This document shows, in pieces, positions 1 to 64,000 of a stretch of DNA of 64,000 bases. The DNA lies in the NCBI RefSeq assembly GCF_014842995.1, contig NZ_JACYXL010000003.1, positions 248,001 to 312,000 of the forward strand, written 5' to 3'. Every line of letters starts with the position of its first letter. Positions within the stretch are counted from its first letter, which is position 1. The notes under the pieces were generated by a model. It was not told the DNA's origin. It was given only the letters and a program-made list of their open reading frames with translations, and searched no databases. This DNA is from Rhodanobacter sp. 7MK24. GTDB taxonomy: Bacteria > Pseudomonadota > Gammaproteobacteria > Xanthomonadales > Rhodanobacteraceae. The position numbers and the translations under genes are program-made.

Positions 1-2
1 AT

Positions 3-611
3 GGCGGCGCGCTGCCGGTAGTGCCGGTCAGCAGCGACATCCCGCTCAACATCAAGGAAACCCGCCACCACGCGCAGAAGCTGCGCATCGGCCAGGCGGC
101 GGCGGCGATGATCCGCGACGGCGAGACCATCATCCTCGACTCCGGCTCCACCACGGTGGAGATCGCGCGGCAGATCCGCCAGCGCCGCTTCGAATCGCTC
201 ACCGTCATCACCAATGCGCTGAACATCGCGCTGGAGCTGTCTGGCCAGCCGTCGATACGCGTGATGATGCTGGGCGGCCTGCTGCGCCAGACCTCCTATT
301 CGCTGGTCGGCCCCGACGCGGAGCATGCACTGGCCAAGCTTTCCGCCGACCGCCTGTTCCTCGGCGTGGACGGCCTCGATCCCGAGGTGGGCGTGACCAC
401 GCCCGATCCGCTGGAATCCGCGCTCAACGCCTTGATGATACGCGTGGCGCGGCAGACCGTGGCCGTGTGCGACTCCAGCAAACTGGGCCAGCGCAGCCTG
501 TCGGTGATCGCGCCGGTGCGCCTCGTGCACAAGGTGCTCAGTGACGCCGGTGCGCCGGCGGAAGTCGTCGAAGCGCTGCGCAACGCCGGGGTGCAGGTCG
601 AACTGGTCTGA
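3..611 (+). CDS. DeoR-family transcriptional regulator, C-terminal part (5' end outside window)
   Basis: Reading is open from the window edge and ends at 611, so the N-terminal helix-turn-helix is missing and only the sugar-phosphate-sensing DeoR C-terminal domain is seen. The segment carries the family motif LDSGSTTVEIA (nt ~138-170), then the T-N-A-L-N-I stretch and an FLGVDGLD motif, as in the ISOCOT-fold effector domain that binds phosphorylated sugars. Such proteins usually repress a neighbouring sugar-uptake or catabolic operon. The target here lies upstream of the window and cannot be named. A GTG at 21 is in frame but is inside the domain and is not the true start. Confidence 0.85.
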   Translation, partial: GGALPVVPVSSDIPLNIKETRHHAQKLRIGQAAAAMIRDGETIILDSGSTTVEIARQIRQRRFESLTVITNALNIALELSGQPSIRVMMLGGLLRQTSYSLVGPDAEHALAKLSADRLFLGVDGLDPEVGVTTPDPLESALNALMIRVARQTVAVCDSSKLGQRSLSVIAPVRLVHKVLSDAGAPAEVVEALRNAGVQVELV

Positions 612-749
612 GCCTCGTCGGAAGGTCCTGGGCGAAAGTCCCGCCATCCATCGCGGCACCTGCTTCCGTACTGCGGTCTATTGTCTGGAAGAACCAGCCT
701 GATTAGGCTCGACGCCTTGTGCTCGCGCAGCTTCGCAAGAGGATGGGTG

Positions 750-1619
750 ATGGACGCAACATCCGGTGTGGGTAGCGGGCGCACGGCGGCGCCCGCATGG
801 CTGGCGGCATGCCTGGCCGCAGGTGCCGGCAACCAGATCGCGCGCGGCATGGGCCCCGGCCGCGTATTGCTGGCGCTGGTGATGATTGCGCTGGGCTTGC
901 GCGGATTGCTGTTCGGCGACTTCGCCGGCATCTGGCAACGCATCCCGATCGCGCATCTTCCGGCACACGATTTCTTCGTCTACCTCGCGGCGCTGGTCGA
1001 GCTCGCGACAGGTGCCGGCATGCTGGTTCCGCGCGTTGCGAAGGCGGCGGCCGGCCTGTTGTCGGTGTTCGCGCTGCTGTGGATGGTGCTGCTGAAATTC
1101 CCTGCTGTCATCTATGCGCCTGCGATGGAGGCGACCTGGCTGGGTGCGGGCGAGATCGCGGCGATCCTTGCCGGCGCGTGGATCGTCTTCGCCTCGCTGG
1201 CGAAGCCCGACGGGCACTTCTTCGCGGGCCGCCGCGGCATCCGCAACGCGCGGCTGCTCTTCGTACTGGCCCTGCCGACCATCGGCCTCTCGCACTACTT
1301 CTACGCCGACATCACTGCGGGCTTCGTTCCCGCGTGGCTGCCGTGGAGGCATGGCTGGGCCTACCTGACCGGCGCAGGCAGCCTGGCCACGGCACTGGCC
1401 ATCCTGTTCGCGGCATGGCCGCGCCTGGCGGCCGTGCTGGAAGCGGCCATGCTGGGCGTCATCACCTTGCTGGTCTGGCTGCCACCGTTGCTCGCACATG
1501 CACACGACACGGATGCGTGGTCGGCCTTCCTGATGTCCGGCGCCATCGCCGCAGGCGCGGCGGCCGTCGCGGATTCCTATCGCGGCATCGGCTGGACGGC
1601 ACGGGGCCCGCACCACTGA
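750..1619 (+). CDS. DoxX-like integral membrane protein
   Basis: 289-residue hydrophobic protein with about eight predicted membrane segments. The first half resembles DoxX-type proteins: a GPGRVLLALVMIALGLRG helix, then YLAALVELATGAGMLV and LLSVFALLWMVLLKFPAVI. Start chosen at ATG 750 because an AGAGG Shine-Dalgarno lies at 737-742; an in-frame start at 681 would add an unsupported polar extension. DoxX relatives are respiratory-chain-associated or of unknown function. No catalytic motif is visible. It sits alone between the DeoR-type regulator and a sulfotransferase, both on the same strand. Function uncertain. Confidence 0.7.
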   Translation: MDATSGVGSGRTAAPAWLAACLAAGAGNQIARGMGPGRVLLALVMIALGLRGLLFGDFAGIWQRIPIAHLPAHDFFVYLAALVELATGAGMLVPRVAKAAAGLLSVFALLWMVLLKFPAVIYAPAMEATWLGAGEIAAILAGAWIVFASLAKPDGHFFAGRRGIRNARLLFVLALPTIGLSHYFYADITAGFVPAWLPWRHGWAYLTGAGSLATALAILFAAWPRLAAVLEAAMLGVITLLVWLPPLLAHAHDTDAWSAFLMSGAIAAGAAAVADSYRGIGWTARGPHH

Positions 1620-1825
1620 ATCGCGCGCCCCAGGCGCAGGCCCGGGCCACGCAAACCGGCCCGTCATTCCGCTCCGAGTCGGCATGATGGGCAAAAGCCG
1701 GGAGCGTGCTTGGTGCCATTCCTCTGTTTTGGGGATATCCGGACTCGCCGATACCGGCTAACGTGGCGCCGGACACTTTCGTCGCGGCCCATAGGCGGTC
1801 GCTTCGCCCAACGGCAAGAGGCTCC

Positions 1826-2638
1826 ATGTTCCAGCGCATCCATTTCATCTCGGGCCTGCCACGATCGGGTTCCACCCTGTTGTCCGCCCTGCTGTGCCAG
1901 AACCCGCGCTTCCAGGCCGGCATGAGCGGCCCGCTGGCCGGCCTGTTCGGCGCCCTGCTCGGCGAAATGAGCGCCCGCAACGAGTTCTCCGTTTTCATCG
2001 ACGATGCCCAGCGCAAGCGCGTGCTGCGCGGCGTGTTCGAGCAGTTCTACGCCGACACGCCGGCCGAGGTGGTGTTCGACACCAATCGCGGCTGGTGCAC
2101 CCGCCTGCCCGCGCTGTCGCACCTGTTTCCCCAGGCCAGGGTGATCGCCTGCGTGCGCGACGTGCCGTGGATCGTGGACAGCATCGAACGGCTGATCCGC
2201 AGCAACGCCTTCCAGCCGTCCTCCATCTTCAACTACGCCCCCGGCGGCACCGTGTTCACCCGCGCCAACGGCATCGCCGGAGGCGAGGGCATGCTGGGCT
2301 ACGCCTACGACGCGCTGAAAGAGGCCTACTTCGGCGAGCACGCCGACCGCCTTCTGCTGGTGCAATACGAAACCCTCACCAGCGATCCGGCCAAGGCGCT
2401 CAGGGCCGTCTACGACTTCATCGGCGAGCCGGCCTTCCAGCACGACGTCGAGCACATCGAATACGACGCCAGCGCCTTCGACGCCAAGGCCGGCACGCCG
2501 GGCCTGCACACGGTGCGCCCGCGCGTGCAGGTCAACGAGCGCGCCACCATCCTGCCGCCCGACCTGTTCGCGCGCTTCGCCAACGACGCGTTCTGGCGCG
2601 AGCCCAAGCTCAACCTGCGCGGCGTGCGCATCGTCTGA
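1826..2638 (+). CDS. sulfotransferase family protein
   Basis: 270 residues. It begins with the 5'-PAPS-binding P-loop-like motif FISGLPRSGSTLLSALL (residues ~7-23) and carries the second PAPS contact region ARVIACVRDVPWIVDSIERL (~105-125). These proteins transfer sulfuryl groups from PAPS to a hydroxyl or amine acceptor. The acceptor cannot be inferred here. ATG 1826 is chosen because AAGAGG lies just upstream and the P-loop needs only a short N-terminus; an upstream in-frame start at 1706 adds non-conserved residues. No partner genes are adjacent: the DoxX-like gene lies 200 nt upstream and a convergent sensor kinase lies downstream. Confidence 0.85.
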   Translation: MFQRIHFISGLPRSGSTLLSALLCQNPRFQAGMSGPLAGLFGALLGEMSARNEFSVFIDDAQRKRVLRGVFEQFYADTPAEVVFDTNRGWCTRLPALSHLFPQARVIACVRDVPWIVDSIERLIRSNAFQPSSIFNYAPGGTVFTRANGIAGGEGMLGYAYDALKEAYFGEHADRLLLVQYETLTSDPAKALRAVYDFIGEPAFQHDVEHIEYDASAFDAKAGTPGLHTVRPRVQVNERATILPPDLFARFANDAFWREPKLNLRGVRIV

Positions 2639-2653
2639 CGAAACCCTGCTTGC

Positions 2654-2767
2654 CCCTCTCCTGCGGGAGAGGGCCTAGGTAAGGGTCCGGCCTGCGCACA
2701 ATACCGCGCTACGCCCGAACCCCCACCCGTCCTGCAGGCACCTTTTCCCGGAGAGAGAAGGGAAAAG
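2654..2767. terminator. two hairpins between convergent genes
   Basis: CCCTCTCC/GGAGAGGG (2654-2661 with 2666-2673) and CTTTTCCC/GGGAAAAG (2742-2749 with 2760-2767) form stem-loops between the sulfotransferase and the convergent sensor kinase. The first belongs to the common CCTCTCCC...GGGAGAGG intergenic hairpins (a copy also lies at 34625-34645). Neither has a long T-tract, so termination is plausible but not certain. Confidence 0.4.
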
Positions 2768-2803
2768 CTCAACGCCCCGTTTCACTCCCGAAGGGAGAGG
2801 GAT

Positions 2804-4663
2804 TCACTGCCCGGCCAACGGGTACGTGATGCTCGACTCCACCACCGTGCCGCCCGCCCCGGAATCCACGTCGAAGCTGGCACCCAAGCGCTCGGCACGC
2901 GCGGCCATGCTGCGCATGCCCACCGAGATGCCCGCGCTGCGCACGGCCTCCACGTCGAAGCCGCGGCCATCGTCCGCGACGCGCACGGTGAGCCTGCCCG
3001 GTCGAGTCTCCACGTCCACCCGCACGCGGCGCGCCCGGCTGTGCTTGATGACGTTGGCAAGCGCCTCCTGCACCAGGCGCGTCAGGCCGATGCATTGCAG
3101 CGCGCTGGGCTGGCCCTGCCAAAGCGGAGAGACCTGCCAGACGGAATCCACCTCCATCTCGTCGAAGATGTGCGTAAAGCGGTGGCGCAGCGGCGCGGCC
3201 CACTGCACCGGCGTGTCGGGCACGCTGGCACCCGCGCTGGAACCGTGGTCGATCACTTCGCGCAGGTCGTCGTGCAGCACCTTGAGCATCGACAGCACGC
3301 GCTCATTGGGCAGCGGTGCCGACTGTTCCAGCAGCGCCATGCTGCGCATCAGGCTGCCGCCCAGGCCGTCGTGCAGGTCGTGGGCGATCTCCATGCGTTC
3401 CTGCAATTTGGCGTGGTCGAGCGCATGCGCATGCTCGCGCGCCAGCACCTGGGCGAGTTCGGCGCGCGCCTGCTCGACATGCGCCACCAGCTCGGCATTG
3501 AAGCCCTCGATGCGCCGCATGCCGGTGGCCAACCGGCCGCCCAGCAGCAGGGCCATGCACACCGTGGTCACGGGGGCCGCGACGGCCGCCCAGCTTTCGT
3601 CCGCGGGATGTCCGCCGAACACCATCAGCAGATCGTGTACACCCACCACCACGAACACCAGCCAGCACAACGCCAGCAGCACATGCTGCGGCTCGCGCGT
3701 GCGCCAGGCGTGCCACTGGAACTGCAGGCAGGTGGCGAAAAACACCAGGGCGAAGCTCAGCCACACCACGGGAAAGACCACCGGCACCATGGCGACCGGC
3801 GCCAGCAGCGCCGCCGCCGCGCCGGCGACGGTCAGGCCCCATAGCGTGCGCTCCACGCGCGGTATCGCCTGCCCGCCAAAGCGCCAGGTGAAGAGGCAGA
3901 AGCACAGCACGTAGAACGCGAAGACGGCGACGTTCACGCGCGACATGCCCAGCGCATTCGCGAACGGCCACGAGCTGGTGGCCAATATCGTGTAGAGGTA
4001 AGCCATCCAGGCCAGCGACATCAACGCGTACCAGCCGAAGGCGCGTTCCTTGCGGCGCAGACACCACACCACGCCGAACAGGCATCCCACCGACATCGAC
4101 AACCCGGCCGAGAGATCGAACACCCTGCGCTGCCGCCACTGGTGATGCACCTGCACGGCCTCTACCTCCGCCGCCGGCCCGATGCGCAGCCCCCACAACC
4201 CGGGGGACAGCGCCGAAACGCCCACCAGGCGCACCCACACCGTATTCATCCCGGCATGCAGGCTGGATGCGGGCAGCGGCCACCAGCGCGGGATGTTCCA
4301 GCTGCGCGACAGCGGCTCCACCAGCGAGGCATCGCGCCATAGCAGGTCGTCGTTGATGAAGACCTCGCCTGCCATGTTCATGCCGTCGATGCCTAGCCCC
4401 ATCGGCTGCGCGGCATCGGCACCCGACGCGCAATCACGCATCCAGTCGATGCGGTACCACGCCGAACCGTCGTAGCCCGGCCAGCGGCTGTCCCAGCCGT
4501 CAGGCAGCTTGACGCTCTCCCAGCCTTGCGCGGGGCGCGCCCCGTCGGGTGCGCGCGCCACCCGCACCGCCACGATATGCGCCATGCACCCCTGTTCGGC
4601 CAAAGCCCGGCAAGGCAGCAAGCCCGCCGCCAGCAGCAGGCCCCACACCACCAGCCAGCGCAT
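2804..4663 (-). CDS. membrane-bound sensor histidine kinase (NarX/DesK-like HisKA_3 class)
   Basis: 619 residues. An N-terminal signal/anchor (VVWGLLLAAGLLPCRALA) precedes a periplasmic region of ~170 residues with a beta-sandwich look (WYRIDW, GMNMAGEVFINDDLLW), followed by about seven membrane helices as in 7TMR-DISM receptors. The cytoplasmic part has a coiled segment, an H-box AHDLHDGLGGSLMR (phosphoacceptor His ~428) and a HATPase domain with VQEALANVIKHS and VADDGRGFD. The ATG overlaps the TGA of the upstream response regulator gene (TGATG at 4661-4665), so the pair is translationally coupled. The ligand is unknown. The divergent neighbour is the giant autotransporter, a possible target. 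Confidence 0.88.
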   Translation of the reverse strand: MRWLVVWGLLLAAGLLPCRALAEQGCMAHIVAVRVARAPDGARPAQGWESVKLPDGWDSRWPGYDGSAWYRIDWMRDCASGADAAQPMGLGIDGMNMAGEVFINDDLLWRDASLVEPLSRSWNIPRWWPLPASSLHAGMNTVWVRLVGVSALSPGLWGLRIGPAAEVEAVQVHHQWRQRRVFDLSAGLSMSVGCLFGVVWCLRRKERAFGWYALMSLAWMAYLYTILATSSWPFANALGMSRVNVAVFAFYVLCFCLFTWRFGGQAIPRVERTLWGLTVAGAAAALLAPVAMVPVVFPVVWLSFALVFFATCLQFQWHAWRTREPQHVLLALCWLVFVVVGVHDLLMVFGGHPADESWAAVAAPVTTVCMALLLGGRLATGMRRIEGFNAELVAHVEQARAELAQVLAREHAHALDHAKLQERMEIAHDLHDGLGGSLMRSMALLEQSAPLPNERVLSMLKVLHDDLREVIDHGSSAGASVPDTPVQWAAPLRHRFTHIFDEMEVDSVWQVSPLWQGQPSALQCIGLTRLVQEALANVIKHSRARRVRVDVETRPGRLTVRVADDGRGFDVEAVRSAGISVGMRSMAARAERLGASFDVDSGAGGTVVESSITYPLAGQ

Positions 4664-5367
4664 CACGCCAGGAAACCCCGGGAGCGGGCCGCGCCCACGG
4701 CACCCATACGTGTGGAAACCATGAGCTTGCGGTAGATGCCTTTGACGTGGTCGTTCACGGTGTGGCGGGAAATGGCGAGCTGCTCGGCGATCTCGCGGTT
4801 GGTGAGGCCTCCGGCCACCCGTCGCAGGATCTCCGCTTCGCGCTTGGTCAGCGTTTCTTCCAGCAGGGCATCCGCCGCGGGTGCGGGCGCAGCCACGGGT
4901 TTGGGGGGCGGCAGCAGATCCAGGATGCGGCGTGCGATGAACGGATCGATGGACACGCCGCCGCGCAACACGTTGCGGATGGAGAACGAAACCTCCGCGT
5001 CGTCGCGGCCCTTGAGCACGTAGCCCGTAGCCCCGGCGCGGAAGGCGTCGAGGATGGCGTCCTCCGCGCTCCACCCCGAGACCACCAGGACGGCCGGTTG
5101 CGGGTCCTGCGCGCGCAACTCGGGCATCAGCGCCAGCCCGTTGCCATCCGGCAGCTTCAAATCCAGCAGCACCAGCGCCGCCGGCCGCACGGCCAAGCAG
5201 GCGCGCGCCTGCGCCAGCGACGCGGCGGACATCACCGCATCCGCCGCATACCCCAACCCCACCAGCACGCGGTGCAACCGCTGCTGCAGCAGGGGTTCGT
5301 CTTCCACGATCAGGACGGGGGCGGGCAAGGGATCGGCTGCAGGGGGATTGGTGTCAGTCATCAGCAC
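4663..5367 (-). CDS. two-component response regulator, NarL/FixJ (LuxR HTH) family
   Basis: 234 residues: receiver domain (acidic pocket VEDE at ~21-24, phosphoacceptor Asp ~69 in LVLLDLKLPDG, conserved S/T in VVSGWS, Lys in GYVLKGRD). A proline/alanine linker follows, then a C-terminal LuxR-type helix-turn-helix (LTKREAEILRRVAGGLTNREIAEQLAI, ~171-198). It forms a cognate pair with the downstream sensor kinase, whose start overlaps this stop. The start could be ATG 5367 or the internal ATG 5361; both leave the receiver intact. A DNA-binding regulator of this class next to a large surface protein suggests control of adhesion, but no binding site can be deduced. Confidence 0.9.
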   Translation of the reverse strand: MLMTDTNPPAADPLPAPVLIVEDEPLLQQRLHRVLVGLGYAADAVMSAASLAQARACLAVRPAALVLLDLKLPDGNGLALMPELRAQDPQPAVLVVSGWSAEDAILDAFRAGATGYVLKGRDDAEVSFSIRNVLRGGVSIDPFIARRILDLLPPPKPVAAPAPAADALLEETLTKREAEILRRVAGGLTNREIAEQLAISRHTVNDHVKGIYRKLMVSTRMGAVGAARSRGFLA

Positions 5368-5532
5368 ACAAGTCTAGCGGTTTTGCCCCTTCCCCCAACC
5401 ACACCCGACGAGCCTGGGTTGGCTCGCTGTCCGGGTGAAAGCCAGAGAGGCGCGAAGTGCACGGACAAGGACGACTCCGTCGACACATGCCCCCCCATTT
5501 GGGGGATGGGCGCAAGCCGCGCGCAACGTTAA

Positions 5533-5548
5533 TGTGAACACCATCACA
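5533..5548. promoter_or_regulatory. perfect CRP/Clp-type dyad upstream of autotransporter
   Basis: TGTGAACACCATCACA matches the CRP consensus TGTGA-N6-TCACA at all ten defined positions. In Xanthomonadales the CRP homologue Clp uses this same consensus. The site lies 308 nt upstream of the autotransporter start and 166 nt upstream of the divergent response-regulator gene, so it could serve either. A G/C-run hairpin, CCCCC-ATTT-GGGGG, lies at 5492-5505. Otherwise the 488-nt intergenic stretch 5368-5855 shows no gene I can support. Confidence 0.6.
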
Positions 5549-5855
5549 CAATCGACGGCTACCCAGCCGCCCCATGGGAAGGGGGCTCCCCATGCACCAG
5601 CGTATCCACCCGCTTCATCCACGGCTTGCCACGCGCAACCGACTCGCGTTGCAACGCCGGCATGGGCCACCCGCCTAGGCCATCGCGCCCACTTGCACCC
5701 CTGAGGCATGCACGTCACCTGAGCCACCCCACCGGGTGGTCGTGTCGTGCTCCGTCTCCCCTCGCCTCCACCCATTCCCAACCTCGCCCTGCGCTGTGCA
5801 GTGACGAGGGGCTGCACCCACCACATCGACAACGCAACATCACAGGGGCTACACC

Positions 5856-8800
5856 ATGAACCGCATCTACCGTCTCGTCTGGAACCGCGCGCTGCGCGTG
5901 CTGCAGGTCGCCTCCGAATTCGCGCACTCGCAAGGCGGCGCGGCCACCGGTGAAGGCACGTCGCCGATGCGCAGGCATCCGCTGGCGCTGGCCTTGAGCA
6001 TGGTGTTGGGCGTGGCGTTGGGGGTCGTTGCGCCGCAGGCGGCCGCGCAAACCGTGGGTGGGCGAGGCGGCACGAGCGGTGCCAGTGCCGGCGCGGGCGG
6101 CAGCAGTGGTGCGGGCGGCGCGGGTGGCAGCGGTGCCAGGGCCGGATACAGCAGCAACAACTACGGCAGTGGTGGTCAGGGCAGCAATGGCTTCACCGGT
6201 GCGGGCGGCTCGGGCGGACTCTATGGCGCGCATGTGATTGGAGCCTCCTACACAACACTCGGCAGCATCACGGCCATTGGCGGCCAGTATGGTGGCAGCG
6301 ACTCCGCGTCAGGCCACAGCGGCGGCGGCGGCGGCGGCGGCGGCGTGGGTGTGTACATGAACGGCAGCGCCCCGGTTCTCCATGTCTCAAGCGGCATGGG
6401 TGTCACCGGCGGCTACGGCGGCGCAGGTGGCGCGGCCAGCAGCGGCTTCGGCGGCGGCGGCGGCGGCGGCGGCAATGGCGTACTCGCCACAAACGGAGCC
6501 ACGCTCTACAACTACGGCACCATCACCGGCGGCGCAGGTGGCGCAGGTGGCAACGGCGGCACCTCGGGCGGCGGCGGTGGCGGCGGCGGCAACGGCATTG
6601 CCGGCTACGGCGTCACCATCAACAACCGAGGCACCATTACCGGCGGTGCGGGCGGCGCAGGCGGGACCGGCAGTTCCGGCAACGCTGGCAACGCCGGCGG
6701 CAACGGTGACGCTGTGTTGTTCACCGGCGGCAGCAACCATCTGAATCTGTTCGATGGCTCCGTGTTGAATGGCGCGGTGGAAGTGACGAACGTTGCCAGC
6801 GCCACCATCACCAGCGACGCTGTCAGCGCTCCGAATCTTTCCGGCGGCACCATCAATGGCGTGGCCACCTCCACTGCGCTGATCGACAACGGCACCACCA
6901 CGATCAACGCCACCAGCAGTGCAATCACCATCTCCGGAGCCATCACAGGCAACGGCAGCCTGATCGCCAACTCCGGCACGCTCACGCTGACTGGTGTCAA
7001 CACTTTCTCCGGCTCCACCAGCACCAACAGTGGCGGTACGCTGAAACTGTCCGGCAACGGCAGCCTCTCTGACTCGAGCATCTACGACAACGGCACGTTC
7101 GACATCAGCGGCACCACCAACGGTGCGTCCATCCCCTCGCTCAGCGGCAACATCGGCACGGTGACCCTCGGCAGCAAGACGCTCGCGCTCACCAACGCCA
7201 GCGGCACCTTCAGCGGCGCGATCAACGGCAGCGGCGGCCTGGCATTGAGCGCCGGCACCGAAACCCTCGCCGGCAACAACGGCTTCACCGGTGCCACCAC
7301 CATCAACGGCGGCACGCTGGCGTTGAGCGGCAGCGGCAGCATCGCCCAGTCCTCCAACGTGGTCTTCAGCGGCGCGGCGGGGACGTTCAACATCAGCGGC
7401 ACCACCAGCGGCGCGACCATTGAGGCGCTCAACGGCGGCGGCACGGTGAACCTCGGCAGCAAGGCGCTCACGATCAGCGGCAACGGCGGCACCTTCGGCG
7501 GCGTGATCCAGGGCAGCGGCGGCAGCCTGACCATAGGCAGCGGCGCCTCGCTCACGCTCACCGGCAACAACACCTACACCGGCGGCACCACCATCAATGG
7601 CGGCATGCTAACGATCAGCAGCGATGGCAACCTCGGCGCGGCCACTGGCAGCCTCACGCTCTCCAATGCCGGAGAGCTGTACGACCAAAGCACATCCAGC
7701 GTCACCTCTACAAGAACCGTCAACCTGAGTGGTACCGGTGGCGAAATCTTCGATGTCGTTGGCGGCGGCAACCTCACTCTGGCAGGTCAGGTGACTGGCG
7801 CAGGTACGCTGGCCAAGAGCGACTACGGCACACTGGTACTGAGCAACACCAGCAACAACTACAGCGGCGGCACCACCATCAGCGGTGGCGGTACCGTGTC
7901 GGTGTCCAGCGACGCCGACCTCGGCGAGGCACCCGCCGGTGTCGGCGACACCACGGGCCACCTCAACTTTGGCGGCGGCTGGCTGCAAACCACGGGAAAC
8001 TTCACCTCGGCCCGCTCGATCAATGTGCTAAACGGCGGCAGTACCGAAGGCGCATGGATCAATGTTGGCGATGACACCAACGGCACCCCCACCACGCTGA
8101 CGCTCAGTGGCAACGTCAACGGCCTCGGTACCAACCCGACCCTGAACCTGTCAGGCGGCAGCGGCTCGGTCGTCTATACCGGCACCAGCAGCAACACGCA
8201 GTGGATGCTGCAAGGTGGCCAGCAGTTGACGCTGGGCGGCAGCATCACGCCCTACTCCGGCACCATCAATGCCGTGGTTCTCTCCGGCAGCAGCAACACG
8301 TTCACGCTGGAAAGCGGCTATCAGCTTGGCGGCAACGTGTTCAGCAACGGCGGTGGCGACACGCTGGCGCTGGGTGGCAGCGGCGCGGCCTCGTTCGACG
8401 TGTCGCAGATCACCACCAACTCGCCCTCGTCGTACACCGGCACGCCGCAATTCTTCAACTTCAACAACTACGCCAAGACCGGCACCAGCACGTGGACGCT
8501 CACCGGCAATGGCAGCCAGACGTGGACGGTGGCAGCTGGAACCTTGCAGGGCGACCCCAACTCGCTGGCCGGCAACGTCACGGCGGATTCCGGCGCCACG
8601 GTGGCATTCGACGTGGGCAGCGGCAACGCCAATACCGGCGGCGCCAGCACCGGCACTTACAGCGGAAACCTCAGCGGCGGCGGCACGCTCGTCAAGATCG
8701 ACGACGGCACGCTGACCCTCAACAACACAGGCGCCAGCTTCGGCGGCACCACAGACATCAAGGGCGGCGAACTGCTGGTGGGCAACAGCAGCGTGCTGCT

Positions 8801-11800
8801 CTTCAGCGGCAGCGTGACCATCGAGGATGGCGCCACGCTGGGGCTGGCCGATGGCGTCGGCCTCAACAACACCGTCGTGCTGAACGGCAACGCCAGCGTC
8901 GATGTGGCATCCGGCACCGGCACCTTGTACTCAAATCTGGCTGGCTCCACTGGTTCACTGACCAAAACCGGTGCGGGCACCCTGACGTACTACGGCGGCA
9001 GCATCTACACCGGCACCACCACCATCAGCGCCGGCACACTGGCGCTGGCCGGCGGCGGCAACATTGCCAGTTCGTCCAGCGTGGACGTGGGCAGCGGCGC
9101 GATACTCGACGTCAGCGGCGACAGCGGTGCCATTCACATCACGAGTCTGGCAGGCAGCGGCAACGTCGCACTCGGCAGCGCCCGTCTCGTGTTCACCAAC
9201 GCCAACGACACGTTTGGTGGCGCGATCCAGGACAACGGCATACACGGTGGCAGCGCCGCCAGTGTCGTCGCGGATGGCGGCACCGAAACGCTCACCGGCG
9301 CCAACAGCTATACCGGCGACACCATCATCGACGCGGGCGCAACGCTGGCGCTGGCCGGCTCGGGCAGCATCGCCAGCTCCGGCGGCGTGGAAGTCGACGG
9401 CACGCTGGACATCAGCAGCACCACCAGCGGCGCGTCCATCAACGACCTGACCGGCGGCGGCAGCGTGAAGCTGGGCGGCCAGAAACTGCAACTGGCTGGT
9501 GGCGGCAACTCGTTCGGCGGCGTCATCGGCGACGCTGGAGGCGCCACCACGGGCACTGGCGGCCAGCTGGAACTCGTCAGCGGCACACAGACACTCACTG
9601 GCGGCAACACCTACACAGGCGCCACCACCATCGATTCCGGCGCGACTCTGCTTCTGGCCGGCACGGGTAGCATCGCCAGCTCCAGCGATGTGGTCGCCAA
9701 CGGCTCGCTCGACATCAGCAGCAGCGCCAACCTCGACGTATCCATCACCAGTCTGGACGGCGGCAGCAGCGGCAATGTGTATCTGGGCGGCAACACGCTC
9801 ACGCTGACCAGTGCCACCGGCACGTTCAACGGCACGATCAGCGACATGGGCGGAACCATGGGCGGCATCGGCGGCAAGCTCGTCATCGACGGCGGCAGCG
9901 AAACGCTCACCAACGCAAACACCTACACCGGCGGCACCACCCTCAGCAGCGGCACGCTGACGGTGGGCAACAGCTCTGCACTGGGCACCGGCACGCTGAA
10001 CATGGCGGCGGGCACCACCCTGGTGCTCAGCAACGGCGTGGCCGTTGCCAATGCGCTCACCATCAACGGCGACCCCACCATCGAAGTGGATGGCAGCGAC
10101 AGCGCCACCTACAGCGGCATCATTTCCGACGGCACCCCGGCCGGCACGCTGGAGAAGACCGGCACGGGCACGCTGTCGCTCACCGCCGCCAACACCTACA
10201 CCGGCGCCACGGACATCGTGGGCGGTACGCTGACGCTGTACGGCGGCAGCATCGCCGCTTCGTCCGACGTGAACGTGGGCAGCGGTGCCACGCTTGATAC
10301 GTCCAACGAGGGCAATGCCTACATCACCTCGCTCGATGGCAGCGGCAGCGTCCACCTTGGTCAAAGCCACCTCACGCTTACCGATGCCAGCGGGACGTTC
10401 AGCGGTGTGATCTCCGACGGCGGTGCAAGCAACACCGGCAGCCTCGAAGTGAGCGGCGGCACGGAAACGCTCAACGGCATCAACACCTACACCGGCCCAA
10501 CCACGGTGGACAGCGGCGCCAGCCTGATGGTGGGCGATGCCTCGAACACCACGGCACAAGTGGCCGGCAACGTGGTGGTGAACGGCGACGGCACGCTGAG
10601 CGGCCACGGCAGCATCCTTGGCAACGTGACGCTGAATGATCTGGCCACCCTGGCATTGGGTGGCACCGGCAACACCAACGACACCGCCCTCGGCACGCTC
10701 ACGGTCGGCAGCCTCACCGCCGCCAACGGCAGCATCATCGACATTGCCTACGGCGCACCGACCTCGGGCGACAGCATCCAGGTCAACGGCGCCCTGGCAT
10801 TGGACGGCGCCACGCTCAACGTCACCAACGCCGGCATCATGGGGCCGGGCGTGTACAAGGTGATCAGCTACACCGGCACGCTCACCCAGCTCAATGGCGG
10901 CCTCACCCTTGGCACCACGCCGAGTGTGCAGTCGCTGGCCCTGCAGAGCCTTGCTGGCCAGATCAACCTGGTGGACAGCACCGGCGTCACGCTCAACTAC
11001 TGGAACGCCAACGGCGCGGCCAGCGCCACGCAGATGGGTGGCGGCAGCGGCTCGTGGGGTACCACCTCCAGCACCAACGGCACCAACGGCGCCAACTGGA
11101 CGAACGCCGACGGCAGCGCCGCCAACGGCACGTGGGTCAACGGCAACTTTGCCGTGTTCGGCGGCACGGCGGGCACGGTGACGGTGAACGGCAGCGTGGA
11201 TGCCACCGGCATGCAGTTCGCGGTGGACGGCTACACGGTGAACGGCAACTTCCAGTTGGATCCCACCACCGATGGCAGCACCACCACCGCGCCCGTCATC
11301 CGCGTGGGTGACGGCAGCGCCGACGGCGCAAGCATGACCGCCACCCTCAACAGCAGGCTCACCGGCACCGACGGCTTCACCAAGACCGACCTCGGCACGC
11401 TGGTGCTGACCGGCAACAGCCAGAACTCGTTGAGCGGCGGCATCACCGTGGCCGGCGGCACCTTGCAGCTCGGCTCGACCAGCGCCAGCCAAGCCGGCTT
11501 TCTGAACACCCCCATCAGCATGGACAGCGACACCACGCTGGTAGTGGACGACGGGCGTGTGTGGAGCCTCAACGCCACCGGCAGCACATTGAACGGCACC
11601 AACACGGTTTCGGGTGCGGGCTTTACCGCCACCATCAACGCCAGGGGCAGCGTGAGCGGTGGCTGGGGCAATGTCAGCGGAACAGGTACAACCGCCGGCA
11701 CCGGCGGCGCAGGCATCTATTTCGGCGCCAGCAGCAGCGCCAATACCCTGAACAACGCCGGCTACGTTAAAGGTGGCGGCGCCAGCTATTCTCCAAACGC

Positions 11801-14800
11801 CGTTGGCGGCAACGGCGGCGCGGGTGTCAGCGGCACCGGCTTTTCCGTCAACAACGCACCCGCGGTGGTCAGCGGCACCACGTTGTCGTCGGCCCTCATC
11901 AAGGGCGGCGGCGGCGGCTTCAGCGACATCGGCGGCGGCGCGGGCGGCGCGGGCATCAGCGGCAGCAACTTCACCGTCAACAATGCCAAGGGAGCATACG
12001 TCCGCGGCGGCATGGGCGGCGCCACCTATGCCGATGCCAGCGCCACCGCCTCACGCGGCGGCGCAGGCGGCGCAGGCATCGCCGGCAGCGGCTTCACCGT
12101 CAACAACGCCGGCAGCATCGCCGGCGGCTTCGGCAACTACACCACGGGCCCAGGTGGCAGCAGCGGCACGGGTGGCGTGGGCGGCGCGGGCATCGACGGC
12201 AGCGGCATCACCCTGACCAACACCAGCACCGGCATCATCTTCGGCGGCACCGGCGGCGGCAACTACGCCAATGGCGCCAGCGGCAACGGCGGTGCGGGCG
12301 TGCAGGTGGAAGCCAGCAGTAACCAGGCCACGATCGCCAACGCCGGCACGATCAGCGGCGGCGTGGGCGGCAATGGCGTCATCATCAACGGATCAGCCGG
12401 TGGCACCGGTGCCACCGGCACGGCAGGCACCAACGCCAGCGCAGCGGGCAGCAACGGCGGCAACGGTGGCGTGGGCGGCAACGGCACCGACGGCACCGCG
12501 GGTACCAACGGCGGCAATGGCAGCAATGGCGGTGCAGGCGTGAGTGGCACCAACTTCGCCATGACCAACACCGGCACCATCGCCGGTGGTGAAGGTGCCT
12601 ATGGCAGCGATGGTGGCACCGGCGGCAATGGCGGCGCGGGTGGCGCGGGTGGCGCGGGCGGCGCGGGTGCTATGGGCACTCCTGGCGTTGGGGGCATCCC
12701 CGGCATGACCCTACCGGGTCCTGGCGGTACCACCCTGACCCTTCCAGGTATTCCCGGCACCCCTGGCGGCGCAGGCGGCAACGGTGGGGACGGAGGCACC
12801 GGAGGCAATGGCGGCAATGGCGGCAATGGCGGTAACGGTGGCAACGGCGGCAACGGCGGAGCCGGCGTCAGCGGCAGTGATTTCACCCTGACCAATACGG
12901 GCAGCATCGTCGGCGGCAATGGCGGCACGGGCGGCAGCGGCGGTGCCGGAGGCGCAGCAGGCGCCGCAGGCTATGGCGGCGCCGGCGGCACCTTGGGCGT
13001 CGGTGGCATGAGCGGCGGCTATGAATCAGCCCCTGGTATCAATGGAACCACCGGCAACGTCGGCAGCAACGGCAATGCCGGCATGGCGGGCACCGCTGGC
13101 AGCAACGGTACCGGCGGCCTCGGCGGCGTGGGCCTGATCGCCACGGGCAACAGCAACGTGACCAACGTCGGCAGCATCGCCGGCGGCAAGGCCGATGGCG
13201 GCAGCGGTGCGCAGGCGGATGCGGTGGAGTTCTCCGGCGGCGGCAACACGCTGACGCTGGAAAGCGGCTACAGCTTCACCGGCAATGTCATCAGCAGCAG
13301 CGGCACCACCAACGGTGGCGACACGCTGGCGCTGGGCGGCAGCACCAACGCCACGTTCGACCTGTCGCAGATCGTTGCCACCACACCCACGGGCTGGACC
13401 GGCACGGTGCAGTACGACGGCTTCGCCAACTTCGCCAAGACCGGCAGCAGCACCTGGGTCGTCACCGGCAGCACGGCGTCCACCGCAACCTGGACGATCA
13501 GCGACGGCACACTGCAAGTGGGCAGCGGCCACAACGGCGGCGACGGCGCGTTGACCGGCAGCGTCACCGACAATGCCGCGCTGGTATTCGACAACGCAGC
13601 CGCCAGCACGTATGCCGGCGTGATTTCCGGCAGCGGCACGTTGACCCAGCAAGGCGCGGGCACGCTCACGTTGACGGGTGCGAACACCTACACCGGCGGC
13701 ACCACGATCAGCAGCGGCACCTTGCAGGTCGGCAACGGCGGTTCGGCCGGCTCGATCACCGGCAACGTGGCGGACAACGGCACGCTGGCCTTCAAGCTCT
13801 CCGGCGATACGACCTTCGCCGGTGCGATTACCGGCAGCGGCGCGCTGGTGCAGAACGGCAGCGGCACGCTCACCTTGACCGGCGCCAACGACTACACCGG
13901 CGGCACCACGATCAACACGGGTACGCTGGTGGCCAGCAGCGCAAGCCTGCCGGGCAAGGTCACCGACAACGCGGCACTGGTGTTCGACCAGGCCAGCGAC
14001 GGCACCCTCGCCGGTGCCATCGCCGGCAGCGGCAGCTTGACCAAGAGTGGTGCGGGCATCCTGATCCTCGACGGCGACAGCAGCGCGTTCGCCGGCACGA
14101 CGACCGTGCAGGCCGGCATGCTGGAAGTGGGCGATGCATCCACGCCGTCGGCCGCGCTGGGCAGCAACGTCACCGTCAACAGCGGCGCCACGCTGCGCGG
14201 CCACGGCAGCATCGGCGGCAACGTGGTCAACAACGGCACAGTGTGGCCGGGCGGCTCCATCGGCACGCTGACGATTGCGGGCAACTACACGCAGGCCAGC
14301 AACGCCACGCTGGACATCGAAGTCGGCGCGACGGCCGCTTCGGAACTGAAGGTGGGCGGTACGGCCACGCTGGCCGGCACGCTGGCGCTGACCGTCGACG
14401 CCGGCACCTACACGCAAGGCCAGCAGCTCACATTGCTTTCGGCCGGCAGCGTGAACGGCACGTTCGGCAGCACCACCATCGCGGGCGCGTCGAACTTCGC
14501 TTTCCTCACGCCCACCGTGAGTTACGCGGGTAACAACGTGGCTCTGACCCTGACGATGGCACGCAACAACGTCAGCTTCCCCTCCGTCGGACAGACGCCG
14601 AACCAGACCGCGACCGCCGCCGCCACGCAGGCGCTGGGCACGGGCAATCCGGTGTACGACGCGGTGGTTACGCTGAATGCCGCCACCGCCCGCTCGGCCT
14701 TCGCCCAGCTCGGCGGCGAAATCCACGCCTCCACCCGCACCGCGATCATGGACGACGACCACTACGTGCGCGACGCGATCAACCAGCACATCGCCGGTCA

Positions 14801-15662
14801 GAGCAACGACGCCAACGGCCTCAACGTCACCGATGCCGACGGCATCACGGCCTGGACGTCCACGTGGGGCCACTGGGGCAGCCACGACGGCAACAGCAAC
14901 GCCTCGACCATGGATTCCAACGGCAGCGGCCTGCTGTTCGGCGCCGATCTGCCGCTGGGCACGGCACGTCTCGGCGCAGTGATGAGCACGGGCGAAGGCA
15001 GCACGCGCATCGACGCGCAAGGCTCGGCCGCACACACCCTCGACCAGCACCTCGGCGTCTATGGCAGCGCGCAGACCGGTGCCCTGCTGTGGCAGGGCGC
15101 GGCGATCTACGGCTGGCAGAAGGTGGACACCCATCGCGCCATCGACTTTGGCTCGTTCGACGGCGTCGCCGACAGCAGCTACCACGCGCACACCGCACAG
15201 GCGTACCTCGATGGCAGCCTGCCGTTCGTGCAGGGCAACACCACGTTGGCGCCGTTCGCCAACCTGGCAGTGGAACGCCTGAGCACGCCGAGCGTGCAGG
15301 AGAACGGCACGCCGGCCGCGCTCGATGTGGCGGGTCAGGACAGCACCGTGGGCTACGGCACGCTGGGCCTGCGCGCCAGCTTCGACCTCGGCGCGGCGAA
15401 CCACGGCCTGCATGCCCACGCCAGCCTCGGCTGGCAACATGCCTGGGGCGACGTGTTGCCGGTGGATACGATGCGCTTCGCCAGCGGCAGCGACAGCTTC
15501 GACATCACCGGTACGCCGGTGCTGCGCAATGCCGGCGTCGCCAACGTGGGCATCAGCTTCACCATCGCGCCCAACGTGACGGTGGATGGCACCTATCAGG
15601 GCCAGTTCGGCAAGCAGTCGCGCGACCAGTCCGGCCGCATCAGCCTGGACTGGAAGTTCTGA
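5856..15662 (+). CDS. giant type Va autotransporter (ESPR signal, PATR passenger repeats, glycine-rich blocks)
   Basis: 3,268 residues. Residues 1-28 form an extended signal peptide region (MNRIYRLVWNRALRVLQVAS), followed by a second hydrophobic core and a probable cleavage after AQAAA (~64). The passenger starts with a glycine-rich block (~67-288). It continues with about fifteen passenger-associated beta-strand repeats of the pattern LTLTGANTYTGGTTINSGTL, interrupted by a second glycine-rich region (~1930-2460) of repeated GGAGVSGSGFTLTNTGSI and GNGG units. The last ~270 residues (from about 2995, TSTWGHWGS) form the outer-membrane beta-barrel ending in KF, as needed for BAM insertion. The likely role is a surface-exposed or released beta-helical adhesin; no enzymatic motif is seen. 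AGGGG at 5844-5848 is the ribosome site. A subtilisin-like autotransporter protease gene converges from the other side. Confidence 0.92.
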   Translation: MNRIYRLVWNRALRVLQVASEFAHSQGGAATGEGTSPMRRHPLALALSMVLGVALGVVAPQAAAQTVGGRGGTSGASAGAGGSSGAGGAGGSGARAGYSSNNYGSGGQGSNGFTGAGGSGGLYGAHVIGASYTTLGSITAIGGQYGGSDSASGHSGGGGGGGGVGVYMNGSAPVLHVSSGMGVTGGYGGAGGAASSGFGGGGGGGGNGVLATNGATLYNYGTITGGAGGAGGNGGTSGGGGGGGGNGIAGYGVTINNRGTITGGAGGAGGTGSSGNAGNAGGNGDAVLFTGGSNHLNLFDGSVLNGAVEVTNVASATITSDAVSAPNLSGGTINGVATSTALIDNGTTTINATSSAITISGAITGNGSLIANSGTLTLTGVNTFSGSTSTNSGGTLKLSGNGSLSDSSIYDNGTFDISGTTNGASIPSLSGNIGTVTLGSKTLALTNASGTFSGAINGSGGLALSAGTETLAGNNGFTGATTINGGTLALSGSGSIAQSSNVVFSGAAGTFNISGTTSGATIEALNGGGTVNLGSKALTISGNGGTFGGVIQGSGGSLTIGSGASLTLTGNNTYTGGTTINGGMLTISSDGNLGAATGSLTLSNAGELYDQSTSSVTSTRTVNLSGTGGEIFDVVGGGNLTLAGQVTGAGTLAKSDYGTLVLSNTSNNYSGGTTISGGGTVSVSSDADLGEAPAGVGDTTGHLNFGGGWLQTTGNFTSARSINVLNGGSTEGAWINVGDDTNGTPTTLTLSGNVNGLGTNPTLNLSGGSGSVVYTGTSSNTQWMLQGGQQLTLGGSITPYSGTINAVVLSGSSNTFTLESGYQLGGNVFSNGGGDTLALGGSGAASFDVSQITTNSPSSYTGTPQFFNFNNYAKTGTSTWTLTGNGSQTWTVAAGTLQGDPNSLAGNVTADSGATVAFDVGSGNANTGGASTGTYSGNLSGGGTLVKIDDGTLTLNNTGASFGGTTDIKGGELLVGNSSVLLFSGSVTIEDGATLGLADGVGLNNTVVLNGNASVDVASGTGTLYSNLAGSTGSLTKTGAGTLTYYGGSIYTGTTTISAGTLALAGGGNIASSSSVDVGSGAILDVSGDSGAIHITSLAGSGNVALGSARLVFTNANDTFGGAIQDNGIHGGSAASVVADGGTETLTGANSYTGDTIIDAGATLALAGSGSIASSGGVEVDGTLDISSTTSGASINDLTGGGSVKLGGQKLQLAGGGNSFGGVIGDAGGATTGTGGQLELVSGTQTLTGGNTYTGATTIDSGATLLLAGTGSIASSSDVVANGSLDISSSANLDVSITSLDGGSSGNVYLGGNTLTLTSATGTFNGTISDMGGTMGGIGGKLVIDGGSETLTNANTYTGGTTLSSGTLTVGNSSALGTGTLNMAAGTTLVLSNGVAVANALTINGDPTIEVDGSDSATYSGIISDGTPAGTLEKTGTGTLSLTAANTYTGATDIVGGTLTLYGGSIAASSDVNVGSGATLDTSNEGNAYITSLDGSGSVHLGQSHLTLTDASGTFSGVISDGGASNTGSLEVSGGTETLNGINTYTGPTTVDSGASLMVGDASNTTAQVAGNVVVNGDGTLSGHGSILGNVTLNDLATLALGGTGNTNDTALGTLTVGSLTAANGSIIDIAYGAPTSGDSIQVNGALALDGATLNVTNAGIMGPGVYKVISYTGTLTQLNGGLTLGTTPSVQSLALQSLAGQINLVDSTGVTLNYWNANGAASATQMGGGSGSWGTTSSTNGTNGANWTNADGSAANGTWVNGNFAVFGGTAGTVTVNGSVDATGMQFAVDGYTVNGNFQLDPTTDGSTTTAPVIRVGDGSADGASMTATLNSRLTGTDGFTKTDLGTLVLTGNSQNSLSGGITVAGGTLQLGSTSASQAGFLNTPISMDSDTTLVVDDGRVWSLNATGSTLNGTNTVSGAGFTATINARGSVSGGWGNVSGTGTTAGTGGAGIYFGASSSANTLNNAGYVKGGGASYSPNAVGGNGGAGVSGTGFSVNNAPAVVSGTTLSSALIKGGGGGFSDIGGGAGGAGISGSNFTVNNAKGAYVRGGMGGATYADASATASRGGAGGAGIAGSGFTVNNAGSIAGGFGNYTTGPGGSSGTGGVGGAGIDGSGITLTNTSTGIIFGGTGGGNYANGASGNGGAGVQVEASSNQATIANAGTISGGVGGNGVIINGSAGGTGATGTAGTNASAAGSNGGNGGVGGNGTDGTAGTNGGNGSNGGAGVSGTNFAMTNTGTIAGGEGAYGSDGGTGGNGGAGGAGGAGGAGAMGTPGVGGIPGMTLPGPGGTTLTLPGIPGTPGGAGGNGGDGGTGGNGGNGGNGGNGGNGGNGGAGVSGSDFTLTNTGSIVGGNGGTGGSGGAGGAAGAAGYGGAGGTLGVGGMSGGYESAPGINGTTGNVGSNGNAGMAGTAGSNGTGGLGGVGLIATGNSNVTNVGSIAGGKADGGSGAQADAVEFSGGGNTLTLESGYSFTGNVISSSGTTNGGDTLALGGSTNATFDLSQIVATTPTGWTGTVQYDGFANFAKTGSSTWVVTGSTASTATWTISDGTLQVGSGHNGGDGALTGSVTDNAALVFDNAAASTYAGVISGSGTLTQQGAGTLTLTGANTYTGGTTISSGTLQVGNGGSAGSITGNVADNGTLAFKLSGDTTFAGAITGSGALVQNGSGTLTLTGANDYTGGTTINTGTLVASSASLPGKVTDNAALVFDQASDGTLAGAIAGSGSLTKSGAGILILDGDSSAFAGTTTVQAGMLEVGDASTPSAALGSNVTVNSGATLRGHGSIGGNVVNNGTVWPGGSIGTLTIAGNYTQASNATLDIEVGATAASELKVGGTATLAGTLALTVDAGTYTQGQQLTLLSAGSVNGTFGSTTIAGASNFAFLTPTVSYAGNNVALTLTMARNNVSFPSVGQTPNQTATAAATQALGTGNPVYDAVVTLNAATARSAFAQLGGEIHASTRTAIMDDDHYVRDAINQHIAGQSNDANGLNVTDADGITAWTSTWGHWGSHDGNSNASTMDSNGSGLLFGADLPLGTARLGAVMSTGEGSTRIDAQGSAAHTLDQHLGVYGSAQTGALLWQGAAIYGWQKVDTHRAIDFGSFDGVADSSYHAHTAQAYLDGSLPFVQGNTTLAPFANLAVERLSTPSVQENGTPAALDVAGQDSTVGYGTLGLRASFDLGAANHGLHAHASLGWQHAWGDVLPVDTMRFASGSDSFDITGTPVLRNAGVANVGISFTIAPNVTVDGTYQGQFGKQSRDQSGRISLDWKF
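12801..12860 (+). repeat. 9-nt tandem repeat coding GGN units inside the autotransporter
   Basis: About 6-7 tandem copies of GGCGGCAAT-like units give Gly-Gly-Asn repeats. Unit length keeps the reading frame, so copy-number change would alter the passenger without frameshift. It is the densest part of the second glycine-rich block. Confidence 0.7.
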
Positions 15663-15676
15663 CGGATAGGAGCAAA

Positions 15677-15702
15677 AAGCCCTCCCCGCAAGGGGAGGGC
15701 TT
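15677..15702 (-). terminator. perfect intrinsic terminator between convergent autotransporter genes
   Basis: AAGCCCTCCCC / GGGGAGGGCTT form an 11-bp perfect stem with a GCAA loop. On the minus strand it is followed by a T-run, so it is a good Rho-independent terminator for the protease gene. On the plus strand it lies 14 nt after the giant autotransporter stop but lacks a T-tract. The rest of 15703-15934 holds nothing I can support. Confidence 0.8.
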
Positions 15703-15934
15703 CCGGAGTGACCCTCGATTTTCCAACGAAGCGTTTTTCAAAGGCCGATGGCTAGCCAGTCCTGGATCCGATGCCTGCGGTCCCTCGTGTGCAAAGTCAC
15801 TTGATGGCTCGCCGCACCCGCTCCTTCACGGCCGCCCTGCAGGCGTTATGCGCGCTTCGCGCATGTCCCTGCTTACGCAGGAATGACATGGCAAGCGGCT
15901 GATCGACCGGACCATTCCTGGCTGGCAACCGGGT

Positions 15935-18760
15935 TCAGAACGTCCACTTGTAGTTGAGCATCGCCATCGTCGCCTGCTGCCCCTGACCGAAGTACTGGTC
16001 GTAACCCAGCGACAGGCTGTTGTGCGTGTTCATGCTCCAGTCCAGCGAAGCCCCGGCCAAACCGCCGTAGCGTGCCAGCCCGATGCCGCCCAGCGGTGCC
16101 CATTGGTTCACGCCGGTGAAGCTGGCGTCGAATACTTCGCCGCGCAGGCCGAAGGATTGCTGCCACGCCATCTGTCCCTGCAGGCTGAGGCTGCCGGCGC
16201 GTCCGAGTTGCCAGTTGTGACTGGCGCGCAGGCCCAGGCCAGCCTGCCAACGCGCGGTGGTGAGCCCGTCGGATTTCAGGCCGAAGCCGTCGCCGCCCAT
16301 TTCGTCGAAGCCGTCGCGCTGGATCTGCGCGTATTCCAGACTCGCATACGGCGTGACGCGGGTTTCACCCAGCATCATGCGGTAGCCGCTCTCGCCATAG
16401 GCCACGCCATAGCGGCCACTGCTGTCGCTGCCCACGCCGGTGGCCTGACCACCGAGTTGCAGCTGGCGCTGCATGGTTTCCTGGTAGGTACCAAAGCCGA
16501 AGCGGCCCATCGCGTACCAGTTGCCACGCATCGTGCCGCCGTAGAGCATGCCTTCCACGGCGCGGCTGTAGCCCTGGTCTGCGCTTTCGGTCAGGCGTCC
16601 CAATCCTTGCGTACCGCTCAACGCAAAGCCGGCCACGCCGCTGCCACCGACACGGAAGTCCTGCCCCACCAGCCAACCGTTGAGGTCATAGGCCACGTTG
16701 CTGTAACCGCTGCGCGACATGGAGCCCTGATAACCGAGGCTTTGCACCCACGCACCGATCGGCTGCTGCGATGGCGCGGACAGCAACTGGTCGAAATGGT
16801 CGGTCAAGGCGCGCGTGCCGGCGTCGATCGCCTCGAAGGTCATCGCCGCACTGGCGGCGTGCAGCTGACCGGAGAGGCTTTCCAGCGATTGCTGCAAATT
16901 GCCCAGAGTGGTCGTCTGCTGCAGGGTGGCCGCACCGGAAATGAAGCTGCTGGCCACTGGCGAGCCTGCCGCCGCGGCGTTGGCCAACTGCGCATTGATC
17001 TGGCCAAAGGCCGCATCCACGCGCTGCGCCGCGCCGGACGAGGCACTGGTATAGCTGGTGCCCTGCACCGCACTCACCTTCACTTGCTGCACGTCGAGCC
17101 ATGCCGCAGTCGCGCTGTAGTTGAGCGAGGCGGTAAGCAGTATGTTCGACGCCGTGGTCATGCTGGCGAACGTACCGCTGAGGCCGCCCTTGGCAAGGAT
17201 CACATTGGTCTGCGAGTTGGCGGTGTAGCCCGAGTTGGCGCCGATCACCAGAAGATTGCCGGCGATGCTGGCCGTGCCGGCCACGTTGAGCGTCGAACCC
17301 AGCGACACCGCCAACTGGCCACCGCTCTGTTGCGTGTAGTTGCCGCCCACACTGACGTTGGTGTTCGCGATGGCGAGCGTGCCGGCGTTGCTCACGTTGC
17401 CGCCGATGGCGGACATGCCGCCCAGAGTGGCGCCGCTGCTGACGGCAGCCGCTCCGGCCAGCGATACCGCGGTCAGCACGCCGCCCTGCACCTGCGTCTC
17501 GCCGGTGTAGCTGGAAGGCTGGGTGAGGTTGAGCGTACCGCTGCCCTGCTTGATCAGGCCGCCGGCGCCGGAGATCGGATTGTTCCAGCTGGAGTTTCCG
17601 CTGAAACTGACGGTGACGTCGCCCCAGTTGAACTGCATCGGGCCATTTACCGCGCGACCCACGTCCAGTTCGCCATAGCCGTAGGTGGGATTGGGCTGCG
17701 AGCCACCCAGCGGATCGGCGGTACCTAGCAAGGTCTGCCGCACCAAGTCGTTGGTGAAATACGGATAGGCCTGCCACACCAGCGCAGCTGCGCCCGACAC
17801 CTCCGGTGCCGCGAACGAGGTGCCCTCCACGATGTAGTAGCTGGGATTGCTGGTGCTGGCCGTGGTGTCCTTGTCGAGCACGATCACGTCGCCAGGTGCG
17901 GCCAGGCAGTAGTTCATCGCCGAACCGCACTTGTTCGAATAGCCTTCCAACTGGGTCGGGTTGTTGCTGTTGACCGCCACCGCCACCAGCCAGCCCTTGG
18001 CAAGATCCGGCGCGACGTTGGGCAGGGTCGCGATGGTGCTCGGGTTGGCTTCCGAATCGTTGCCGGCGGCGAACACCACGAGTCCGCCCTGCTGGTTCAC
18101 GAACGGGCTGTAGGCCTGGTCGAAAGCCTGGTTCAGGCTGGCATTGGTGGTATCCCAGGTGATGCCGCCCCAGGAATTGTTCATCACCTTGACGCCGGCA
18201 TTGATCAGGTCCGAATTGACCTGGCCGAAGAACTGCGCATCGCTGGCGGTGACCGTCGACGGCGCCGTCGAGCCGTTGTCGTCCGGCGAGTTGTCGTCGA
18301 TGATGCGCGCCGACACCAGGTCGGCGCCCGGCGCGATGCCGCCGGGGAACTGGGCGAACGGCGTGCCCGCCGCGATCTCCGACACCCAGGTGCCGTGGCC
18401 CACCACGTCGTCCACCTTCGTGTTGTTGGTGCTCGGATCGACGTAGATCAGTTCCTGCGTCACGCGCCCCGCAACCGTCGGGTTGCTCGCCATGATGCCG
18501 CTGTCCACGATGCCGATGGTGACGCCCGCTCCGGTGTAACCCTGGTTGTGGGCGGCATAGGTGTTGGTGATCGAAAGCTGGGCGTCTATCGGCGGCTGCG
18601 CCGGCGCGGTCGAGGATGACGCAGGCGACGACGAGGGAGTCGATTTGACGTTGCTGCCACCGCCCCCGCCGCAAGCAGCCAGACTCAACGCCAGGCCCAC
18701 TGCACCAGCCAAACGGCAACGACGCAGGACGCGACTGCCCATCTCTCCATGCGGCTTCAT
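15935..18760 (-). CDS. subtilisin-like (S8) autotransporter serine protease with lipobox
   Basis: 941 residues. The signal peptide ends in a lipobox, LALSLAAC (Cys ~30), then a Gly/Ser/Pro linker, suggesting a surface lipoprotein as in NalP and SphB1. The S8 catalytic triad is complete: Asp ~86 (GIVDSG), His ~122 (GHGTWVSEIAAG), Ser ~315 (GTSFAAPEVSGAAAL), with oxyanion Asn ~234 (AAGND). A passenger stem with PATR-like repeats (LIKQGSGTLNLTQPSSYTGETQVQGGVLT) precedes a C-terminal beta-barrel ending in KWTF. Start ATG 18760 is preceded by GGGAGGAATC; reading remains open further upstream without support. Family members cleave neighbouring surface proteins, and the giant autotransporter that converges on it is an obvious candidate (inference). 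Confidence 0.92.
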   Translation of the reverse strand: MKPHGEMGSRVLRRCRLAGAVGLALSLAACGGGGGSNVKSTPSSSPASSSTAPAQPPIDAQLSITNTYAAHNQGYTGAGVTIGIVDSGIMASNPTVAGRVTQELIYVDPSTNNTKVDDVVGHGTWVSEIAAGTPFAQFPGGIAPGADLVSARIIDDNSPDDNGSTAPSTVTASDAQFFGQVNSDLINAGVKVMNNSWGGITWDTTNASLNQAFDQAYSPFVNQQGGLVVFAAGNDSEANPSTIATLPNVAPDLAKGWLVAVAVNSNNPTQLEGYSNKCGSAMNYCLAAPGDVIVLDKDTTASTSNPSYYIVEGTSFAAPEVSGAAALVWQAYPYFTNDLVRQTLLGTADPLGGSQPNPTYGYGELDVGRAVNGPMQFNWGDVTVSFSGNSSWNNPISGAGGLIKQGSGTLNLTQPSSYTGETQVQGGVLTAVSLAGAAAVSSGATLGGMSAIGGNVSNAGTLAIANTNVSVGGNYTQQSGGQLAVSLGSTLNVAGTASIAGNLLVIGANSGYTANSQTNVILAKGGLSGTFASMTTASNILLTASLNYSATAAWLDVQQVKVSAVQGTSYTSASSGAAQRVDAAFGQINAQLANAAAAGSPVASSFISGAATLQQTTTLGNLQQSLESLSGQLHAASAAMTFEAIDAGTRALTDHFDQLLSAPSQQPIGAWVQSLGYQGSMSRSGYSNVAYDLNGWLVGQDFRVGGSGVAGFALSGTQGLGRLTESADQGYSRAVEGMLYGGTMRGNWYAMGRFGFGTYQETMQRQLQLGGQATGVGSDSSGRYGVAYGESGYRMMLGETRVTPYASLEYAQIQRDGFDEMGGDGFGLKSDGLTTARWQAGLGLRASHNWQLGRAGSLSLQGQMAWQQSFGLRGEVFDASFTGVNQWAPLGGIGLARYGGLAGASLDWSMNTHNSLSLGYDQYFGQGQQATMAMLNYKWTF

Positions 18761-18897
18761 GATTCCTCCCCGATCCACGAACAGCGCCAGCCACCTCAAA
18801 GAGCCGCGGCTACCGGCGCGGATCCGGTGGAAGCCCAGTTTCTCACAACGCCGGCGCGGCGAACGCCCTGCAAAACCTTGCGATCGAGCCACGCAGT

Positions 18898-18927
18898 TTG
18901 CCGCGTTTCGCTGGGGCCTGCGATAAT
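18898..18927 (+). promoter_or_regulatory. candidate sigma-70 promoter of the thiolase gene
   Basis: TTGCCG (18898-18903), an 18-bp spacer and GATAAT (18922-18927) lie 54 nt upstream of the thiolase ATG. They match the -35/-10 consensus at most positions. Confidence 0.45.
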
Positions 18928-18980
18928 CCTGCAATCGTCCCCCGGCGCCTTGCGCCATTCGTGATTGCGTGGAGATCCCC

Positions 18981-20165
18981 ATGTCCGACGTCAGCGTTGT
19001 CATCGTCGGTGCCAAGCGCACCGCCATTGGTTCCTTCCTCGGCCAGTTCACCGGCGTGCCCACCCCGAAGCTGGGCGCCACGGCGATCCGTGCCGCGCTG
19101 GAACAATCCGGTGTCGCGCCCGCCGACGTCGGCGAGGTCATCATGGGCTGCGTGCTGCCGGCCGGCCTCGGCCAGGCGCCCGCCCGCCAGGCCGCGCTGG
19201 AAGCCGACCTGCCGAAGTCTGTCGGCTGCACCACCATCAACAAGGTGTGCGGCTCGGGCATGAAGGCGATCATGCTGGGCCACGACCTGATCAAGGCCGG
19301 CTCGGCCAATGTGGTGGTGGCCGGCGGCATGGAGTCGATGACCAACGCGCCGCACCTGGTCAATGCCCGCACCGGCATCCGCTACGGCGACGGCAAGCTG
19401 ATCGACCACATGGCGTGGGACGGCCTCACCAATCCCTACGACGGCAAGGCGATGGGCGTGTTCGGCGAACTGTGCGCCGACAAGTACCACTTCAGCCGCG
19501 AGGACCAGGATGCCTTCGCCATCGAATCGGTGAAGCGCTCGCAGGCCGCGCAGCAGTCCGGCGCCTTCGCCGGCGAGATCGCTCCGGTGACCGTGGCCGG
19601 CCGCAAGGGCGACGTGGTGGTGGACACCGACGAGCAGCCCGGCCGTTCCGATATCGCCAAGATTCCTTCGCTGAAGCCTGCTTTCCGCAAGGAGAACGGC
19701 ACCATCACGGCGGCCAGCTCTTCCAGCATCTCCGACGGCGCCGCCGCCGTGGTGCTGCTGTCGGCCGACGACGCGCACAAGCGCGGCCTCAAGCCGCTGG
19801 CGCGCATCGTCGCCCATGCCACCCATTCGCAGGAGCCGGAGTGGTTCACCACCGCCCCGGTCAGTGCCATCCAGAAAGTGCTGGACAAGGCCGGCTGGAA
19901 GGTGGCCGATGTCGACCTCTTCGAGATCAACGAGGCTTTCGCGGTGGTGGCGATGGCGCCGATCAAGGAGCTCGGCATCCCGCATGAGAAGGTCAACGTC
20001 AACGGCGGCGCCTGCGCGCTGGGCCACCCGATCGGCGCCAGCGGCGCACGCCTCGTGGTGACCCTGCTCAACGCCCTGACGGTGCGCGGCCTCAAGCGCG
20101 GCGTCGCCAGCCTGTGCATCGGCGGCGGCGAGGCCACCGCGATCGCGGTGGAACGTCTCGACTGA
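18981..20165 (+). CDS. acetyl-CoA C-acyltransferase (thiolase, acetoacetyl-CoA type)
   Basis: 394 residues, full family length. The nucleophilic Cys ~90 sits in INKVCGSGMKA. The general-base His is in NVNGGACALGHPIGASGARL and the second catalytic Cys is in SLCIGGGEA near the C-terminus. The enzyme interconverts two acetyl-CoA and acetoacetyl-CoA or cleaves 3-ketoacyl-CoAs. Placed upstream of the leucine-catabolic genes, it would take the acetoacetyl-CoA route that follows HMG-CoA cleavage. ATG 18981 has a GGAG site 7 nt upstream; a GTG at 18969 is in frame but badly placed. phaA and atoB are indistinguishable by sequence alone. Confidence 0.93.
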   Translation: MSDVSVVIVGAKRTAIGSFLGQFTGVPTPKLGATAIRAALEQSGVAPADVGEVIMGCVLPAGLGQAPARQAALEADLPKSVGCTTINKVCGSGMKAIMLGHDLIKAGSANVVVAGGMESMTNAPHLVNARTGIRYGDGKLIDHMAWDGLTNPYDGKAMGVFGELCADKYHFSREDQDAFAIESVKRSQAAQQSGAFAGEIAPVTVAGRKGDVVVDTDEQPGRSDIAKIPSLKPAFRKENGTITAASSSSISDGAAAVVLLSADDAHKRGLKPLARIVAHATHSQEPEWFTTAPVSAIQKVLDKAGWKVADVDLFEINEAFAVVAMAPIKELGIPHEKVNVNGGACALGHPIGASGARLVVTLLNALTVRGLKRGVASLCIGGGEATAIAVERLD

Positions 20166-20297
20166 GGTTTCTCCGCAAAGGCGCCATGCCGGCTTTCAAC
20201 GGAGTCTGAAGCGGCTCGCCGAAAGTTATGGCGCGCGGCGCGGGAAAGCGCTAATAATAATCCGCCATTCGGCATTCCACGGCTTAGGAGATACACC

Positions 20298-20615
20298 ATG
20301 AAGTTGACGCGTACCCTTCTCGCCTCCGCGCTCGTCGCGCTGCTGGCGGCTTGCAGCAACGGCGCGCAGGATTCCGCGCAGAACGCCCAGTCGAGCGATC
20401 AGGCCCAGCAGGCCTCCGCTGACCAGGCTCAGCAGGCTGCGGCGACCGCCCCGGCTTCGACCGCTGCTGCTCCGGCTGCCGCTCCGGCTTCCACCGCTGC
20501 TGCCCCGGCTTCGACCGCTGCTGCTCCGGCTTCCACTGCTGCCGCTCCCGCCGCTGCTGCCAGCGCTGCCGGCAAGGCTGCCGACAAGGCCAAGGACGCG
20601 ATGAAGGGTCACTGA
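20298..20615 (+). CDS. small alanine-rich lipoprotein
   Basis: 105 residues. The signal peptide ends in lipobox LLAAC (Cys 19). The mature part has Gln/Ala/Ser-rich sequence, then 7-residue repeats of APASTAA (encoded by near-identical 21-nt units at about 20451-20550) and a Lys-containing tail ([15 protein letters not shown]). AGGAGA precedes the ATG and TAATAAT at about 20251 could be a -10. Low-complexity mature sequence suggests an extended linker or spacer in the periplasm, possibly Lpp-like in its Lys-ending tail. No function can be assigned. Confidence 0.8.
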
Positions 20616-20635
20616 TCCTCGTTACGCAGTTCGAG

Positions 20636-20666
20636 AAAACGGCCGCCTCGAGCGGCCGTTTTTTTT
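20636..20666 (+). terminator. intrinsic terminator after the small lipoprotein gene
   Basis: AAAACGGCCGC / GCGGCCGTTTT form a perfect 11-bp stem with loop CTCGA, followed by further T residues to 20666. It lies 20 nt after the stop at 20615. Confidence 0.9.
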
Positions 20667-20886
20667 GGATGTATCCGTGCGAACGCACACGTGCGTTCGT
20701 CCAAAAGCGCGAAGATCAAACGGACGGCCGCCCTTCGTCTGTACTTGTGCGTTCATCCTTGAACGCGGAAGCCACACGGGCGGCCATCCATGGCCGCACT
20801 CTTTAGGGAGCGCCGCTCCGGGGCCGCCTTGCTGCATGGCACTCCCGGTATCATGCGCGGATTCATTCCGCCGACGGCAGCCGCGC

Positions 20887-22494
20887 ATGAGTGTCATCGT
20901 CTCGCAGATCGACCCGCGTTCCCCCGAATTCCAGTCCGCCGGCGAACGCCTGCGCGCGCTCACCGAAGATCTGCGCCGCGAACTGGCACGCAGCTCCGAG
21001 GGCGGCGGCGCCAAGGCTCGGGAGAAGCACGTCGCCCGCGGCAAGCTGCTGCCGCGCGAACGCATCCGTGCCCTGCTCGACCCCGGCTCGCCCTTCCTCG
21101 AACTTTCGCCGCTGGCGGCGCATGGCATGTACGACGATGCGGCGCCCGCGGCAGGCGTCATCACCGGCATCGGCCGGGTCAACGGCATCGAAGTGGTGGT
21201 GGTCGCCAACGATGCCACCGTCAAGGGCGGCACCTACTTTCCGATGACGGTGAAAAAACACCTTCGGGCGCAGGAGGTGGCGCTGGAAAACCGCCTGCCC
21301 TGCGTCTACCTGGTCGACTCCGGCGGCGCCTTCCTGCCCCTGCAGGATGAGGTGTTCCCGGACAAGGAACACTTCGGCCGCATCTTCTACAACCAGGCAC
21401 GCATGTCGGGCCTGGGCATCCCGCAGATCGCAGTGGTGATGGGCAGTTGCACCGCCGGCGGCGCCTACGTGCCGGCGATGAGCGACGAAACCATCATCGT
21501 GCGAGAGCAAGGCACGATCTTCCTCGGCGGGCCGCCACTGGTGAAGGCCGCCACCGGCGAGGTGGTCGACGCGGAGACGCTGGGCGGCGCGGACGTCCAT
21601 ACCTCCATCTCGGGGGTGGCCGACCATTACGCCGAGAACGATGCGCATGCACTGTCCATCGCCCGCGACATCGTGGCGAGCCTCAACCGCAGGAAGACCG
21701 TGCCGCTGGCGCTGCGCGAACCCGCCGAACCGAAATACCCGTCCAGCGAGCTGTACGGCGTGATCCCCGAGGACACCCGCCGCCCGTTCGACATCCGCGA
21801 GGTGATCGCGCGCATCGTGGACGGCTCGGAATTCCATGAATTCAAGGCCCGTTATGGCAAGACCCTGGTGTGCGGCTTCGCACACATCCACGGCTACCCG
21901 GTGGGCATTGTCGCCAACAACGGCATCCTGTTCGCCGAGAGCGCGCTCAAGGGCGCGCACTTCATCGAGCTGTGCAACCAGCGCAACGTGCCACTGGTGT
22001 TCCTGCAGAATATCACCGGCTTCATGGTCGGCAAGAAATACGAACAAGCCGGCATTGCGAAGGACGGCGCGAAGATGGTGACGGCGGTCGCCTGCTCCCA
22101 CGTGCCCAAGTTCACCGTGGTGATCGGCGGCAGCTTCGGCGCCGGCAATTACGCCATGTGCGGCCGCGCCTACGGCGCCCGCTTCCTGTGGATGTGGCCG
22201 AACGCGCGCATCAGCGTGATGGGCGGCGAACAGGCCGCGTCGGTGCTCGCCACCGTGAAACGCGACGGCATCGAGGCCGCCGGCAAGTCGTGGAGCGCGG
22301 AAGAAGAGGACGCCTTCAAGACGCCGATCCGCGAACAATACGAACATCAAGGCCATCCCTACTACGCCAGCGCGCGCCTGTGGGACGACGGCATCATCGA
22401 CCCGGCCGACACGCGCCGCGTGCTGGGGCTCGCCATCTCCGCTTCGATGAATGCGCCGATCGAGCCGCAGCGCTACGGCGTGTTCCGGATGTAA
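20887..22494 (+). CDS. liuB: methylcrotonyl-CoA carboxylase, carboxyltransferase (beta) subunit
   Basis: 535 residues, the usual MCC-beta length. N- and C-type carboxyltransferase lobes carry the acyl-CoA-binding [51 protein letters not shown] and [20 protein letters not shown] motifs that separate MCC from propionyl- or acetyl-CoA carboxylases. It moves carboxyl from biotin to 3-methylcrotonyl-CoA in leucine degradation. The partner biotin subunit liuD lies 9 kb downstream, separated by the hscC and feo clusters. ATG 20887 chosen; upstream in-frame sequence is a low-quality extension. The hscC gene follows after 47 nt. Confidence 0.92.
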
Positions 22495-22541
22495 CACACT
22501 GGCCGGACGGCCATGGATGCAAGACCAAGGGGGAACAACCA

Positions 22542-24233
22542 GTGATCGTCGGCATTGACCTGGGCACCACGCATTCGCTGATCGGCTGTTTCGGCGAGGA
22601 CGGCCCGCGGCTTTTCCCAAATGCGCTGGGCGAATTGCTCACGCCCTCCGTCGTCAGCATCGACGACGACGGCCACATGATCATCGGCGAAGCCGCGCGC
22701 GACCGCCTGGTGAGCCATCCCAAAAGCACCGTTGCGGCCTTCAAGCGCTGGATGGGGTCGTCGCGCGAGACGCCGCTCGGCAACCGCCAGTTTCGCCCCG
22801 AGGAGTTGTCGGCCCTGGTGCTCCGCTCGCTGATCGCCGACGCCGAAGCCGCGCTCGGCGAGAAAGTGGATGAAGCCGTGATCAGCGTGCCGGCCTATTT
22901 TTCCGATGCGCAGCGCAAGGCCACGCGCGCGGCCGGCGAACTGGCCGGCATCAAGGTGGAACGCCTGATCAACGAACCCACCGCCGCCGCCCTCGCTTAC
23001 GGCCTGGAAGCCAAGCCCGAGGGCACGCGTTTCCTGGTCTTCGACCTCGGCGGCGGCACGTTTGACGTCTCGGTGCTGGAGACTTTCGAAGGCGTGGTCG
23101 AAGTGCATGCCAGCGCCGGCGACAACTTCCTGGGCGGCGAGGACTTCCTCGACCTGCTGGAAAACACCTGCCTCGCCGACCTCAAGTTGAATGCCGCGGA
23201 CTTCTCGCCCGTCGAACGCGGCCTGCTGCGCCGACGCCTGGAAGTACTCAAGCGCGCGTTGAGCCAGCAATCCGAGCAGCGCATCGATTGCCAGGTCGGC
23301 GAACGCGTCATCCGCTGGCAGATCGACCAGGACCGTTTCCTACAACTGGCCGAGCCGCTGCTGCAGCGCATGCGCGCCCCGCTCGAACGCGCCTTGCGCG
23401 ACGCGCGGCTGCAACCGGAACAACTCAACGAGATCGTGCTGGTCGGCGGCGCCAGCCGCATGCCGCTGGTGTCGCGGCTGATCGCGCGCATGTTCGGCCG
23501 GCTGCCGCTGCGCCACATCAACCCGGACGAAGCCATCGCCATGGGCGCCTGCGTGGCCGCCGGCCTCAAGAGCCGCAACGTCAAGCTGGACGAGATCATC
23601 CTCACCGACGTCTGCCCGTACACGCTGGGCGTGGAAGTTGGGCAAAAGGACGAGCACGGGAACGTGCAGAACGGGCTGTTCTCGCCTCTCATCCAGCGCA
23701 ACAGCGTGGTGCCGATCAGCCGCGAATCCACCTATTTCCCGATGACCGAGCGGCAGAAGCTGCTGTCGCTCAAGATCTACCAGGGCGAAAGCCCGATGGT
23801 GGCGCGCAACATCAAGCTCGGGCAACTGGACGTGCCGCTCAACCCCACCCTGCCCATCGCGGACAACGCCGTGGTCGTCCGCTTCACTTACGACATCAAC
23901 GGCGTGCTGCAGGTGGAGGCCGCGCCCGCCGCCAGCGGCACGCGCCACGAACTGGTGCTGGAGCAGAACCCGGGCATCCTGAGCAAGGAGGAAATCCGCG
24001 CCAGGCTGGATGCCCTGTCGGAACTGAAGATCCACCCCCGCTCCAAGCAGGAAAACCTCGCACTGCTGGCGCGCGCCGAGCGCCTGTTCGAGGAATACAT
24101 CGCCGCGCGCGACGTGTTGCGCGAATGGATAGGCCGCTTCACGCAGACGCTGGAATCGCAGGACGAGCGGCTGATCGGCGAACACCGCACGCGCTTCGGC
24201 CAGGCCATGGACGAACTGGAACGCCAGCTTTGA
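22542..24233 (+). CDS. hscC: Hsp70-family chaperone HscC
   Basis: 563 residues, shorter than DnaK and close to E. coli HscC. The nucleotide-binding domain has phosphate-1 GIDLGTTHSLIG, phosphate-2 DLGGGTFDVSVLE and adenosine motif VGGASRMPLVSRLI. The substrate-binding part is short and ends in a charged helix. GTG 22542 is supported by AAGGGGGAAC just upstream. Its TGA overlaps the TTG start of a J-domain protein gene (TTGA), and a second J paralogue follows, matching the E. coli arrangement of hscC with djlB/djlC. The E. coli system is linked to sigma-70 modulation and stress; the client here is unknown. Confidence 0.9.
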   Translation: MIVGIDLGTTHSLIGCFGEDGPRLFPNALGELLTPSVVSIDDDGHMIIGEAARDRLVSHPKSTVAAFKRWMGSSRETPLGNRQFRPEELSALVLRSLIADAEAALGEKVDEAVISVPAYFSDAQRKATRAAGELAGIKVERLINEPTAAALAYGLEAKPEGTRFLVFDLGGGTFDVSVLETFEGVVEVHASAGDNFLGGEDFLDLLENTCLADLKLNAADFSPVERGLLRRRLEVLKRALSQQSEQRIDCQVGERVIRWQIDQDRFLQLAEPLLQRMRAPLERALRDARLQPEQLNEIVLVGGASRMPLVSRLIARMFGRLPLRHINPDEAIAMGACVAAGLKSRNVKLDEIILTDVCPYTLGVEVGQKDEHGNVQNGLFSPLIQRNSVVPISRESTYFPMTERQKLLSLKIYQGESPMVARNIKLGQLDVPLNPTLPIADNAVVVRFTYDINGVLQVEAAPAASGTRHELVLEQNPGILSKEEIRARLDALSELKIHPRSKQENLALLARAERLFEEYIAARDVLREWIGRFTQTLESQDERLIGEHRTRFGQAMDELERQL

Positions 24234-24370
24234 CCTGGGTCCACGAATTGCTCGGCGTTGCCGCCGATGCTGATGCCGCCACGATCAAGCGCGCCTATGC
24301 GCGCCTGCTGCGCACGACGCGGCCGGACGATGACGCCGCGGCGTTCCAGCGCCTGAATACTGCGTACCAA
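24224..24370 (+). repeat. direct repeat, copy 1 (hscC stop/J-domain start)
   Basis: 147 nt covering the last seven bases before the hscC stop junction, the TTGA overlap and the whole J domain. It matches 26190-26336 with about 13 mismatches by my count, including a central block of over 50 identical bases. Confidence 0.85.
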
Positions 24371-26122
24371 ACTGCAATTGCGCAGTTGGGAAAACGTGTT
24401 GCTCAACCTTCGTCAGCATCTCCATCGCAAACGCCCGCATCAGCGAAACCATGCGACCCCGTCCGATTGGAAATGCACAAACCTCCTCAGGCCGCGCCAA
24501 GGCCAGCGGAATCTTCCGCACTGGAAATCCTGAACCCTCCCGCTCTCTTTTTTTCGAATCCGCAAAGCAATTCCGCACAGAAAACACGAGATATTTCGCC
24601 ACACCTCACGCCAGACCCATCGACTCCATCCTCGGTAGACTTCGATGCGCTCCATCGAGCGCTGGCAATGATTGCCATCAAAGGGGACGCAGATACCGTG
24701 CGCAGCTGGCTGGACGCGCAACCCGAACTTTGGTCGCTCCCTGTCAAGCAAGCTTTTGCACGCACACTGCTGGCAAGACTGAAGCAAGTTCCGATACCCA
24801 TGCCAAGCTCCTGCTTCGACACTTTGCTCGACTATTTCCAGCTCAATGACGTCAGTGCCATACCGGACAAATCAGCACAGACCAAACTGGTCGACCTTCT
24901 CCGCAGCTTGTACTCCCCTATAACCAAGTACAAAAACTTTCTTGATCAATGGGTCGATCCCAGCCACGAGTTAGACGAACAAAGTTATCTGCAACAACTT
25001 CGAGAAACATGCTCATCAGGAGATAGTGACCGCCTGCATGCATGGCTGGCGGTTACAGGATTGGCATGGCCAAACCTCAAACGAAAATCCATTTCGGAAG
25101 CAACGCTAAACCTGGTTCGCCACACCCCCATGCCACGAGCCTGCTTCGAGGTATTACGCGAGCACTTTCAATGGCCAGCTGACGTACTCGACGATCATGA
25201 GCAAAACACATCACGCCGCATCGCCGAAAACCACCTGCACTGGCTGCTATTACCGACCAACGAATACGCATTGACTCGAATCACAAAAAGCCCTTACGAA
25301 AATCCTCCAGACATCCAACGAATGCGCTCCATACGCAAGACACTTTCGCGTTTCGCCTGGTGGGAAATCGCCCTGCATTGCATTGAATTCAAAGGACCGA
25401 AACGAATTGCTGACTTCATCTACAGCATATGCTTCGAATGCAAACTTGAATGCACACAACCGCTATCCAATTTCTTCAACCCAAAAGCCATTCGCTTTTG
25501 GCCCAAGGCCGCCTCGCCGACCTGGAAAACACGCGAAAGATCACTGATCCTCGGAAGCCATATCCTGGCACTACTCGCAATCGAAGTCGTAGCCTGTTTG
25601 GCACAAATCCCCGCGACACCGAATGGCGCAAGCAACCTGTCCGCCACCGACCTCGTCATCATCTTAGTGCAGTCAACCATATGCGTCGTACTGCCCATCT
25701 CGATCTCCTTGCGCCTTTTGGCATGGCAAGCGAGGCCAGAACCAGCCCACATCCCATTAGCCAGATTTCACACTTCCGTCGTTCCATGGGTGTGTCTGCT
25801 ATGCATAGGCGCAGCGCATGGAGAAGCACCGCTCCGTCCATTTGCCTATGGTTTCGGCGTGGCCGCCGCCTTGTTCGCACTCGTCCGCTGCGGAAACAAT
25901 CCATCGCGTTATCGCAAATACGCCGTAACCGCCGTACTGGCGGCATTCGTTATCGCCTACAGCTCCAATATTGCGCATGGCCAACTCAGCCCAAGCGCAA
26001 TCGCGGCGGGCGCCTTCTCACTTTGGATTGCCGGCTTGGCCACACGGGAGCGCACAGGTCAGATCATTCCCGACGATTCACCTGCGACACGGATGTCAGC
26101 CAACCGCAACATGGATCCATGA
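24230..26122 (+). CDS. membrane J-domain protein, HscC co-chaperone (DjlB/DjlC-like), copy 1
   Basis: 630 residues from a TTG start that overlaps the hscC stop (TTGA), placing the J domain at the very N-terminus (TWVHELLGVAADADAATIKR). Between helices II and III it reads TTRPDDD, so the HPD histidine is replaced by Arg. A proline-rich linker, a helical central domain (PELWSLPVKQ ... CFDTLLDYFQLNDV) and five or six C-terminal membrane helices follow, as in type III membrane J proteins. From about 24370 the gene is clearly less GC-rich than its neighbours, suggesting transfer or relaxed composition. Its start has no strong ribosome site and probably depends on coupling to hscC. Confidence 0.75.
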   Translation: MTWVHELLGVAADADAATIKRAYARLLRTTRPDDDAAAFQRLNTAYQTAIAQLGKRVAQPSSASPSQTPASAKPCDPVRLEMHKPPQAAPRPAESSALEILNPPALFFSNPQSNSAQKTRDISPHLTPDPSTPSSVDFDALHRALAMIAIKGDADTVRSWLDAQPELWSLPVKQAFARTLLARLKQVPIPMPSSCFDTLLDYFQLNDVSAIPDKSAQTKLVDLLRSLYSPITKYKNFLDQWVDPSHELDEQSYLQQLRETCSSGDSDRLHAWLAVTGLAWPNLKRKSISEATLNLVRHTPMPRACFEVLREHFQWPADVLDDHEQNTSRRIAENHLHWLLLPTNEYALTRITKSPYENPPDIQRMRSIRKTLSRFAWWEIALHCIEFKGPKRIADFIYSICFECKLECTQPLSNFFNPKAIRFWPKAASPTWKTRERSLILGSHILALLAIEVVACLAQIPATPNGASNLSATDLVIILVQSTICVVLPISISLRLLAWQARPEPAHIPLARFHTSVVPWVCLLCIGAAHGEAPLRPFAYGFGVAAALFALVRCGNNPSRYRKYAVTAVLAAFVIAYSSNIAHGQLSPSAIAAGAFSLWIAGLATRERTGQIIPDDSPATRMSANRNMDP

Positions 26123-26133
26123 GGCACCGACAG

Positions 26134-26199
26134 ATGAATGCAGCCATCAATCCCGGCCCTTGTCATTCATTTGCTTATCTTGCGGGTCACCAGCTTTGA
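26134..26199 (+). CDS. 21-codon putative coupling peptide between the two J-protein genes
   Basis: ATG 26134 with GAGG at 26121-26124 (9 nt spacing) opens a 21-residue frame. Its TGA (26197-26199) overlaps the TTG start of J-protein copy 2, recreating the TTGA junction found at hscC/J-protein copy 1. It ends in ...GHQL where hscC ends in ...ERQL. The residues show no domain; a role as a translational-coupling leader is inference from position. Confidence 0.45.
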   Translation: MNAAINPGPCHSFAYLAGHQL

Positions 26200-26336
26200 T
26201 CTGGGCCTACGAATTGCTCGGCGTTGCCGCCGATGCCGATGCCGCCACGATCAAGCGCGCCTATGCGCGCCTGCTGCGCACGACGCGGCCGGACGAGGAT
26301 GCTGAAGCGTTCCAGCGCCTGAACACCGCATACCAG
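26190..26336 (+). repeat. direct repeat, copy 2 (stop/start junction plus J domain)
   Basis: Second copy of the 24224-24370 repeat. It keeps the CCAGCTTTGA junction although no hscC gene lies directly upstream, showing that the duplication carried the end of hscC along with the J domain. Confidence 0.85.
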
Positions 26337-28004
26337 ATAGCACTCACGCAAGCGGGCAGGCAGACGACCCGCCCCCCGATGGCACAACCCGCACCTATCC
26401 CGCCCCCGGCGACACCGAAACGCGATACCCACGTCATCCCCGTATCCACCGGCGACACCCAGCCGCCAGCAGCGCCGCCGCATGTGGTCGTCCAACCCAG
26501 CCGCCCCGCTGTACCGCTGGAAACGCTCAGGACCGGGCCATCGATCGCACCCAGGGCACCGCATGTGCTCGAAACCCTGTCGCAACCCGAAATTTCCGGG
26601 CCCGACCTGGTGCCCTCGCCGCTGGAAACGCTCAAGCCCGGGCCATCGATCGCACCCAAGGCAGCGCACGCGCTCGAAACCCTGTCGCCACCCGAAACCT
26701 CCAGGCCCGGCCTGGCGCCTGCGCCAGTGGAAATCCTGAAGCCGGCGGGCCCCGCCTCCACGCCGGCCCGAGTGCTTCCACCGGTCGAGACCCTGCGACC
26801 GGCGGCGTCGCGACCAGCGACGGCGGTCAATATCGCCGAACTGGCCAAGCGCGTGATCGACGAAGCATGCCGCGCCGAAGGCCCGGTGGGGCTTGCCAAC
26901 TGGCTGGCCCGCTGCCCGGAACTATGGTCGTTCCGCATCAAGCAACTCACCGGGCAGCGGATGATGCAGGGACTGGCGCAAGAGTCACGTCCCATGCAGT
27001 CCGCCAACTTCGATGCACTGCTGGGCTTCTTCGATCTCAACAACGTGCTGACAGGCCTGAACCCGGTTGCCCTGGAAAAATTACGCAGCAGGCTGGCGGC
27101 ACACTGGGAGATGTTCAACGACCATACATCGCTGGCAAGACGATCGCGCACCCTGACCGAGAAAGGCCAGCCTCATCCTTGGAGGGTGCGCAGTTGCATC
27201 GCCCTGCTGCAACAGCCGCGCAGCTGGTACCGAACCATTGGCGTGACCCTGACGCGCGAAAAATCCGCGAACCTCGCGCGCATCGCGCACGCGCTTTGCC
27301 TGGGCGTCCCCGAGCAATTGCCAGCCACGTTGAATCGGGAACATGCGCAATTCTGGTTGCGTGCCGTGGGCAGCAATGGCAATAGCCGCGAATACTGGAC
27401 ACTCGTCGCCATCCGCGTGCTCGCCATGGCCCTGGCAGGCGCTGCCATCACCGCCATCGTGCTGTTCTGGGCGGCATCGCAACAGGGCGACATCACCAAG
27501 CCGGCCGCCTGGCTAGGCATCGGGTCCGTCTCGGCCGTGATGTTCGCTGGCATCGCGCTCTTTCTGTCCGCCCTGATCGGCGTCAGGTGGATCAATCGCT
27601 GGCAAGGCGCGCCGGAGTCTTCAAGCGAGGCCAATCCATGGCGGCGGCGATTACTCATCCCTTCGCTGTGCGCCCTTGGACTTGGAATGGACTACCTGCT
27701 GGACAAGCCCATCGTGGCGACGCCGATCGTACTTGGCGCGTTGGCCCTGGCCATCCGTCGGTACAGGCTTCGCACGCCGAAACGCAGCAGGAAACCCATC
27801 CTCAACCTCAGTCCGCGTGCCCTCACGTACCTCTTGCTGGCCTGCGCATCCATTATCGGCAGCGTGGCAACCCAGGCCGTGAATGGGGGAGCACTCGACA
27901 ACGTTCCGCTGCTGGCCATGGCCGCAGCCACGACGCTCGTCATTTGGGGCATCGACATGTTTCGTCACCGCGCGCATTGGCGGGTGAAGCAAGCCAGGGG
28001 CTGA
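26196..28004 (+). CDS. membrane J-domain protein, HscC co-chaperone (DjlB/DjlC-like), copy 2
   Basis: 602 residues from TTG 26196; no in-frame ATG or GTG lies close upstream of the J domain (IWAYELLGVAADADAATIKR). As in copy 1, the loop reads TTRPDED, so the catalytic HPD His is missing. A long proline-rich linker contains repeated PLETLKPGPSIAPKA-type units (about 26514-26790), followed by the same kind of central helical domain (PELWSFRIKQ ... NFDALLGFFDLNNV) and about five C-terminal membrane segments. Outside the J domain the two paralogues are strongly diverged, and this copy has normal GC content. It probably recruits HscC to the membrane. It converges on the feo operon, with 11 nt between stops. 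Confidence 0.75.
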   Translation: MIWAYELLGVAADADAATIKRAYARLLRTTRPDEDAEAFQRLNTAYQIALTQAGRQTTRPPMAQPAPIPPPATPKRDTHVIPVSTGDTQPPAAPPHVVVQPSRPAVPLETLRTGPSIAPRAPHVLETLSQPEISGPDLVPSPLETLKPGPSIAPKAAHALETLSPPETSRPGLAPAPVEILKPAGPASTPARVLPPVETLRPAASRPATAVNIAELAKRVIDEACRAEGPVGLANWLARCPELWSFRIKQLTGQRMMQGLAQESRPMQSANFDALLGFFDLNNVLTGLNPVALEKLRSRLAAHWEMFNDHTSLARRSRTLTEKGQPHPWRVRSCIALLQQPRSWYRTIGVTLTREKSANLARIAHALCLGVPEQLPATLNREHAQFWLRAVGSNGNSREYWTLVAIRVLAMALAGAAITAIVLFWAASQQGDITKPAAWLGIGSVSAVMFAGIALFLSALIGVRWINRWQGAPESSSEANPWRRRLLIPSLCALGLGMDYLLDKPIVATPIVLGALALAIRRYRLRTPKRSRKPILNLSPRALTYLLLACASIIGSVATQAVNGGALDNVPLLAMAAATTLVIWGIDMFRHRAHWRVKQARG

Positions 28005-28015
28005 CGCTGTCCGAG

Positions 28016-28360
28016 TCAGCGCGAACGCGACCTGAAATGCAGCGGCATCGGCTCCACCGCCGTGCGCGCCTGCCCGGATGAACCGGGAGCACGCGACTCC
28101 GTCGAAGCCGCTACCGGCTTCTTCGGCCCGCAAGCGCCGCAGGTGCTGCAACCGTCACTGCAATCGCCCGTGCCCTGCTTCGGCTGCAGGCGTCGTCCCA
28201 GGGCCTTCAGCAGGCGCGAATCGCTGCGCGACAAACGCATCGAAACCGCCGCCAGCCAGCGGCTGGTGAGCTGCGGCGCCAGCTTGCGGAACACCACCAG
28301 CGCGCTGGCCGCCACGATCAGGCCGAGCACGATGTACTGAATCAGCAGGCCGGTGCTCAT
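28016..28360 (-). CDS. FeoB-associated small membrane protein with Cys-rich motif (DUF6587-like)
   Basis: 114 residues: one N-terminal membrane helix (LIQYIVLGLIVAASALVVF), a basic segment, then a Cys cluster CSDGCSTCGACG. The ATG overlaps the feoB stop by 4 nt (ATGA), so it is the third gene of feoA-feoB-this gene. The Cys cluster could bind iron or an Fe-S cluster and support FeoB, as proposed for FeoC-like and FeoB-associated Cys-rich proteins. It has no resemblance to the winged-helix FeoC of E. coli. Confidence 0.75.
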   Translation of the reverse strand: MSTGLLIQYIVLGLIVAASALVVFRKLAPQLTSRWLAAVSMRLSRSDSRLLKALGRRLQPKQGTGDCSDGCSTCGACGPKKPVAASTESRAPGSSGQARTAVEPMPLHFRSRSR

Positions 28361-30192
28361 GCAAGCATGCTCGCGACCTGATAGACGAGGAAGGAAGCCG
28401 CGTAGGCCATCACGAACTGGTAGCCGAACGAGACGACCACGTTGCGCCACTCGCCGGTCTCGCGCTTGATGACGGCCAGCGTGGACATGCACTGCGGCGC
28501 GTAGGCGAACCACACCAGCAGCGACAGCGCGGAAGCCAGCGAGACATGCGAGGCCAGGGCCGGCGCGAGCTGGCCCGCATCGCCGCCCACCGCGTACACC
28601 GTGGCCAGTGCCGCCACCGCGGTCTCGCGCGCGGCGAAGGCGGGGATCAGCGCCAGGCTCATCTGCCAGTTGAAGCCGATCGGTGCGAACGGATACGCCA
28701 GCCAATGGCCAAGATGGCCGGCAAAGCTGTAGTCGATCGCCGGCCCGCTGGCGCCCGCCGGCGGCGCGGGAAAGCTGGACAGCGCCCACATCAGCACGGT
28801 GAGCGCGAGGATCACGCCGGTCAGCCGCTTCAGGAAGATCATGCTGCGCTCGTACAGGCCGATCGCCACGTCGCGCACCTTGGGCAGGCGGTACGAAGGC
28901 AGTTCCATCAGCAGCGCATGGTCGCCCTGATCACGGCGGATACGCTTCATCACCCAGCCCACAAGCATCGCGCCGATGATGCCTGCGAGATAGAGCGCGA
29001 ACAGCACCAGTCCCTGCAGGTTGAACAGGCCGAACACGCGATGTGCCGGAATGAAGGCGCCGATCAAGAGCGCATACACCGGCAGGCGTGCCGAGCAGGT
29101 CATCAGTGGCGCCACGAGGATGGTGGCCACGCGGTCGCGCGGATCGGTGATCGAGCGCGTGCCCATGATGCCGGGGATGGCGCAGGCGAAGCTGGACAGC
29201 AGCGGGATGAAGGAGCGCCCGGTCAGCCCCACCGACACCATCAGCCGGTCCAGCAGGAAGGCCGCTCGCGGCAGGTAGCCGGATTCCTCCAGCACGAGGA
29301 TGAAGAAGAACAGCACCAGGATCTCGGGCATGAAGCCCAGCACCGTGCCCAGGCCGGTGAAGATGCCATCGTTGATCAGTCCCTGCAGCGGCCCTGCCGG
29401 CAACCACGCGGCGACGTGCGCACCCAGCCAGCCGAAGCCGTCGCCGATCAGGTCGGTCATCGGCTTGCCGGCGGCATATACCGCCTGGAACACCAGGAAC
29501 ATCACCACCGCGAGGATGGCGAGGCCGAACGCCGGATGCAGCGCCCAGCGGTCTAGCGCATCGTCCAGCTCCGCCGTCTGGCGCGGCATGCGCACCGTGG
29601 CGGCGAGCAAGGCCCGCACGTCGGCATGCAGATCGGCGCGGCTGGCCGCGTCGTCGGCTTGCGCAGGCGCAGCCTGCGGCAGCTCACCGTCCACGCGCTC
29701 CACCAGGGCCTGTGCGCCGCCACGCTTTACCGCAACGGTTTCCACCACCGGGAGACCCAGGCGACGCGACAGTTCCGGCACGTCGATCTCGATGCCGCGC
29801 CGACGCGCCGCATCCATCATGTTCAAGGCCAGCACCACCGGGCGACCCAGCCGCCGCACTTCCAGCAGGAAGCGCAGGTGCAGGCGCAGGTTGGTGGCAT
29901 CGGCCACGCACACGATCAGGTCGGGGGGCGCCTCGCCGGGATAGTTGCCCTCCAGCACGTCGCGGGTGATCTGCTCGTCGGGGCTGACTGCATCGAAGCT
30001 GTACGCACCCGGCAAGTCGAGTATCTGCAACATGCGCCCGGACGGCGCCAGGAAACGCCCTTCCTTGCGCTCGATGGTCACGCCGGCGTAATTGGCCACC
30101 TTCTGCCGACCGCCGGTGAGCAGGTTGAACAACGCGGTCTTGCCGCAGTTCGGATTGCCAACCAGGGCAATGCGCAGGGCGTCGGCGCTCAT
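28357..30192 (-). CDS. feoB: ferrous iron transporter FeoB
   Basis: 611 residues, on the short side for FeoB. The N-terminal G domain shows G1 GNPNCGKT (~11-18), G3 DLPG and G4 LNMMD. The membrane part has the two Gate regions, including SFACAIPGIMGTRSI and PLMTCSARLPVYALLIG, and a C-terminal gate around FAARETAVAAL and APQCMSTLAVIKRETG. It imports Fe(II) across the inner membrane coupled to nucleotide hydrolysis. It overlaps feoA upstream and the Cys-rich protein gene downstream by ATGA junctions. The Fur-box promoter in front of feoA controls all three. Confidence 0.95.
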   Translation of the reverse strand: MSADALRIALVGNPNCGKTALFNLLTGGRQKVANYAGVTIERKEGRFLAPSGRMLQILDLPGAYSFDAVSPDEQITRDVLEGNYPGEAPPDLIVCVADATNLRLHLRFLLEVRRLGRPVVLALNMMDAARRRGIEIDVPELSRRLGLPVVETVAVKRGGAQALVERVDGELPQAAPAQADDAASRADLHADVRALLAATVRMPRQTAELDDALDRWALHPAFGLAILAVVMFLVFQAVYAAGKPMTDLIGDGFGWLGAHVAAWLPAGPLQGLINDGIFTGLGTVLGFMPEILVLFFFILVLEESGYLPRAAFLLDRLMVSVGLTGRSFIPLLSSFACAIPGIMGTRSITDPRDRVATILVAPLMTCSARLPVYALLIGAFIPAHRVFGLFNLQGLVLFALYLAGIIGAMLVGWVMKRIRRDQGDHALLMELPSYRLPKVRDVAIGLYERSMIFLKRLTGVILALTVLMWALSSFPAPPAGASGPAIDYSFAGHLGHWLAYPFAPIGFNWQMSLALIPAFAARETAVAALATVYAVGGDAGQLAPALASHVSLASALSLLVWFAYAPQCMSTLAVIKRETGEWRNVVVSFGYQFVMAYAASFLVYQVASMLA

Positions 30193-30431
30193 GCTGCCTC
30201 CGCCCGCACGCTGACCCGGTTCGCTTCCGCACGACGCAGGGCAAAGCGGGTGAAGCCGATCTGGATCAGCAACGGATCGGCTCCCAATGGCGCCCTCGCC
30301 ACCACGCGCACCGGCTCGCCATCGACGAAGCCGAGGTCGCGCAGCCGCTGCGCCACGGTGTCATTGGCGTGCGCGTCGTCCACGCGGTCCACCACGGCGG
30401 TGACACCCTTCGGCAAGTCGGACAAGCGCAC
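30189..30431 (-). CDS. feoA: ferrous iron transport protein FeoA
   Basis: 80-residue SH3-like cytoplasmic partner of FeoB (RLSDLPKGVTAVVDRV ... RLRDLGFVDGEPVRVVARAPLGADPLLIQIGFTRFALRRAEANRVSV). I chose GTG 30431, which begins VRLSDLPKG as FeoA proteins normally do. Longer in-frame starts would translate through the Fur box and -10 element at 30448-30469. Its TGA overlaps the feoB ATG by 4 nt. Confidence 0.88.
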   Translation of the reverse strand: MRLSDLPKGVTAVVDRVDDAHANDTVAQRLRDLGFVDGEPVRVVARAPLGADPLLIQIGFTRFALRRAEANRVSVRAEAA

Positions 30432-30447
30432 GGTCAATCCGAGTACA

Positions 30448-30469
30448 AATAAGAATGGTTCGCATTGTA
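30448..30469 (-). promoter_or_regulatory. Fur box and -10 of the feoAB operon
   Basis: AATAAGAATGGTTCGCATT (30448-30466) agrees with the classical 19-bp Fur box AATGAGAATGATTCTCATT at 16 of 19 positions. On the minus strand TACAAT (30469-30464) is a good -10 that overlaps its edge, so Fur-Fe(II) would block initiation. It leaves a leader of about 26 nt before GTG 30431. Confidence 0.7.
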
Positions 30470-30564
30470 GCCACATTACGCGCGTATTGCAGGGCTTCTG
30501 CTGGGCATCCGGCCGGGGGTTGCACAACGATTTAAAATGCCGGCTTTCTCCGCAGGATCCTCCG

Positions 30565-31356
30565 ATGGCTTCCTCCGTACGGATCACCGATCTCGCCGGC
30601 GTGCGCACGCTGGCCATGCACCGCCCCGAGGTGCACAACGCCTTCGACGACGCGCTGATCGCCGAGCTCACCGCCGCCATCGAAGACGCGGGCCGCGACC
30701 CGGCGGTGCGCGCCGTGGTGCTCACCGGCAGCGGCGCCAGCTTCTCGGCCGGTGCGGACCTCAACTGGATGCGCGGCATGGCCAAAGCCAGCGAGGCGGA
30801 GAATCGCGACGATTCGCTGCGGCTCGCGCGACTGATGCGCAGCCTGCAGTTCTGCCCCAAACCCACCCTCGCCCGCGTCAATGGCGCGGCCTACGGCGGC
30901 GGCGTGGGCCTGGTCGCCTGCTGCGACGTCGCCATCGGCACGGATGGCGCCAAGTTCGGCCTCACCGAGGTGAAGCTGGGCCTGGTGCCTGCCGTGATCT
31001 CGCCCTATGTGCTCGCCGCCATCGGCCTGCGCCAGGCACGCAAGCTGTTCCTCACCGGTGAAATATTCGATGCCGCCGAAGCACAGCGCATCGGCCTGTT
31101 GCACCAGGTCGTGGCCCCCGAAGCCTTGGACGAGGCCGTGGCCTTCGCATTGAAGCTGTTGGCCAAGGCCGGGCCCGTGGCACTGCGCGAGGCCAAGCGA
31201 CTCGCCTTCCGCGTGGAAGGGCTCGACGAAACCTGCGCCGAATCCATCGATCGTGACAACGCCGAACTGATCGCCCGCCTGCGCGTTTCACCGGAAGGCC
31301 AGGAAGGGCTCTCCGCCTTCCTGGACAAGCGCGCGCCGCAATGGGTTGCTGGCTGA
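30565..31356 (+). CDS. liuC: enoyl-CoA hydratase/isomerase family, probable methylglutaconyl-CoA hydratase
   Basis: 263 residues of the crotonase fold: oxyanion-hole motifs GSGASFSAGADLNWMRGM and VNGAAYGGGVGLVACCDVAIG, with acidic residues in FGLTEVKLGLVPAVISPYV. In the liu context it hydrates 3-methylglutaconyl-CoA to HMG-CoA. It lies directly upstream of liuD and liuE on the same strand. ATG 30565 has AGGATCC upstream. Crotonase substrate specificity cannot be read from sequence; the assignment rests on neighbours. Confidence 0.88.
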   Translation: MASSVRITDLAGVRTLAMHRPEVHNAFDDALIAELTAAIEDAGRDPAVRAVVLTGSGASFSAGADLNWMRGMAKASEAENRDDSLRLARLMRSLQFCPKPTLARVNGAAYGGGVGLVACCDVAIGTDGAKFGLTEVKLGLVPAVISPYVLAAIGLRQARKLFLTGEIFDAAEAQRIGLLHQVVAPEALDEAVAFALKLLAKAGPVALREAKRLAFRVEGLDETCAESIDRDNAELIARLRVSPEGQEGLSAFLDKRAPQWVAG

Positions 31357-31510
31357 CCCTCATGCTGCGCTGCGCATCGGCGCAAGGCGACGCATCTGCT
31401 AGTTTTCCGAGGCTTTGCATCGCGCGCCCTGTCAAAGGCAAGCCTGCAGCCCCCGCCATCCCGGCTTGCCCCGGAATGGCGACAAAACCAAGGCATCGCA
31501 AGGAACCCGC

Positions 31511-33499
31511 ATGTTCGAACGCGTACTGATCGCCAACCGCGGCGAGATCGCCTGCCGCGTGATCCGCACCTGCCGGCGGCTCGGCATCCGCAGCATCGCG
31601 GTGTATTCGGAAGCGGACCGCGACGCGCAGCACGTGCGCCTAGCCGATGAGGCCTGGCCCATCGGCGGCCCGCGCCCGGCGGAATCCTACCTGCGCATCG
31701 ATGCGATCCTCGAGGCCGCGAAGAAGAGCGGCGCGCAGGCCATCCATCCCGGCTACGGCTTCCTGTCCGAGAACACCGCCTTCTCCCGCGCCTGCGCCGA
31801 CGCGGGCATCGTGTTCATCGGGCCGGATCCCGCGAGCATCGAGGCGATGGGTTCCAAATCCGCCGCCAAGGCGTTGATGGCGAAACACGACGTGCCGCTG
31901 GTGCCCGGCTACAACGGCGACAACCAGGACAACGCCTTTCTCGCCCAGCAGGCCCATGCCGTCGGCTATCCGCTGATCATCAAGCCCTCGGCGGGCGGCG
32001 GCGGCAAGGGCATGCAGATCGTGCGCAGCGACGCGGATTTCCCCGAGGCGCTGGCCACCGCGCAGCGCGTGGCGCAGGCCGCGTTCGGCGACGCCAGCAT
32101 GCTGCTGGAGCGCTACGTCGAACACCCGCGCCATATCGAGTTCCAGATCTTCGGCGACCGCCACGGCCACGTGATCCACCTCGACGAGCGCGAATGCTCG
32201 GCGCAGCGCCGCTATCAGAAGGTGCTGGAGGAAACGCCCTCGCCCTTCCTCACGCCGGAGAAGCGCGCGGCCATGGGCGCTGCCGCGGTGGCCGCCGCGA
32301 AGGCCGTGAACTACGTGGGCGCGGGCACGGTGGAGTTCATCGTGGGGCCGCAGGGCGATTTCCACTTCATGGAAATGAACACGCGCCTGCAGGTGGAGCA
32401 CCCGGTCACCGAGCTCACCCACGGCTTCGACCTGGTCGAATGGCAGCTGCGCATCGCGCACGGCGAGCCATTGCCATTCACGCAGGAACAGGTTGCCTCG
32501 CACGGCCATGCGATCGAGGTGCGCCTGTATGCGGAAGACCCCGAGCAGAACTTCCTGCCCGGCTCCGGCAAGTTGCACACGCTGCGCCTGCCCGCGCCTT
32601 CGCGCCACGTGCGCATCGACGGCGGCGTGGCGCAGGGCGACACGGTGACGATCTTCTACGACCCGATGATCGCCAAGCTGATCGTGTGGGACGCAGACCG
32701 CCCGCAGGCCCTGCAGCGGCTGCGCGAAGCCCTGGCCGAGTGCGAGATCGAAGGCCCGAAATCCAACATCGCCTTCCTCGAACGGCTGGCGCGCCACCCG
32801 GCGATCACCGGGGCAAGCATCGATACCGGCTACCTCGACCGTCATCTCGACGAATTCGTCATTGGCGATGAAGAACCCGATGCGCGCACGCTGTTTGCCG
32901 CCGCCGCCGCCGCCCTGCTGCATGACGAGACGCACGTCGCGGCGAACCCTGCCGATCCGCATTCCCCGTGGGCCAGCGCCGATGCATGGCGCGTGGGCCA
33001 TGCGGGCAAGCGCATCGTGGCGCTGGCGCGCGGCGAGACGCGCTACGAAATCGAAGCCCACGGCCACGCAGGCAACTATCGACTGCACCATGGCGAACAC
33101 GCTTGCGAAGTGCGCGGCGCACGATTCGACGGCGATGCGCTCAGCGCCCGCTTCGACGACGAAGCCGAACGCCACGCCCTGCGCAGCAGCGCACATCGCG
33201 TGCTGCTGCACGACACCCATGGCCGCCGCTGGCACCTGAGCCGCGCGGCCGCCTATGCGTGGTCATCGAAGGACAGCGCGGGCGGCAACCAGGTCGTCGC
33301 CCCCATGCCGGGTCGCATCGTGCTGGTGAAGGCCAAGCCTGGCGACCACGTCGAGGAAGGCCAGGAGCTGCTGGTGATGGAAGCCATGAAGATGGAGCTG
33401 GCCCTGAAGGCGCCGCGCGCGGGCACCATCGAAAGCGTCACCGCAAGCCAGGGCGACTTCGTCGAGGCCGACTCGGTGCTGGTGAAATTCGTCGCCTGA
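31511..33499 (+). CDS. liuD: methylcrotonyl-CoA carboxylase, biotin carboxylase/biotin carrier (alpha) subunit
   Basis: 662 residues: biotin carboxylase domain from residue 1 (MFERVLIANRGEIACRVIRT), ATP-grasp glycine loop IIKPSAGGGGKGMQIV, catalytic FMEMNTRLQVEHPVTE, a BT linker region, and a C-terminal biotinyl domain with VMEAMKMELALKAP, whose Lys ~627 carries biotin. It charges biotin with carbonate for the LiuB transferase. AAGGAA precedes ATG 31511. A GTAG REP doublet separates it from liuE. Confidence 0.94.
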   Translation: MFERVLIANRGEIACRVIRTCRRLGIRSIAVYSEADRDAQHVRLADEAWPIGGPRPAESYLRIDAILEAAKKSGAQAIHPGYGFLSENTAFSRACADAGIVFIGPDPASIEAMGSKSAAKALMAKHDVPLVPGYNGDNQDNAFLAQQAHAVGYPLIIKPSAGGGGKGMQIVRSDADFPEALATAQRVAQAAFGDASMLLERYVEHPRHIEFQIFGDRHGHVIHLDERECSAQRRYQKVLEETPSPFLTPEKRAAMGAAAVAAAKAVNYVGAGTVEFIVGPQGDFHFMEMNTRLQVEHPVTELTHGFDLVEWQLRIAHGEPLPFTQEQVASHGHAIEVRLYAEDPEQNFLPGSGKLHTLRLPAPSRHVRIDGGVAQGDTVTIFYDPMIAKLIVWDADRPQALQRLREALAECEIEGPKSNIAFLERLARHPAITGASIDTGYLDRHLDEFVIGDEEPDARTLFAAAAAALLHDETHVAANPADPHSPWASADAWRVGHAGKRIVALARGETRYEIEAHGHAGNYRLHHGEHACEVRGARFDGDALSARFDDEAERHALRSSAHRVLLHDTHGRRWHLSRAAAYAWSSKDSAGGNQVVAPMPGRIVLVKAKPGDHVEEGQELLVMEAMKMELALKAPRAGTIESVTASQGDFVEADSVLVKFVA

Positions 33500-33512
33500 C
33501 CGCCCCACACCT

Positions 33513-33589
33513 GTAGGAGCGCACCCTGTGCGCGAATGCTTTTGCTTCGATCAGGCATCAGAGCCATCGCGCACAGGGTGCGTTCCTAC
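33513..33589. repeat. GTAG-type REP doublet between liuD and liuE
   Basis: Two 23-nt arms (33513-33535 and 33567-33589) form an inverted repeat with a single mismatch around the core AGCGCACCCTGTGCGCGA. The terminal GTAG/CTAC and the self-complementary arms are typical of REP/BIME elements mobilised by RAYT transposases in Stenotrophomonas and relatives. A degraded relative lies near 44874-44933. Confidence 0.8.
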
Positions 33590-33604
33590 CTTCGGAGAAC
33601 CGTG

Positions 33605-34504
33605 ATGACTGCATCCAACCACGTCCGCATCGTCGAAGTCGGCGCCCGCGACGGCCTGCAGAACGAGAAGACCCTGCTTCCCGCCGAAGTGAAGATCGCG
33701 CTGATCGACCGTCTCTCCTCCACCGGCCTCAAGACCATCGAGGCCACCAGCTTCGTCAGCCCGAAATGGGTGCCGCAACTCGCCGACGCGACCGAGGTGT
33801 TCGCCGGCATCCGCAAGGTGCCGGGCGTGAGTTACCCGGTGCTGGTACCGAACCTGCAGGGCTACGAGCGTGCGCGCGAAGTTGGCGCCAATGAAATCGC
33901 CGTGTTCACTGCCGCCAGCGAGGCGTTCAACCGCAAGAACATCAACGCCTCCATCGACGAATCCATCGAACGCTTCATGCCCGTGCTGGAGCGTGCCAAG
34001 GCCGACGGCGTGGCGGTGCGCGGCTACGTGTCCACCGTGCTTGGTTGCCCTTACCAGGGCGACGTGCCGGTGAGCGACGTGGTGCGCGTGGCGCGGCGGC
34101 TGCACGAACTCGGCTGCTATGAAGTCTCGCTGGGCGACACCATCGGCGTCGGCACGCCGGCGAAAGCGCGCGCCATGCTGCATGCGGTGGCGCAATCCGT
34201 GCCAATCGGCGCGCTGGCGGTGCATTTCCATGACACCTACGGCCAGGCGCTGGCGAACATCCTTGCCTGCCTCGAAGAAGGTGTGCGTGTGGTGGACAGC
34301 GCGGTTTCCGGCACTGGCGGCTGCCCGTACGCCAAGGGTGCCACCGGCAACGTGGCCAGCGAGGACGTGGTGTACATGCTGCACGGCATGGGCATGGCGA
34401 CCGGCGTCGATCTCGACCTGCTGGTCGCCACCGGCGCCTGGTTGGCCGCGCAGTTGCACAAGGACACCGCCAGCCGCGTGACGCGGGCGCGCACGGCGGC
34501 GTAG
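33605..34504 (+). CDS. liuE: hydroxymethylglutaryl-CoA lyase
   Basis: 299 residues, TIM barrel of the HMGL-like family. The N-terminal substrate/metal motif is VEVGARDGLQNEK (Arg and Asp) and the signature SGTGGCPYAKGATGNVASEDV holds the catalytic Cys. FHDTYGQAL supplies metal-binding histidines. It cleaves HMG-CoA to acetyl-CoA and acetoacetate, the last leucine-specific step. GTG 33602 immediately precedes ATG 33605 in frame; a GGAGAA site at 33595-33600 suits either. Confidence 0.94.
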   Translation: MTASNHVRIVEVGARDGLQNEKTLLPAEVKIALIDRLSSTGLKTIEATSFVSPKWVPQLADATEVFAGIRKVPGVSYPVLVPNLQGYERAREVGANEIAVFTAASEAFNRKNINASIDESIERFMPVLERAKADGVAVRGYVSTVLGCPYQGDVPVSDVVRVARRLHELGCYEVSLGDTIGVGTPAKARAMLHAVAQSVPIGALAVHFHDTYGQALANILACLEEGVRVVDSAVSGTGGCPYAKGATGNVASEDVVYMLHGMGMATGVDLDLLVATGAWLAAQLHKDTASRVTRARTAA

Positions 34505-34624
34505 CCTTTTCTCCTTCGCCCCGCCGGGGGGGAGAACCAGGCCAAGCGACGGACTCGCGGAGTGATTGCGTTTCGAAGCGCACTTCGAACTACATAACCG
34601 CAAGTCTTGGCCCCTCACCTCAAT

Positions 34625-34645
34625 CCTCTCCCCAGAGGGGAGAGG
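34625..34645. repeat. CCTCTCCCC hairpin
   Basis: Perfect 9-bp inverted repeat CCTCTCCCC-AGA-GGGGAGAGG in the 272-nt gap after liuE. Same type as the hairpin at 2654-2673. No T-tract. Nothing else is evident in 34505-34776. Confidence 0.6.
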
Positions 34646-34776
34646 AGGCCGGCGCACCATGCGCGCTCGCACCCTGCCATGCCCCGGAGATCCGGTACGC
34701 CGACGTCCAAGCCAAACGATTGAGGTGACGGTAGGGCTGCTAAAATGGCCGTTTCGTCATCCACGGAATACCCGAC

Positions 34777-35544
34777 ATGCAACTCGATCAGGTCAAGGCG
34801 ATCATCACCGGCGGCGCTTCCGGTCTCGGCCACGCGGTAGCGCAACACCTCGTCGCCCATGGCGCCAAAGTGGCGCTCTTCGACGTCAACGAGGAAAAGG
34901 GCCACGCCGCCGCCAAGGCGCTGGGCGACGTTGCCCGCTTCTACAAGACCGACGTGACCAGCGAGGACGGCGTCACCGCCAATGTCGCCGCCGCGCGCGA
35001 GGCGATGGGGGGGCTCAACGTGGTGATGAACTGCGCCGGCATCCTTGGTGCTGGTCGCGTGCTGGGCAAGGAAGGCCCGATGCCGCTTTCCACCTTCGCC
35101 AGCACCATCATGGTGAACCTGGTCGGCAGCTTCAACGTGGCCAAGGCCGCAGCGGCACTGATGCAGCACAACGAGGCGGGCGAGGACGGCGAGCGCGGCG
35201 TGATCGTCAACACCGCTTCGGTTGCCGCCTACGAAGGCCAGATCGGCCAGGCCGCGTATTCCGCCTCCAAGGGTGGCGTGGTGGGCATGACCTTGCCGAT
35301 GGCGCGCGAGCTGTCGCGCTTCGGCATCCGTGTGGCGACCATCGCGCCGGGCATTTTCTGGACTCCGATGGTGGATGGCATGCCGCCGCAGGTGCAGGAA
35401 TCGCTGTCCGCCTCGATCCCGTTCCCCTCGCGCCTCGGCAAGCCGGAGGAGTTCGCGCAGACGGTGGCTTTCATCCTCGGCAATCGCTACATCAACGGCG
35501 AGACCATCCGCCTCGACGGCGCGGTGCGCTTGCAGCCGAAGTGA
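34777..35544 (+). CDS. SDR-family 3-hydroxyacyl-CoA dehydrogenase (HSD10-like)
   Basis: 255 residues. Rossmann motif TGGASGLG near residue 11, NCAG motif, catalytic Ser in NTASVAAYEG and YSASKGG (YxxxK). The overall pattern, including GPMPLSTFASTIMVNLVGSFNVAK and RVATIAPGIFWTPMVDGMP, resembles mitochondrial type-2 3-hydroxyacyl-CoA dehydrogenase. That enzyme oxidises 2-methyl-3-hydroxybutyryl-CoA in isoleucine breakdown and short-chain 3-hydroxyacyl-CoAs. Position after the leucine genes supports a branched-chain or fatty acid role. Confidence 0.85.
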   Translation: MQLDQVKAIITGGASGLGHAVAQHLVAHGAKVALFDVNEEKGHAAAKALGDVARFYKTDVTSEDGVTANVAAAREAMGGLNVVMNCAGILGAGRVLGKEGPMPLSTFASTIMVNLVGSFNVAKAAAALMQHNEAGEDGERGVIVNTASVAAYEGQIGQAAYSASKGGVVGMTLPMARELSRFGIRVATIAPGIFWTPMVDGMPPQVQESLSASIPFPSRLGKPEEFAQTVAFILGNRYINGETIRLDGAVRLQPK

Positions 35545-35593
35545 GCCGTGCGGGCCGTGGACGGCCGATGACACGGAATCCGGTTCCTTCGCC

Positions 35594-35704
35594 GTCATTC
35601 CGGCGAAAGCCGGAATCCAGCCGGGCACTCGTGTTCAGCACGCATAATCTGTTTCGAGCGCTTCGCGCTGCACATTCCACTGGATTCCGGCTTTCGACGG
35701 AATG
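35594..35704. repeat. inverted repeat pair of the CATTCCGGC...GCCGGAATG type
   Basis: TCATTCCGGCGAAAGCCGG-type arm at 35594-35620 and its near-perfect complement at 35680-35704 flank 59 nt. This widespread intergenic REP type also occurs at 51905-51940. Confidence 0.7.
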
Positions 35705-35740
35705 CCGTACCTTCCATCAACCAACACCCGGTTCCAATCC

Positions 35741-36304
35741 ATGAAAGCTTCCGACGTCAAGAAAGGCAACGTGGTCGAGCACGAAGGCATCGTCTACCAG
35801 GTGCGCGACATCGAGCGCAGCTCGCCTACCGCGCGTGGCGGCAACGTCACCTTCCGCTTCACCCTGTATTCCATCCCTGGCGGTCGCAAGTTCGACCTCA
35901 GCCTGCGCGCCGACGACGACCTGAAGGAGATGGACCTGGTGCGCCGCGCCGCCAACTTCTCCTACAAGGACGGCGAGGCCTTCGTGTTCATGGACGCGGA
36001 GGATTACACCCAGTACCTGCTCGGCCCCGAACTGGTGGGCGACAATGCCGGCTACATCGTGGAAGACGTGGAAGGTTTTTACGTGCAGGTTATCGACGAT
36101 GCGCCGGTCGGCCTGCAGGTGCCCACCAGCGTGGTGCTCACCGTGGTCGACACCGCGCCGGAGCTGAAGGGCGCCAGCGCCACCAAGCGCACCAAGCCGG
36201 CCAAGCTCAACACCGGCGTCGAGATCCAGGTGCCCGAATACATCACCAACGACGAGAAGGTGTGGGTGAACACGCTGACCGGCGAGTTCGCCGGACGCGC
36301 CTGA
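35741..36304 (+). CDS. efpL: elongation factor P-like protein (YeiP/EfpL)
   Basis: 187 residues. Three EF-P domains: the N-terminal KOW-like domain with tip loop [12 protein letters not shown], an OB domain and a C-terminal OB domain ending [24 protein letters not shown]. The tip residue at the position of the modified Lys of EF-P is Arg (~32), as in EfpL, so no lysyl modification is expected. It relieves ribosome stalling at proline-containing motifs, subordinate to EF-P. The P-rich linkers of the J-domain proteins are examples of possible local clients. Confidence 0.92.
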
Positions 36305-36312
36305 CACGCAAG

Positions 36313-36339
36313 GACGGCGCCCGGCAAGCCGGCGCCGTC
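36313..36339. terminator. hairpin between convergent efpL and DinB-like genes
   Basis: GACGGCGCC and GGCGCCGTC (36313-36321, 36331-36339) form a perfect 9-bp stem that reaches the DinB-like stop codon. No T-tract on either side, so any termination would be weak. Confidence 0.4.
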
Positions 36340-36880
36340 AATCCGCCTCGGGCAGCATCGCCGACAAGTCCGTCACGCCCACATCGATGCCCGATTGGCT
36401 GAGCAGGGTGGTGACCTGCCCGCGGTGGTGCGTCTGATGGTTGAAGAAATGCTGCATCAGATGCCCGAACTTCCTGACGAACACCTGGCCTGAGCGGTTG
36501 CTGTAGGTCAAGGCCTGATCGTATGCATCGTTCGTCGCTTCCGCGCAGAGCCGCACGATCGTTTCATCCATGTCGCGACGCGCCTCGCGCAATGGGTCGA
36601 ATTCGGCGTACAGGACCTCCGCTAGCGAGTACGGATGCGGCAAGCCACGCACTCGATCTAGCGAACGAAACACCGCTGGATGATCGGCGAACCGCTTCAG
36701 CCAGATGGTGTCGGCCACCAACAGGTGATTGAGCGTGCCGAACACCGAACCGAAGAACGCACCCCGATCTTCATGCATGGCCGCCGCGTCCAGCCGCGAT
36801 GCGGCGGCGTAAAGCTTGTCATTCATCCACCGGTTGTATCCGGCCATCAGTTCGAACTGGTTCTTGAGCGACATGGTCAT
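36338..36880 (-). CDS. DinB-family metal-binding protein
   Basis: 180 residues of a four-helix bundle. Metal-ligand histidines are seen in FGTLNHLLVADTIWLKRF and in MQHFFNHQTHHRGQVTTLLSQ, giving the His triad of DinB/YfiT proteins. These bind a divalent metal and often act as thiol-dependent transferases or hydrolases; the substrate is unknown. ATG 36880 or ATG 36874 is the start. Reading is open far upstream on this strand, but that part only mirrors the FUSC gene. It is convergent with efpL and divergent from the FUSC gene. Confidence 0.85.
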   Translation of the reverse strand: MTMSLKNQFELMAGYNRWMNDKLYAAASRLDAAAMHEDRGAFFGSVFGTLNHLLVADTIWLKRFADHPAVFRSLDRVRGLPHPYSLAEVLYAEFDPLREARRDMDETIVRLCAEATNDAYDQALTYSNRSGQVFVRKFGHLMQHFFNHQTHHRGQVTTLLSQSGIDVGVTDLSAMLPEAD

Positions 36881-36985
36881 GGCATGGCCGTAGTGTGTCA
36901 CCGATGGTAGCGAAACAATGCGCCGGCACGACAGTTTCAAACGGCTTAGGGCAGAATCCCGATACCCCCGCAATATCCAGATCCC

Positions 36986-39043
36986 ATGCCCAACCGCGGC
37001 TATTCCCTGCGCGCACAATTCGTCGAAACCCTGACGCTGTTCAAGCGGCCGGAGGTGCCGCTGTGGGTGGTCCTGCGCAATACGATGGCGGTGGTCCTGC
37101 CCCTGGCCGTCGGGCTGGCCACGGGTTATCCCGAGGTCGGCCTCGGCGTGAGCGCAGGCGCGCTGGACACGATGTTCTCCGACCAGCCAGGCCCCTACCG
37201 CCAACGCATGCGCTGGTTGCTGCTGGCGACGCTGGTGGCGGGGCTGGCTGCGCTGCTGGGCTTCACCATCGGCGACCAGTTGCTGCCGATGCTGCTGATC
37301 ACCGCCGTGTTCGGCTTCTGTGGCGGCATGCTGGTGGTGTTCGGCACGGACGCGGCGCGCGTGGGCATGACCAGCATGATCCTGCTGGTGATCGCCGCCG
37401 CCACGCCGATCTCGCCCAGGAATGCCCTGCTCGCCTCCAGCCTGATCGCCTGCGGCGGACTGCTGCTCACCCTGTTCGCCGTAGCCGCATGGCCGTTGCA
37501 ACGCTATCGTCCGGAGCGCCATGCGCTGGCCGGCGTGTACGCGGGCCTCGCCATGTTGGCACGCCAACCGGGTGACGACGAAAACGCGAATCCCGCGCTC
37601 ACCGACGCCATGACTTCGTTGCAGCACACCCTGCTCGGCCGCTATCGCGCGCACGGTCGCGCGATGGAAGCATTCGCCGTACTGCTGGAACTGGCCGAAC
37701 GCATCCGGCTGGAATTGACGGCGATTTCCGCGCTGTATGCCGATCCCGCTCCGCACGCACGCTACCGTGATGACGCCGCGCGCGTGCTGGACGCCATCGC
37801 GCGCGCACTGGAAACCGCAGAGCCGCCGCAACAAGCAGAGCAAGCGCTGCAAACCTTGCGTAGCGATGCCCGCACCGCGCCGGCCGGGCTGGTTCCGCAT
37901 CTGCGCGCACTGGATGGCCAACTGGCCGCCGCCGTGCGCAATGCAAACTGGGCGGGCAGTCGTGGCGAACTGCGCGCCGCGGCTGCGGAAACGCAACTGC
38001 CGCGCACCTTGCAAAGCAGCTCGGCATGGGCCGTGTTGCGCGCCAACCTTACGCCACGCTCGGTAGCCTTCCGCCATGCGATACGCACGGCGGCCTGCCT
38101 CAGCACGGCGCTGCTGGTATCCCGCCTGCTCAATCTGCCGCACGGCTACTGGTTGCCGATGACCACGGCCATCGTGCTGCGCGCCGACTTCGCCGCCACC
38201 TTTAACTTCGGCCTGCTGCGCGTGGTGGGCACGGTGCTCGGACTCGTGCTGACCACGGCCCTGCTGCGTCTCACGCCGGCCTCGCCATGGGCGCATCTCG
38301 CGCTGATGGCGCTGCTGTGCATGGCGTTCCGCTGGCTGGCCAATGCGCACTACGGCATCGCCGTGGCCGCGCTCACCGGCACCGTGGTGATCCTGCTCTC
38401 GTACGAAGGCGTGAACTCGGGCGTGGCAGTGACCGACCGCGTCATCAACACGGCGCTGGGCTGCGGCATGGCGATGGCCACCTACCTCATGTGGCCGACC
38501 TGGGAACGCGTACGCGCCCGCTTCGCGCTCGCCGAAATGCTGGACGCCTACGCCGGCTACCTGCACGCACTTGCCATGCCGGAGCAGCGCGAGGCGCAGC
38601 GTGAGACGCGCAGTCTGGCGCGTACCGCGCGCAGCAATGCGGCCGCCTCGCTCGAACGCATGCGCACCGAACCGGCTACGCCGCAGGCATTGCTGGAACT
38701 GGCGCGCGCGCTGTTCGCCAACGGCAACCGGCTGGCACGCACGGCGATGGCGCTGGAGGCGCTGGGCGCCGATCCGTCGCCACGCCCCGCCGCCGTCAAC
38801 GATTTCGTCGTCGCCTGCGCCCATGCCACACAATCCATCGCCGATGCCCTGCGCGAACGGCACGCGCCCGAAAGCGCGCCGGACCTGCGCGCCTTGCAGC
38901 AATCGCTGCCCGGCGCGCTGGCACAAGTCGGCGATCCGTCAACCAACGAAGCACTGCTCCAGATCAGCGACCGGTTGGCCAACAACATCAATACGCTTGC
39001 TCATGTGCTCAAGCGCGCGCAGGCAGCCTCCGCGAATGCGTAA
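36986..39043 (+). CDS. FUSC-family inner membrane protein (YccS/AaeB-like)
   Basis: 685 residues with two hydrophobic blocks, each of about five or six membrane helices (residues ~25-165 and ~370-500), separated and followed by long helical cytoplasmic regions. This is the duplicated FUSC layout. The second block has the conserved YWLPMTTAIVLRADFAATFNFGLLRVVGTVLG pattern. Family members export aromatic acids or similar compounds; the substrate here is not deducible and no membrane-fusion partner gene is nearby. Confidence 0.85.
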   Translation: MPNRGYSLRAQFVETLTLFKRPEVPLWVVLRNTMAVVLPLAVGLATGYPEVGLGVSAGALDTMFSDQPGPYRQRMRWLLLATLVAGLAALLGFTIGDQLLPMLLITAVFGFCGGMLVVFGTDAARVGMTSMILLVIAAATPISPRNALLASSLIACGGLLLTLFAVAAWPLQRYRPERHALAGVYAGLAMLARQPGDDENANPALTDAMTSLQHTLLGRYRAHGRAMEAFAVLLELAERIRLELTAISALYADPAPHARYRDDAARVLDAIARALETAEPPQQAEQALQTLRSDARTAPAGLVPHLRALDGQLAAAVRNANWAGSRGELRAAAAETQLPRTLQSSSAWAVLRANLTPRSVAFRHAIRTAACLSTALLVSRLLNLPHGYWLPMTTAIVLRADFAATFNFGLLRVVGTVLGLVLTTALLRLTPASPWAHLALMALLCMAFRWLANAHYGIAVAALTGTVVILLSYEGVNSGVAVTDRVINTALGCGMAMATYLMWPTWERVRARFALAEMLDAYAGYLHALAMPEQREAQRETRSLARTARSNAAASLERMRTEPATPQALLELARALFANGNRLARTAMALEALGADPSPRPAAVNDFVVACAHATQSIADALRERHAPESAPDLRALQQSLPGALAQVGDPSTNEALLQISDRLANNINTLAHVLKRAQAASANA

Positions 39044-39148
39044 TTGGCCGTCCGGCGCCGTCTGGCCGCATCGCTCAATACCGTGTGCGCCGATAAACCG
39101 ATGCGATAACATGGCGAGGGCCAACCATCCCCGCGCGGGCCACCTGCC

Positions 39149-39706
39149 ATGAATGTTTCAAGCATCTACGGTACCCAATGGCAATCCGCGAGCGGCCTGG
39201 TCACATCCGGCTATGCGCAGTACCAAAAGCAGCCTCTCGGATCGCAAGTCGTTCCCGCCGCAGCCGCGTCGAGCATCACCACTGAACACGCCGGCCAGAT
39301 GGCTGCCGCCATTGCCGCGGCAATGGCGCAACTGGGGCTGACGGCCTCACTAGGCCAGACCGCAAACGGCACCACGCCGGCGCAAGGCAATACCTCGGCT
39401 ACCGTCCTGCCCGGATCGCGGCAGGTGCGGCAGTACAAAGACATGGCGTCGACCTTCTCCAGCCTGGCCCGGGCATTGGAATCCAGTGCAAGCGGCACTT
39501 CGGCCGCCGCCAGCCAGCCCAGCGGCCTGACCTCGACGTTCCAGAACCTCTGGACTTCGCTGGGCGCGACACCGGGAACATCGACCGGCTCTTCGGGCGC
39601 CCCTGCCATCCCTAGCCTGCCAGCGTTCCTGCAATCGCTGGCAAGCAACTTTGGCGAAAGCGGCATTTCGGGATTGCGCGGAGTCTTTGTCGACACCGTG
39701 GCCTGA
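39149..39706 (+). CDS. hypothetical Ala/Ser/Thr-rich protein
   Basis: 185 residues with no recognised domain. Composition is rich in Ala, Ser, Thr, Gly and Gln, with two short amphipathic stretches (HAGQMAAAIAAAMAQLGL and YKDMASTFSSLARALE) and a C-terminal helix-like PSLPAFLQSLASNFGESG. No signal peptide or membrane segment is visible. The opening MNVSSIYG and low complexity recall secreted substrates without Sec signals, but that is speculation. It lies between the FUSC gene and the convergent ECF sigma gene. Coding is supported by the long frame and synonymous-looking third positions. Confidence 0.6.
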   Translation: MNVSSIYGTQWQSASGLVTSGYAQYQKQPLGSQVVPAAAASSITTEHAGQMAAAIAAAMAQLGLTASLGQTANGTTPAQGNTSATVLPGSRQVRQYKDMASTFSSLARALESSASGTSAAASQPSGLTSTFQNLWTSLGATPGTSTGSSGAPAIPSLPAFLQSLASNFGESGISGLRGVFVDTVA

Positions 39707-39776
39707 AACGGCAAAATGAAAGCCGGGGTCGGGATCGCTTCCGGCCTGCTTTCCAAAAGCGCGCTAGGGTCGCGAC

Positions 39777-40337
39777 TTATCCGCCCAATTCGCGCTGCAA
39801 CCAGGCACGCGCCAACCGCCATTCGCGTTGCACGGTACTGCTGGAGATCTCCATCGCCATGGCGATCTGCTCCACGCTCATGCCCATGAAGAACCGCATT
39901 GCCACAATGTCCGCCTGGCGGCGATCCAGCGTGGCCAGCATGTCCAGGCATTCGACCAAGGCGCCGTAGTCCACGCCGTCGGACAATTCCATGGAGATTT
40001 CGGTGAGCTGCAGTCGGTCCGCTTCCTGCGGCCGCTTGGCGGCGTTGCGTCGGCGCGCCGAGTCCACCAGCACTTCGCGCATCGCGCGTGCCGCCACGCC
40101 CAGCAGGTGACGGCGGCTCGCCCAATCCGGCGGCTGCGAACCACCGAAGACCTTGAGGTAAGCCTCGTTGACCAGAGCTGTGGCGCTCAAGGTGCGCTCC
40201 ATCTGCTCGCCACTCAATTGCGCACGTGCTATGCCGCGCAGGGCGTCGTACATCTGGCGCAGCGCCTCGTTCAGCGCTGCCGGGTCACCGGCCTGTGCGT
40301 CATGCAGCAGTCGGGTCACCTCGACCGTATCGTTCAA
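39777..40337 (-). CDS. ECF-type RNA polymerase sigma factor
   Basis: 186 residues from TTG 40337, which overlaps the kinase stop as TTGA and gives the usual N-terminus (NDTVEVTRLLHDAQAGD). Region 2 covers ALNEALRQMYDALRGIARAQL to VNEAYLKVFG. Region 4 has LDMLATLDRRQADIVAMRFFMGMSVEQIAMAMEISSSTVQREW. The class is the SigZ-like/ECF-kinase group common in Xanthomonadales. A longer form from 40445 would bury 36 codons in the kinase gene and is less likely. The partner kinase directly upstream probably controls its activity by phosphorylation; no anti-sigma factor is present. Confidence 0.85.
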   Translation of the reverse strand: MNDTVEVTRLLHDAQAGDPAALNEALRQMYDALRGIARAQLSGEQMERTLSATALVNEAYLKVFGGSQPPDWASRRHLLGVAARAMREVLVDSARRRNAAKRPQEADRLQLTEISMELSDGVDYGALVECLDMLATLDRRQADIVAMRFFMGMSVEQIAMAMEISSSTVQREWRLARAWLQRELGG

Positions 40338-43126
40338 TGCTTCGCTCCCGTTTCGCGGAGCACCTTTGCGGCGCCGCCAGCCGCCGAATCGTGACACGTC
40401 GGCGGTGACGAATCGACTACCGGGCCGGTTGTCGTCGCCTGGCAATTGTCGCTACCTGACGTCGTACCACGTGCTCGCCCGGCGAGATCGGCCACGGCCA
40501 CGGTGCCGTTGCGCGCCTGCCGCAGCTTGGCGTCCAGCAATGTCGCCTCGACCACGCCCGGGTCGCTGGGCCCAGCCTTGCCCGTACGGTTGAACGCCAG
40601 CAGTTGCGCCAACCATTGCCCCGCCCGGTCCATTTGCCGGTCGAGCAAGGCGGCTTCGCCAAGACCCGCCAGCGTGCCGACCCAGGCTTCGGGCATCTCG
40701 CGTGGCCCTTGCGTGCCCATCTGCGCCATCGCCGCACCGAAATCCCGGGTGGCCGACGCTGCGTCGTCGCGCGCCAGATCCGCCTGACCCAGCGCGATCA
40801 AGGCATTGACGCGATTTTCCCTCGCCCACGGCAAGCCGGTGAGCGCGCGCTGGTCGAGCCGCTCCAACTGCGGCTGCAGCAGGGCGGTGGCATCGGCCGC
40901 GCGTCCTAACCCCACGTAAACCTTCGCCAGCCCGGTCAGTGTGTACAGTTCGAAATCGGGTGACACCTGCGCGAAGGACCGCGCCAGCTTCACCGAACGC
41001 TCCAACGCGTCGCACGCATCCGGCAAGTCACCGGCCTGCATCAGCGCCATGCCGAAATAGGTGAGCATGCCGGACATGCTGGGTCCGACCGAACCAACCT
41101 GCCTGTCGTAGTCGGCAATGGAGCGGCGGAACAATTGCATCGCGCCGGCAGGGTCGCGCCGCATCGAGACCAGCGCCAGCACGAAGCGGTAGTAGACCAG
41201 CGCCGGATCGTCCTTGGCATAGAGGTGCCGGGCCTCCCCCAACGCAGCCTGAGCACTGGCGATCGAGCCGGCGTCGTCGTCCATCGCGGCTTGCGCCATC
41301 GCCAGCACGGCCTGCGCCTGCAAATGCAGTTCGCGATCCGACGACGGAGCCGCATCAAGCTGGGCGAGAATCTGGCGCGTCTCGCGCACGATGGCCTCCG
41401 GCGTGGCGCCTGGGCCGCCCAGCTCGTTGTACAGCAAGTTGATGCGCACCCGCAGGATTTCGTCGGCGTGATCGCCGGGCGCCTGTGCCAACAGGTTGAT
41501 GGCTGCGCGATCCAGGGGAATCGCCGTGTTCAGATTCATCACCGTCGAATAGGCGCGGCCCAAGGCGGCCAGCACCTGCCCCCGCTCCAGTGGAGCGGCA
41601 TCGTAAAAAGTCTGCAGCTTGCGCGCTTCCGCCAGCAACGGAATCGCCTGACCGCCCAGCCCCAGCTGGTTGTAGGAACGCCCCATCGACAGCAGCAGGC
41701 TGACCCGCACCGGTGCCGCGATGTCGTGCCGTGACATCAGGGTGGCCGCACCGCGATCGAGCACCTCGCGCACCGTGATGTTGCTGCCGTGCGCATGCGT
41801 GGGGTCGGCGTTTTCGAACAGGTTTTGCAGGAACCCGGCGATGGCCGCCGTCTTGTCGCGTTCCAGCTCCAACCGTCGCAGCTGCTGCATGCGCTGCACC
41901 GCGAAGCCGGCCAGCAACGCCAGGATCAGCATCGCCGCACCGACACCCACCGCATGGCGGCGCAGGTACAGCCGTGCGCGATACCAGGCCGCACCGTGCC
42001 GGGCGCGCACCGGCCGTGCCGCCAGGAAGCGTTGCAGATCATCGGCCAGCGCATCCACACCCGCATAGCGATCGCATGGGTCGCGCCGCAACGCCTTCAT
42101 CACGATGGCGTCGAGGTCCGCCGACACCTCGCGCCGCAGCGGCGTGGCACCGCCGGACTGGCGCAGGCGCCGGCTTGGCGGCAGCAGCTTGCCGGTGTCG
42201 ATGGCCAGCGACAGGCTCACTGGAGAAATTTCCTCCGCGTCGCCGAACGGGCGCATGCCGCAAACCAGCTGGTACAGCACCACGCCAAGGGACCAGACGT
42301 CGGCACTGGTGCCCAGCGGTCGGCCGCGCAATTGCTCGGGGCTGGCGTAAGCCAGCGTCAGGGTGCGCATGTCGGTGCGGGTCTGCACGGCAGCCACGCC
42401 GCCAACGTGGTCGAGCAGCCTGGCGATGCCGAAATCCAGCAGCTTCGGCTCGCCTTCGTCGGTCACCAGGATATTGCTCGGCTTGAGGTCGCGGTGGATC
42501 ACCAGACGCTGGTGCGCGTAATGCACCGCCGCGCATACCTTGAGGAACAGCGCCACCCGCTCGCGCAACGGCAACTGCCGGTGCTCGCACCAGCGGTCGA
42601 TACGCTCGCCCTGCACGTATTCCAGCGCCAGGAACGAACGGCCGTCGCTGGTAGTGCCCCCATCGATCAGGTGTGCGATGTTGGGATGGTTGAGCGTGGC
42701 GAGGATGCGACGCTCCTCCGCGAAACGCTTCAGCGGCTCGCGCCCAGGAACACCCTTGGTGTGCAGGAGCTTGATCGCCACCTGCTGGCGCAGCTCGTCC
42801 GGCGTGCCCTCGCCGAGCGAACGCTCGGCGAGATACACCACGCCGCCGCCGCCTTCGCCCAACTGGCGCAGGATGCGATAGCCGCTGCTGCTGGCAGCGG
42901 TGTTGACCGTGGAGCCGATGACTGCGGACGCCACAGCCAACCGCGGCAACGTGGTACCCACCGTCGCCTCGGCAGCCTCCAGCATCCAGCGCACTTCTTT
43001 GCGCAGCACCTCGTCGTCGCCGCAGTTCGCGGTGACATACTGCTCACGCTCCGCTTCAACCAGATCCAACGCCGCCAATGCGATCGGTTTCGCGCGGAGG
43101 TAGCGTGTTCGGCATTCCTCGTTCAC
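40334..43126 (-). CDS. transmembrane Ser/Thr protein kinase with TPR-like extracytoplasmic domain
   Basis: 930 residues. A short N-terminal helical region precedes the kinase domain: glycine loop LGEGGGGVVYLAE (~89-101), Lys ~119 (VAIKLL), catalytic HRDLKPSN (~211-218), DFG (~231-233) and ASPEQLRG. One membrane helix (AVGVGAAMLILALLAGFAV) separates it from a ~500-residue helical TPR-like sensor part in the periplasm. GTG 43126 is chosen because AGGGGG lies 7 nt upstream. The stop overlaps the TTG start of the ECF sigma gene. Kinase and sigma factor likely form a signal pathway; the signal is unknown. Confidence 0.88.
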   Translation of the reverse strand: MNEECRTRYLRAKPIALAALDLVEAEREQYVTANCGDDEVLRKEVRWMLEAAEATVGTTLPRLAVASAVIGSTVNTAASSSGYRILRQLGEGGGGVVYLAERSLGEGTPDELRQQVAIKLLHTKGVPGREPLKRFAEERRILATLNHPNIAHLIDGGTTSDGRSFLALEYVQGERIDRWCEHRQLPLRERVALFLKVCAAVHYAHQRLVIHRDLKPSNILVTDEGEPKLLDFGIARLLDHVGGVAAVQTRTDMRTLTLAYASPEQLRGRPLGTSADVWSLGVVLYQLVCGMRPFGDAEEISPVSLSLAIDTGKLLPPSRRLRQSGGATPLRREVSADLDAIVMKALRRDPCDRYAGVDALADDLQRFLAARPVRARHGAAWYRARLYLRRHAVGVGAAMLILALLAGFAVQRMQQLRRLELERDKTAAIAGFLQNLFENADPTHAHGSNITVREVLDRGAATLMSRHDIAAPVRVSLLLSMGRSYNQLGLGGQAIPLLAEARKLQTFYDAAPLERGQVLAALGRAYSTVMNLNTAIPLDRAAINLLAQAPGDHADEILRVRINLLYNELGGPGATPEAIVRETRQILAQLDAAPSSDRELHLQAQAVLAMAQAAMDDDAGSIASAQAALGEARHLYAKDDPALVYYRFVLALVSMRRDPAGAMQLFRRSIADYDRQVGSVGPSMSGMLTYFGMALMQAGDLPDACDALERSVKLARSFAQVSPDFELYTLTGLAKVYVGLGRAADATALLQPQLERLDQRALTGLPWARENRVNALIALGQADLARDDAASATRDFGAAMAQMGTQGPREMPEAWVGTLAGLGEAALLDRQMDRAGQWLAQLLAFNRTGKAGPSDPGVVEATLLDAKLRQARNGTVAVADLAGRARGTTSGSDNCQATTTGPVVDSSPPTCHDSAAGGAAKVLRETGAKH

Positions 43127-43273
43127 GGGTTCCCCCTGTGGCCCCCAGCGCATTTTCCGTGATGCGCCTCACAGAATTGCAATTATAGGCCTTCCCGAAA
43201 CCGCCGCGCATGTGCCAGGCACGATGTGCACCCGCCGCACGACGCCCACGCCCCAAGGCCCTAAACTTGGTGG

Positions 43274-44296
43274 ATGCTCAAGATCGACACTCACGCGCAC
43301 ATCCTGCCCAAGGACTGGCCCAACCTTGCCGCCAAGTTCGGCGACGAACGCTTCCCGGTGATGACCCATACCGACGGCCGGCATCGCATCTACAAGGACG
43401 GCAAGTTCTTTCGGGAAGTGTGGGACTCGGCCTTCGACGCGAATATGCGCATCGCCGACTACGCCCGTTTCGGCGTGGACGTGCAGGTGATCTCCACCGT
43501 GCCGGTGCTGTTTTCGTACTGGGCCCCGGGGTACCAGGCACTGGAGCTGCACCGGCACCTCAACGACCACATGGCCGGCATGTGCCGCGACTACCCGCGC
43601 CACTACGCCGGCATCGGCACCGTGCCGCTGCAGGCGCCCGACCTCGCCGTACGCGAGCTGGAGCGCTGCATCGACGAGCTCGGCCTGCAGGGCGTGCAGA
43701 TCGGCTCGCACTGCAACGACTGGAACCTCGACGCGCCCGAGCTGTTCCCGTTTTTCGAGGCCGCCGCCGACCTAGGCGCCGCGGTGCTGGTGCATCCCTG
43801 GGACATGATGGGCATGGCCAGCATGCCCAAATACTGGCTGCCGTGGCTGGTGGGTATGCCTGCCGAGCAGGCGCGTGCCGCTTGCTGCCTCGCCTTCGGC
43901 GGCGTGCTGGAGCGGCTGCCGAAACTGCGCGTGATGCTGGCCCACGGCGGCGGCAGCTTCCCGTGGACGATCGGCCGCATCGAGCATGGCTTCAAGATGC
44001 GACCCGACCTGGTGGCCACGGACAATCCGCGCAACCCGCGCGAATACCTCAAACGTTTCTACTACGACTCCTGCGTGCACGACGACCAGGCGTTGCGCTG
44101 GTTGCTGCATGTGACGGGCGTCCGCCAGGTGATGCTGGGCACCGATTATCCTTTCCCGTTGGGTGAACAGGAGCCAGGCGAAAGCATCGAGGCCCTGGGG
44201 CTGGGGGATGCCGACCGTGCCCGCCTGTTCCATGGCACTGCGCTGGAATGGCTGGGCCTGCCCATGCACCGCTTCGCACCCGATACCACTGTCTAG
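43274..44296 (+). CDS. 2-amino-3-carboxymuconate-6-semialdehyde decarboxylase (ACMSD)
   Basis: 340 residues of the amidohydrolase fold, matching ACMSD along its length. The metal motif is DTHAHILPKDWP (His7, His9). STVPVLFSYWAPGYQALEL, GVQIGSHCNDWNL, VHPWDMMGMASMPKYWLPWLVGMP, AHGGGSFPWTIGRIEHGF and the terminal-ligand region LGTDYPFPLGEQEPG are all present. It decarboxylates ACMS, diverting 3-hydroxyanthranilate breakdown towards 2-aminomuconate and away from quinolinate/NAD. Kynureninase lies 660 nt downstream on the same strand, separated by a small secreted protein. The other kynurenine genes are not in the window. Confidence 0.93.
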   Translation: MLKIDTHAHILPKDWPNLAAKFGDERFPVMTHTDGRHRIYKDGKFFREVWDSAFDANMRIADYARFGVDVQVISTVPVLFSYWAPGYQALELHRHLNDHMAGMCRDYPRHYAGIGTVPLQAPDLAVRELERCIDELGLQGVQIGSHCNDWNLDAPELFPFFEAAADLGAAVLVHPWDMMGMASMPKYWLPWLVGMPAEQARAACCLAFGGVLERLPKLRVMLAHGGGSFPWTIGRIEHGFKMRPDLVATDNPRNPREYLKRFYYDSCVHDDQALRWLLHVTGVRQVMLGTDYPFPLGEQEPGESIEALGLGDADRARLFHGTALEWLGLPMHRFAPDTTV

Positions 44297-44323
44297 AATC
44301 TGTTCATGACCTTAGGACTCCGC

Positions 44324-44842
44324 ATGGATTTTCCGCGTACCGCCATCGCCGCCGTCGTGCTCGCCATCGGCCTGCTTGCCTCCACGCCGGCACCAGCCGC
44401 CGACGTCAGCATGGCCAACGGCAGCGTGAACTTCAGCACGCCGGATGGCTGGATGGAGATACTCGAAACCGACGGCGACCCGGAGGTGCGCGCATTCGAA
44501 GTGCCCGACCCTTCGCCCACCGGGCAGGCCGTGCTGGCGCGCGTCACGGTGACCGTGACGCAGATAGCCGGTGTCGACGGCTTCCAGGCCTACCAGAACC
44601 AGGCCACCGCCAAGGCAACGATGCTGCCCAGCTACAAGGCCGTCAACACGACCGACCCGCGCAACGTCAGCTACACCGCACAGGAAGCCGGCGTTGCCTC
44701 CAGCTACCGCGAGCGCTACTGGTTCAAGGACGGCCATGCGATCCAGCTGCGCTGCGTGCGCCCCCAGCAAAGCCAGGCGGGCGCCGCGTGGATCGCTGCC
44801 TTTGACCGCGGCTGCGATGCCATCGCCGCGCGGCTGAAATAA
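44324..44842 (+). CDS. small exported protein of unknown function
   Basis: 172 residues. Sec signal peptide (RTAIAAVVLAIGLLASTPAPAA) with probable cleavage before ADVS. The mature part begins VSMANGSVNFSTPDGWMEI, an opening seen in small periplasmic proteins with a single alpha/beta domain. Two Cys residues (LRCVRP and RGCDAI) could form a disulfide. ATG 44324 has GGACT upstream; ATG 44306 is also in frame. It lies between ACMSD and kynureninase and may be co-transcribed, but no pathway role is evident. Confidence 0.7.
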   Translation: MDFPRTAIAAVVLAIGLLASTPAPAADVSMANGSVNFSTPDGWMEILETDGDPEVRAFEVPDPSPTGQAVLARVTVTVTQIAGVDGFQAYQNQATAKATMLPSYKAVNTTDPRNVSYTAQEAGVASSYRERYWFKDGHAIQLRCVRPQQSQAGAAWIAAFDRGCDAIAARLK

Positions 44843-44873
44843 CCGCTCGGCAGGATCGCGCCCAACGCACGAT

Positions 44874-44933
44874 TGCCTTGTGCCTTGATCGAAGCGCAAA
44901 GCCATCGCGTGCAGAAAGCGTTACGGCAACAGA
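44874..44933. repeat. degenerate REP element
   Basis: AAAGCCATCGCGTGCAGAAA and surrounding bases resemble the inner part and right arm of the 33513-33589 REP doublet with many changes. Probably a decayed copy. Confidence 0.35.
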
Positions 44934-44955
44934 CACACGTTACGCGGGAACCCCG

Positions 44956-46233
44956 ATGTCCGATTACCAAGCCAGCGCCGCCTGGGCGCAAGCCGCCGAT
45001 GCTGCCGATCCGCTGCGCGCGTTCCGCGACGAATTCCTGATACCGCCGCACGAAGGCGGCGACAGCACTTATTTTTGCGGCAATTCGCTGGGCTTGCAGC
45101 CGCGTGTTGTACGCACCGCGCTCGCGGCAGAACTGGATGACTGGGCCGCACTGGGCGTGGAGGGCCACTTCAAGGGCCGCCTGCCATGGATGGACTACCA
45201 CGAATTCGTGCGCGACCACCTGGCCGAAATCGTGGGAGCCAGACCTTCCGAGGTGGTGGCGATGAACACGCTGGGCGTGAACCTGCACCTGATGATGGTG
45301 AGCTTCTACCGCCCCACTCCCGAGCGGGCCGCCATCCTGATGGAAGCGGGTGCTTTTCCCACCGACCGCTATGCGCTGGAATCGCAGATCCACTTCCACG
45401 GCTTCGATCCGGCGGAAGCGCTGATCGAACTGCAGGCCGACGAGTCGAACGGCACGCTGTCGATGGCTGCCATCGAACGCGCGCTGGCTCAGCATGGCTC
45501 GCGCATCGCCCTGGTGATGCTGCCCGGCGTGCAATACCGCACCGGCCAGGCCTTCGACCTCAAGGCCATCACCGAACTCGGCCACCGGCACGGTTGCGTG
45601 GTGGGCTTCGATCTCGCCCACGCGGTAGGCAACCTACCGATCCAATTGCACGACAGCGGCGCCGACTTTGCGATCTGGTGCAGCTACAAGTACCTCAACA
45701 GCGGCCCTGGCGCGGTGGGCGGCGCCTTCGTGCACGAGCGCCACGCGCATGCGGCGCTGCCACGCTTCGCCGGCTGGTGGGGCCACGACAAGACCACCCG
45801 CTTCCGCATGGGCCCCGAATTCGTGCCCACGCCCGGCGCCGACGGCTGGCAGCTGTCCAACCCGCCGATCCTCGCGCTGGCTCCGCTGCGCGTGTCGCTG
45901 GAAATCTTCCATCGCGCCGGCATGGCGAAACTGCGCGAGAAGTCGCTCAAGCTCACCGGCTACCTGGAGTGGCTGGTGCAGACGCAGCTCGCCGATGCGC
46001 TGGAAGTGCTCACGCCCGCCGATCCCGCGCGCCGAGGCTCACAGCTTTCCATCCGGGTGCGCGGCGGTCGCGAGCGTGGCCGCGCGCTGTTCGAATACCT
46101 GATGGAACACGGCGTGATCGGCGATTGGCGCGAACCCGACGTCATTCGCATCTCGCCCGCGCCGCTGTACAACCGCTTCGCGGATTGCCTGAGGTTCGCG
46201 GAAGTGGTGCGCGACTGGCAGCAGGCTGGCTGA
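44956..46233 (+). CDS. kynU: kynureninase
   Basis: 425 residues of the PLP fold-type I family. STYFCGNSLGLQP near the N-terminus, MNTLGVNLHLMMVSFYRP, FDLAHAVGN (PLP-ring Asp) and WCSYKYLNSGPGA with the Schiff-base Lys ~245 are all diagnostic. It hydrolyses kynurenine or 3-hydroxykynurenine to (3-hydroxy)anthranilate and alanine. Together with the upstream ACMSD gene it belongs to the oxidative tryptophan route. GGGAAC precedes ATG 44956. Confidence 0.95.
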   Translation: MSDYQASAAWAQAADAADPLRAFRDEFLIPPHEGGDSTYFCGNSLGLQPRVVRTALAAELDDWAALGVEGHFKGRLPWMDYHEFVRDHLAEIVGARPSEVVAMNTLGVNLHLMMVSFYRPTPERAAILMEAGAFPTDRYALESQIHFHGFDPAEALIELQADESNGTLSMAAIERALAQHGSRIALVMLPGVQYRTGQAFDLKAITELGHRHGCVVGFDLAHAVGNLPIQLHDSGADFAIWCSYKYLNSGPGAVGGAFVHERHAHAALPRFAGWWGHDKTTRFRMGPEFVPTPGADGWQLSNPPILALAPLRVSLEIFHRAGMAKLREKSLKLTGYLEWLVQTQLADALEVLTPADPARRGSQLSIRVRGGRERGRALFEYLMEHGVIGDWREPDVIRISPAPLYNRFADCLRFAEVVRDWQQAG

Positions 46234-46475
46234 CGCTCTATCGCGTCCGTGCCGTGAGAGCCTGTTCGCGAGCTCCTCATGGCCTGCGCCACAAGCTGTT
46301 TGCGCGCGGACCTAAGGAAGAGCGAAGGGGTGGCCGTCCGTCCACGACTGAGTGATGACGCAGGGATGCGCGCAATCAGACGCGGCCCTGCGGATTGCCT
46401 CGCCGTGGCCCACGGGTAGATCATGGACAGGCTCTGGGGGCGTAACCAGGCAGGCGGATTACTCGGAGGGCAGCC

Positions 46476-47285
46476 ATGGAAAGGAAGATCACCGGCGAGA
46501 ACATCCGCTTCGGCGTCGTTTCATTCGTCCTGCTGCTGGTGACCCACGCCATCGCCTATCTTACTCACGAGTACTCCCATTCGCTGACGGCATGGAGCCT
46601 CGGCTGGATGAGCAAGCCGTTCGGGATCGACTACGGACACCCGACGCTCTACAACTTCCTCTTCCTCGACGACGTCGGCGACAACGTCAACTATCCGCCG
46701 ATATTCGCCAGTGGGCACGGGCTCGATGCCGCGCTTATCGCCCTCGCCGGTCCCTTTGTCGGCAATGGGCTGGCGTACTTCATCGTCTACAGCCTGATCC
46801 GGCGAACGGCCGTTGGAACAAACCGTCCCGGCATCGCGTTCGCCTACTGGTTCTCTCTGATGTGCGCCGGCAACGTATGGGGCTACGTCCCGCTCAGGGC
46901 GATCACCACGCACGCCGACATCGCGCTCGCTGCCGAAGGCCTGCATGTGTCCGTGTGGGCGTTGTTCCCGTTCGTCGCCGCGCCTTCGCTCTACATCGTC
47001 CAGCACTTCTTCCGCAGGACGTTCCCGCTCTGCCAGCAAAAAATCACCGGCGGTTGCGGCAACAACTTCATCGTCCTGGTGACATTGACTGCCTTCTGGT
47101 TCTTCTCGTTCTTTGGCGGCGACGGCATCAGCGGAAACTACGGGCTTGTTTCCCAACTACTCTGCATCACGTCGAAATACCTGCTGCTCCCCTTCTGCAC
47201 GCTGTATCTGATGTCCCGCTACTACGGCTCTTATCAGTCCGGTCAGTCTGGCCGCGCACAAGTCGCGACGGAGCGTGTCCCCTGA
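46476..47285 (+). CDS. M50-like integral membrane metalloprotease, family unknown
   Basis: 269 residues with about six membrane helices. HEYSH (residues 31-35) fits HExxH inside the first hydrophobic segment (LLLVTHAIAYLTHEYSHSLTAW). A later LIALAGPFVGNGLAYF resembles the AGP-x-N motif of site-2 proteases. A third candidate ligand region is GNVWGYVPLR...THADIAL. The cytoplasmic or periplasmic loops carry a few Cys residues. I do not recognise a named family. It stands alone, with 240 nt of featureless sequence upstream and GGAGGG before the ATG. Confidence 0.6.
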   Translation: MERKITGENIRFGVVSFVLLLVTHAIAYLTHEYSHSLTAWSLGWMSKPFGIDYGHPTLYNFLFLDDVGDNVNYPPIFASGHGLDAALIALAGPFVGNGLAYFIVYSLIRRTAVGTNRPGIAFAYWFSLMCAGNVWGYVPLRAITTHADIALAAEGLHVSVWALFPFVAAPSLYIVQHFFRRTFPLCQQKITGGCGNNFIVLVTLTAFWFFSFFGGDGISGNYGLVSQLLCITSKYLLLPFCTLYLMSRYYGSYQSGQSGRAQVATERVP

Positions 47286-47454
47286 CGCGCGCCGCCGCGA
47301 GCACTTCGCCAAAACCCGCGCACCAACGGGTACGCGCAACAGAGGAGGCGCGTCGGCACATCGCTCAAGAAATTGCCCACCCGGCAGGCCGCACGCAACC
47401 TCACGCCAAGCGGCCATCCTAAGCAATAAGGCCACCAGCTCGATTCGGGCGTGC

Positions 47455-47865
47455 CTACAAGCGCTCCGCCAACGGATACAGTTCCCTGTTCTCCCGCTGC
47501 ACGCGCTGGTGCAGCGCCTTGAACACTTCGTTGGCGTCGTCCCTGAAACCTTGCGGGTCCGCGGCAATCTTGTTGGCCAATCCCCAGCGTGTGGCAAACG
47601 CCATGTAGGTGGTGGCCAATCCGCCCATCTCTTCCTGGAATCTCTGCCCGGTTTGCGCAATCGCCGGATCGGCCGCCCTCATCAGGGCCGGATAGAGCAT
47701 CCGGTCTTCCGCAGCAAGGTGCAGCTTGATCGCCGAACTCATTGCCGACAGTTGCCGATGTATCGCCTCAGCGTGTTCCTTGCATCCCTGCTGTACCAGC
47801 TCACGCAAGAGCGTCACGGCCGAAAGCAGGTCCACGTGCTCCTTCTTGAACCTTTCAATATCCAC
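47455..47865 (-). CDS. hemerythrin HHE cation-binding domain protein
   Basis: 136 residues, four-helix bundle. Putative di-iron ligands are in FKKEHVDLL, IKLHLAAEDRMLYP and HQRVQRENRELYP, where the E/D-x-x-x-Y-P and H-x-x-x-E spacing is typical. Such proteins bind O2 or NO or sense iron and redox state. GTG 47865 start has GGGAGAAG upstream. It is convergent with the M50-like gene and has no operon partner. Confidence 0.85.
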   Translation of the reverse strand: MDIERFKKEHVDLLSAVTLLRELVQQGCKEHAEAIHRQLSAMSSAIKLHLAAEDRMLYPALMRAADPAIAQTGQRFQEEMGGLATTYMAFATRWGLANKIAADPQGFRDDANEVFKALHQRVQRENRELYPLAERL

Positions 47866-48025
47866 GTTGCTTCTCCCCCGTTGGCTGCATGAGGCCCACC
47901 GCCATTGATATCGGCGGCCCTGCCGCTTTCCTTAGATGGTTCAAAGGCTGCTCGAACCCATCCGCGCAAGCTCGACATCACAGTCGCCTCCTTGGCACCC
48001 GTGCCAAGGGATTTCGAGCAAGATC

Positions 48026-48931
48026 CTACGCCGCGCCGGCTGCAAGCAACCCTTGCGCAAAGTCACGCACATAATCAAGGAAGCGTGTCTGCACACCGTT
48101 CAACGGGCTGTCCGGCCGATAGACGGCACGCAGGGTGACGTCGAGTTCCAGTTTCAGCGGGCGTGTCTGCAAGGGCTCTTTGCTGCATCGCGCGGTGAAG
48201 GGGTCCACCAGCGCCAGGCCGCCGCCGCGCGCAACCAGCGAGCAGGCCAGCTGGTAGGTCTGCACCCAGACGTGTGCACGCGGGGCGGGTTCGACTTCGG
48301 CAAGGTGGCCGTGCAGCATGTTGCCCATCGCGTCCTGCACCGTGATGCCGATCATCGGCTGGCCAGCAAGCGCGCTGATCGGCAAAGGCTTCGCAAGGTC
48401 GCGTTGCGGCCACCAGCCCGGCGGTGCGATCACCATGATATTGCCGTCGCACAGTGGTTGCTGCACCAGCCCGTGATGGCTCATGTCCTGCAGGGTGAGT
48501 CCGATGTCGCTTTCGCGCAGCATCAGCGACTCGCACATCGCCGCCGAGTGCTGGGTATACAGCTCGATGCTGGTGTCCGGGTAGACCTTGCCCAGCCGCG
48601 CGATCGCGTCGGGCACCAGGGTCTGCGCCAGGGTGGGCGTGCAGGTCACCCGCAACGGATGGCTCTCGGGCCGGGTGATGTTGGCCGAGAGGCGCTGCAG
48701 GTCATACATCTCCTGCATGATGCGGTCGATGTGATGACGCATCAGCAAGGCCTGCTGCGTGGGGTGCAGGCGACCGCGCACCCGGCTGAACAGTGGAAAG
48801 CCCAGGTGGTTTTCGGCCTGCTGCAGAGCCTTGCTCGCGGCGGGCTGCGAGATGTTCAGCAGGTTCGCCGCGCCGGTCAGGCTGCCGGTGCTCAATACGG
48901 CATGGAACAACTCGATGTAGCGCAGTCGCAT
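48026..48931 (-). CDS. LysR-family transcriptional regulator
   Basis: 301 residues. Winged helix-turn-helix at 1-60 (YIELFHAVLSTGSLTGAANLLNISQPAASKALQQAE) and a periplasmic-binding-protein-like effector domain (PLRVTCTPTLAQTLVPDAI...). ATG 48931 is preceded by GGGGAGTGAG; an in-frame upstream extension to 49030 is rejected as too long for the family. It is divergent from dgcN-gltS, and the 217-nt gap holds a T-N11-A type dyad. The same dyad occurs before the TonB receptor and the gamma-glutamyltranspeptidase, so this protein is the best candidate to control all three (inference). The likely inducer is a glutamate-related compound; DgcR plays this role next to dgcN in marine bacteria. Confidence 0.9.
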   Translation of the reverse strand: MRLRYIELFHAVLSTGSLTGAANLLNISQPAASKALQQAENHLGFPLFSRVRGRLHPTQQALLMRHHIDRIMQEMYDLQRLSANITRPESHPLRVTCTPTLAQTLVPDAIARLGKVYPDTSIELYTQHSAAMCESLMLRESDIGLTLQDMSHHGLVQQPLCDGNIMVIAPPGWWPQRDLAKPLPISALAGQPMIGITVQDAMGNMLHGHLAEVEPAPRAHVWVQTYQLACSLVARGGGLALVDPFTARCSKEPLQTRPLKLELDVTLRAVYRPDSPLNGVQTRFLDYVRDFAQGLLAAGAA

Positions 48932-49032
48932 CTCACTCCCCGTCCCGCTTCCGGCATGCTCCGTTCGAGTGCAACACATAACGTTTTTGCAGGCAAACTG
49001 CATGCACATTGCATGCAGACTACGCGACACCT

Positions 49033-49098
49033 ACAACCGCCGGTTATGCCATCTGCCCGTCTTTTCATTGGCGACGCACATCGGCCGCTGACTATGCT
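49033..49098 (+). promoter_or_regulatory. shared LysR-type promoter module, copy A (dgcN-gltS)
   Basis: Dyad ACAACCGCCGGTTAT (49033-49047), 13 bp, CTTTTCATTGG (49061-49071), 21 bp, TATGCT -10 (49093-49098). The predicted start of transcription is near 49105, putting the dyad centre at about -65 and the 11-mer at about -44 to -34, the usual recognition and activation positions of LysR regulators. The leader to ATG 49149 is ~44 nt. Confidence 0.7.
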
Positions 49099-49148
49099 CG
49101 CCGCACCGCGAGAGGCGGAAGTCCACAAACTCTGGAGCGAGTGCCCAC

Positions 49149-50189
49149 ATGTCGAACCAAGGTGCAGAAACCGCAGTCCGCTGGGGGCCGCCGTACCTGC
49201 TGTATCTGGGCAGCGCCGTCGACGATCTGTCGATCAAGACTGCGCGCGGCCTGGCGTTCTGGCGGTCGGAGCATTGCCTCGGGCAGCATCGGCGCCCTGA
49301 TTGCAAAGTGACCCTGGAGCTGCCTGAGCTCGGCTTTGTCCAGGCCAAAGCCATGGGCGCCGACACCATGGTGATCGGCGCGGCGAACGCGGGCGGCGTG
49401 ATGGGCCCCGAGATCGTCGCCGATGCCGTTGCCGCCCTGGACGCCGGACTCAACGTGGTCTCCGGCCTGCACCACAAGCTGCGCGACAACGCCGACATCG
49501 TGGCCGCTGCGCACCGGAACAGCCGCGCGCTGTTCGATGCACGCGCAGCCGGCCCGAACATCCCGGTAGGCAACGGCAAGCCGCGCGCGGGCCGGCGCCT
49601 GCTGACAGTGGGCACGGACTGCTCGGTCGGCAAGATGTACACCACGCTGGCACTGGAGCGCTCAATGCGCGCGCGTGGCCATGCCGCGGATTTCCGCGCC
49701 ACCGGACAGACCGGCATCCTGATCGCCGGCGCAGGCATCCCGGTGGATGCCGTGGTGGCGGACTTCATCTCCGGTGCCGCCGAAGCGATTTCGCCCGCGC
49801 GCGACGACAACGGCTGGGATCTGATCGAAGGCCAGGGCTCGCTGTTCCATCCGTCCTTCGCCGGGGTGTCGCTGGGTCTGCTGCACGGTTCGCAACCCGA
49901 CGCCATCGTGCTCTGCCACGAGCCGACGCGGCGGCACATGCGCGGACTGTCGCACTACCCGCTCCCGGATCTGGTGGCCTGCATGGAAGCCAACCTTGCC
50001 GCCGCGCGGCTGACCAACCCCGCCGTGCAGCCCGTGGGCATCGCCTTGAACACCTCGAAGATGCCTGCACAGGATGCGCAGGCTGCGTGCGAACGGGTCG
50101 CCGCACTGTTCGGGCTGCCCTGCCAGGATCCGGTCACCATGGGTGTCGAAGCCATCGTGGACAACCTCGTCGCGTGCTTCCCCGATTGA
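49149..50189 (+). CDS. dgcN: DUF1611-family protein, probable D-glutamate N-acetyltransferase (DgcN-like)
   Basis: 346 residues. An N-terminal domain (YLLYLGSAVDDLSIKTARGLAFWR ... VIGAANAGGVMGPEIVADA) is followed by a P-loop-like domain with LLTVGTDCSVGKMYTTLALE (motif 155-163). RATGQTGILIAGAGIPVDAVVADF and DLIEGQGSLFHPSFAGVSLGLLHG complete the DUF1611 pattern. DgcN acts on D-glutamate together with the deacetylase DgcA in a reported marine D-glutamate pathway. No dgcA gene is seen here. It is followed after 54 nt by gltS, which supports a glutamate-linked role. Confidence 0.78.
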   Translation: MSNQGAETAVRWGPPYLLYLGSAVDDLSIKTARGLAFWRSEHCLGQHRRPDCKVTLELPELGFVQAKAMGADTMVIGAANAGGVMGPEIVADAVAALDAGLNVVSGLHHKLRDNADIVAAAHRNSRALFDARAAGPNIPVGNGKPRAGRRLLTVGTDCSVGKMYTTLALERSMRARGHAADFRATGQTGILIAGAGIPVDAVVADFISGAAEAISPARDDNGWDLIEGQGSLFHPSFAGVSLGLLHGSQPDAIVLCHEPTRRHMRGLSHYPLPDLVACMEANLAAARLTNPAVQPVGIALNTSKMPAQDAQAACERVAALFGLPCQDPVTMGVEAIVDNLVACFPD

Positions 50190-50243
50190 ACATCCGGCAT
50201 AGTGGCCCTTTCGTGGCCTGATCGCCGCCCGGGACAACCCAGC

Positions 50244-51449
50244 GTGCTGACCCTCGATTCGATCCAGACCCTGGCCTGCGGCGGCGTGTTCCTGCTGGCC
50301 GGTTACATGATCCGGCGGCGCGTGCCGCTGTTGATGCGCTTCAGCATTCCGGCACCCGTGATCGGCGGCCTGCTGGTGGCGCTGTTCATGCTCGCGTGCA
50401 GGCACTGGAACGTCACGCCCTTGCGCTTCGACACCGCGTGGCAGCAACCGCTGATGATCGCGTTCTTCACCGGCATCGGCTTCAACGCCAGCGCAAGCCT
50501 GCTCAAGATCGGCGGCCGCCAGATCCTGCTGTTTCTCACCCTGGCCAGCGTGCTGGCGATCGCGCAGAACTTCCTGGGCATCGCCATGGCCAAGGCCTTC
50601 GGCCTGCCGCCGCTGTTCGGCGTGATCACCGGCTCGGTCACGCTGGCGGGCGGACCCGCCACCGGGATGGCTTTCGCGCCGCTGTTCGAAAAGGTGGGCG
50701 TGCACGGTGCGCAAAGCGTGGCGCTGGCCAATGCAATGGCCGGTATCGTACTCGGCTCCATTTTCGGTTCGCCCATCGCGGCGATGCTGATCGAGCGCTT
50801 CAACTTGCGCCCGGCCATTGCAGTTGACGATATCAGCGCGGACGCGCCTGCGACGATCACGTCCGCCGAACCCGAGCGCGTCATCGACCCGGCCTACGCA
50901 GGACTGAAGACCCTGGTGTTCATGCTGCTGGCGATGGGCATCGGCGCGTGGATCAGCGGCGGCCTGAACCGGCTCGGCGTGACCCTGCCAAGCTACATCG
51001 GCGCCATGCTGGTCGGGGCGGTGATCCGCAACATCGACGACGCCTTGGGCTGGTTTGGCCTGTCGACGCGCGGCATGGAGCTGATCGGCAACACCGCGCT
51101 GTCGCTGTTCCTCGTCGTGGCGCTGATGAACCTGCACCTGTGGGACCTGGCCGGACTGGCGCTGCCGCTGCTGGCGAACCTGGCAGTGCAATCGGTCCTG
51201 GTGCTGGCGTTCTGCTGCTGGCCGCTGCTGCAGCTGATGGGACGCGACTACGACGCTGCCGTGATGGCGAGTGGATTCACCGGCTTCATGCTGGGTACTA
51301 CCGCGAATGCGGTGGCTTGCATGAGTGCGCTGACGGAGCGCTATGGTCCGGCACCGCGGGCGTTTCTGGTGGCGCCGGTGGTGGGGGCGTTCCTGATCGA
51401 TTTCACCAACGCGATCATCATTACGGGGTTCGTCAACGGGTGGCATTGA
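50244..51449 (+). CDS. gltS: sodium/glutamate symporter GltS
   Basis: 401 residues, the same length as E. coli GltS. About ten membrane helices in two inverted halves, with the pore-loop motif GVITGSVTLAGGPATGMAFAP in the first half and GFMLGTTANAVACMSALTERYGPAPRAFLVAPVVGAFLIDFTNA in the second. It imports glutamate (D- and L-forms in E. coli) with Na+. GTG 50244 begins the family N-terminus LTLDSIQTLACGGVFLLAG. It shares the dgcN promoter, which carries copy A of the LysR-type module. Confidence 0.93.
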   Translation: MLTLDSIQTLACGGVFLLAGYMIRRRVPLLMRFSIPAPVIGGLLVALFMLACRHWNVTPLRFDTAWQQPLMIAFFTGIGFNASASLLKIGGRQILLFLTLASVLAIAQNFLGIAMAKAFGLPPLFGVITGSVTLAGGPATGMAFAPLFEKVGVHGAQSVALANAMAGIVLGSIFGSPIAAMLIERFNLRPAIAVDDISADAPATITSAEPERVIDPAYAGLKTLVFMLLAMGIGAWISGGLNRLGVTLPSYIGAMLVGAVIRNIDDALGWFGLSTRGMELIGNTALSLFLVVALMNLHLWDLAGLALPLLANLAVQSVLVLAFCCWPLLQLMGRDYDAAVMASGFTGFMLGTTANAVACMSALTERYGPAPRAFLVAPVVGAFLIDFTNAIIITGFVNGWH

Positions 51450-51904
51450 TGGGCGAGACTTGGACTTTGCGCCCTGGCGCTTGAAGCTTCGAGTCTCGAT
51501 CTCCGAGCGCCGGGCTCTGAGCTTTGAACTCCAAGTTCGACGCTCAGAACCCCAGGTCCCGAGCTTCGAGCTTCGATAACGGAATCGACTGCCCCCTAAT
51601 TCGCAAGGGACAAAGCGGTTTCGGTCGCCTGCCGGCGCCCGAGTCCCTTCTCTTTTCTTCGCTGGCTCACGCCGTCGCAGGAGCGATGGCGAACGGCGGG
51701 GCCGGCCCGAAGGGCGGAGGGCAGGATGCCCGAAGTCAAGAGAAGTGACCCAGAGAAAGGGCCTAGTTCAATCCGCCGGAACTACGAGCAGGCTGTGTCG
51801 AGGAGGTTGGAACCACTCGCGGCGACACGTCCTGCACAGCTGCCACACCTCGCCGTATCTGGGAACTGGGGGCTGGATCCTGGGCCGCTTCGCTCTGCAT
51901 GTCT

Positions 51905-51940
51905 TGCTCGTCATTCCGGCGCAGGCCGGAATGACGAGCA
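51905..51940. repeat. perfect REP hairpin
   Basis: TGCTCGTCATTCCGGC and its exact complement form a 16-bp stem with loop GCAG. It belongs to the same CATTCCGGC family as 35594-35704. Confidence 0.85.
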
Positions 51941-51956
51941 GAGACGCTGGTCCCTC

Positions 51957-52100
51957 GCCCGGCTTTAGCTTGGCCCGGCTTTAGCTTGGCCCGGCTTTAG
52001 CTTGGCCCGGCTTTAGCTTGGCCCGGCTTTAGCTTGGCCCGGCTTTAGCTTGGCCCCGCTTTAGCTTGGCTCTGCTTTAGCTTGGCTCTGCTTTGGTTTG
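51957..52100 (+). repeat. 16-bp minisatellite
   Basis: About eight head-to-tail copies of CCCGGCTTTAGCTTGG, phased at 51964, 51980, 51996 and so on to 52076, then a decayed copy at 52092. The first six or so units are identical and the last three carry CCCCGC and CTCTGC variants. A 16-bp period is not a multiple of three, so it is not coding. Confidence 0.9.
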
Positions 52101-52326
52101 ATTCTGCTCTGGCCGTTGCTTCTGCGCGCAGGGAGCGCGCTGCTCTTCGGGGCCCCTATGCAGCGGTGAGGTGGGGACGATCAGGCCGCGCAGCGGGCGA
52201 GTCCAAGGATGGACTCGCCTTTTCGACCGGGCAGGAAGCCCGGCCGAAAAGCCCGGCCACGCCTCACGCACTCGCAGGGCAGGATGCCCAGAGAGCGCCG
52301 CATCGGGGTGCCCTTTTCTCTTGGCT

Positions 52327-52356
52327 ACTTCTCTTTTGGGCACGCAAAAGAGAAGT
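52327..52356. repeat. ACTTCTCTTTTG hairpin
   Basis: Perfect 12-bp inverted repeat ACTTCTCTTTTG / CAAAAGAGAAGT around loop GGCACG. It is part of a common family of intergenic repeats and not obviously a terminator. Confidence 0.7.
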
Positions 52357-52473
52357 GGCTCGGGCCGCGGCAGCGGCTCGAAACCGCTTTGTTACTTGCG
52401 GAAACCACACGACTTTAAAGAGCAATGCCCTCTCCCGCACGCAAGTGGAAGAAGGGAAATAAAAACGGCTACC

Positions 52474-54363
52474 TCAGTGCTTCGCTGCCAGTATTTCGCT
52501 CAAATAATCCGGCGTCCCCGCCACCCGCACCAGATGCGGATACCTCAGCCCGCCAAAGTAATCCACCGCATACGTCCGACTGATCCCATCCATCTCCGCC
52601 TGGATCTGGATCGGCCGCTTGTCCTTCTGCGCACGCACGATCGCGTCACGCAGGACACGCGGGGTATACGCATGCCCGTCGACCGCCTGCAGTTTCATCT
52701 CCGGCGCGAGTCCGGCCTTGAAGGCGGGCCCCTGCCACAGCACATCCATGATGTTGCCGTCGTGGTTGATGAAGAGGCCTACCGAGAACGTCTCGTCGAC
52801 ACCCGACGCGCTGAACTCGCTCTTGCCCACGTTCTCGACGGCGTTCTGGTAGCGCGAAGGCGTATCGGTGTAGACCAGCTTCCAGCCGCTCTGCTCGATG
52901 CCGGACAGCAGCGGCACCTCGTCGCCCACGCCGTCCATCCAGCCGTGCAGGAATTTCGCCCAGTCCCAGGGCTGCACTGCGTTCAACGCGGCGACGACGT
53001 CGTCGGAGGTGTAGGTCTGGGTGACGTAGCTGCCGTCGTCCTTGCTGAAGAAGCGTTGCGCGAAATCGTCCAGGGTGCGCTTGTCGTGGCTGAGCGCGCG
53101 GATCTTCGTGTCCACGGCCAGCCACAGCAGTTGGCCTTCGCGGTAGAAGTCGGTGCCACGGCGCCAATTCACCCAGCCAAGATCGCCGCCGTAAAGGAGC
53201 TGCGCGGCCCGGGTGGTGTCCGACAAGGGCCGCCATTCGCGGCCCGGACGATGCGCGAACGTCGCCGCGCGATAAGCCAGCGCATCGCGCCAGTCCTGTG
53301 CAGACCACAGGCCGCTGCGCGCGGTCAGCGCATCGCCCAGGTAGACGGTGAGACCTTCGTACACCCATAGCCCGTCGGCGATCTCGGGCTGCTCGAAATC
53401 GGGTTGCCACAGGCCTGCTGGACGCATGAACTTCCCGTTCCACGAGTGCGTGTATTCGTGCGGCAGCAGCGAGCCGTCGAGCATGAAGTGTTCGGGGTCG
53501 GCGAACATGTGCGAACCGCCGCGCGCGCGATCGTCGCTGGACTGGTGGTGCTCCAGGCCGCCGACCGAAGTGTGGTCGCTGAGCGTCAGCAGGAAGTGGT
53601 AGTTGGCGTAGTGGTGCGAATGGAACAGGTTCTGCGCTTGCACGACCAGGTTGCGGTAACCCTCAAGCTGTTCGGGCTTGATCTGCAGCGCGGCCTCACT
53701 GTCGCCCACCAGGTCGAGCCAGCGATGCACGCTGGAATCCGCCGGAGTGACGTCGATCTGCCGGAAATACTGGCCGGCGATCACCGGCGAGTCGACCAGG
53801 GTGTTGAACGGCACGGGCTTGAAGCGGATGCGTCCGCCATCGCGCGCGTCGGTCTCCAATGCCGTGCCGTAACCCCAAGTCGCCGGCATTTCCAGCGTGG
53901 GCCGGAACAGCTGATCCTTGGTTGGCTCGCCTGCACGGTACAGCGCCATGTGATCCCAGGTGAGATCCATCAGGTTCGGCGTGATCCGGTCCGTGTCCGG
54001 GATCTGGAAACGGATGTCGATGCTGCCGACTCCGGCCGGCACATCCAGGTGGAAAGTGAACATGTCCACGGGATCGCGCTGCCACGCGATGCGCCTGCCA
54101 CCGGCGCTGATCTCCAGACCCATCATCGCGCCAATGGGGCCGTCGGGCGCATGGTCCCCGGGAATGTACTTCGGGTAGTACAGCGTGAGCTTGCCCGGCG
54201 CGACAGGCATCGTCTCGTGCACGTAAAACACTTTCTGTGCCGGGTTGGGCAGGGTCACCGTCAATGCAACGACGTTGGCAGGAGCGTTCGTGTCGGCGTG
54301 CGCCGCGCAGGCTGCAGATGCGGCGAGCGCAGCTGCGCCCACCAGTGATGGCCATCGTTTCAT
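52474..54363 (-). CDS. M61-family (glycyl aminopeptidase-like) exported metalloprotease with PDZ domain
   Basis: 629 residues with a Sec signal peptide (VGAAALAASAACAAHA). The M61 zinc site is HEYTHSWNGKFMRPAG (HExxH, His ~302 and ~306), followed by YEGLTVYLGD supplying the third ligand region. The family GGLEH motif and a C-terminal PDZ domain (FINHDGNIMDVLWQGPAFKAGLAPEMKLQAVDGHAY) are present. These enzymes release N-terminal residues, mainly Gly or Ala, from peptides in the periplasm. It is divergent from the TonB receptor, and the shared intergenic region holds copy B of the LysR-type module. The start is 84 nt from that dyad, so joint control is possible. Confidence 0.9.
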   Translation of the reverse strand: MKRWPSLVGAAALAASAACAAHADTNAPANVVALTVTLPNPAQKVFYVHETMPVAPGKLTLYYPKYIPGDHAPDGPIGAMMGLEISAGGRRIAWQRDPVDMFTFHLDVPAGVGSIDIRFQIPDTDRITPNLMDLTWDHMALYRAGEPTKDQLFRPTLEMPATWGYGTALETDARDGGRIRFKPVPFNTLVDSPVIAGQYFRQIDVTPADSSVHRWLDLVGDSEAALQIKPEQLEGYRNLVVQAQNLFHSHHYANYHFLLTLSDHTSVGGLEHHQSSDDRARGGSHMFADPEHFMLDGSLLPHEYTHSWNGKFMRPAGLWQPDFEQPEIADGLWVYEGLTVYLGDALTARSGLWSAQDWRDALAYRAATFAHRPGREWRPLSDTTRAAQLLYGGDLGWVNWRRGTDFYREGQLLWLAVDTKIRALSHDKRTLDDFAQRFFSKDDGSYVTQTYTSDDVVAALNAVQPWDWAKFLHGWMDGVGDEVPLLSGIEQSGWKLVYTDTPSRYQNAVENVGKSEFSASGVDETFSVGLFINHDGNIMDVLWQGPAFKAGLAPEMKLQAVDGHAYTPRVLRDAIVRAQKDKRPIQIQAEMDGISRTYAVDYFGGLRYPHLVRVAGTPDYLSEILAAKH

Positions 54364-54446
54364 GCGTTTCCCCGTGCCTTCGATTGGATCGAGAGATCGC
54401 GAATGAAGCGCACGACGAGAAATTTTTCAAGCGCCAAACGACACGC

Positions 54447-54512
54447 ATAACCCGCAGTTATGGCGGTCCCAAGACTTTTCATTGGCGGCTCTCGCTCGCC
54501 GCGGACTACGCT
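54447..54512 (+). promoter_or_regulatory. shared LysR-type promoter module, copy B (TonB receptor; M61 divergent)
   Basis: Perfect dyad ATAACCCGCAGTTAT (54447-54461), 13 bp, CTTTTCATTGG (54475-54485), 21 bp, TACGCT (54507-54512). It is the only copy with a perfect ATAAC-N5-GTTAT (T-N11-A) dyad. The implied leader to the receptor ATG at 54761 is unusually long, about 240 nt. It contains a GC hairpin (54661-54668 with 54679-54686) and the 14-bp palindrome ATCGTCCGGACGAT (54688-54701). Confidence 0.7.
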
Positions 54513-54760
54513 CGATCAGCACTGTGGGCATGGAGGATGTCCGCTCGATGCGCATCGCTGCCAGACGCAGGGCGAACCCAGGGGACGCCAGCGCCGTGAC
54601 CTGCCGCGATGCCGCCACGTTTCGGCATCTCCACGCCCGCATTCGATCCGACGACACGCACGCGCGCCGCCCATTCTGGGCGCGCGGATCGTCCGGACGA
54701 TGGCACCCGCTTGCGAATCCAGTCGCGATACCCCGCGTTTCACCACAGTGGAGTGAATAC

Positions 54761-57700
54761 ATGAAGGGCAAATCCCAGCGCGTGATGCACCGTAACAACG
54801 TTCTCAAGCGCAAGGCATTGCCCCTTGCCATAGGCCTGCTGGCCTGCGGCGCTGCAGGCACGGCGTGGGCGCAGGCGACCAATGGCACCATCTACGGCAC
54901 GGTGCCGGTGGCACCCGGCGAAACCGTCCAGATCACCAGCGGTAGCGGCTTCAATCGCAGCATTCCGGTGAGCGATTCCGGCAGGTATTCGATCACCCTG
55001 CCGGTGGGCAACTACACGGTATCGCTGCTGCAGAACGGTCAGGTCGTGCAGACCCGCACCGACGTCACGCCGGTGGCGGCAGGTGCGGTGGCGGTCGATT
55101 TCACCTCAGCCGCCGGCGGCCCCGCGAACGCGGTCAACCTCAATTCAATCCGGGTCACGGCCAATACCACCCCGCCGATCGACGTGACCACCACCAACCA
55201 GGTCACCACGATCACCTCAAAGCAGTTGCAGCAGCTGCCGCTGGCGCGCAATGCCGAAGACATCGCCATGCTGGCGCCTGGCGTCAACATGGGCTCACCC
55301 GAGCTCGGCACCGGCCCGCTCGGCACGCCGATGAACGTGTTCGGCGGCGCCTCCACGGCGGAGAACGCTTACTACGTCGATGGCATGAACACTACCGAGG
55401 CTCTCAACAGCTCAGGCGGCATCGCCCTGCCCTATGGCGCCATCGACCAGCAGCAGACCTACATCAGCGGCTACGACGCCCGATATGGACGTTCCATCGG
55501 CGGCGTGATCAACCAGATCGGCAAGAGCGGCACCAATGATTGGCACTTCGGCGTACGCGCGCTGTGGCAACCAGCCAGCATGCGTGCCGACCCGGAAAAC
55601 CTCTACTACGCCAATCCGCTGCTGGCGGGCGACCCGGTCTACTCGCCCGGCGACTTGGCCGTGTACCGCAACGGCAACACCTCCGAGGAAAAGATCTACG
55701 ACGCCTACGTTAGCGGCCCGCTCATCAAGGACAAATTGTTCTTCTTCCTGAGCGCAGAGAAGGACGACAGCACGTATCGCAACACCTCGGAATTCGGCTC
55801 CAGTCCCACCACCACCATAACCAATGAGCAGGATCCGAAGTTCTACGGCAAATTGAACTGGAACATCAACGACAGCAACGTTCTGACCCTAAGTTACCTG
55901 CAGAACTCGCACAGCATGCAAGGCTCGATCTACAACTTCGATTACGACACATTGCAGACCGGCGCCTTCAACAGCTACAACCAAAGTTCCAAGAACGTAT
56001 TCAAGATGGGGGTACTGAACTACACCTCCTACATCACCGACGACCTCACGCTGAATGCCACCTTCGGCAAGATGCACGGCCAGTACTATTCCGTGCAGCC
56101 GGGCTACAACCCCACATTGCCGCACGTCGCTTACGCATCCATGCAAGATCCGGCTTTCGTCCCACCGGGCGGGGTCTCAAACTCGCAGTTCAACTCGACA
56201 CTCAACGACCCCGACCATCGCGAGTCGATCACCAACTACCGCCTCAGCCTCGACTGGAAGCTGGGCAATCATGACTTCCAGGTCGGTATCGACAACATCA
56301 CCTCCTACGATATCGACGACGGTTCCGTAGACACCGGCCCGGGTTACCAGTGGATATATGGCGAAAGCACGGCTGGCCAGCCCGTGTTCGGCACCAATCC
56401 AAACACTCCGCCCTATGTCGCCCCCTCCACCCAGTGCGCCGGCCAGACCTGCTATTACGTACAAAAGCACACCGACATCAGCGCCGCCACCGTACGCGTG
56501 ACGCAGCGTGCGCAATACATCATGGACAACTGGCAGGTCACCCCGAACCTGCTGCTCAACCTCGGCATACGCAACGACCAGTTCGTGAACTACGATGCCT
56601 CCGGCGTGCCCTACATCCGAGAAACCAAGCCGCAATGGGCACCGCGTCTGGGCTTCAGCTGGGACGTGCACGGCGATGCATCGCTGAAGGTGTTCGGCAA
56701 TGCCGGCCGCTACTACCTATCACTGCCGACCAATGTGGCCTTGTCCATTGCCGCCCCGGTGACGAATGCCGGCATCTACGGCACTTACACCGGCATCGAT
56801 CCGGTGACCGGTGTGCCGACCGGTTTCACGCCGCTGCCGCAGAATCCGTCTACGGGTGTGTCGATCGACAGCGAATACGGCCAGGCCAAGGATCCGCGCC
56901 TCTCTGCCGCGAGCAATGCCAAGGCCGAGTTCTCCGACAACTACGTGCTGGGCCTGCAGCAGCAGTTCAACATGTTGGGCACGAACTGGGTGTTCAGCGC
57001 CACCGGCACCTACCAGCGCATGAACCGCATCATCGACGACTTCGACGACGAGCAGATCGAATGCGCGGCCGGCCGTGCGCAGGGCTACTCGTGGATGACG
57101 CCGCAAAACTGCTCCAATTACGCGCAGAGCCTGGTGCTGATCAACCCCGGCGTAACCAATGATATCTGGATGCTGTCACCCAACGGTGCCGCCGTGCCAG
57201 TGACGCTCACCGGCGCCGACCAGGGCTTCCCGAAGGGGCCGGAGCGGCGCTACTACTCGCTGGACCTGTCGCTGGAACACGCATGGGACGGCAAGTGGTT
57301 CGCCAAGTTCGATTACGTATTCTCGCGCAACTGGGGCAATGACGAAGGTCCGGTGAGTACGTATTCGCAACAGGGCGGCTCATACGAATCCATCACCACC
57401 GCCTGGGACTTCCCGGAGCGAATGCAGTATTCAGGTGGCGTGCTTCCGAACAATCGCCCGCACCAGTTCAAGATCTTCGGCTCCTATGCGCTCACGCCGG
57501 AATGGACGGTCGGCGCCAACCTGTACATCACCTCGGGCACGCCGGTGATGTGCCGCGGCGGCTATGGTCCAACCCAGGAACCCCTGCACGGTTCGCACAC
57601 CTATTATTGGTGCGGCGGCATCCCTGTACCACCTGGTTCGCTCGGCTACACCCCGTGGGTGCATGACGTCGACCTCAGCCTGGACTACAAGCCGAAGTGG

Positions 57701-57874
57701 GCACAACAGAAGCTCGACTTCAATCTCGCAGTGTTCAACGTGCTCAACGACCAGACGACGATCTTCTACAACGACTTCTACAGCACCACCTCCACGCCCA
57801 ACCCGGACTACGGCCGCGTGCAGGACACGTACAACCCACGCTACGTGCGTCTTTCGGTTGCCTACGATTTCTGA
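54761..57874 (+). CDS. TonB-dependent outer membrane receptor (Oar-like, CarboxypepD_reg N-terminus)
   Basis: 1,037 residues. Signal peptide (LPLAIGLLACGAAGTAWA), an N-terminal Ig-like carboxypeptidase-regulatory domain (GTIYGTVPVAPGETVQI ... GRYSITLPVGNYTV, ~40-125), then a plug domain (TTITSKQLQQLPLARNAEDIAMLAPGV, AYYVDGMNTTEALNS, YGRSIGGVINQIGKSGTNDWH). A large 22-strand barrel ends in RYVRLSVAYDF. Oar-like receptors take up or bind peptides and other oligomers by TonB energy. GTGGAG precedes ATG 54761. Promoter copy B upstream links it to dgcN-gltS and ggt, so gamma-glutamyl peptides or poly-glutamate are candidate substrates (inference). Confidence 0.92.
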   Translation: MKGKSQRVMHRNNVLKRKALPLAIGLLACGAAGTAWAQATNGTIYGTVPVAPGETVQITSGSGFNRSIPVSDSGRYSITLPVGNYTVSLLQNGQVVQTRTDVTPVAAGAVAVDFTSAAGGPANAVNLNSIRVTANTTPPIDVTTTNQVTTITSKQLQQLPLARNAEDIAMLAPGVNMGSPELGTGPLGTPMNVFGGASTAENAYYVDGMNTTEALNSSGGIALPYGAIDQQQTYISGYDARYGRSIGGVINQIGKSGTNDWHFGVRALWQPASMRADPENLYYANPLLAGDPVYSPGDLAVYRNGNTSEEKIYDAYVSGPLIKDKLFFFLSAEKDDSTYRNTSEFGSSPTTTITNEQDPKFYGKLNWNINDSNVLTLSYLQNSHSMQGSIYNFDYDTLQTGAFNSYNQSSKNVFKMGVLNYTSYITDDLTLNATFGKMHGQYYSVQPGYNPTLPHVAYASMQDPAFVPPGGVSNSQFNSTLNDPDHRESITNYRLSLDWKLGNHDFQVGIDNITSYDIDDGSVDTGPGYQWIYGESTAGQPVFGTNPNTPPYVAPSTQCAGQTCYYVQKHTDISAATVRVTQRAQYIMDNWQVTPNLLLNLGIRNDQFVNYDASGVPYIRETKPQWAPRLGFSWDVHGDASLKVFGNAGRYYLSLPTNVALSIAAPVTNAGIYGTYTGIDPVTGVPTGFTPLPQNPSTGVSIDSEYGQAKDPRLSAASNAKAEFSDNYVLGLQQQFNMLGTNWVFSATGTYQRMNRIIDDFDDEQIECAAGRAQGYSWMTPQNCSNYAQSLVLINPGVTNDIWMLSPNGAAVPVTLTGADQGFPKGPERRYYSLDLSLEHAWDGKWFAKFDYVFSRNWGNDEGPVSTYSQQGGSYESITTAWDFPERMQYSGGVLPNNRPHQFKIFGSYALTPEWTVGANLYITSGTPVMCRGGYGPTQEPLHGSHTYYWCGGIPVPPGSLGYTPWVHDVDLSLDYKPKWAQQKLDFNLAVFNVLNDQTTIFYNDFYSTTSTPNPDYGRVQDTYNPRYVRLSVAYDF

Positions 57875-57894
57875 GCCATGCATGGCCTCCCCAC

Positions 57895-57923
57895 GCGCCG
57901 GGCACTTGCCCGGCGCATTTTTT
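57895..57923 (+). terminator. intrinsic terminator after the TonB receptor
   Basis: GCGCCGGGC and GCCCGGCGC form a 9-bp GC stem with loop ACTT, followed by ATTTTTT (to 57923). It begins 21 nt after the receptor stop and separates the receptor from the TPR-sulfotransferase gene. Confidence 0.88.
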
Positions 57924-57986
57924 GATGTCGAACATCGCTCCTGGCGATTTTTTGCAGCCCGCGGACGACTTGTGTAGCTTGGTGGC

Positions 57987-59582
57987 ATGAGCAGCGAAAC
58001 CACGCATCCCTCGTCCCCGCCTCACGCAGTCGTCCAGTTGCTGGCACGGGCGCGCGCGGAATGGCAGCAACGGCAACCTGATGCCGCAGAGCGTTCTATC
58101 CAGCAGGTGCTGGCGCTCGCCCCCGGCAACGCGGACGCATTGCGGATGCTCGGAGTCATGGCTCAGCACCGCGGCGACCAGACCAAGGCCGTCGACTGTT
58201 TCCGGCGCGTGCTGCCGGTGTGGCCCGACGACTCCGACCTGCATGTAGGGCTGGGCATCGCGTTGCACGAACGCGGCGAGATCGAAGAAGCCTTGGCGCA
58301 CCTTCGGCGCGGCTGCGAATTGGACCCTGCCTCTGCATCAGCCTGGTTCAATCTGGGTGAGGCGCTTTGGCGGCAGGCACACGCCAATGAAGCCATCGGC
58401 GCACTGCGCCGCGCGCTCGAGCTCGTGCCCGCGCATCTCCCTGCTCGCCTGTCATTGGCCAAGGCGCAAGCCAGCCAGGGCCAGATCGATACCGCGGTGG
58501 CCGGCTTCCGCGAGGTGCTCAGGCGCGATCCGGGCAACGCCGAAGCGTGGTTCGGCCTGTCCAACCTCAATACCGTGCGCTTCGACGCCTCCGACGCAGC
58601 TCATCTGCGACAGGCATTGGCGCGTGGCGGGCAATCGCCCCGCCACCACGAACTGCTGGGTTTCTCGCTGGCCAAGGCCCTGGAGGACCAGGGCGATTAC
58701 ACCCAGGCCTTCGACTTGTTCCGGCAAGCCAATGCCTCGCGACGCAAGCGCGTGCACTGGGATGCCGCGGGTGAACGGAGACGGGTGGAGGCGATCCAAC
58801 GCATCTTTGCGCACGACACGCCAGCGCCGCTGGATCCCGCAATGGGCCGCGAAGCCATCTTCATCGTCAGCGTGCCGCGTTCCGGCTCCACCCTGGTCGA
58901 GCAGATCCTGGCCTCGCATCCCGAGGTCGAGGGCGCGAACGAGATCAAGGACCTGTCGCAGGTAATCGACGCGGAAACGCGCCGCCGCCACTCCGCATTC
59001 CCGTTGTGGACGCCGCACGCCAGCGCAACGGACTGGCAACGCCTGGGCAAGGAATACCTCGCGCGCACTGCGCAGTGGCGCAGGACCAAGCCGCGCTTCA
59101 CTGACAAGAGCCTGGTGACCTGGTATCTCGTGGGCGCCGCGCTGGCGATGCTGCCGTCGGCACGCGTGGTGGTGGTGCGACGCGATCCGCTGGAAACCTG
59201 CCTGGCGTGCTTCCGCCAGCTCTTCACCGAGCAGAGCAGCTTCACCTGCGATCTCGACGAGATGGCCGACTACTGCATCGACTTCATCCGCCTGACGCGC
59301 TTCTGGCTGGAGCGTTACCCGGGCCAGGTGTTCGATCTCGAATACGAGACGCTGACCGCCGAGCCCGAGCCGACCATCCGCCGCCTGCTGGATTTCTGTG
59401 GCCTGCCGTTCGATTCGGCCTGCCTGGACTTCCACAAAACCTCGCGTGCCGTGCTGAGCTCGCCCAGTGCCGCGCAAGTGCGGCAACCCATGCGCCGCGA
59501 TACCGCGCGCAGCGCGCGTTACGGCGACAAACTGGATGGCCTGCGCCAACGCCTGCGCAATGCGGGCGTATTGGCGGATTGA
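57987..59582 (+). CDS. TPR-containing sulfotransferase
   Basis: 531 residues. About six TPR units (residues ~15-230; LARARAEWQQRQPDAAERSIQQVLALAPGNADALRMLG is the first) precede a sulfotransferase domain. That domain has the PAPS loop FIVSVPRSGSTLVEQILASHPEVEGANEI (~292 on) and the 3'-phosphate motif ARVVVVRRDPLETCLACFRQLF. No signal peptide. This architecture is regularly found next to Oar-like TonB receptors in Xanthomonadales. The acceptor is unknown, possibly a surface or peptide substrate linked to the receptor. A terminator at 57895-57923 lies upstream, so it probably has its own promoter or receives read-through. Confidence 0.88.
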   Translation: MSSETTHPSSPPHAVVQLLARARAEWQQRQPDAAERSIQQVLALAPGNADALRMLGVMAQHRGDQTKAVDCFRRVLPVWPDDSDLHVGLGIALHERGEIEEALAHLRRGCELDPASASAWFNLGEALWRQAHANEAIGALRRALELVPAHLPARLSLAKAQASQGQIDTAVAGFREVLRRDPGNAEAWFGLSNLNTVRFDASDAAHLRQALARGGQSPRHHELLGFSLAKALEDQGDYTQAFDLFRQANASRRKRVHWDAAGERRRVEAIQRIFAHDTPAPLDPAMGREAIFIVSVPRSGSTLVEQILASHPEVEGANEIKDLSQVIDAETRRRHSAFPLWTPHASATDWQRLGKEYLARTAQWRRTKPRFTDKSLVTWYLVGAALAMLPSARVVVVRRDPLETCLACFRQLFTEQSSFTCDLDEMADYCIDFIRLTRFWLERYPGQVFDLEYETLTAEPEPTIRRLLDFCGLPFDSACLDFHKTSRAVLSSPSAAQVRQPMRRDTARSARYGDKLDGLRQRLRNAGVLAD

Positions 59583-59644
59583 GCGCGGCAAGCCGGAACG
59601 CATGAACTGAAATCCAGCCATCGGTGGGAGCGGCATGCGTGCCC

Positions 59645-59710
59645 ACAACCGCCGGTTATGCCCCTTGCGTGTCTTTTCATTGGAGTGGCCGTCGCACGCA
59701 TGGCTATGCT
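59645..59710 (+). promoter_or_regulatory. shared LysR-type promoter module, copy C (gamma-glutamyltranspeptidase)
   Basis: Dyad ACAACCGCCGGTTAT (59645-59659; identical to copy A over 15 bp), 13 bp, CTTTTCATTGG (59673-59683), 21 bp, TATGCT (59705-59710). Predicted transcription start near 59717 puts the dyad at about -65 and leaves a 22-nt leader to ATG 59739. Confidence 0.72.
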
Positions 59711-59738
59711 GCTGCGACATGGCGAGGAGACTGAACGG

Positions 59739-61565
59739 ATGTCCGACACCAGCACACCGCAGCCACAACGCGGAGCGGACCAGGCGGGACATAGGCGTCG
59801 CGTATTGCCGGAATGGCAACGCCACGTCCTGGCGACTGCGTTCGTCACGTGCTGCCTGCCATTGCACGCGCGCGATGCAAACCCGCCACAAACCGTCGCA
59901 ATGACCAGTGCGCCCGCCTCCACCCAGTCCGCGCTGAAGCAGGCGAAACCGGTCATCGCAAAACACGGCATGGTGGTCAGCGCGCAACACCTGGCCTCCA
60001 TGGTCGGGCTGGACATACTCAAGCGCGGCGGCAACGCCATCGACGCCGCGGTGGCGGTCGGCTACGCCGAGGCCGTGGTGCATCCCTGCTGCGGCAACAT
60101 CGGCGGCGGTGGCTTCATGACCATCCATTTCAAGGACGGCCGCAACGTCTTCCTGGACTTCCGCGAAAAGGCCCCGCTGAAGGCCACGCCGACCATGTTC
60201 CAGGACGCCAAGGGCAACGTGATCCCAGGGCTCAGCACGGACAGCTATCTCGGCGTAGGCGTGCCGGGCACGGTGATGGGGCTGGATGAGGCGCTGAAGA
60301 AATACGGCACGATGTCGCTGCAGCAGGTCATCGCGCCGGCGATCCGGCTGGCCGACGAAGGCTATGTGCTCGAACAGGGCGACGTGGACTTCCTGGACGA
60401 CAGCGCGGAGGATTTCGCCAAGTACCCGAACGTAGCGGCTATCTTCCTCGACCACGGCAAACCCTACGTGGCCGGGCAGCGCCTGGTGCAGAAGCAATTG
60501 GCGCAAACGCTGGAGCAGATCGCAAAGGGCGGCACCGATGCGTTCTACAAGGGGTCGATCGCCCGCAAGCTGGTCGAGGCGAGCGCGGCCAACCACGGCA
60601 TCCTCTCGATGAAGGATTTCGCCGATTACACCGTGCAATGGGACAAGCCGGTGCAGTGCGACTACCGTGGCTACACGATCGTTTCAGCGCCGCCGCCCAG
60701 TTCTGGCGGCGTCACCGTCTGCATGATTCTCAAGCTGGTCGAACCCTATGCGCTCGGCCAATGGGGCTATGGGTCGGTCAAAAGCCTGCACTACCTGGTC
60801 GAAGCAGAGCGTCGTGCCTTCGCCGACCGCAATACCTACCTCGGCGATCCGGCCTTCGCGCACAACCCAGTCGACCGGCTGCTTTCCGCCGGCCACCTGG
60901 CCGAAATCAGGGCCGGCATCCAGCCCGACAAGGCCACGCCTTCGTCCGATATCAAGGGCAGCCTGGGGCAGCCCGAGGGCACCCACACGACGCACTACTC
61001 GGTGATCGACAAGGACGGCAACGCCGTCGCGGTGACCTACACCATCAACTACCTGTTCGGCATCCGCCAGATCGCCGGCGACACCGGCTTCTTCCTCAAC
61101 GACGAGATGGACGACCTCACCGGCAAGCCCGGCGTGGCGAACGGCGCCGGCCTGGTGCAGGGCGTGGTCAACCAGGTCGAACCCGGCAAGCGCCCGCTGA
61201 GTTCGATGACGCCCACCATCGTGCTGCGCGACGGCAAGCCGTTCCTGCTGACCGGCAGCCCCGGCAGCGCGACGATCATCTCGACCACGATGGAAAGCAT
61301 CGTCAACGTGATCGATTTCGGCATGAACGTGCAGCAGGCGATCGACGCGCCGCGTATGCACCATCAATGGTATCCCGACGTCGTCTACATCGAGCCCGGG
61401 CTGGTGACACCGCAGACCCGCAAGGCCCTGGAGGCCATGGGCTACCAGTTCGAGATGCGCAAGGGGATCGGCGATGACGAGGCCATCCTTATCGATCCCC
61501 GCACCGGACTCCGGGAAGGCGCCAGCGACCCCAGAACGCCTGCCGGTCTGGCCGCAGGCTACTGA
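59739..61565 (+). CDS. ggt: gamma-glutamyltranspeptidase (glutathione hydrolase)
   Basis: 608 residues. N-terminal export signal after a basic stretch (HVLATAFVTCCLPLHA). The large subunit contains KRGGNAIDAAVAVGYAEAVVHPCCGNIGGGGFM. Self-cleavage is expected before Thr ~417 in THTTHYSVIDKDGNAVAVTYTINYLFG, and the small subunit has TGSPGSATIISTTMESIVNVIDFG with the oxyanion Gly-Gly/Ser region. It removes or transfers gamma-glutamyl groups from glutathione, gamma-glutamyl peptides or poly-gamma-glutamate in the periplasm, releasing glutamate. ATG 59739 with GAGGAG upstream is chosen; an in-frame ATG at 59658 lies inside promoter copy C and cannot be the start. Regulation is probably by the LysR protein at 48026-48931. 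Confidence 0.93.
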   Translation: MSDTSTPQPQRGADQAGHRRRVLPEWQRHVLATAFVTCCLPLHARDANPPQTVAMTSAPASTQSALKQAKPVIAKHGMVVSAQHLASMVGLDILKRGGNAIDAAVAVGYAEAVVHPCCGNIGGGGFMTIHFKDGRNVFLDFREKAPLKATPTMFQDAKGNVIPGLSTDSYLGVGVPGTVMGLDEALKKYGTMSLQQVIAPAIRLADEGYVLEQGDVDFLDDSAEDFAKYPNVAAIFLDHGKPYVAGQRLVQKQLAQTLEQIAKGGTDAFYKGSIARKLVEASAANHGILSMKDFADYTVQWDKPVQCDYRGYTIVSAPPPSSGGVTVCMILKLVEPYALGQWGYGSVKSLHYLVEAERRAFADRNTYLGDPAFAHNPVDRLLSAGHLAEIRAGIQPDKATPSSDIKGSLGQPEGTHTTHYSVIDKDGNAVAVTYTINYLFGIRQIAGDTGFFLNDEMDDLTGKPGVANGAGLVQGVVNQVEPGKRPLSSMTPTIVLRDGKPFLLTGSPGSATIISTTMESIVNVIDFGMNVQQAIDAPRMHHQWYPDVVYIEPGLVTPQTRKALEAMGYQFEMRKGIGDDEAILIDPRTGLREGASDPRTPAGLAAGY

Positions 61566-61612
61566 CCTGCTTTCGTGCATGCGGGAGCGTCGCCGCTTCC
61601 GCATGCATGGCG

Positions 61613-62878
61613 TTACCGCACGCGGCTCTGCGCGTGCCTGACCTGCCCTTCGCCACGCACCACGAAACGTTCGATGGTGAGGGCCTCCGCGCCCATCGGG
61701 CCGTAGGCGTGCAACCGCGTGGTGGAGATGCCGATCTCGGCACCCAGCCCCAGCTCGCCGCCGTCGCTGAAACGCGAGGAGGCGTTGACCATCACCACCG
61801 CCGAGCGCATCGCCTGCACGAAATGTTGCGCGGCGGCTTCGTCGCGGGTGGCGATGACCTCGGTGTGGTCGGAGCCGTAGCGGCGGATGTGCGCGATGGC
61901 CTCGTCCAAGCTGTCCACCGTGCGCACAGCCAGGATCAGGTCGAGGAACTCGGCGGCGTAGTCGTCCTCGATGGCGGGTTTCGCATCGGGCACCAGTTCG
62001 CACGTACGCGCATCACCGCGCAGTTCCACACCGCGTTCGCGCAACGTAAGCGCGGCGCGCTGCAGGAAATCGACCGCCACGTCGCGATGCACCAGCAGGG
62101 TCTCCAGCGCATTGCACACGCCGGGGCGCGAGGTCTTGCCGTCGACCAGCAGATCCAGCGCCAGGTCGAGGTCGGCCGCGCGGTCCACGTAGAGATGGCA
62201 GACACCCTTGTAGTGCTTGATGACCGGCACGCGCGCGTGCTCGGCGACGAAGCGGATCAATCCCTCGCCGCCACGCGGAATGGCGAGGTCGACGAGGTCG
62301 GCCAACTGCAGCAGCTCGACCATGGCCTCGCGGCGCAGGTCCTCCATCAGCGTCACCGCCGCCGTCGGCAGGCCATGCGCGCGCAAGGCATCGTGCAGGG
62401 CCGCGGCGATGGCGGTGTTGGAATGGATGGCCTCGGAACCGCCGCGCAGGATCACCGCATTGCCGGCCTTCAGGCACAGCGCCGCAGCATCGGCGGTGAC
62501 GTTGGGGCGTGCCTCGTAGATCATCGCCACCACGCCCAGCGGGATGCGCACGCGCTCCACCGCAAGACCGTTCGGGCGCGTCTCGCGACGCGTCACCTGG
62601 CCGACCGGGTCGGGCAGCTCGGCCACTTCGCGCAAGGCGTTGGCGATGGCCGCTACGCGCGCTTCGTCCAGCCGCAGGCGATCCAGCATCGCGCCCTGCA
62701 CGCCCTTGGCGGCGGCCTGCGCCATGTCCTGCGCGTTTGCGGCGAGCACATCGGCGGAACGGGCTTCCAGGGCAGCCGCCATGTCGCGCAGCAACGCCGC
62801 CTTGGTATCGGTGTCTAGCCCGGCCATCGCCGGCACCGCATCGCGGCAGGCCTGTGCCAGGGAACGTATCTCGCTCAT
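61613..62878 (-). CDS. proA: gamma-glutamyl phosphate reductase
   Basis: 421 residues, aldehyde dehydrogenase fold. Diagnostic segments: [54 protein letters not shown] and [19 protein letters not shown] with the catalytic Cys. It reduces gamma-glutamyl phosphate to glutamate semialdehyde in proline synthesis using NADPH. The ATG overlaps the proB stop by 4 nt (62875-62878), giving the order proB-proA. It is convergent with ggt, whose product glutamate is the substrate of the pathway. Confidence 0.95.
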
Positions 62879-64000
62879 ACCGTCATGCCTCCCGCGGTTT
62901 CAAGCGCGACGAGGTCGTCGCGGTGCACCACCTCGCTGCCGTAGCTGTAACCCAGCACCGCCTCGATGTCGCGGCTGTGCCTCCCGGCGAGCCGACGCAC
63001 TTCGCCCGCGGCGTATTGGCAAAGACCGCGCGCCACCGCCTTGCCGCCGGCATCCACGATCTCCACCAGGTCACCGCGCTGGAATTCGCCCTGCGCACCG
63101 GCGATGCCGCCCGGCAGCAGCGACGCGCGACCACCCGCCAGCGCGTGCGCCGCGCCGGCATCCACGCTGATGCACCCCGCTGCGGCCGGTGCGTGGCGCA
63201 GCCAGTATTTGCGTGCCTGCATGCGCGTCGCGGCGGCATCGATCAGGGTGCCGCGCAGGCGATCGCGGCCCAGCGCCTCCACCGTCACCGCATCGCGCCC
63301 GCCGAACAGCACGGTGGGGATGCCCGCAGCGGCAGCCTTGCTCGCCGCTTCCAATTTGGTGCGCATGCCGCCGGTACCGACCACGCTGCCGCTGCCCCCC
63401 GCCATCGCCAGCACCTCGGGCGTCAACGCCCCCACGCGGGCGATCGGTGCCGCCTGCGGATCGCGACGCGGATCGGCGCTGTACAGCGCATCGATGTCCG
63501 AGGCGATCAGCAGCAGGTCGGCATCGACCAGCGCCGCGACGATGGCGGCGAGATTGTCGTTGTCGCCGAGCTTCAGTTCGTCCACCGCCACCGTGTCGTT
63601 TTCGTTCACCACCGGCAGCACGTCCAGCGCCAGCAGTCCGCGCAGCGTGCTGCGCGCGTTGAGGTAGCGGCGGCGGTTGCGCAAGTCGTCGTGGGTGAGC
63701 AGCACCTGCGCCACCGGGCGCGCGGAAAGCGACTGCCACAAGGCGATCATCGGTGCCTGTCCCAGTGCAGCCAGCGCCTGCCGTGCCGCGAGGTCGCCCG
63801 CGGCCGGCGCATGCTCGCGCAACAGGGCACGCCCCGCGGCCACCGCGCCGGAGGACACCAGCACCACTTTCCGTCCTGCGACGTGGCTGGCGTTGATGAA
63901 ACCGGCAAGTGCCAAGGCATAGCGATCGGTCAAGCCGCCGCCGTCCGCGGCCAGCAGGTTGCTGCCGACCTTAAGCACGGCGCATCGCCAGCCGGGCAGC
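62875..64000 (-). CDS. proB: glutamate 5-kinase (N-terminus outside window)
   Basis: Amino acid kinase domain from [16 protein letters not shown] (about the normal fifteenth to thirtieth residues) through [32 protein letters not shown] and [29 protein letters not shown]-terminal PUA domain follows ([23 protein letters not shown] ... [15 protein letters not shown]). Reading stays open to 64000 ([12 protein letters not shown]), and related proteins have an N-terminal extension there, so the gene is truncated by the edge; GTG 63978 is not the start. It makes gamma-glutamyl phosphate from glutamate and ATP. Confidence 0.94.

Follow-up and report, generated by a model that had tools for sequence, protein, structure and literature searches.

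Three near-identical promoter modules stand before dgcN-gltS, a TonB-dependent receptor gene and ggt in a 64,000-nt stretch of the Rhodanobacter sp. 7MK24 genome (here, the window), and a lysR gene lies divergent from the first of them. This arrangement raises the question as to whether one regulator reads all three modules and, if so, which signal it answers. The parts of the locus are as follows.

48026..48940, minus strand: lysR, DguR-type regulator of 304 aa (Pfam HTH_1 and LysR_substrate).
49033..49098, plus strand: module A, with its dyad at 49033-49047, CTTTTCATTGG at 49061-49071 and TATGCT at 49093-49098 (predicted +1 at 49105).
49149..50189, plus strand: dgcN, D-glutamate N-acetyltransferase family (NCBIfam NF041892 equivalog).
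50202..51449, plus strand: gltS, sodium/glutamate symporter (TIGR00210, 334.1 bits versus a cut-off of 310.75).
52474..54363, minus strand: M61 peptidase gene, divergent from module B, of uncertain regulon membership (Pfam PF05299/PF17899).
54447..54512, plus strand: module B, with its dyad at 54447-54461, CTTTTCATTGG at 54475-54485 and TACGCT at 54507-54512 (predicted +1 at 54519).
54641..57874, plus strand: TonB-dependent receptor gene, presumably Oar-like (Pfam PF25183, PF00593, PF07715).
57895..57916, plus strand: terminator-like hairpin in the gap between the receptor and sulfotransferase genes (consensus scan only).
57987..59582, plus strand: TPR-sulfotransferase gene, adjoining the receptor gene (Pfam PF13469 plus TPR; synteny).
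59645..59710, plus strand: module C, with its dyad at 59645-59659, CTTTTCATTGG at 59673-59683 and TATGCT at 59705-59710 (predicted +1 at 59717).
59739..61565, plus strand: ggt, gamma-glutamyltransferase (TIGR00066; alignment to PDB 2e0w).

The TPR-sulfotransferase gene between the receptor gene and ggt had been omitted from the circuit as first proposed.

The original prediction described each module as a 15-bp dyad, 13 bp, CTTTTCATTGG, 21 bp and TAYGCT, and all three were found at the positions it gave. A composite pattern allowing up to 3 mismatches returned three matches in the window, namely modules A, B and C, with a chance expectation of 0 (100 shuffles). Across the 4.15-Mb genome, CTTTTCATTGG occurs in 3 copies, all of them in the three modules, and its reversed control in 5. 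The genome-wide gapped-motif search that had been suggested as a check (dyad plus element, ≤3 mismatches) likewise yielded only A, B and C in the own genome. Shuffles, element count and pattern search together rule out a chance origin. Ordinary sigma-70 promoters were also rejected as an explanation, as a scan found 0 of them and shuffled sequence gave 1.8. A dyad is present in each copy, as claimed, but the notion of a common dyad type must be relaxed for module B, whose dyad centre differs (CCGCAG).

Short identical 11-mers lying close together could also mark a repeat, or the recent duplication of a promoter cassette, with no common regulation. The 60-bp flanks of the three copies show an identity of only 23-37%, which disfavors recent duplication. 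The sequence between the blocks had been said to differ, but the spacers are partly alike (62% between A and B over N21, 58% between A and C over N12), and some parts of them are conserved across the 82 sites described below. A shifted element, one base longer, gave no match in 233 genomes at ≤1 mismatch, which further opposes the repeat explanation.

Classical LysR-type activators have a T-N11-A dyad near -65 and a second site near -35. With +1 assumed 7 bp past TAYGCT, position arithmetic places the dyad centre at -65 and the second block at -44 to -34, in agreement with the LysR-type layout originally proposed, and the divergent lysR gene is a further likeness. Unlike the classical case of one divergent pair, several near-identical promoters per genome would here share one regulator. 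One LysR dimer would occupy the dyad (-65) and another CTTTTCATTGG (-44 to -34), beside a promoter whose -10 (TATGCT) is good but which lacks a recognisable -35. Liganded LysR would then aid RNA polymerase, and the three units would come on together.

We read 82 sites, comprising those of the window and those in 40 regions fetched from 25 motif-bearing relatives that had been picked for having sites. A same-strand downstream gene was identified at 79 of them. For 17 of these 79 the queries were taken from the genes behind the sites, and such assignments are circular, so that only the 62 sites preceding a homologue of the window's DgcN, GGT or Oar-type receptor count (site-to-match gap, 54-403 bp). 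Because the 82 sites had been pre-selected by dyad and element, only the -10 spacing and the remaining columns are independent; TAnnnT lies exactly 21 bp downstream of the element in 74 sites, 20 bp in 5 and 19 bp in 2, with no other offset within 12-31. In six relatives a site is found more than 200 kb away or on another contig, before receptor, ggt or amidohydrolase genes (sites "on another contig" are draft-limited, and the two contigs of G063 might in principle adjoin). The module keeps the same kinds of genes in relatives, even at long distance from LysR. The strict spacing and the identified downstream genes, together with cross-genus data that already oppose it, make unregulated duplication highly improbable.

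Presence and absence across the family point to the LysR protein as the partner of the module. Orthologues at E ≤ 1e-90 occur in 44 of 233 family genomes, the own genome included, and the pattern (≤2 mismatches) is present in 44/44 of these versus 14/189 LysR-negative genomes, several of the 14 being doubtful; the Fisher test of this association ignores the kinship of the genomes. Among the matches listed, from which site positions were read (sites of G250, G251, G253 and G254 left out), the LysR-negative genomes G119, G188, G030, G214, G215, G223 and G231 have one 2-mismatch site each. Clustered sites without a full LysR match occur in G065, G066 and G237; LysR was looked for in G065 and not found. 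As a DgcN match is present in all 44 LysR genomes, we also considered a motif tied to DgcN instead. This is countered by the near absence of the motif from DgcN genomes that have no full LysR match: of the 57 DgcN genomes, all 44 with LysR have the pattern, versus 1/13 (≤1 mismatch) or 3/13 (≤2) of the remainder, and the sole close site among the latter lies next to a LysR fragment where its contig breaks off. Of the 25 relatives, 24 carry LysR within the regions fetched, and the 25th has a contig-end fragment of it. Since LysR mostly shares an island with the sites, some of this co-occurrence comes from their being inherited together. These comparisons support the view that the module follows LysR rather than dgcN alone.

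The usual linkage of LysR to its targets would equally suit a module that is bound by a different regulator, or that represents a sigma-factor promoter class, with LysR a mere neighbor. The LysR-like layout at -65 and -44/-34, the single close site among the 13 DgcN genomes that have no full LysR match, and the fact that other families pair the module with LysR homologues next to different genes render this improbable. The neighboring LysR very probably works as the shared switch of the three gene groups.

The original prediction had missed that this LysR is of a recognisable kind. It and a Pseudomonas DguR-type protein are each other's best match (40% identity; 222 bits versus 52 for the next; one Pseudomonas protein searched in the reverse direction), and Pseudomonas promoters of this type share the architecture. 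Pseudomonas LysR homologues are 39-49% identical to the window protein, and the best 25 that were fetched are all divergent from a DAO-family oxidoreductase gene, in a dguR-dguA-like arrangement (Pfam DAO assignment run on three of the proteins). The dyad and element recur at the same spacing in 25/25 of these loci (match threshold, 6 of 10 letters), and the -10 keeps its register at 22 of them and is off by a single base at the other 3. Sites also occur outside the family, in Pseudomonas, Aquitalea, Solimonas and Hydrocarboniphaga, where the surrounding stretches hold LysR homologues of 37-51% identity. The driven gene was tested for one Pseudomonas and one Aquitalea site, and in both it encodes a DAO-family FAD oxidoreductase. 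A tree whose deep nodes are weak gives no good support for joining the window LysR to the main Pseudomonas DguR branch: 22 of 23 Pseudomonas dguA-linked rows labelled DguR form their own branch, one falls nearer the window clade, and a paralogue group without dguA lies between. Because the divergent neighbor of the window lysR is dgcN-gltS, and not dguA (the gene of a FAD D-amino-acid dehydrogenase) with dguB and dguC, we call it DguR-type rather than DguR. Since the Pseudomonas dguR-dguA-like promoters keep the same spacing, the locus looks like a DguR-type D-glutamate regulon that was rewired and enlarged in Rhodanobacteraceae.

DguR responds to D-Glu, an amino acid of the bacterial cell wall. 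He et al. 2014 (Microbiology 160:2331) reportedly describes this protein and the P. aeruginosa dguRABC locus. That paper is cited in PMC6131576, PMC6965332 and PMC7962211, and PMC10926688 has the dguA promoter regulated by DguR in D-Glu catabolism. The Rhodanobacter locus resembles this system in LysR homology, divergent arrangement and operator-promoter spacing; it differs in having three promoters, with dgcN-gltS, a TonB receptor unit and ggt as probable targets, in place of one promoter and an oxidoreductase operon.

DgcN passes its equivalog cut-off (NF041892, 508.9 versus 480 bits) and has a relative in PDB 7xrj, and GGT passes that of TIGR00066 (579.1 versus 357.85 bits), residues 70-608 aligning to PDB 2e0w. 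The DgcN-DgcA D-glutamate pathway (Yu et al. 2023, ISME J 17:537) is covered in PMC12363236 and PMC10845958; DgcA, the partner of DgcN in it, is an N-acetyl-D-Glu racemase. The surroundings of dgcN were read in 22 relatives, and 13 of these have a DgcA homologue in the cluster (G217, G236 and G237 being left aside for the distance to dgcA). In 7MK24, by contrast, dgcA is absent from the cluster and the best match in the genome scores 165.6 bits, below the DgcA cut-off of 400, which leaves the D-glutamate acetylation pathway incomplete in this strain; DgcN also differs from that pathway in its probable regulon with a receptor and GGT. A racemase-like protein, C36:91015 (L173), was rejected as a DgcA substitute, its score being far below cut-off. 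By eye, from translations, its gene is flanked by an NlpC/P60-like gene and an RpiR-like regulator gene, neighbors that make it look like muropeptide recycling.

The same LysR regulon might answer a different signal, either another amino acid or peptide of the cell wall (diaminopimelate (DAP), D-Ala, muropeptide) or some gamma-glutamyl compound, and D-Glu would then be just one of the products. Clusters in relatives also hold dgcA, lysA and DadA-like genes, the lysA type in 6 of 25, and ggt and peptidase genes are present. The best NCBIfam model for the window LysR, far below cut-off, is NF008239, which we take to be E. coli LysR, a diaminopimelate sensor; on that account the ligand could be DAP. 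The DgcN match in every LysR genome and the DAO-family oxidoreductase gene at all 25 Pseudomonas loci (Pfam on three proteins) speak against a different signal, which we consider possible but rather unlikely.

Our preferred reading, to which we give a probability of roughly 0.82 from sequence comparison, is that this LysR is a DguR-type activator co-inducing dgcN-gltS, the receptor unit and ggt, with D-glutamate as its most likely ligand. The receptor would import gamma-glutamyl or D-Glu-containing peptides, a putatively periplasmic GGT would release glutamate, GltS would carry it in, and DgcN would acetylate D-Glu for conversion. Of the one-regulator circuit first proposed, the comparison upholds one LysR, one module and three units, but dgcA is missing, and none of the sites in the regions read has M61 as its closest downstream gene. 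The M61 gene is a recurrent neighbor of the receptor module in relatives by synteny, and its place in the regulon, judged from divergent adjacency, is uncertain. The accessible part of PMC7962211 puts P. aeruginosa aatJ-aatQMP, ansB and ggt under AauR/RpoN. There too ggt is probably coupled to glutamate uptake, but through two-component and RpoN control and another transporter, and that part of the account names neither DgcN nor a TonB receptor. No paper on the joined circuit was found among the matches listed, subscription papers being mostly outside reach.

More tentatively, a D-Glu sensor may have become the master switch of cell-wall-peptide scavenging, with DguA oxidation replaced by acetylation and the operator nearly unchanged. 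Outer-membrane receptors would import peptidoglycan stem peptides or poly-gamma-glutamate, M61 would trim the amino end, and periplasmic GGT would cleave the gamma-D-glutamyl bond, parting D-Glu from diaminopimelate. D-Glu would then enter via GltS and pass to DgcN, LysA would use DAP in the genera whose cluster includes it, and one sensor of freed D-Glu would control the entire route.

Taken together, the modules provide a 66-bp searchable signature for a likely D-glutamate regulon, and suggest which signal may govern TonB receptors, GGTs, amidohydrolases and permeases whose substrates are unknown, across many related bacteria. They also suggest that the downstream chemistry changed, from an oxidoreductase in Pseudomonas to N-acetylation here, under a regulator-operator pair that persisted. 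Glutamate compounds would thereby be imported, released and converted under one common switch.

The three modules of the window each combine a 15-bp dyad, 13 bp, an 11-bp element, 21 bp and TAYGCT (-10), in this setting:

48026-48940 (-), LysR regulator gene
49033-49098, module A, before dgcN-gltS
52474-54363 (-), M61 gene
54447-54512, module B, before the TonB receptor gene
54641-57874 (+), TonB receptor gene
57987-59582 (+), TPR-sulfotransferase gene
59645-59710, module C, before ggt

All blocks and spacings proved exactly as the original prediction had described them. The LysR-type layout that it proposed also held: if +1 is set 7 bp downstream of TAYGCT, each of the three modules has its dyad centered at -65 and its 11-bp element at -44 to -34. 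Across the 4.15-Mb genome, the element occurs three times, solely at these modules, and its reversed control five times. The composite pattern with up to three mismatches matched three times in the window and never in 100 window shuffles, and the flanks of the three copies are 23 to 37% identical. The observation of three modules is correct, and stronger than could be known when it was made.

To a dyad-element pattern with up to two mismatches, 58 of 233 Rhodanobacteraceae genomes gave matches; the reversed control gave two hits altogether. Orthologs of the window LysR (E <= 1e-90) are encoded in 44 of the 233, and the pattern is present in all 44 versus 14 of the 189 others (Fisher p 1e-35, kinship ignored). 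Among the matches listed, which cover 10 of these 14 genomes, 7 genomes have single two-mismatch sites alone, and 3 have clustered sites (genomes G065, G066 and G237). The sites of G066 and G237 adjoin LysR fragments at contig ends (contigs L099 and L080, equated with these genomes by site position and sequence); no LysR was found for the clustered sites of G065. DgcN occurs in 57 genomes, namely the 44 with LysR and 13 without a full LysR hit; among the 13, G237 alone carries a site with one mismatch or none, and G030 and G223 have one two-mismatch site each. These co-occurrence counts indicate that the module goes with LysR rather than DgcN.

A slightly wider pattern yielded 82 sites from the window and 40 regions (L133-L172) of 25 motif-bearing relatives. 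The distance from the element to TAnnnT is 21 bp in 74 sites, 20 bp in 5 and 19 bp in 2, with no occurrence at any other offset within 12 to 31 bp. The left and right dyad arms covary, pairing as CACAAC/GTTATG (43 sites), CATAAC/GCTATG (15), CATAAC/GTTATG (10), CACAAC/GCTATG (1) and others (13); thus, in 58 of the 82, the dyad is perfect except for a single base in one of its arms. The GCTATG arm stands upstream of TonB-receptor-type genes in 13 of 17 cases.

Window-type targets lie downstream of 62 of the 82 sites (receptor homolog, 25; DgcN, 19; GGT, 18), some of the GGT homologs being merely 34 to 41% identical to that of the window. Other families follow 17 more.

Further families downstream of sites
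Second TonB receptor: 10 sites
Third TonB receptor: 1 site
D-aminoacylase-like amidohydrolase: 2 sites
YtcJ-like amidohydrolase: 2 sites
SSF symporter: 1 site
Amino acid permease: 1 site

The D-aminoacylase-like family scores below its NCBIfam cutoff. Our distance rule leaves three sites without an assigned gene: in two, the gene as delimited begins within the site (transglutaminase-like; beta-lactamase-family), and the third has a TonB-receptor-like gene by similarity clustering. In the regions read, M61 is a frequent divergent neighbor of the receptor module, but no site has it as the closest downstream gene, and the TPR-sulfotransferase gene comes after the receptor gene. In the window, a GC-rich hairpin with a T run (57895-57916) separates these last two within their supposed operon. 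In six relatives (G003, G023, G063, G147, G194 and G197), receptor, ggt or amidohydrolase genes are preceded by a site that lies over 200 kb away from the LysR cluster or on a different contig, so the distribution points to a regulon rather than a single conserved island.

DgcN, GltS and GGT pass curated cutoffs, and GGT residues 70-608 align with PDB 2e0w. The surroundings of dgcN were read in 22 relatives: 13 have a dgcA homolog in the cluster (the copy in region L140 is above the curated cutoff) and 9 do not; clusters lacking it include L162, L157, L165 and L159 (G003, G006, G010 and G013). It is also absent beside the window dgcN (50189-50202), and no protein of this genome reaches the DgcA cutoff. 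The best racemase-like protein there (locus L173, C36:91015-91968) has, by eye, an NlpC/P60-like gene and an RpiR-like regulator as neighbors, and its locus is likely one of muropeptide recycling. DadA-like genes (37 to 39% identity) lie downstream of the YtcJ-like amidohydrolase in L135, L136 and L140. ACMSD-like amidohydrolase and kynureninase genes lie near lysR in the window (43274-46233) and in regions of G003, G005, G006 and G013.

Our scan of genome contigs gave matches worth 99 stretches, which were reported as 80 loci; every one of these was read. Outside the family, a LysR homolog of 37 to 51% identity accompanies sites in Pseudomonas (5), Aquitalea, Solimonas and Hydrocarboniphaga (one of two), and one of these Pseudomonas stretches, which is cut, has a match of 61% over 103 residues. 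No such homolog was matched in the stretches of Spirochaetales, Owenweeksia, Sulfurimonas, Roseivirga and Paraburkholderia, which look like chance; the Paraburkholderia stretch has a different LysR-like protein, judged by eye. Downstream of the Aquitalea site and of one Pseudomonas site lies the gene for a DAO-family FAD oxidoreductase. Five or six sites (at most two mismatches) occur in each of G263 (C6; L108, Solimonas), G264 (L044, Hydrocarboniphaga) and G266 (C180; L061, a MAG), several carrying CAATTCATTGG or CTATTCATTGG; these may represent a distinct regulon of this type.

The window LysR was matched in 47 of 79 Pseudomonas-genus genomes. Among 30 loci fetched, the best 25 have a DAO-family FAD oxidoreductase divergent from lysR, an arrangement that the other 5 lack. 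In all 25, the dyad-element distance equals that of the window, and the -10 is in register in 22 and one base off in 3. Downstream, RidA was confirmed in two loci and a binding-protein gene in two (one SBP_bac_3, one NMT1-like), both together in one locus. This arrangement appears to resemble dguRABC of P. aeruginosa. In a reverse search with one Pseudomonas DguR-type protein, the window LysR was the best match in its genome (222 versus 52 bits). Against such a grouping, most of the Pseudomonas proteins form a branch of their own in a tree whose deep order is weak, and the window lysR has no adjacent dguA; we therefore use the name DguR-type, not DguR. He et al. (2014) reportedly described DguR as a D-Glu sensor with a conserved binding site. 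The dguA promoter is described as being under DguR control in D-Glu catabolism (PMC10926688).

The strongest rival to D-Glu sensing keeps the same LysR regulon and takes another cell-wall amino acid as ligand. It draws on lysA genes within the clusters of six relatives and on the LysR model being the best NCBIfam match of the window LysR, though below cutoff. The lysA-type diaminopimelate decarboxylase homologs lie behind dgcN-dgcA (L135, L137, L140, L142, L166 and L168), with ggt in between in four of the six regions; the L140 copy passes TIGR01048.

Taken together, the outline of the original interpretation stands, and its regulator appears to belong with a known kind, the DguR type. The literature searched yielded no described circuit of this makeup, most subscription papers lying outside its coverage; what is new about the regulon is its joined targets. 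The favored mechanism, inferred from its binding step and ligand through to the location of the proteins and the flow of compounds, is that LysR would occupy -65 and about -40 at three promoters without a recognizable -35 and would activate them when D-Glu is present. Such a joint switch would bring together uptake across the outer membrane, release in the periplasm, import and acetylation.
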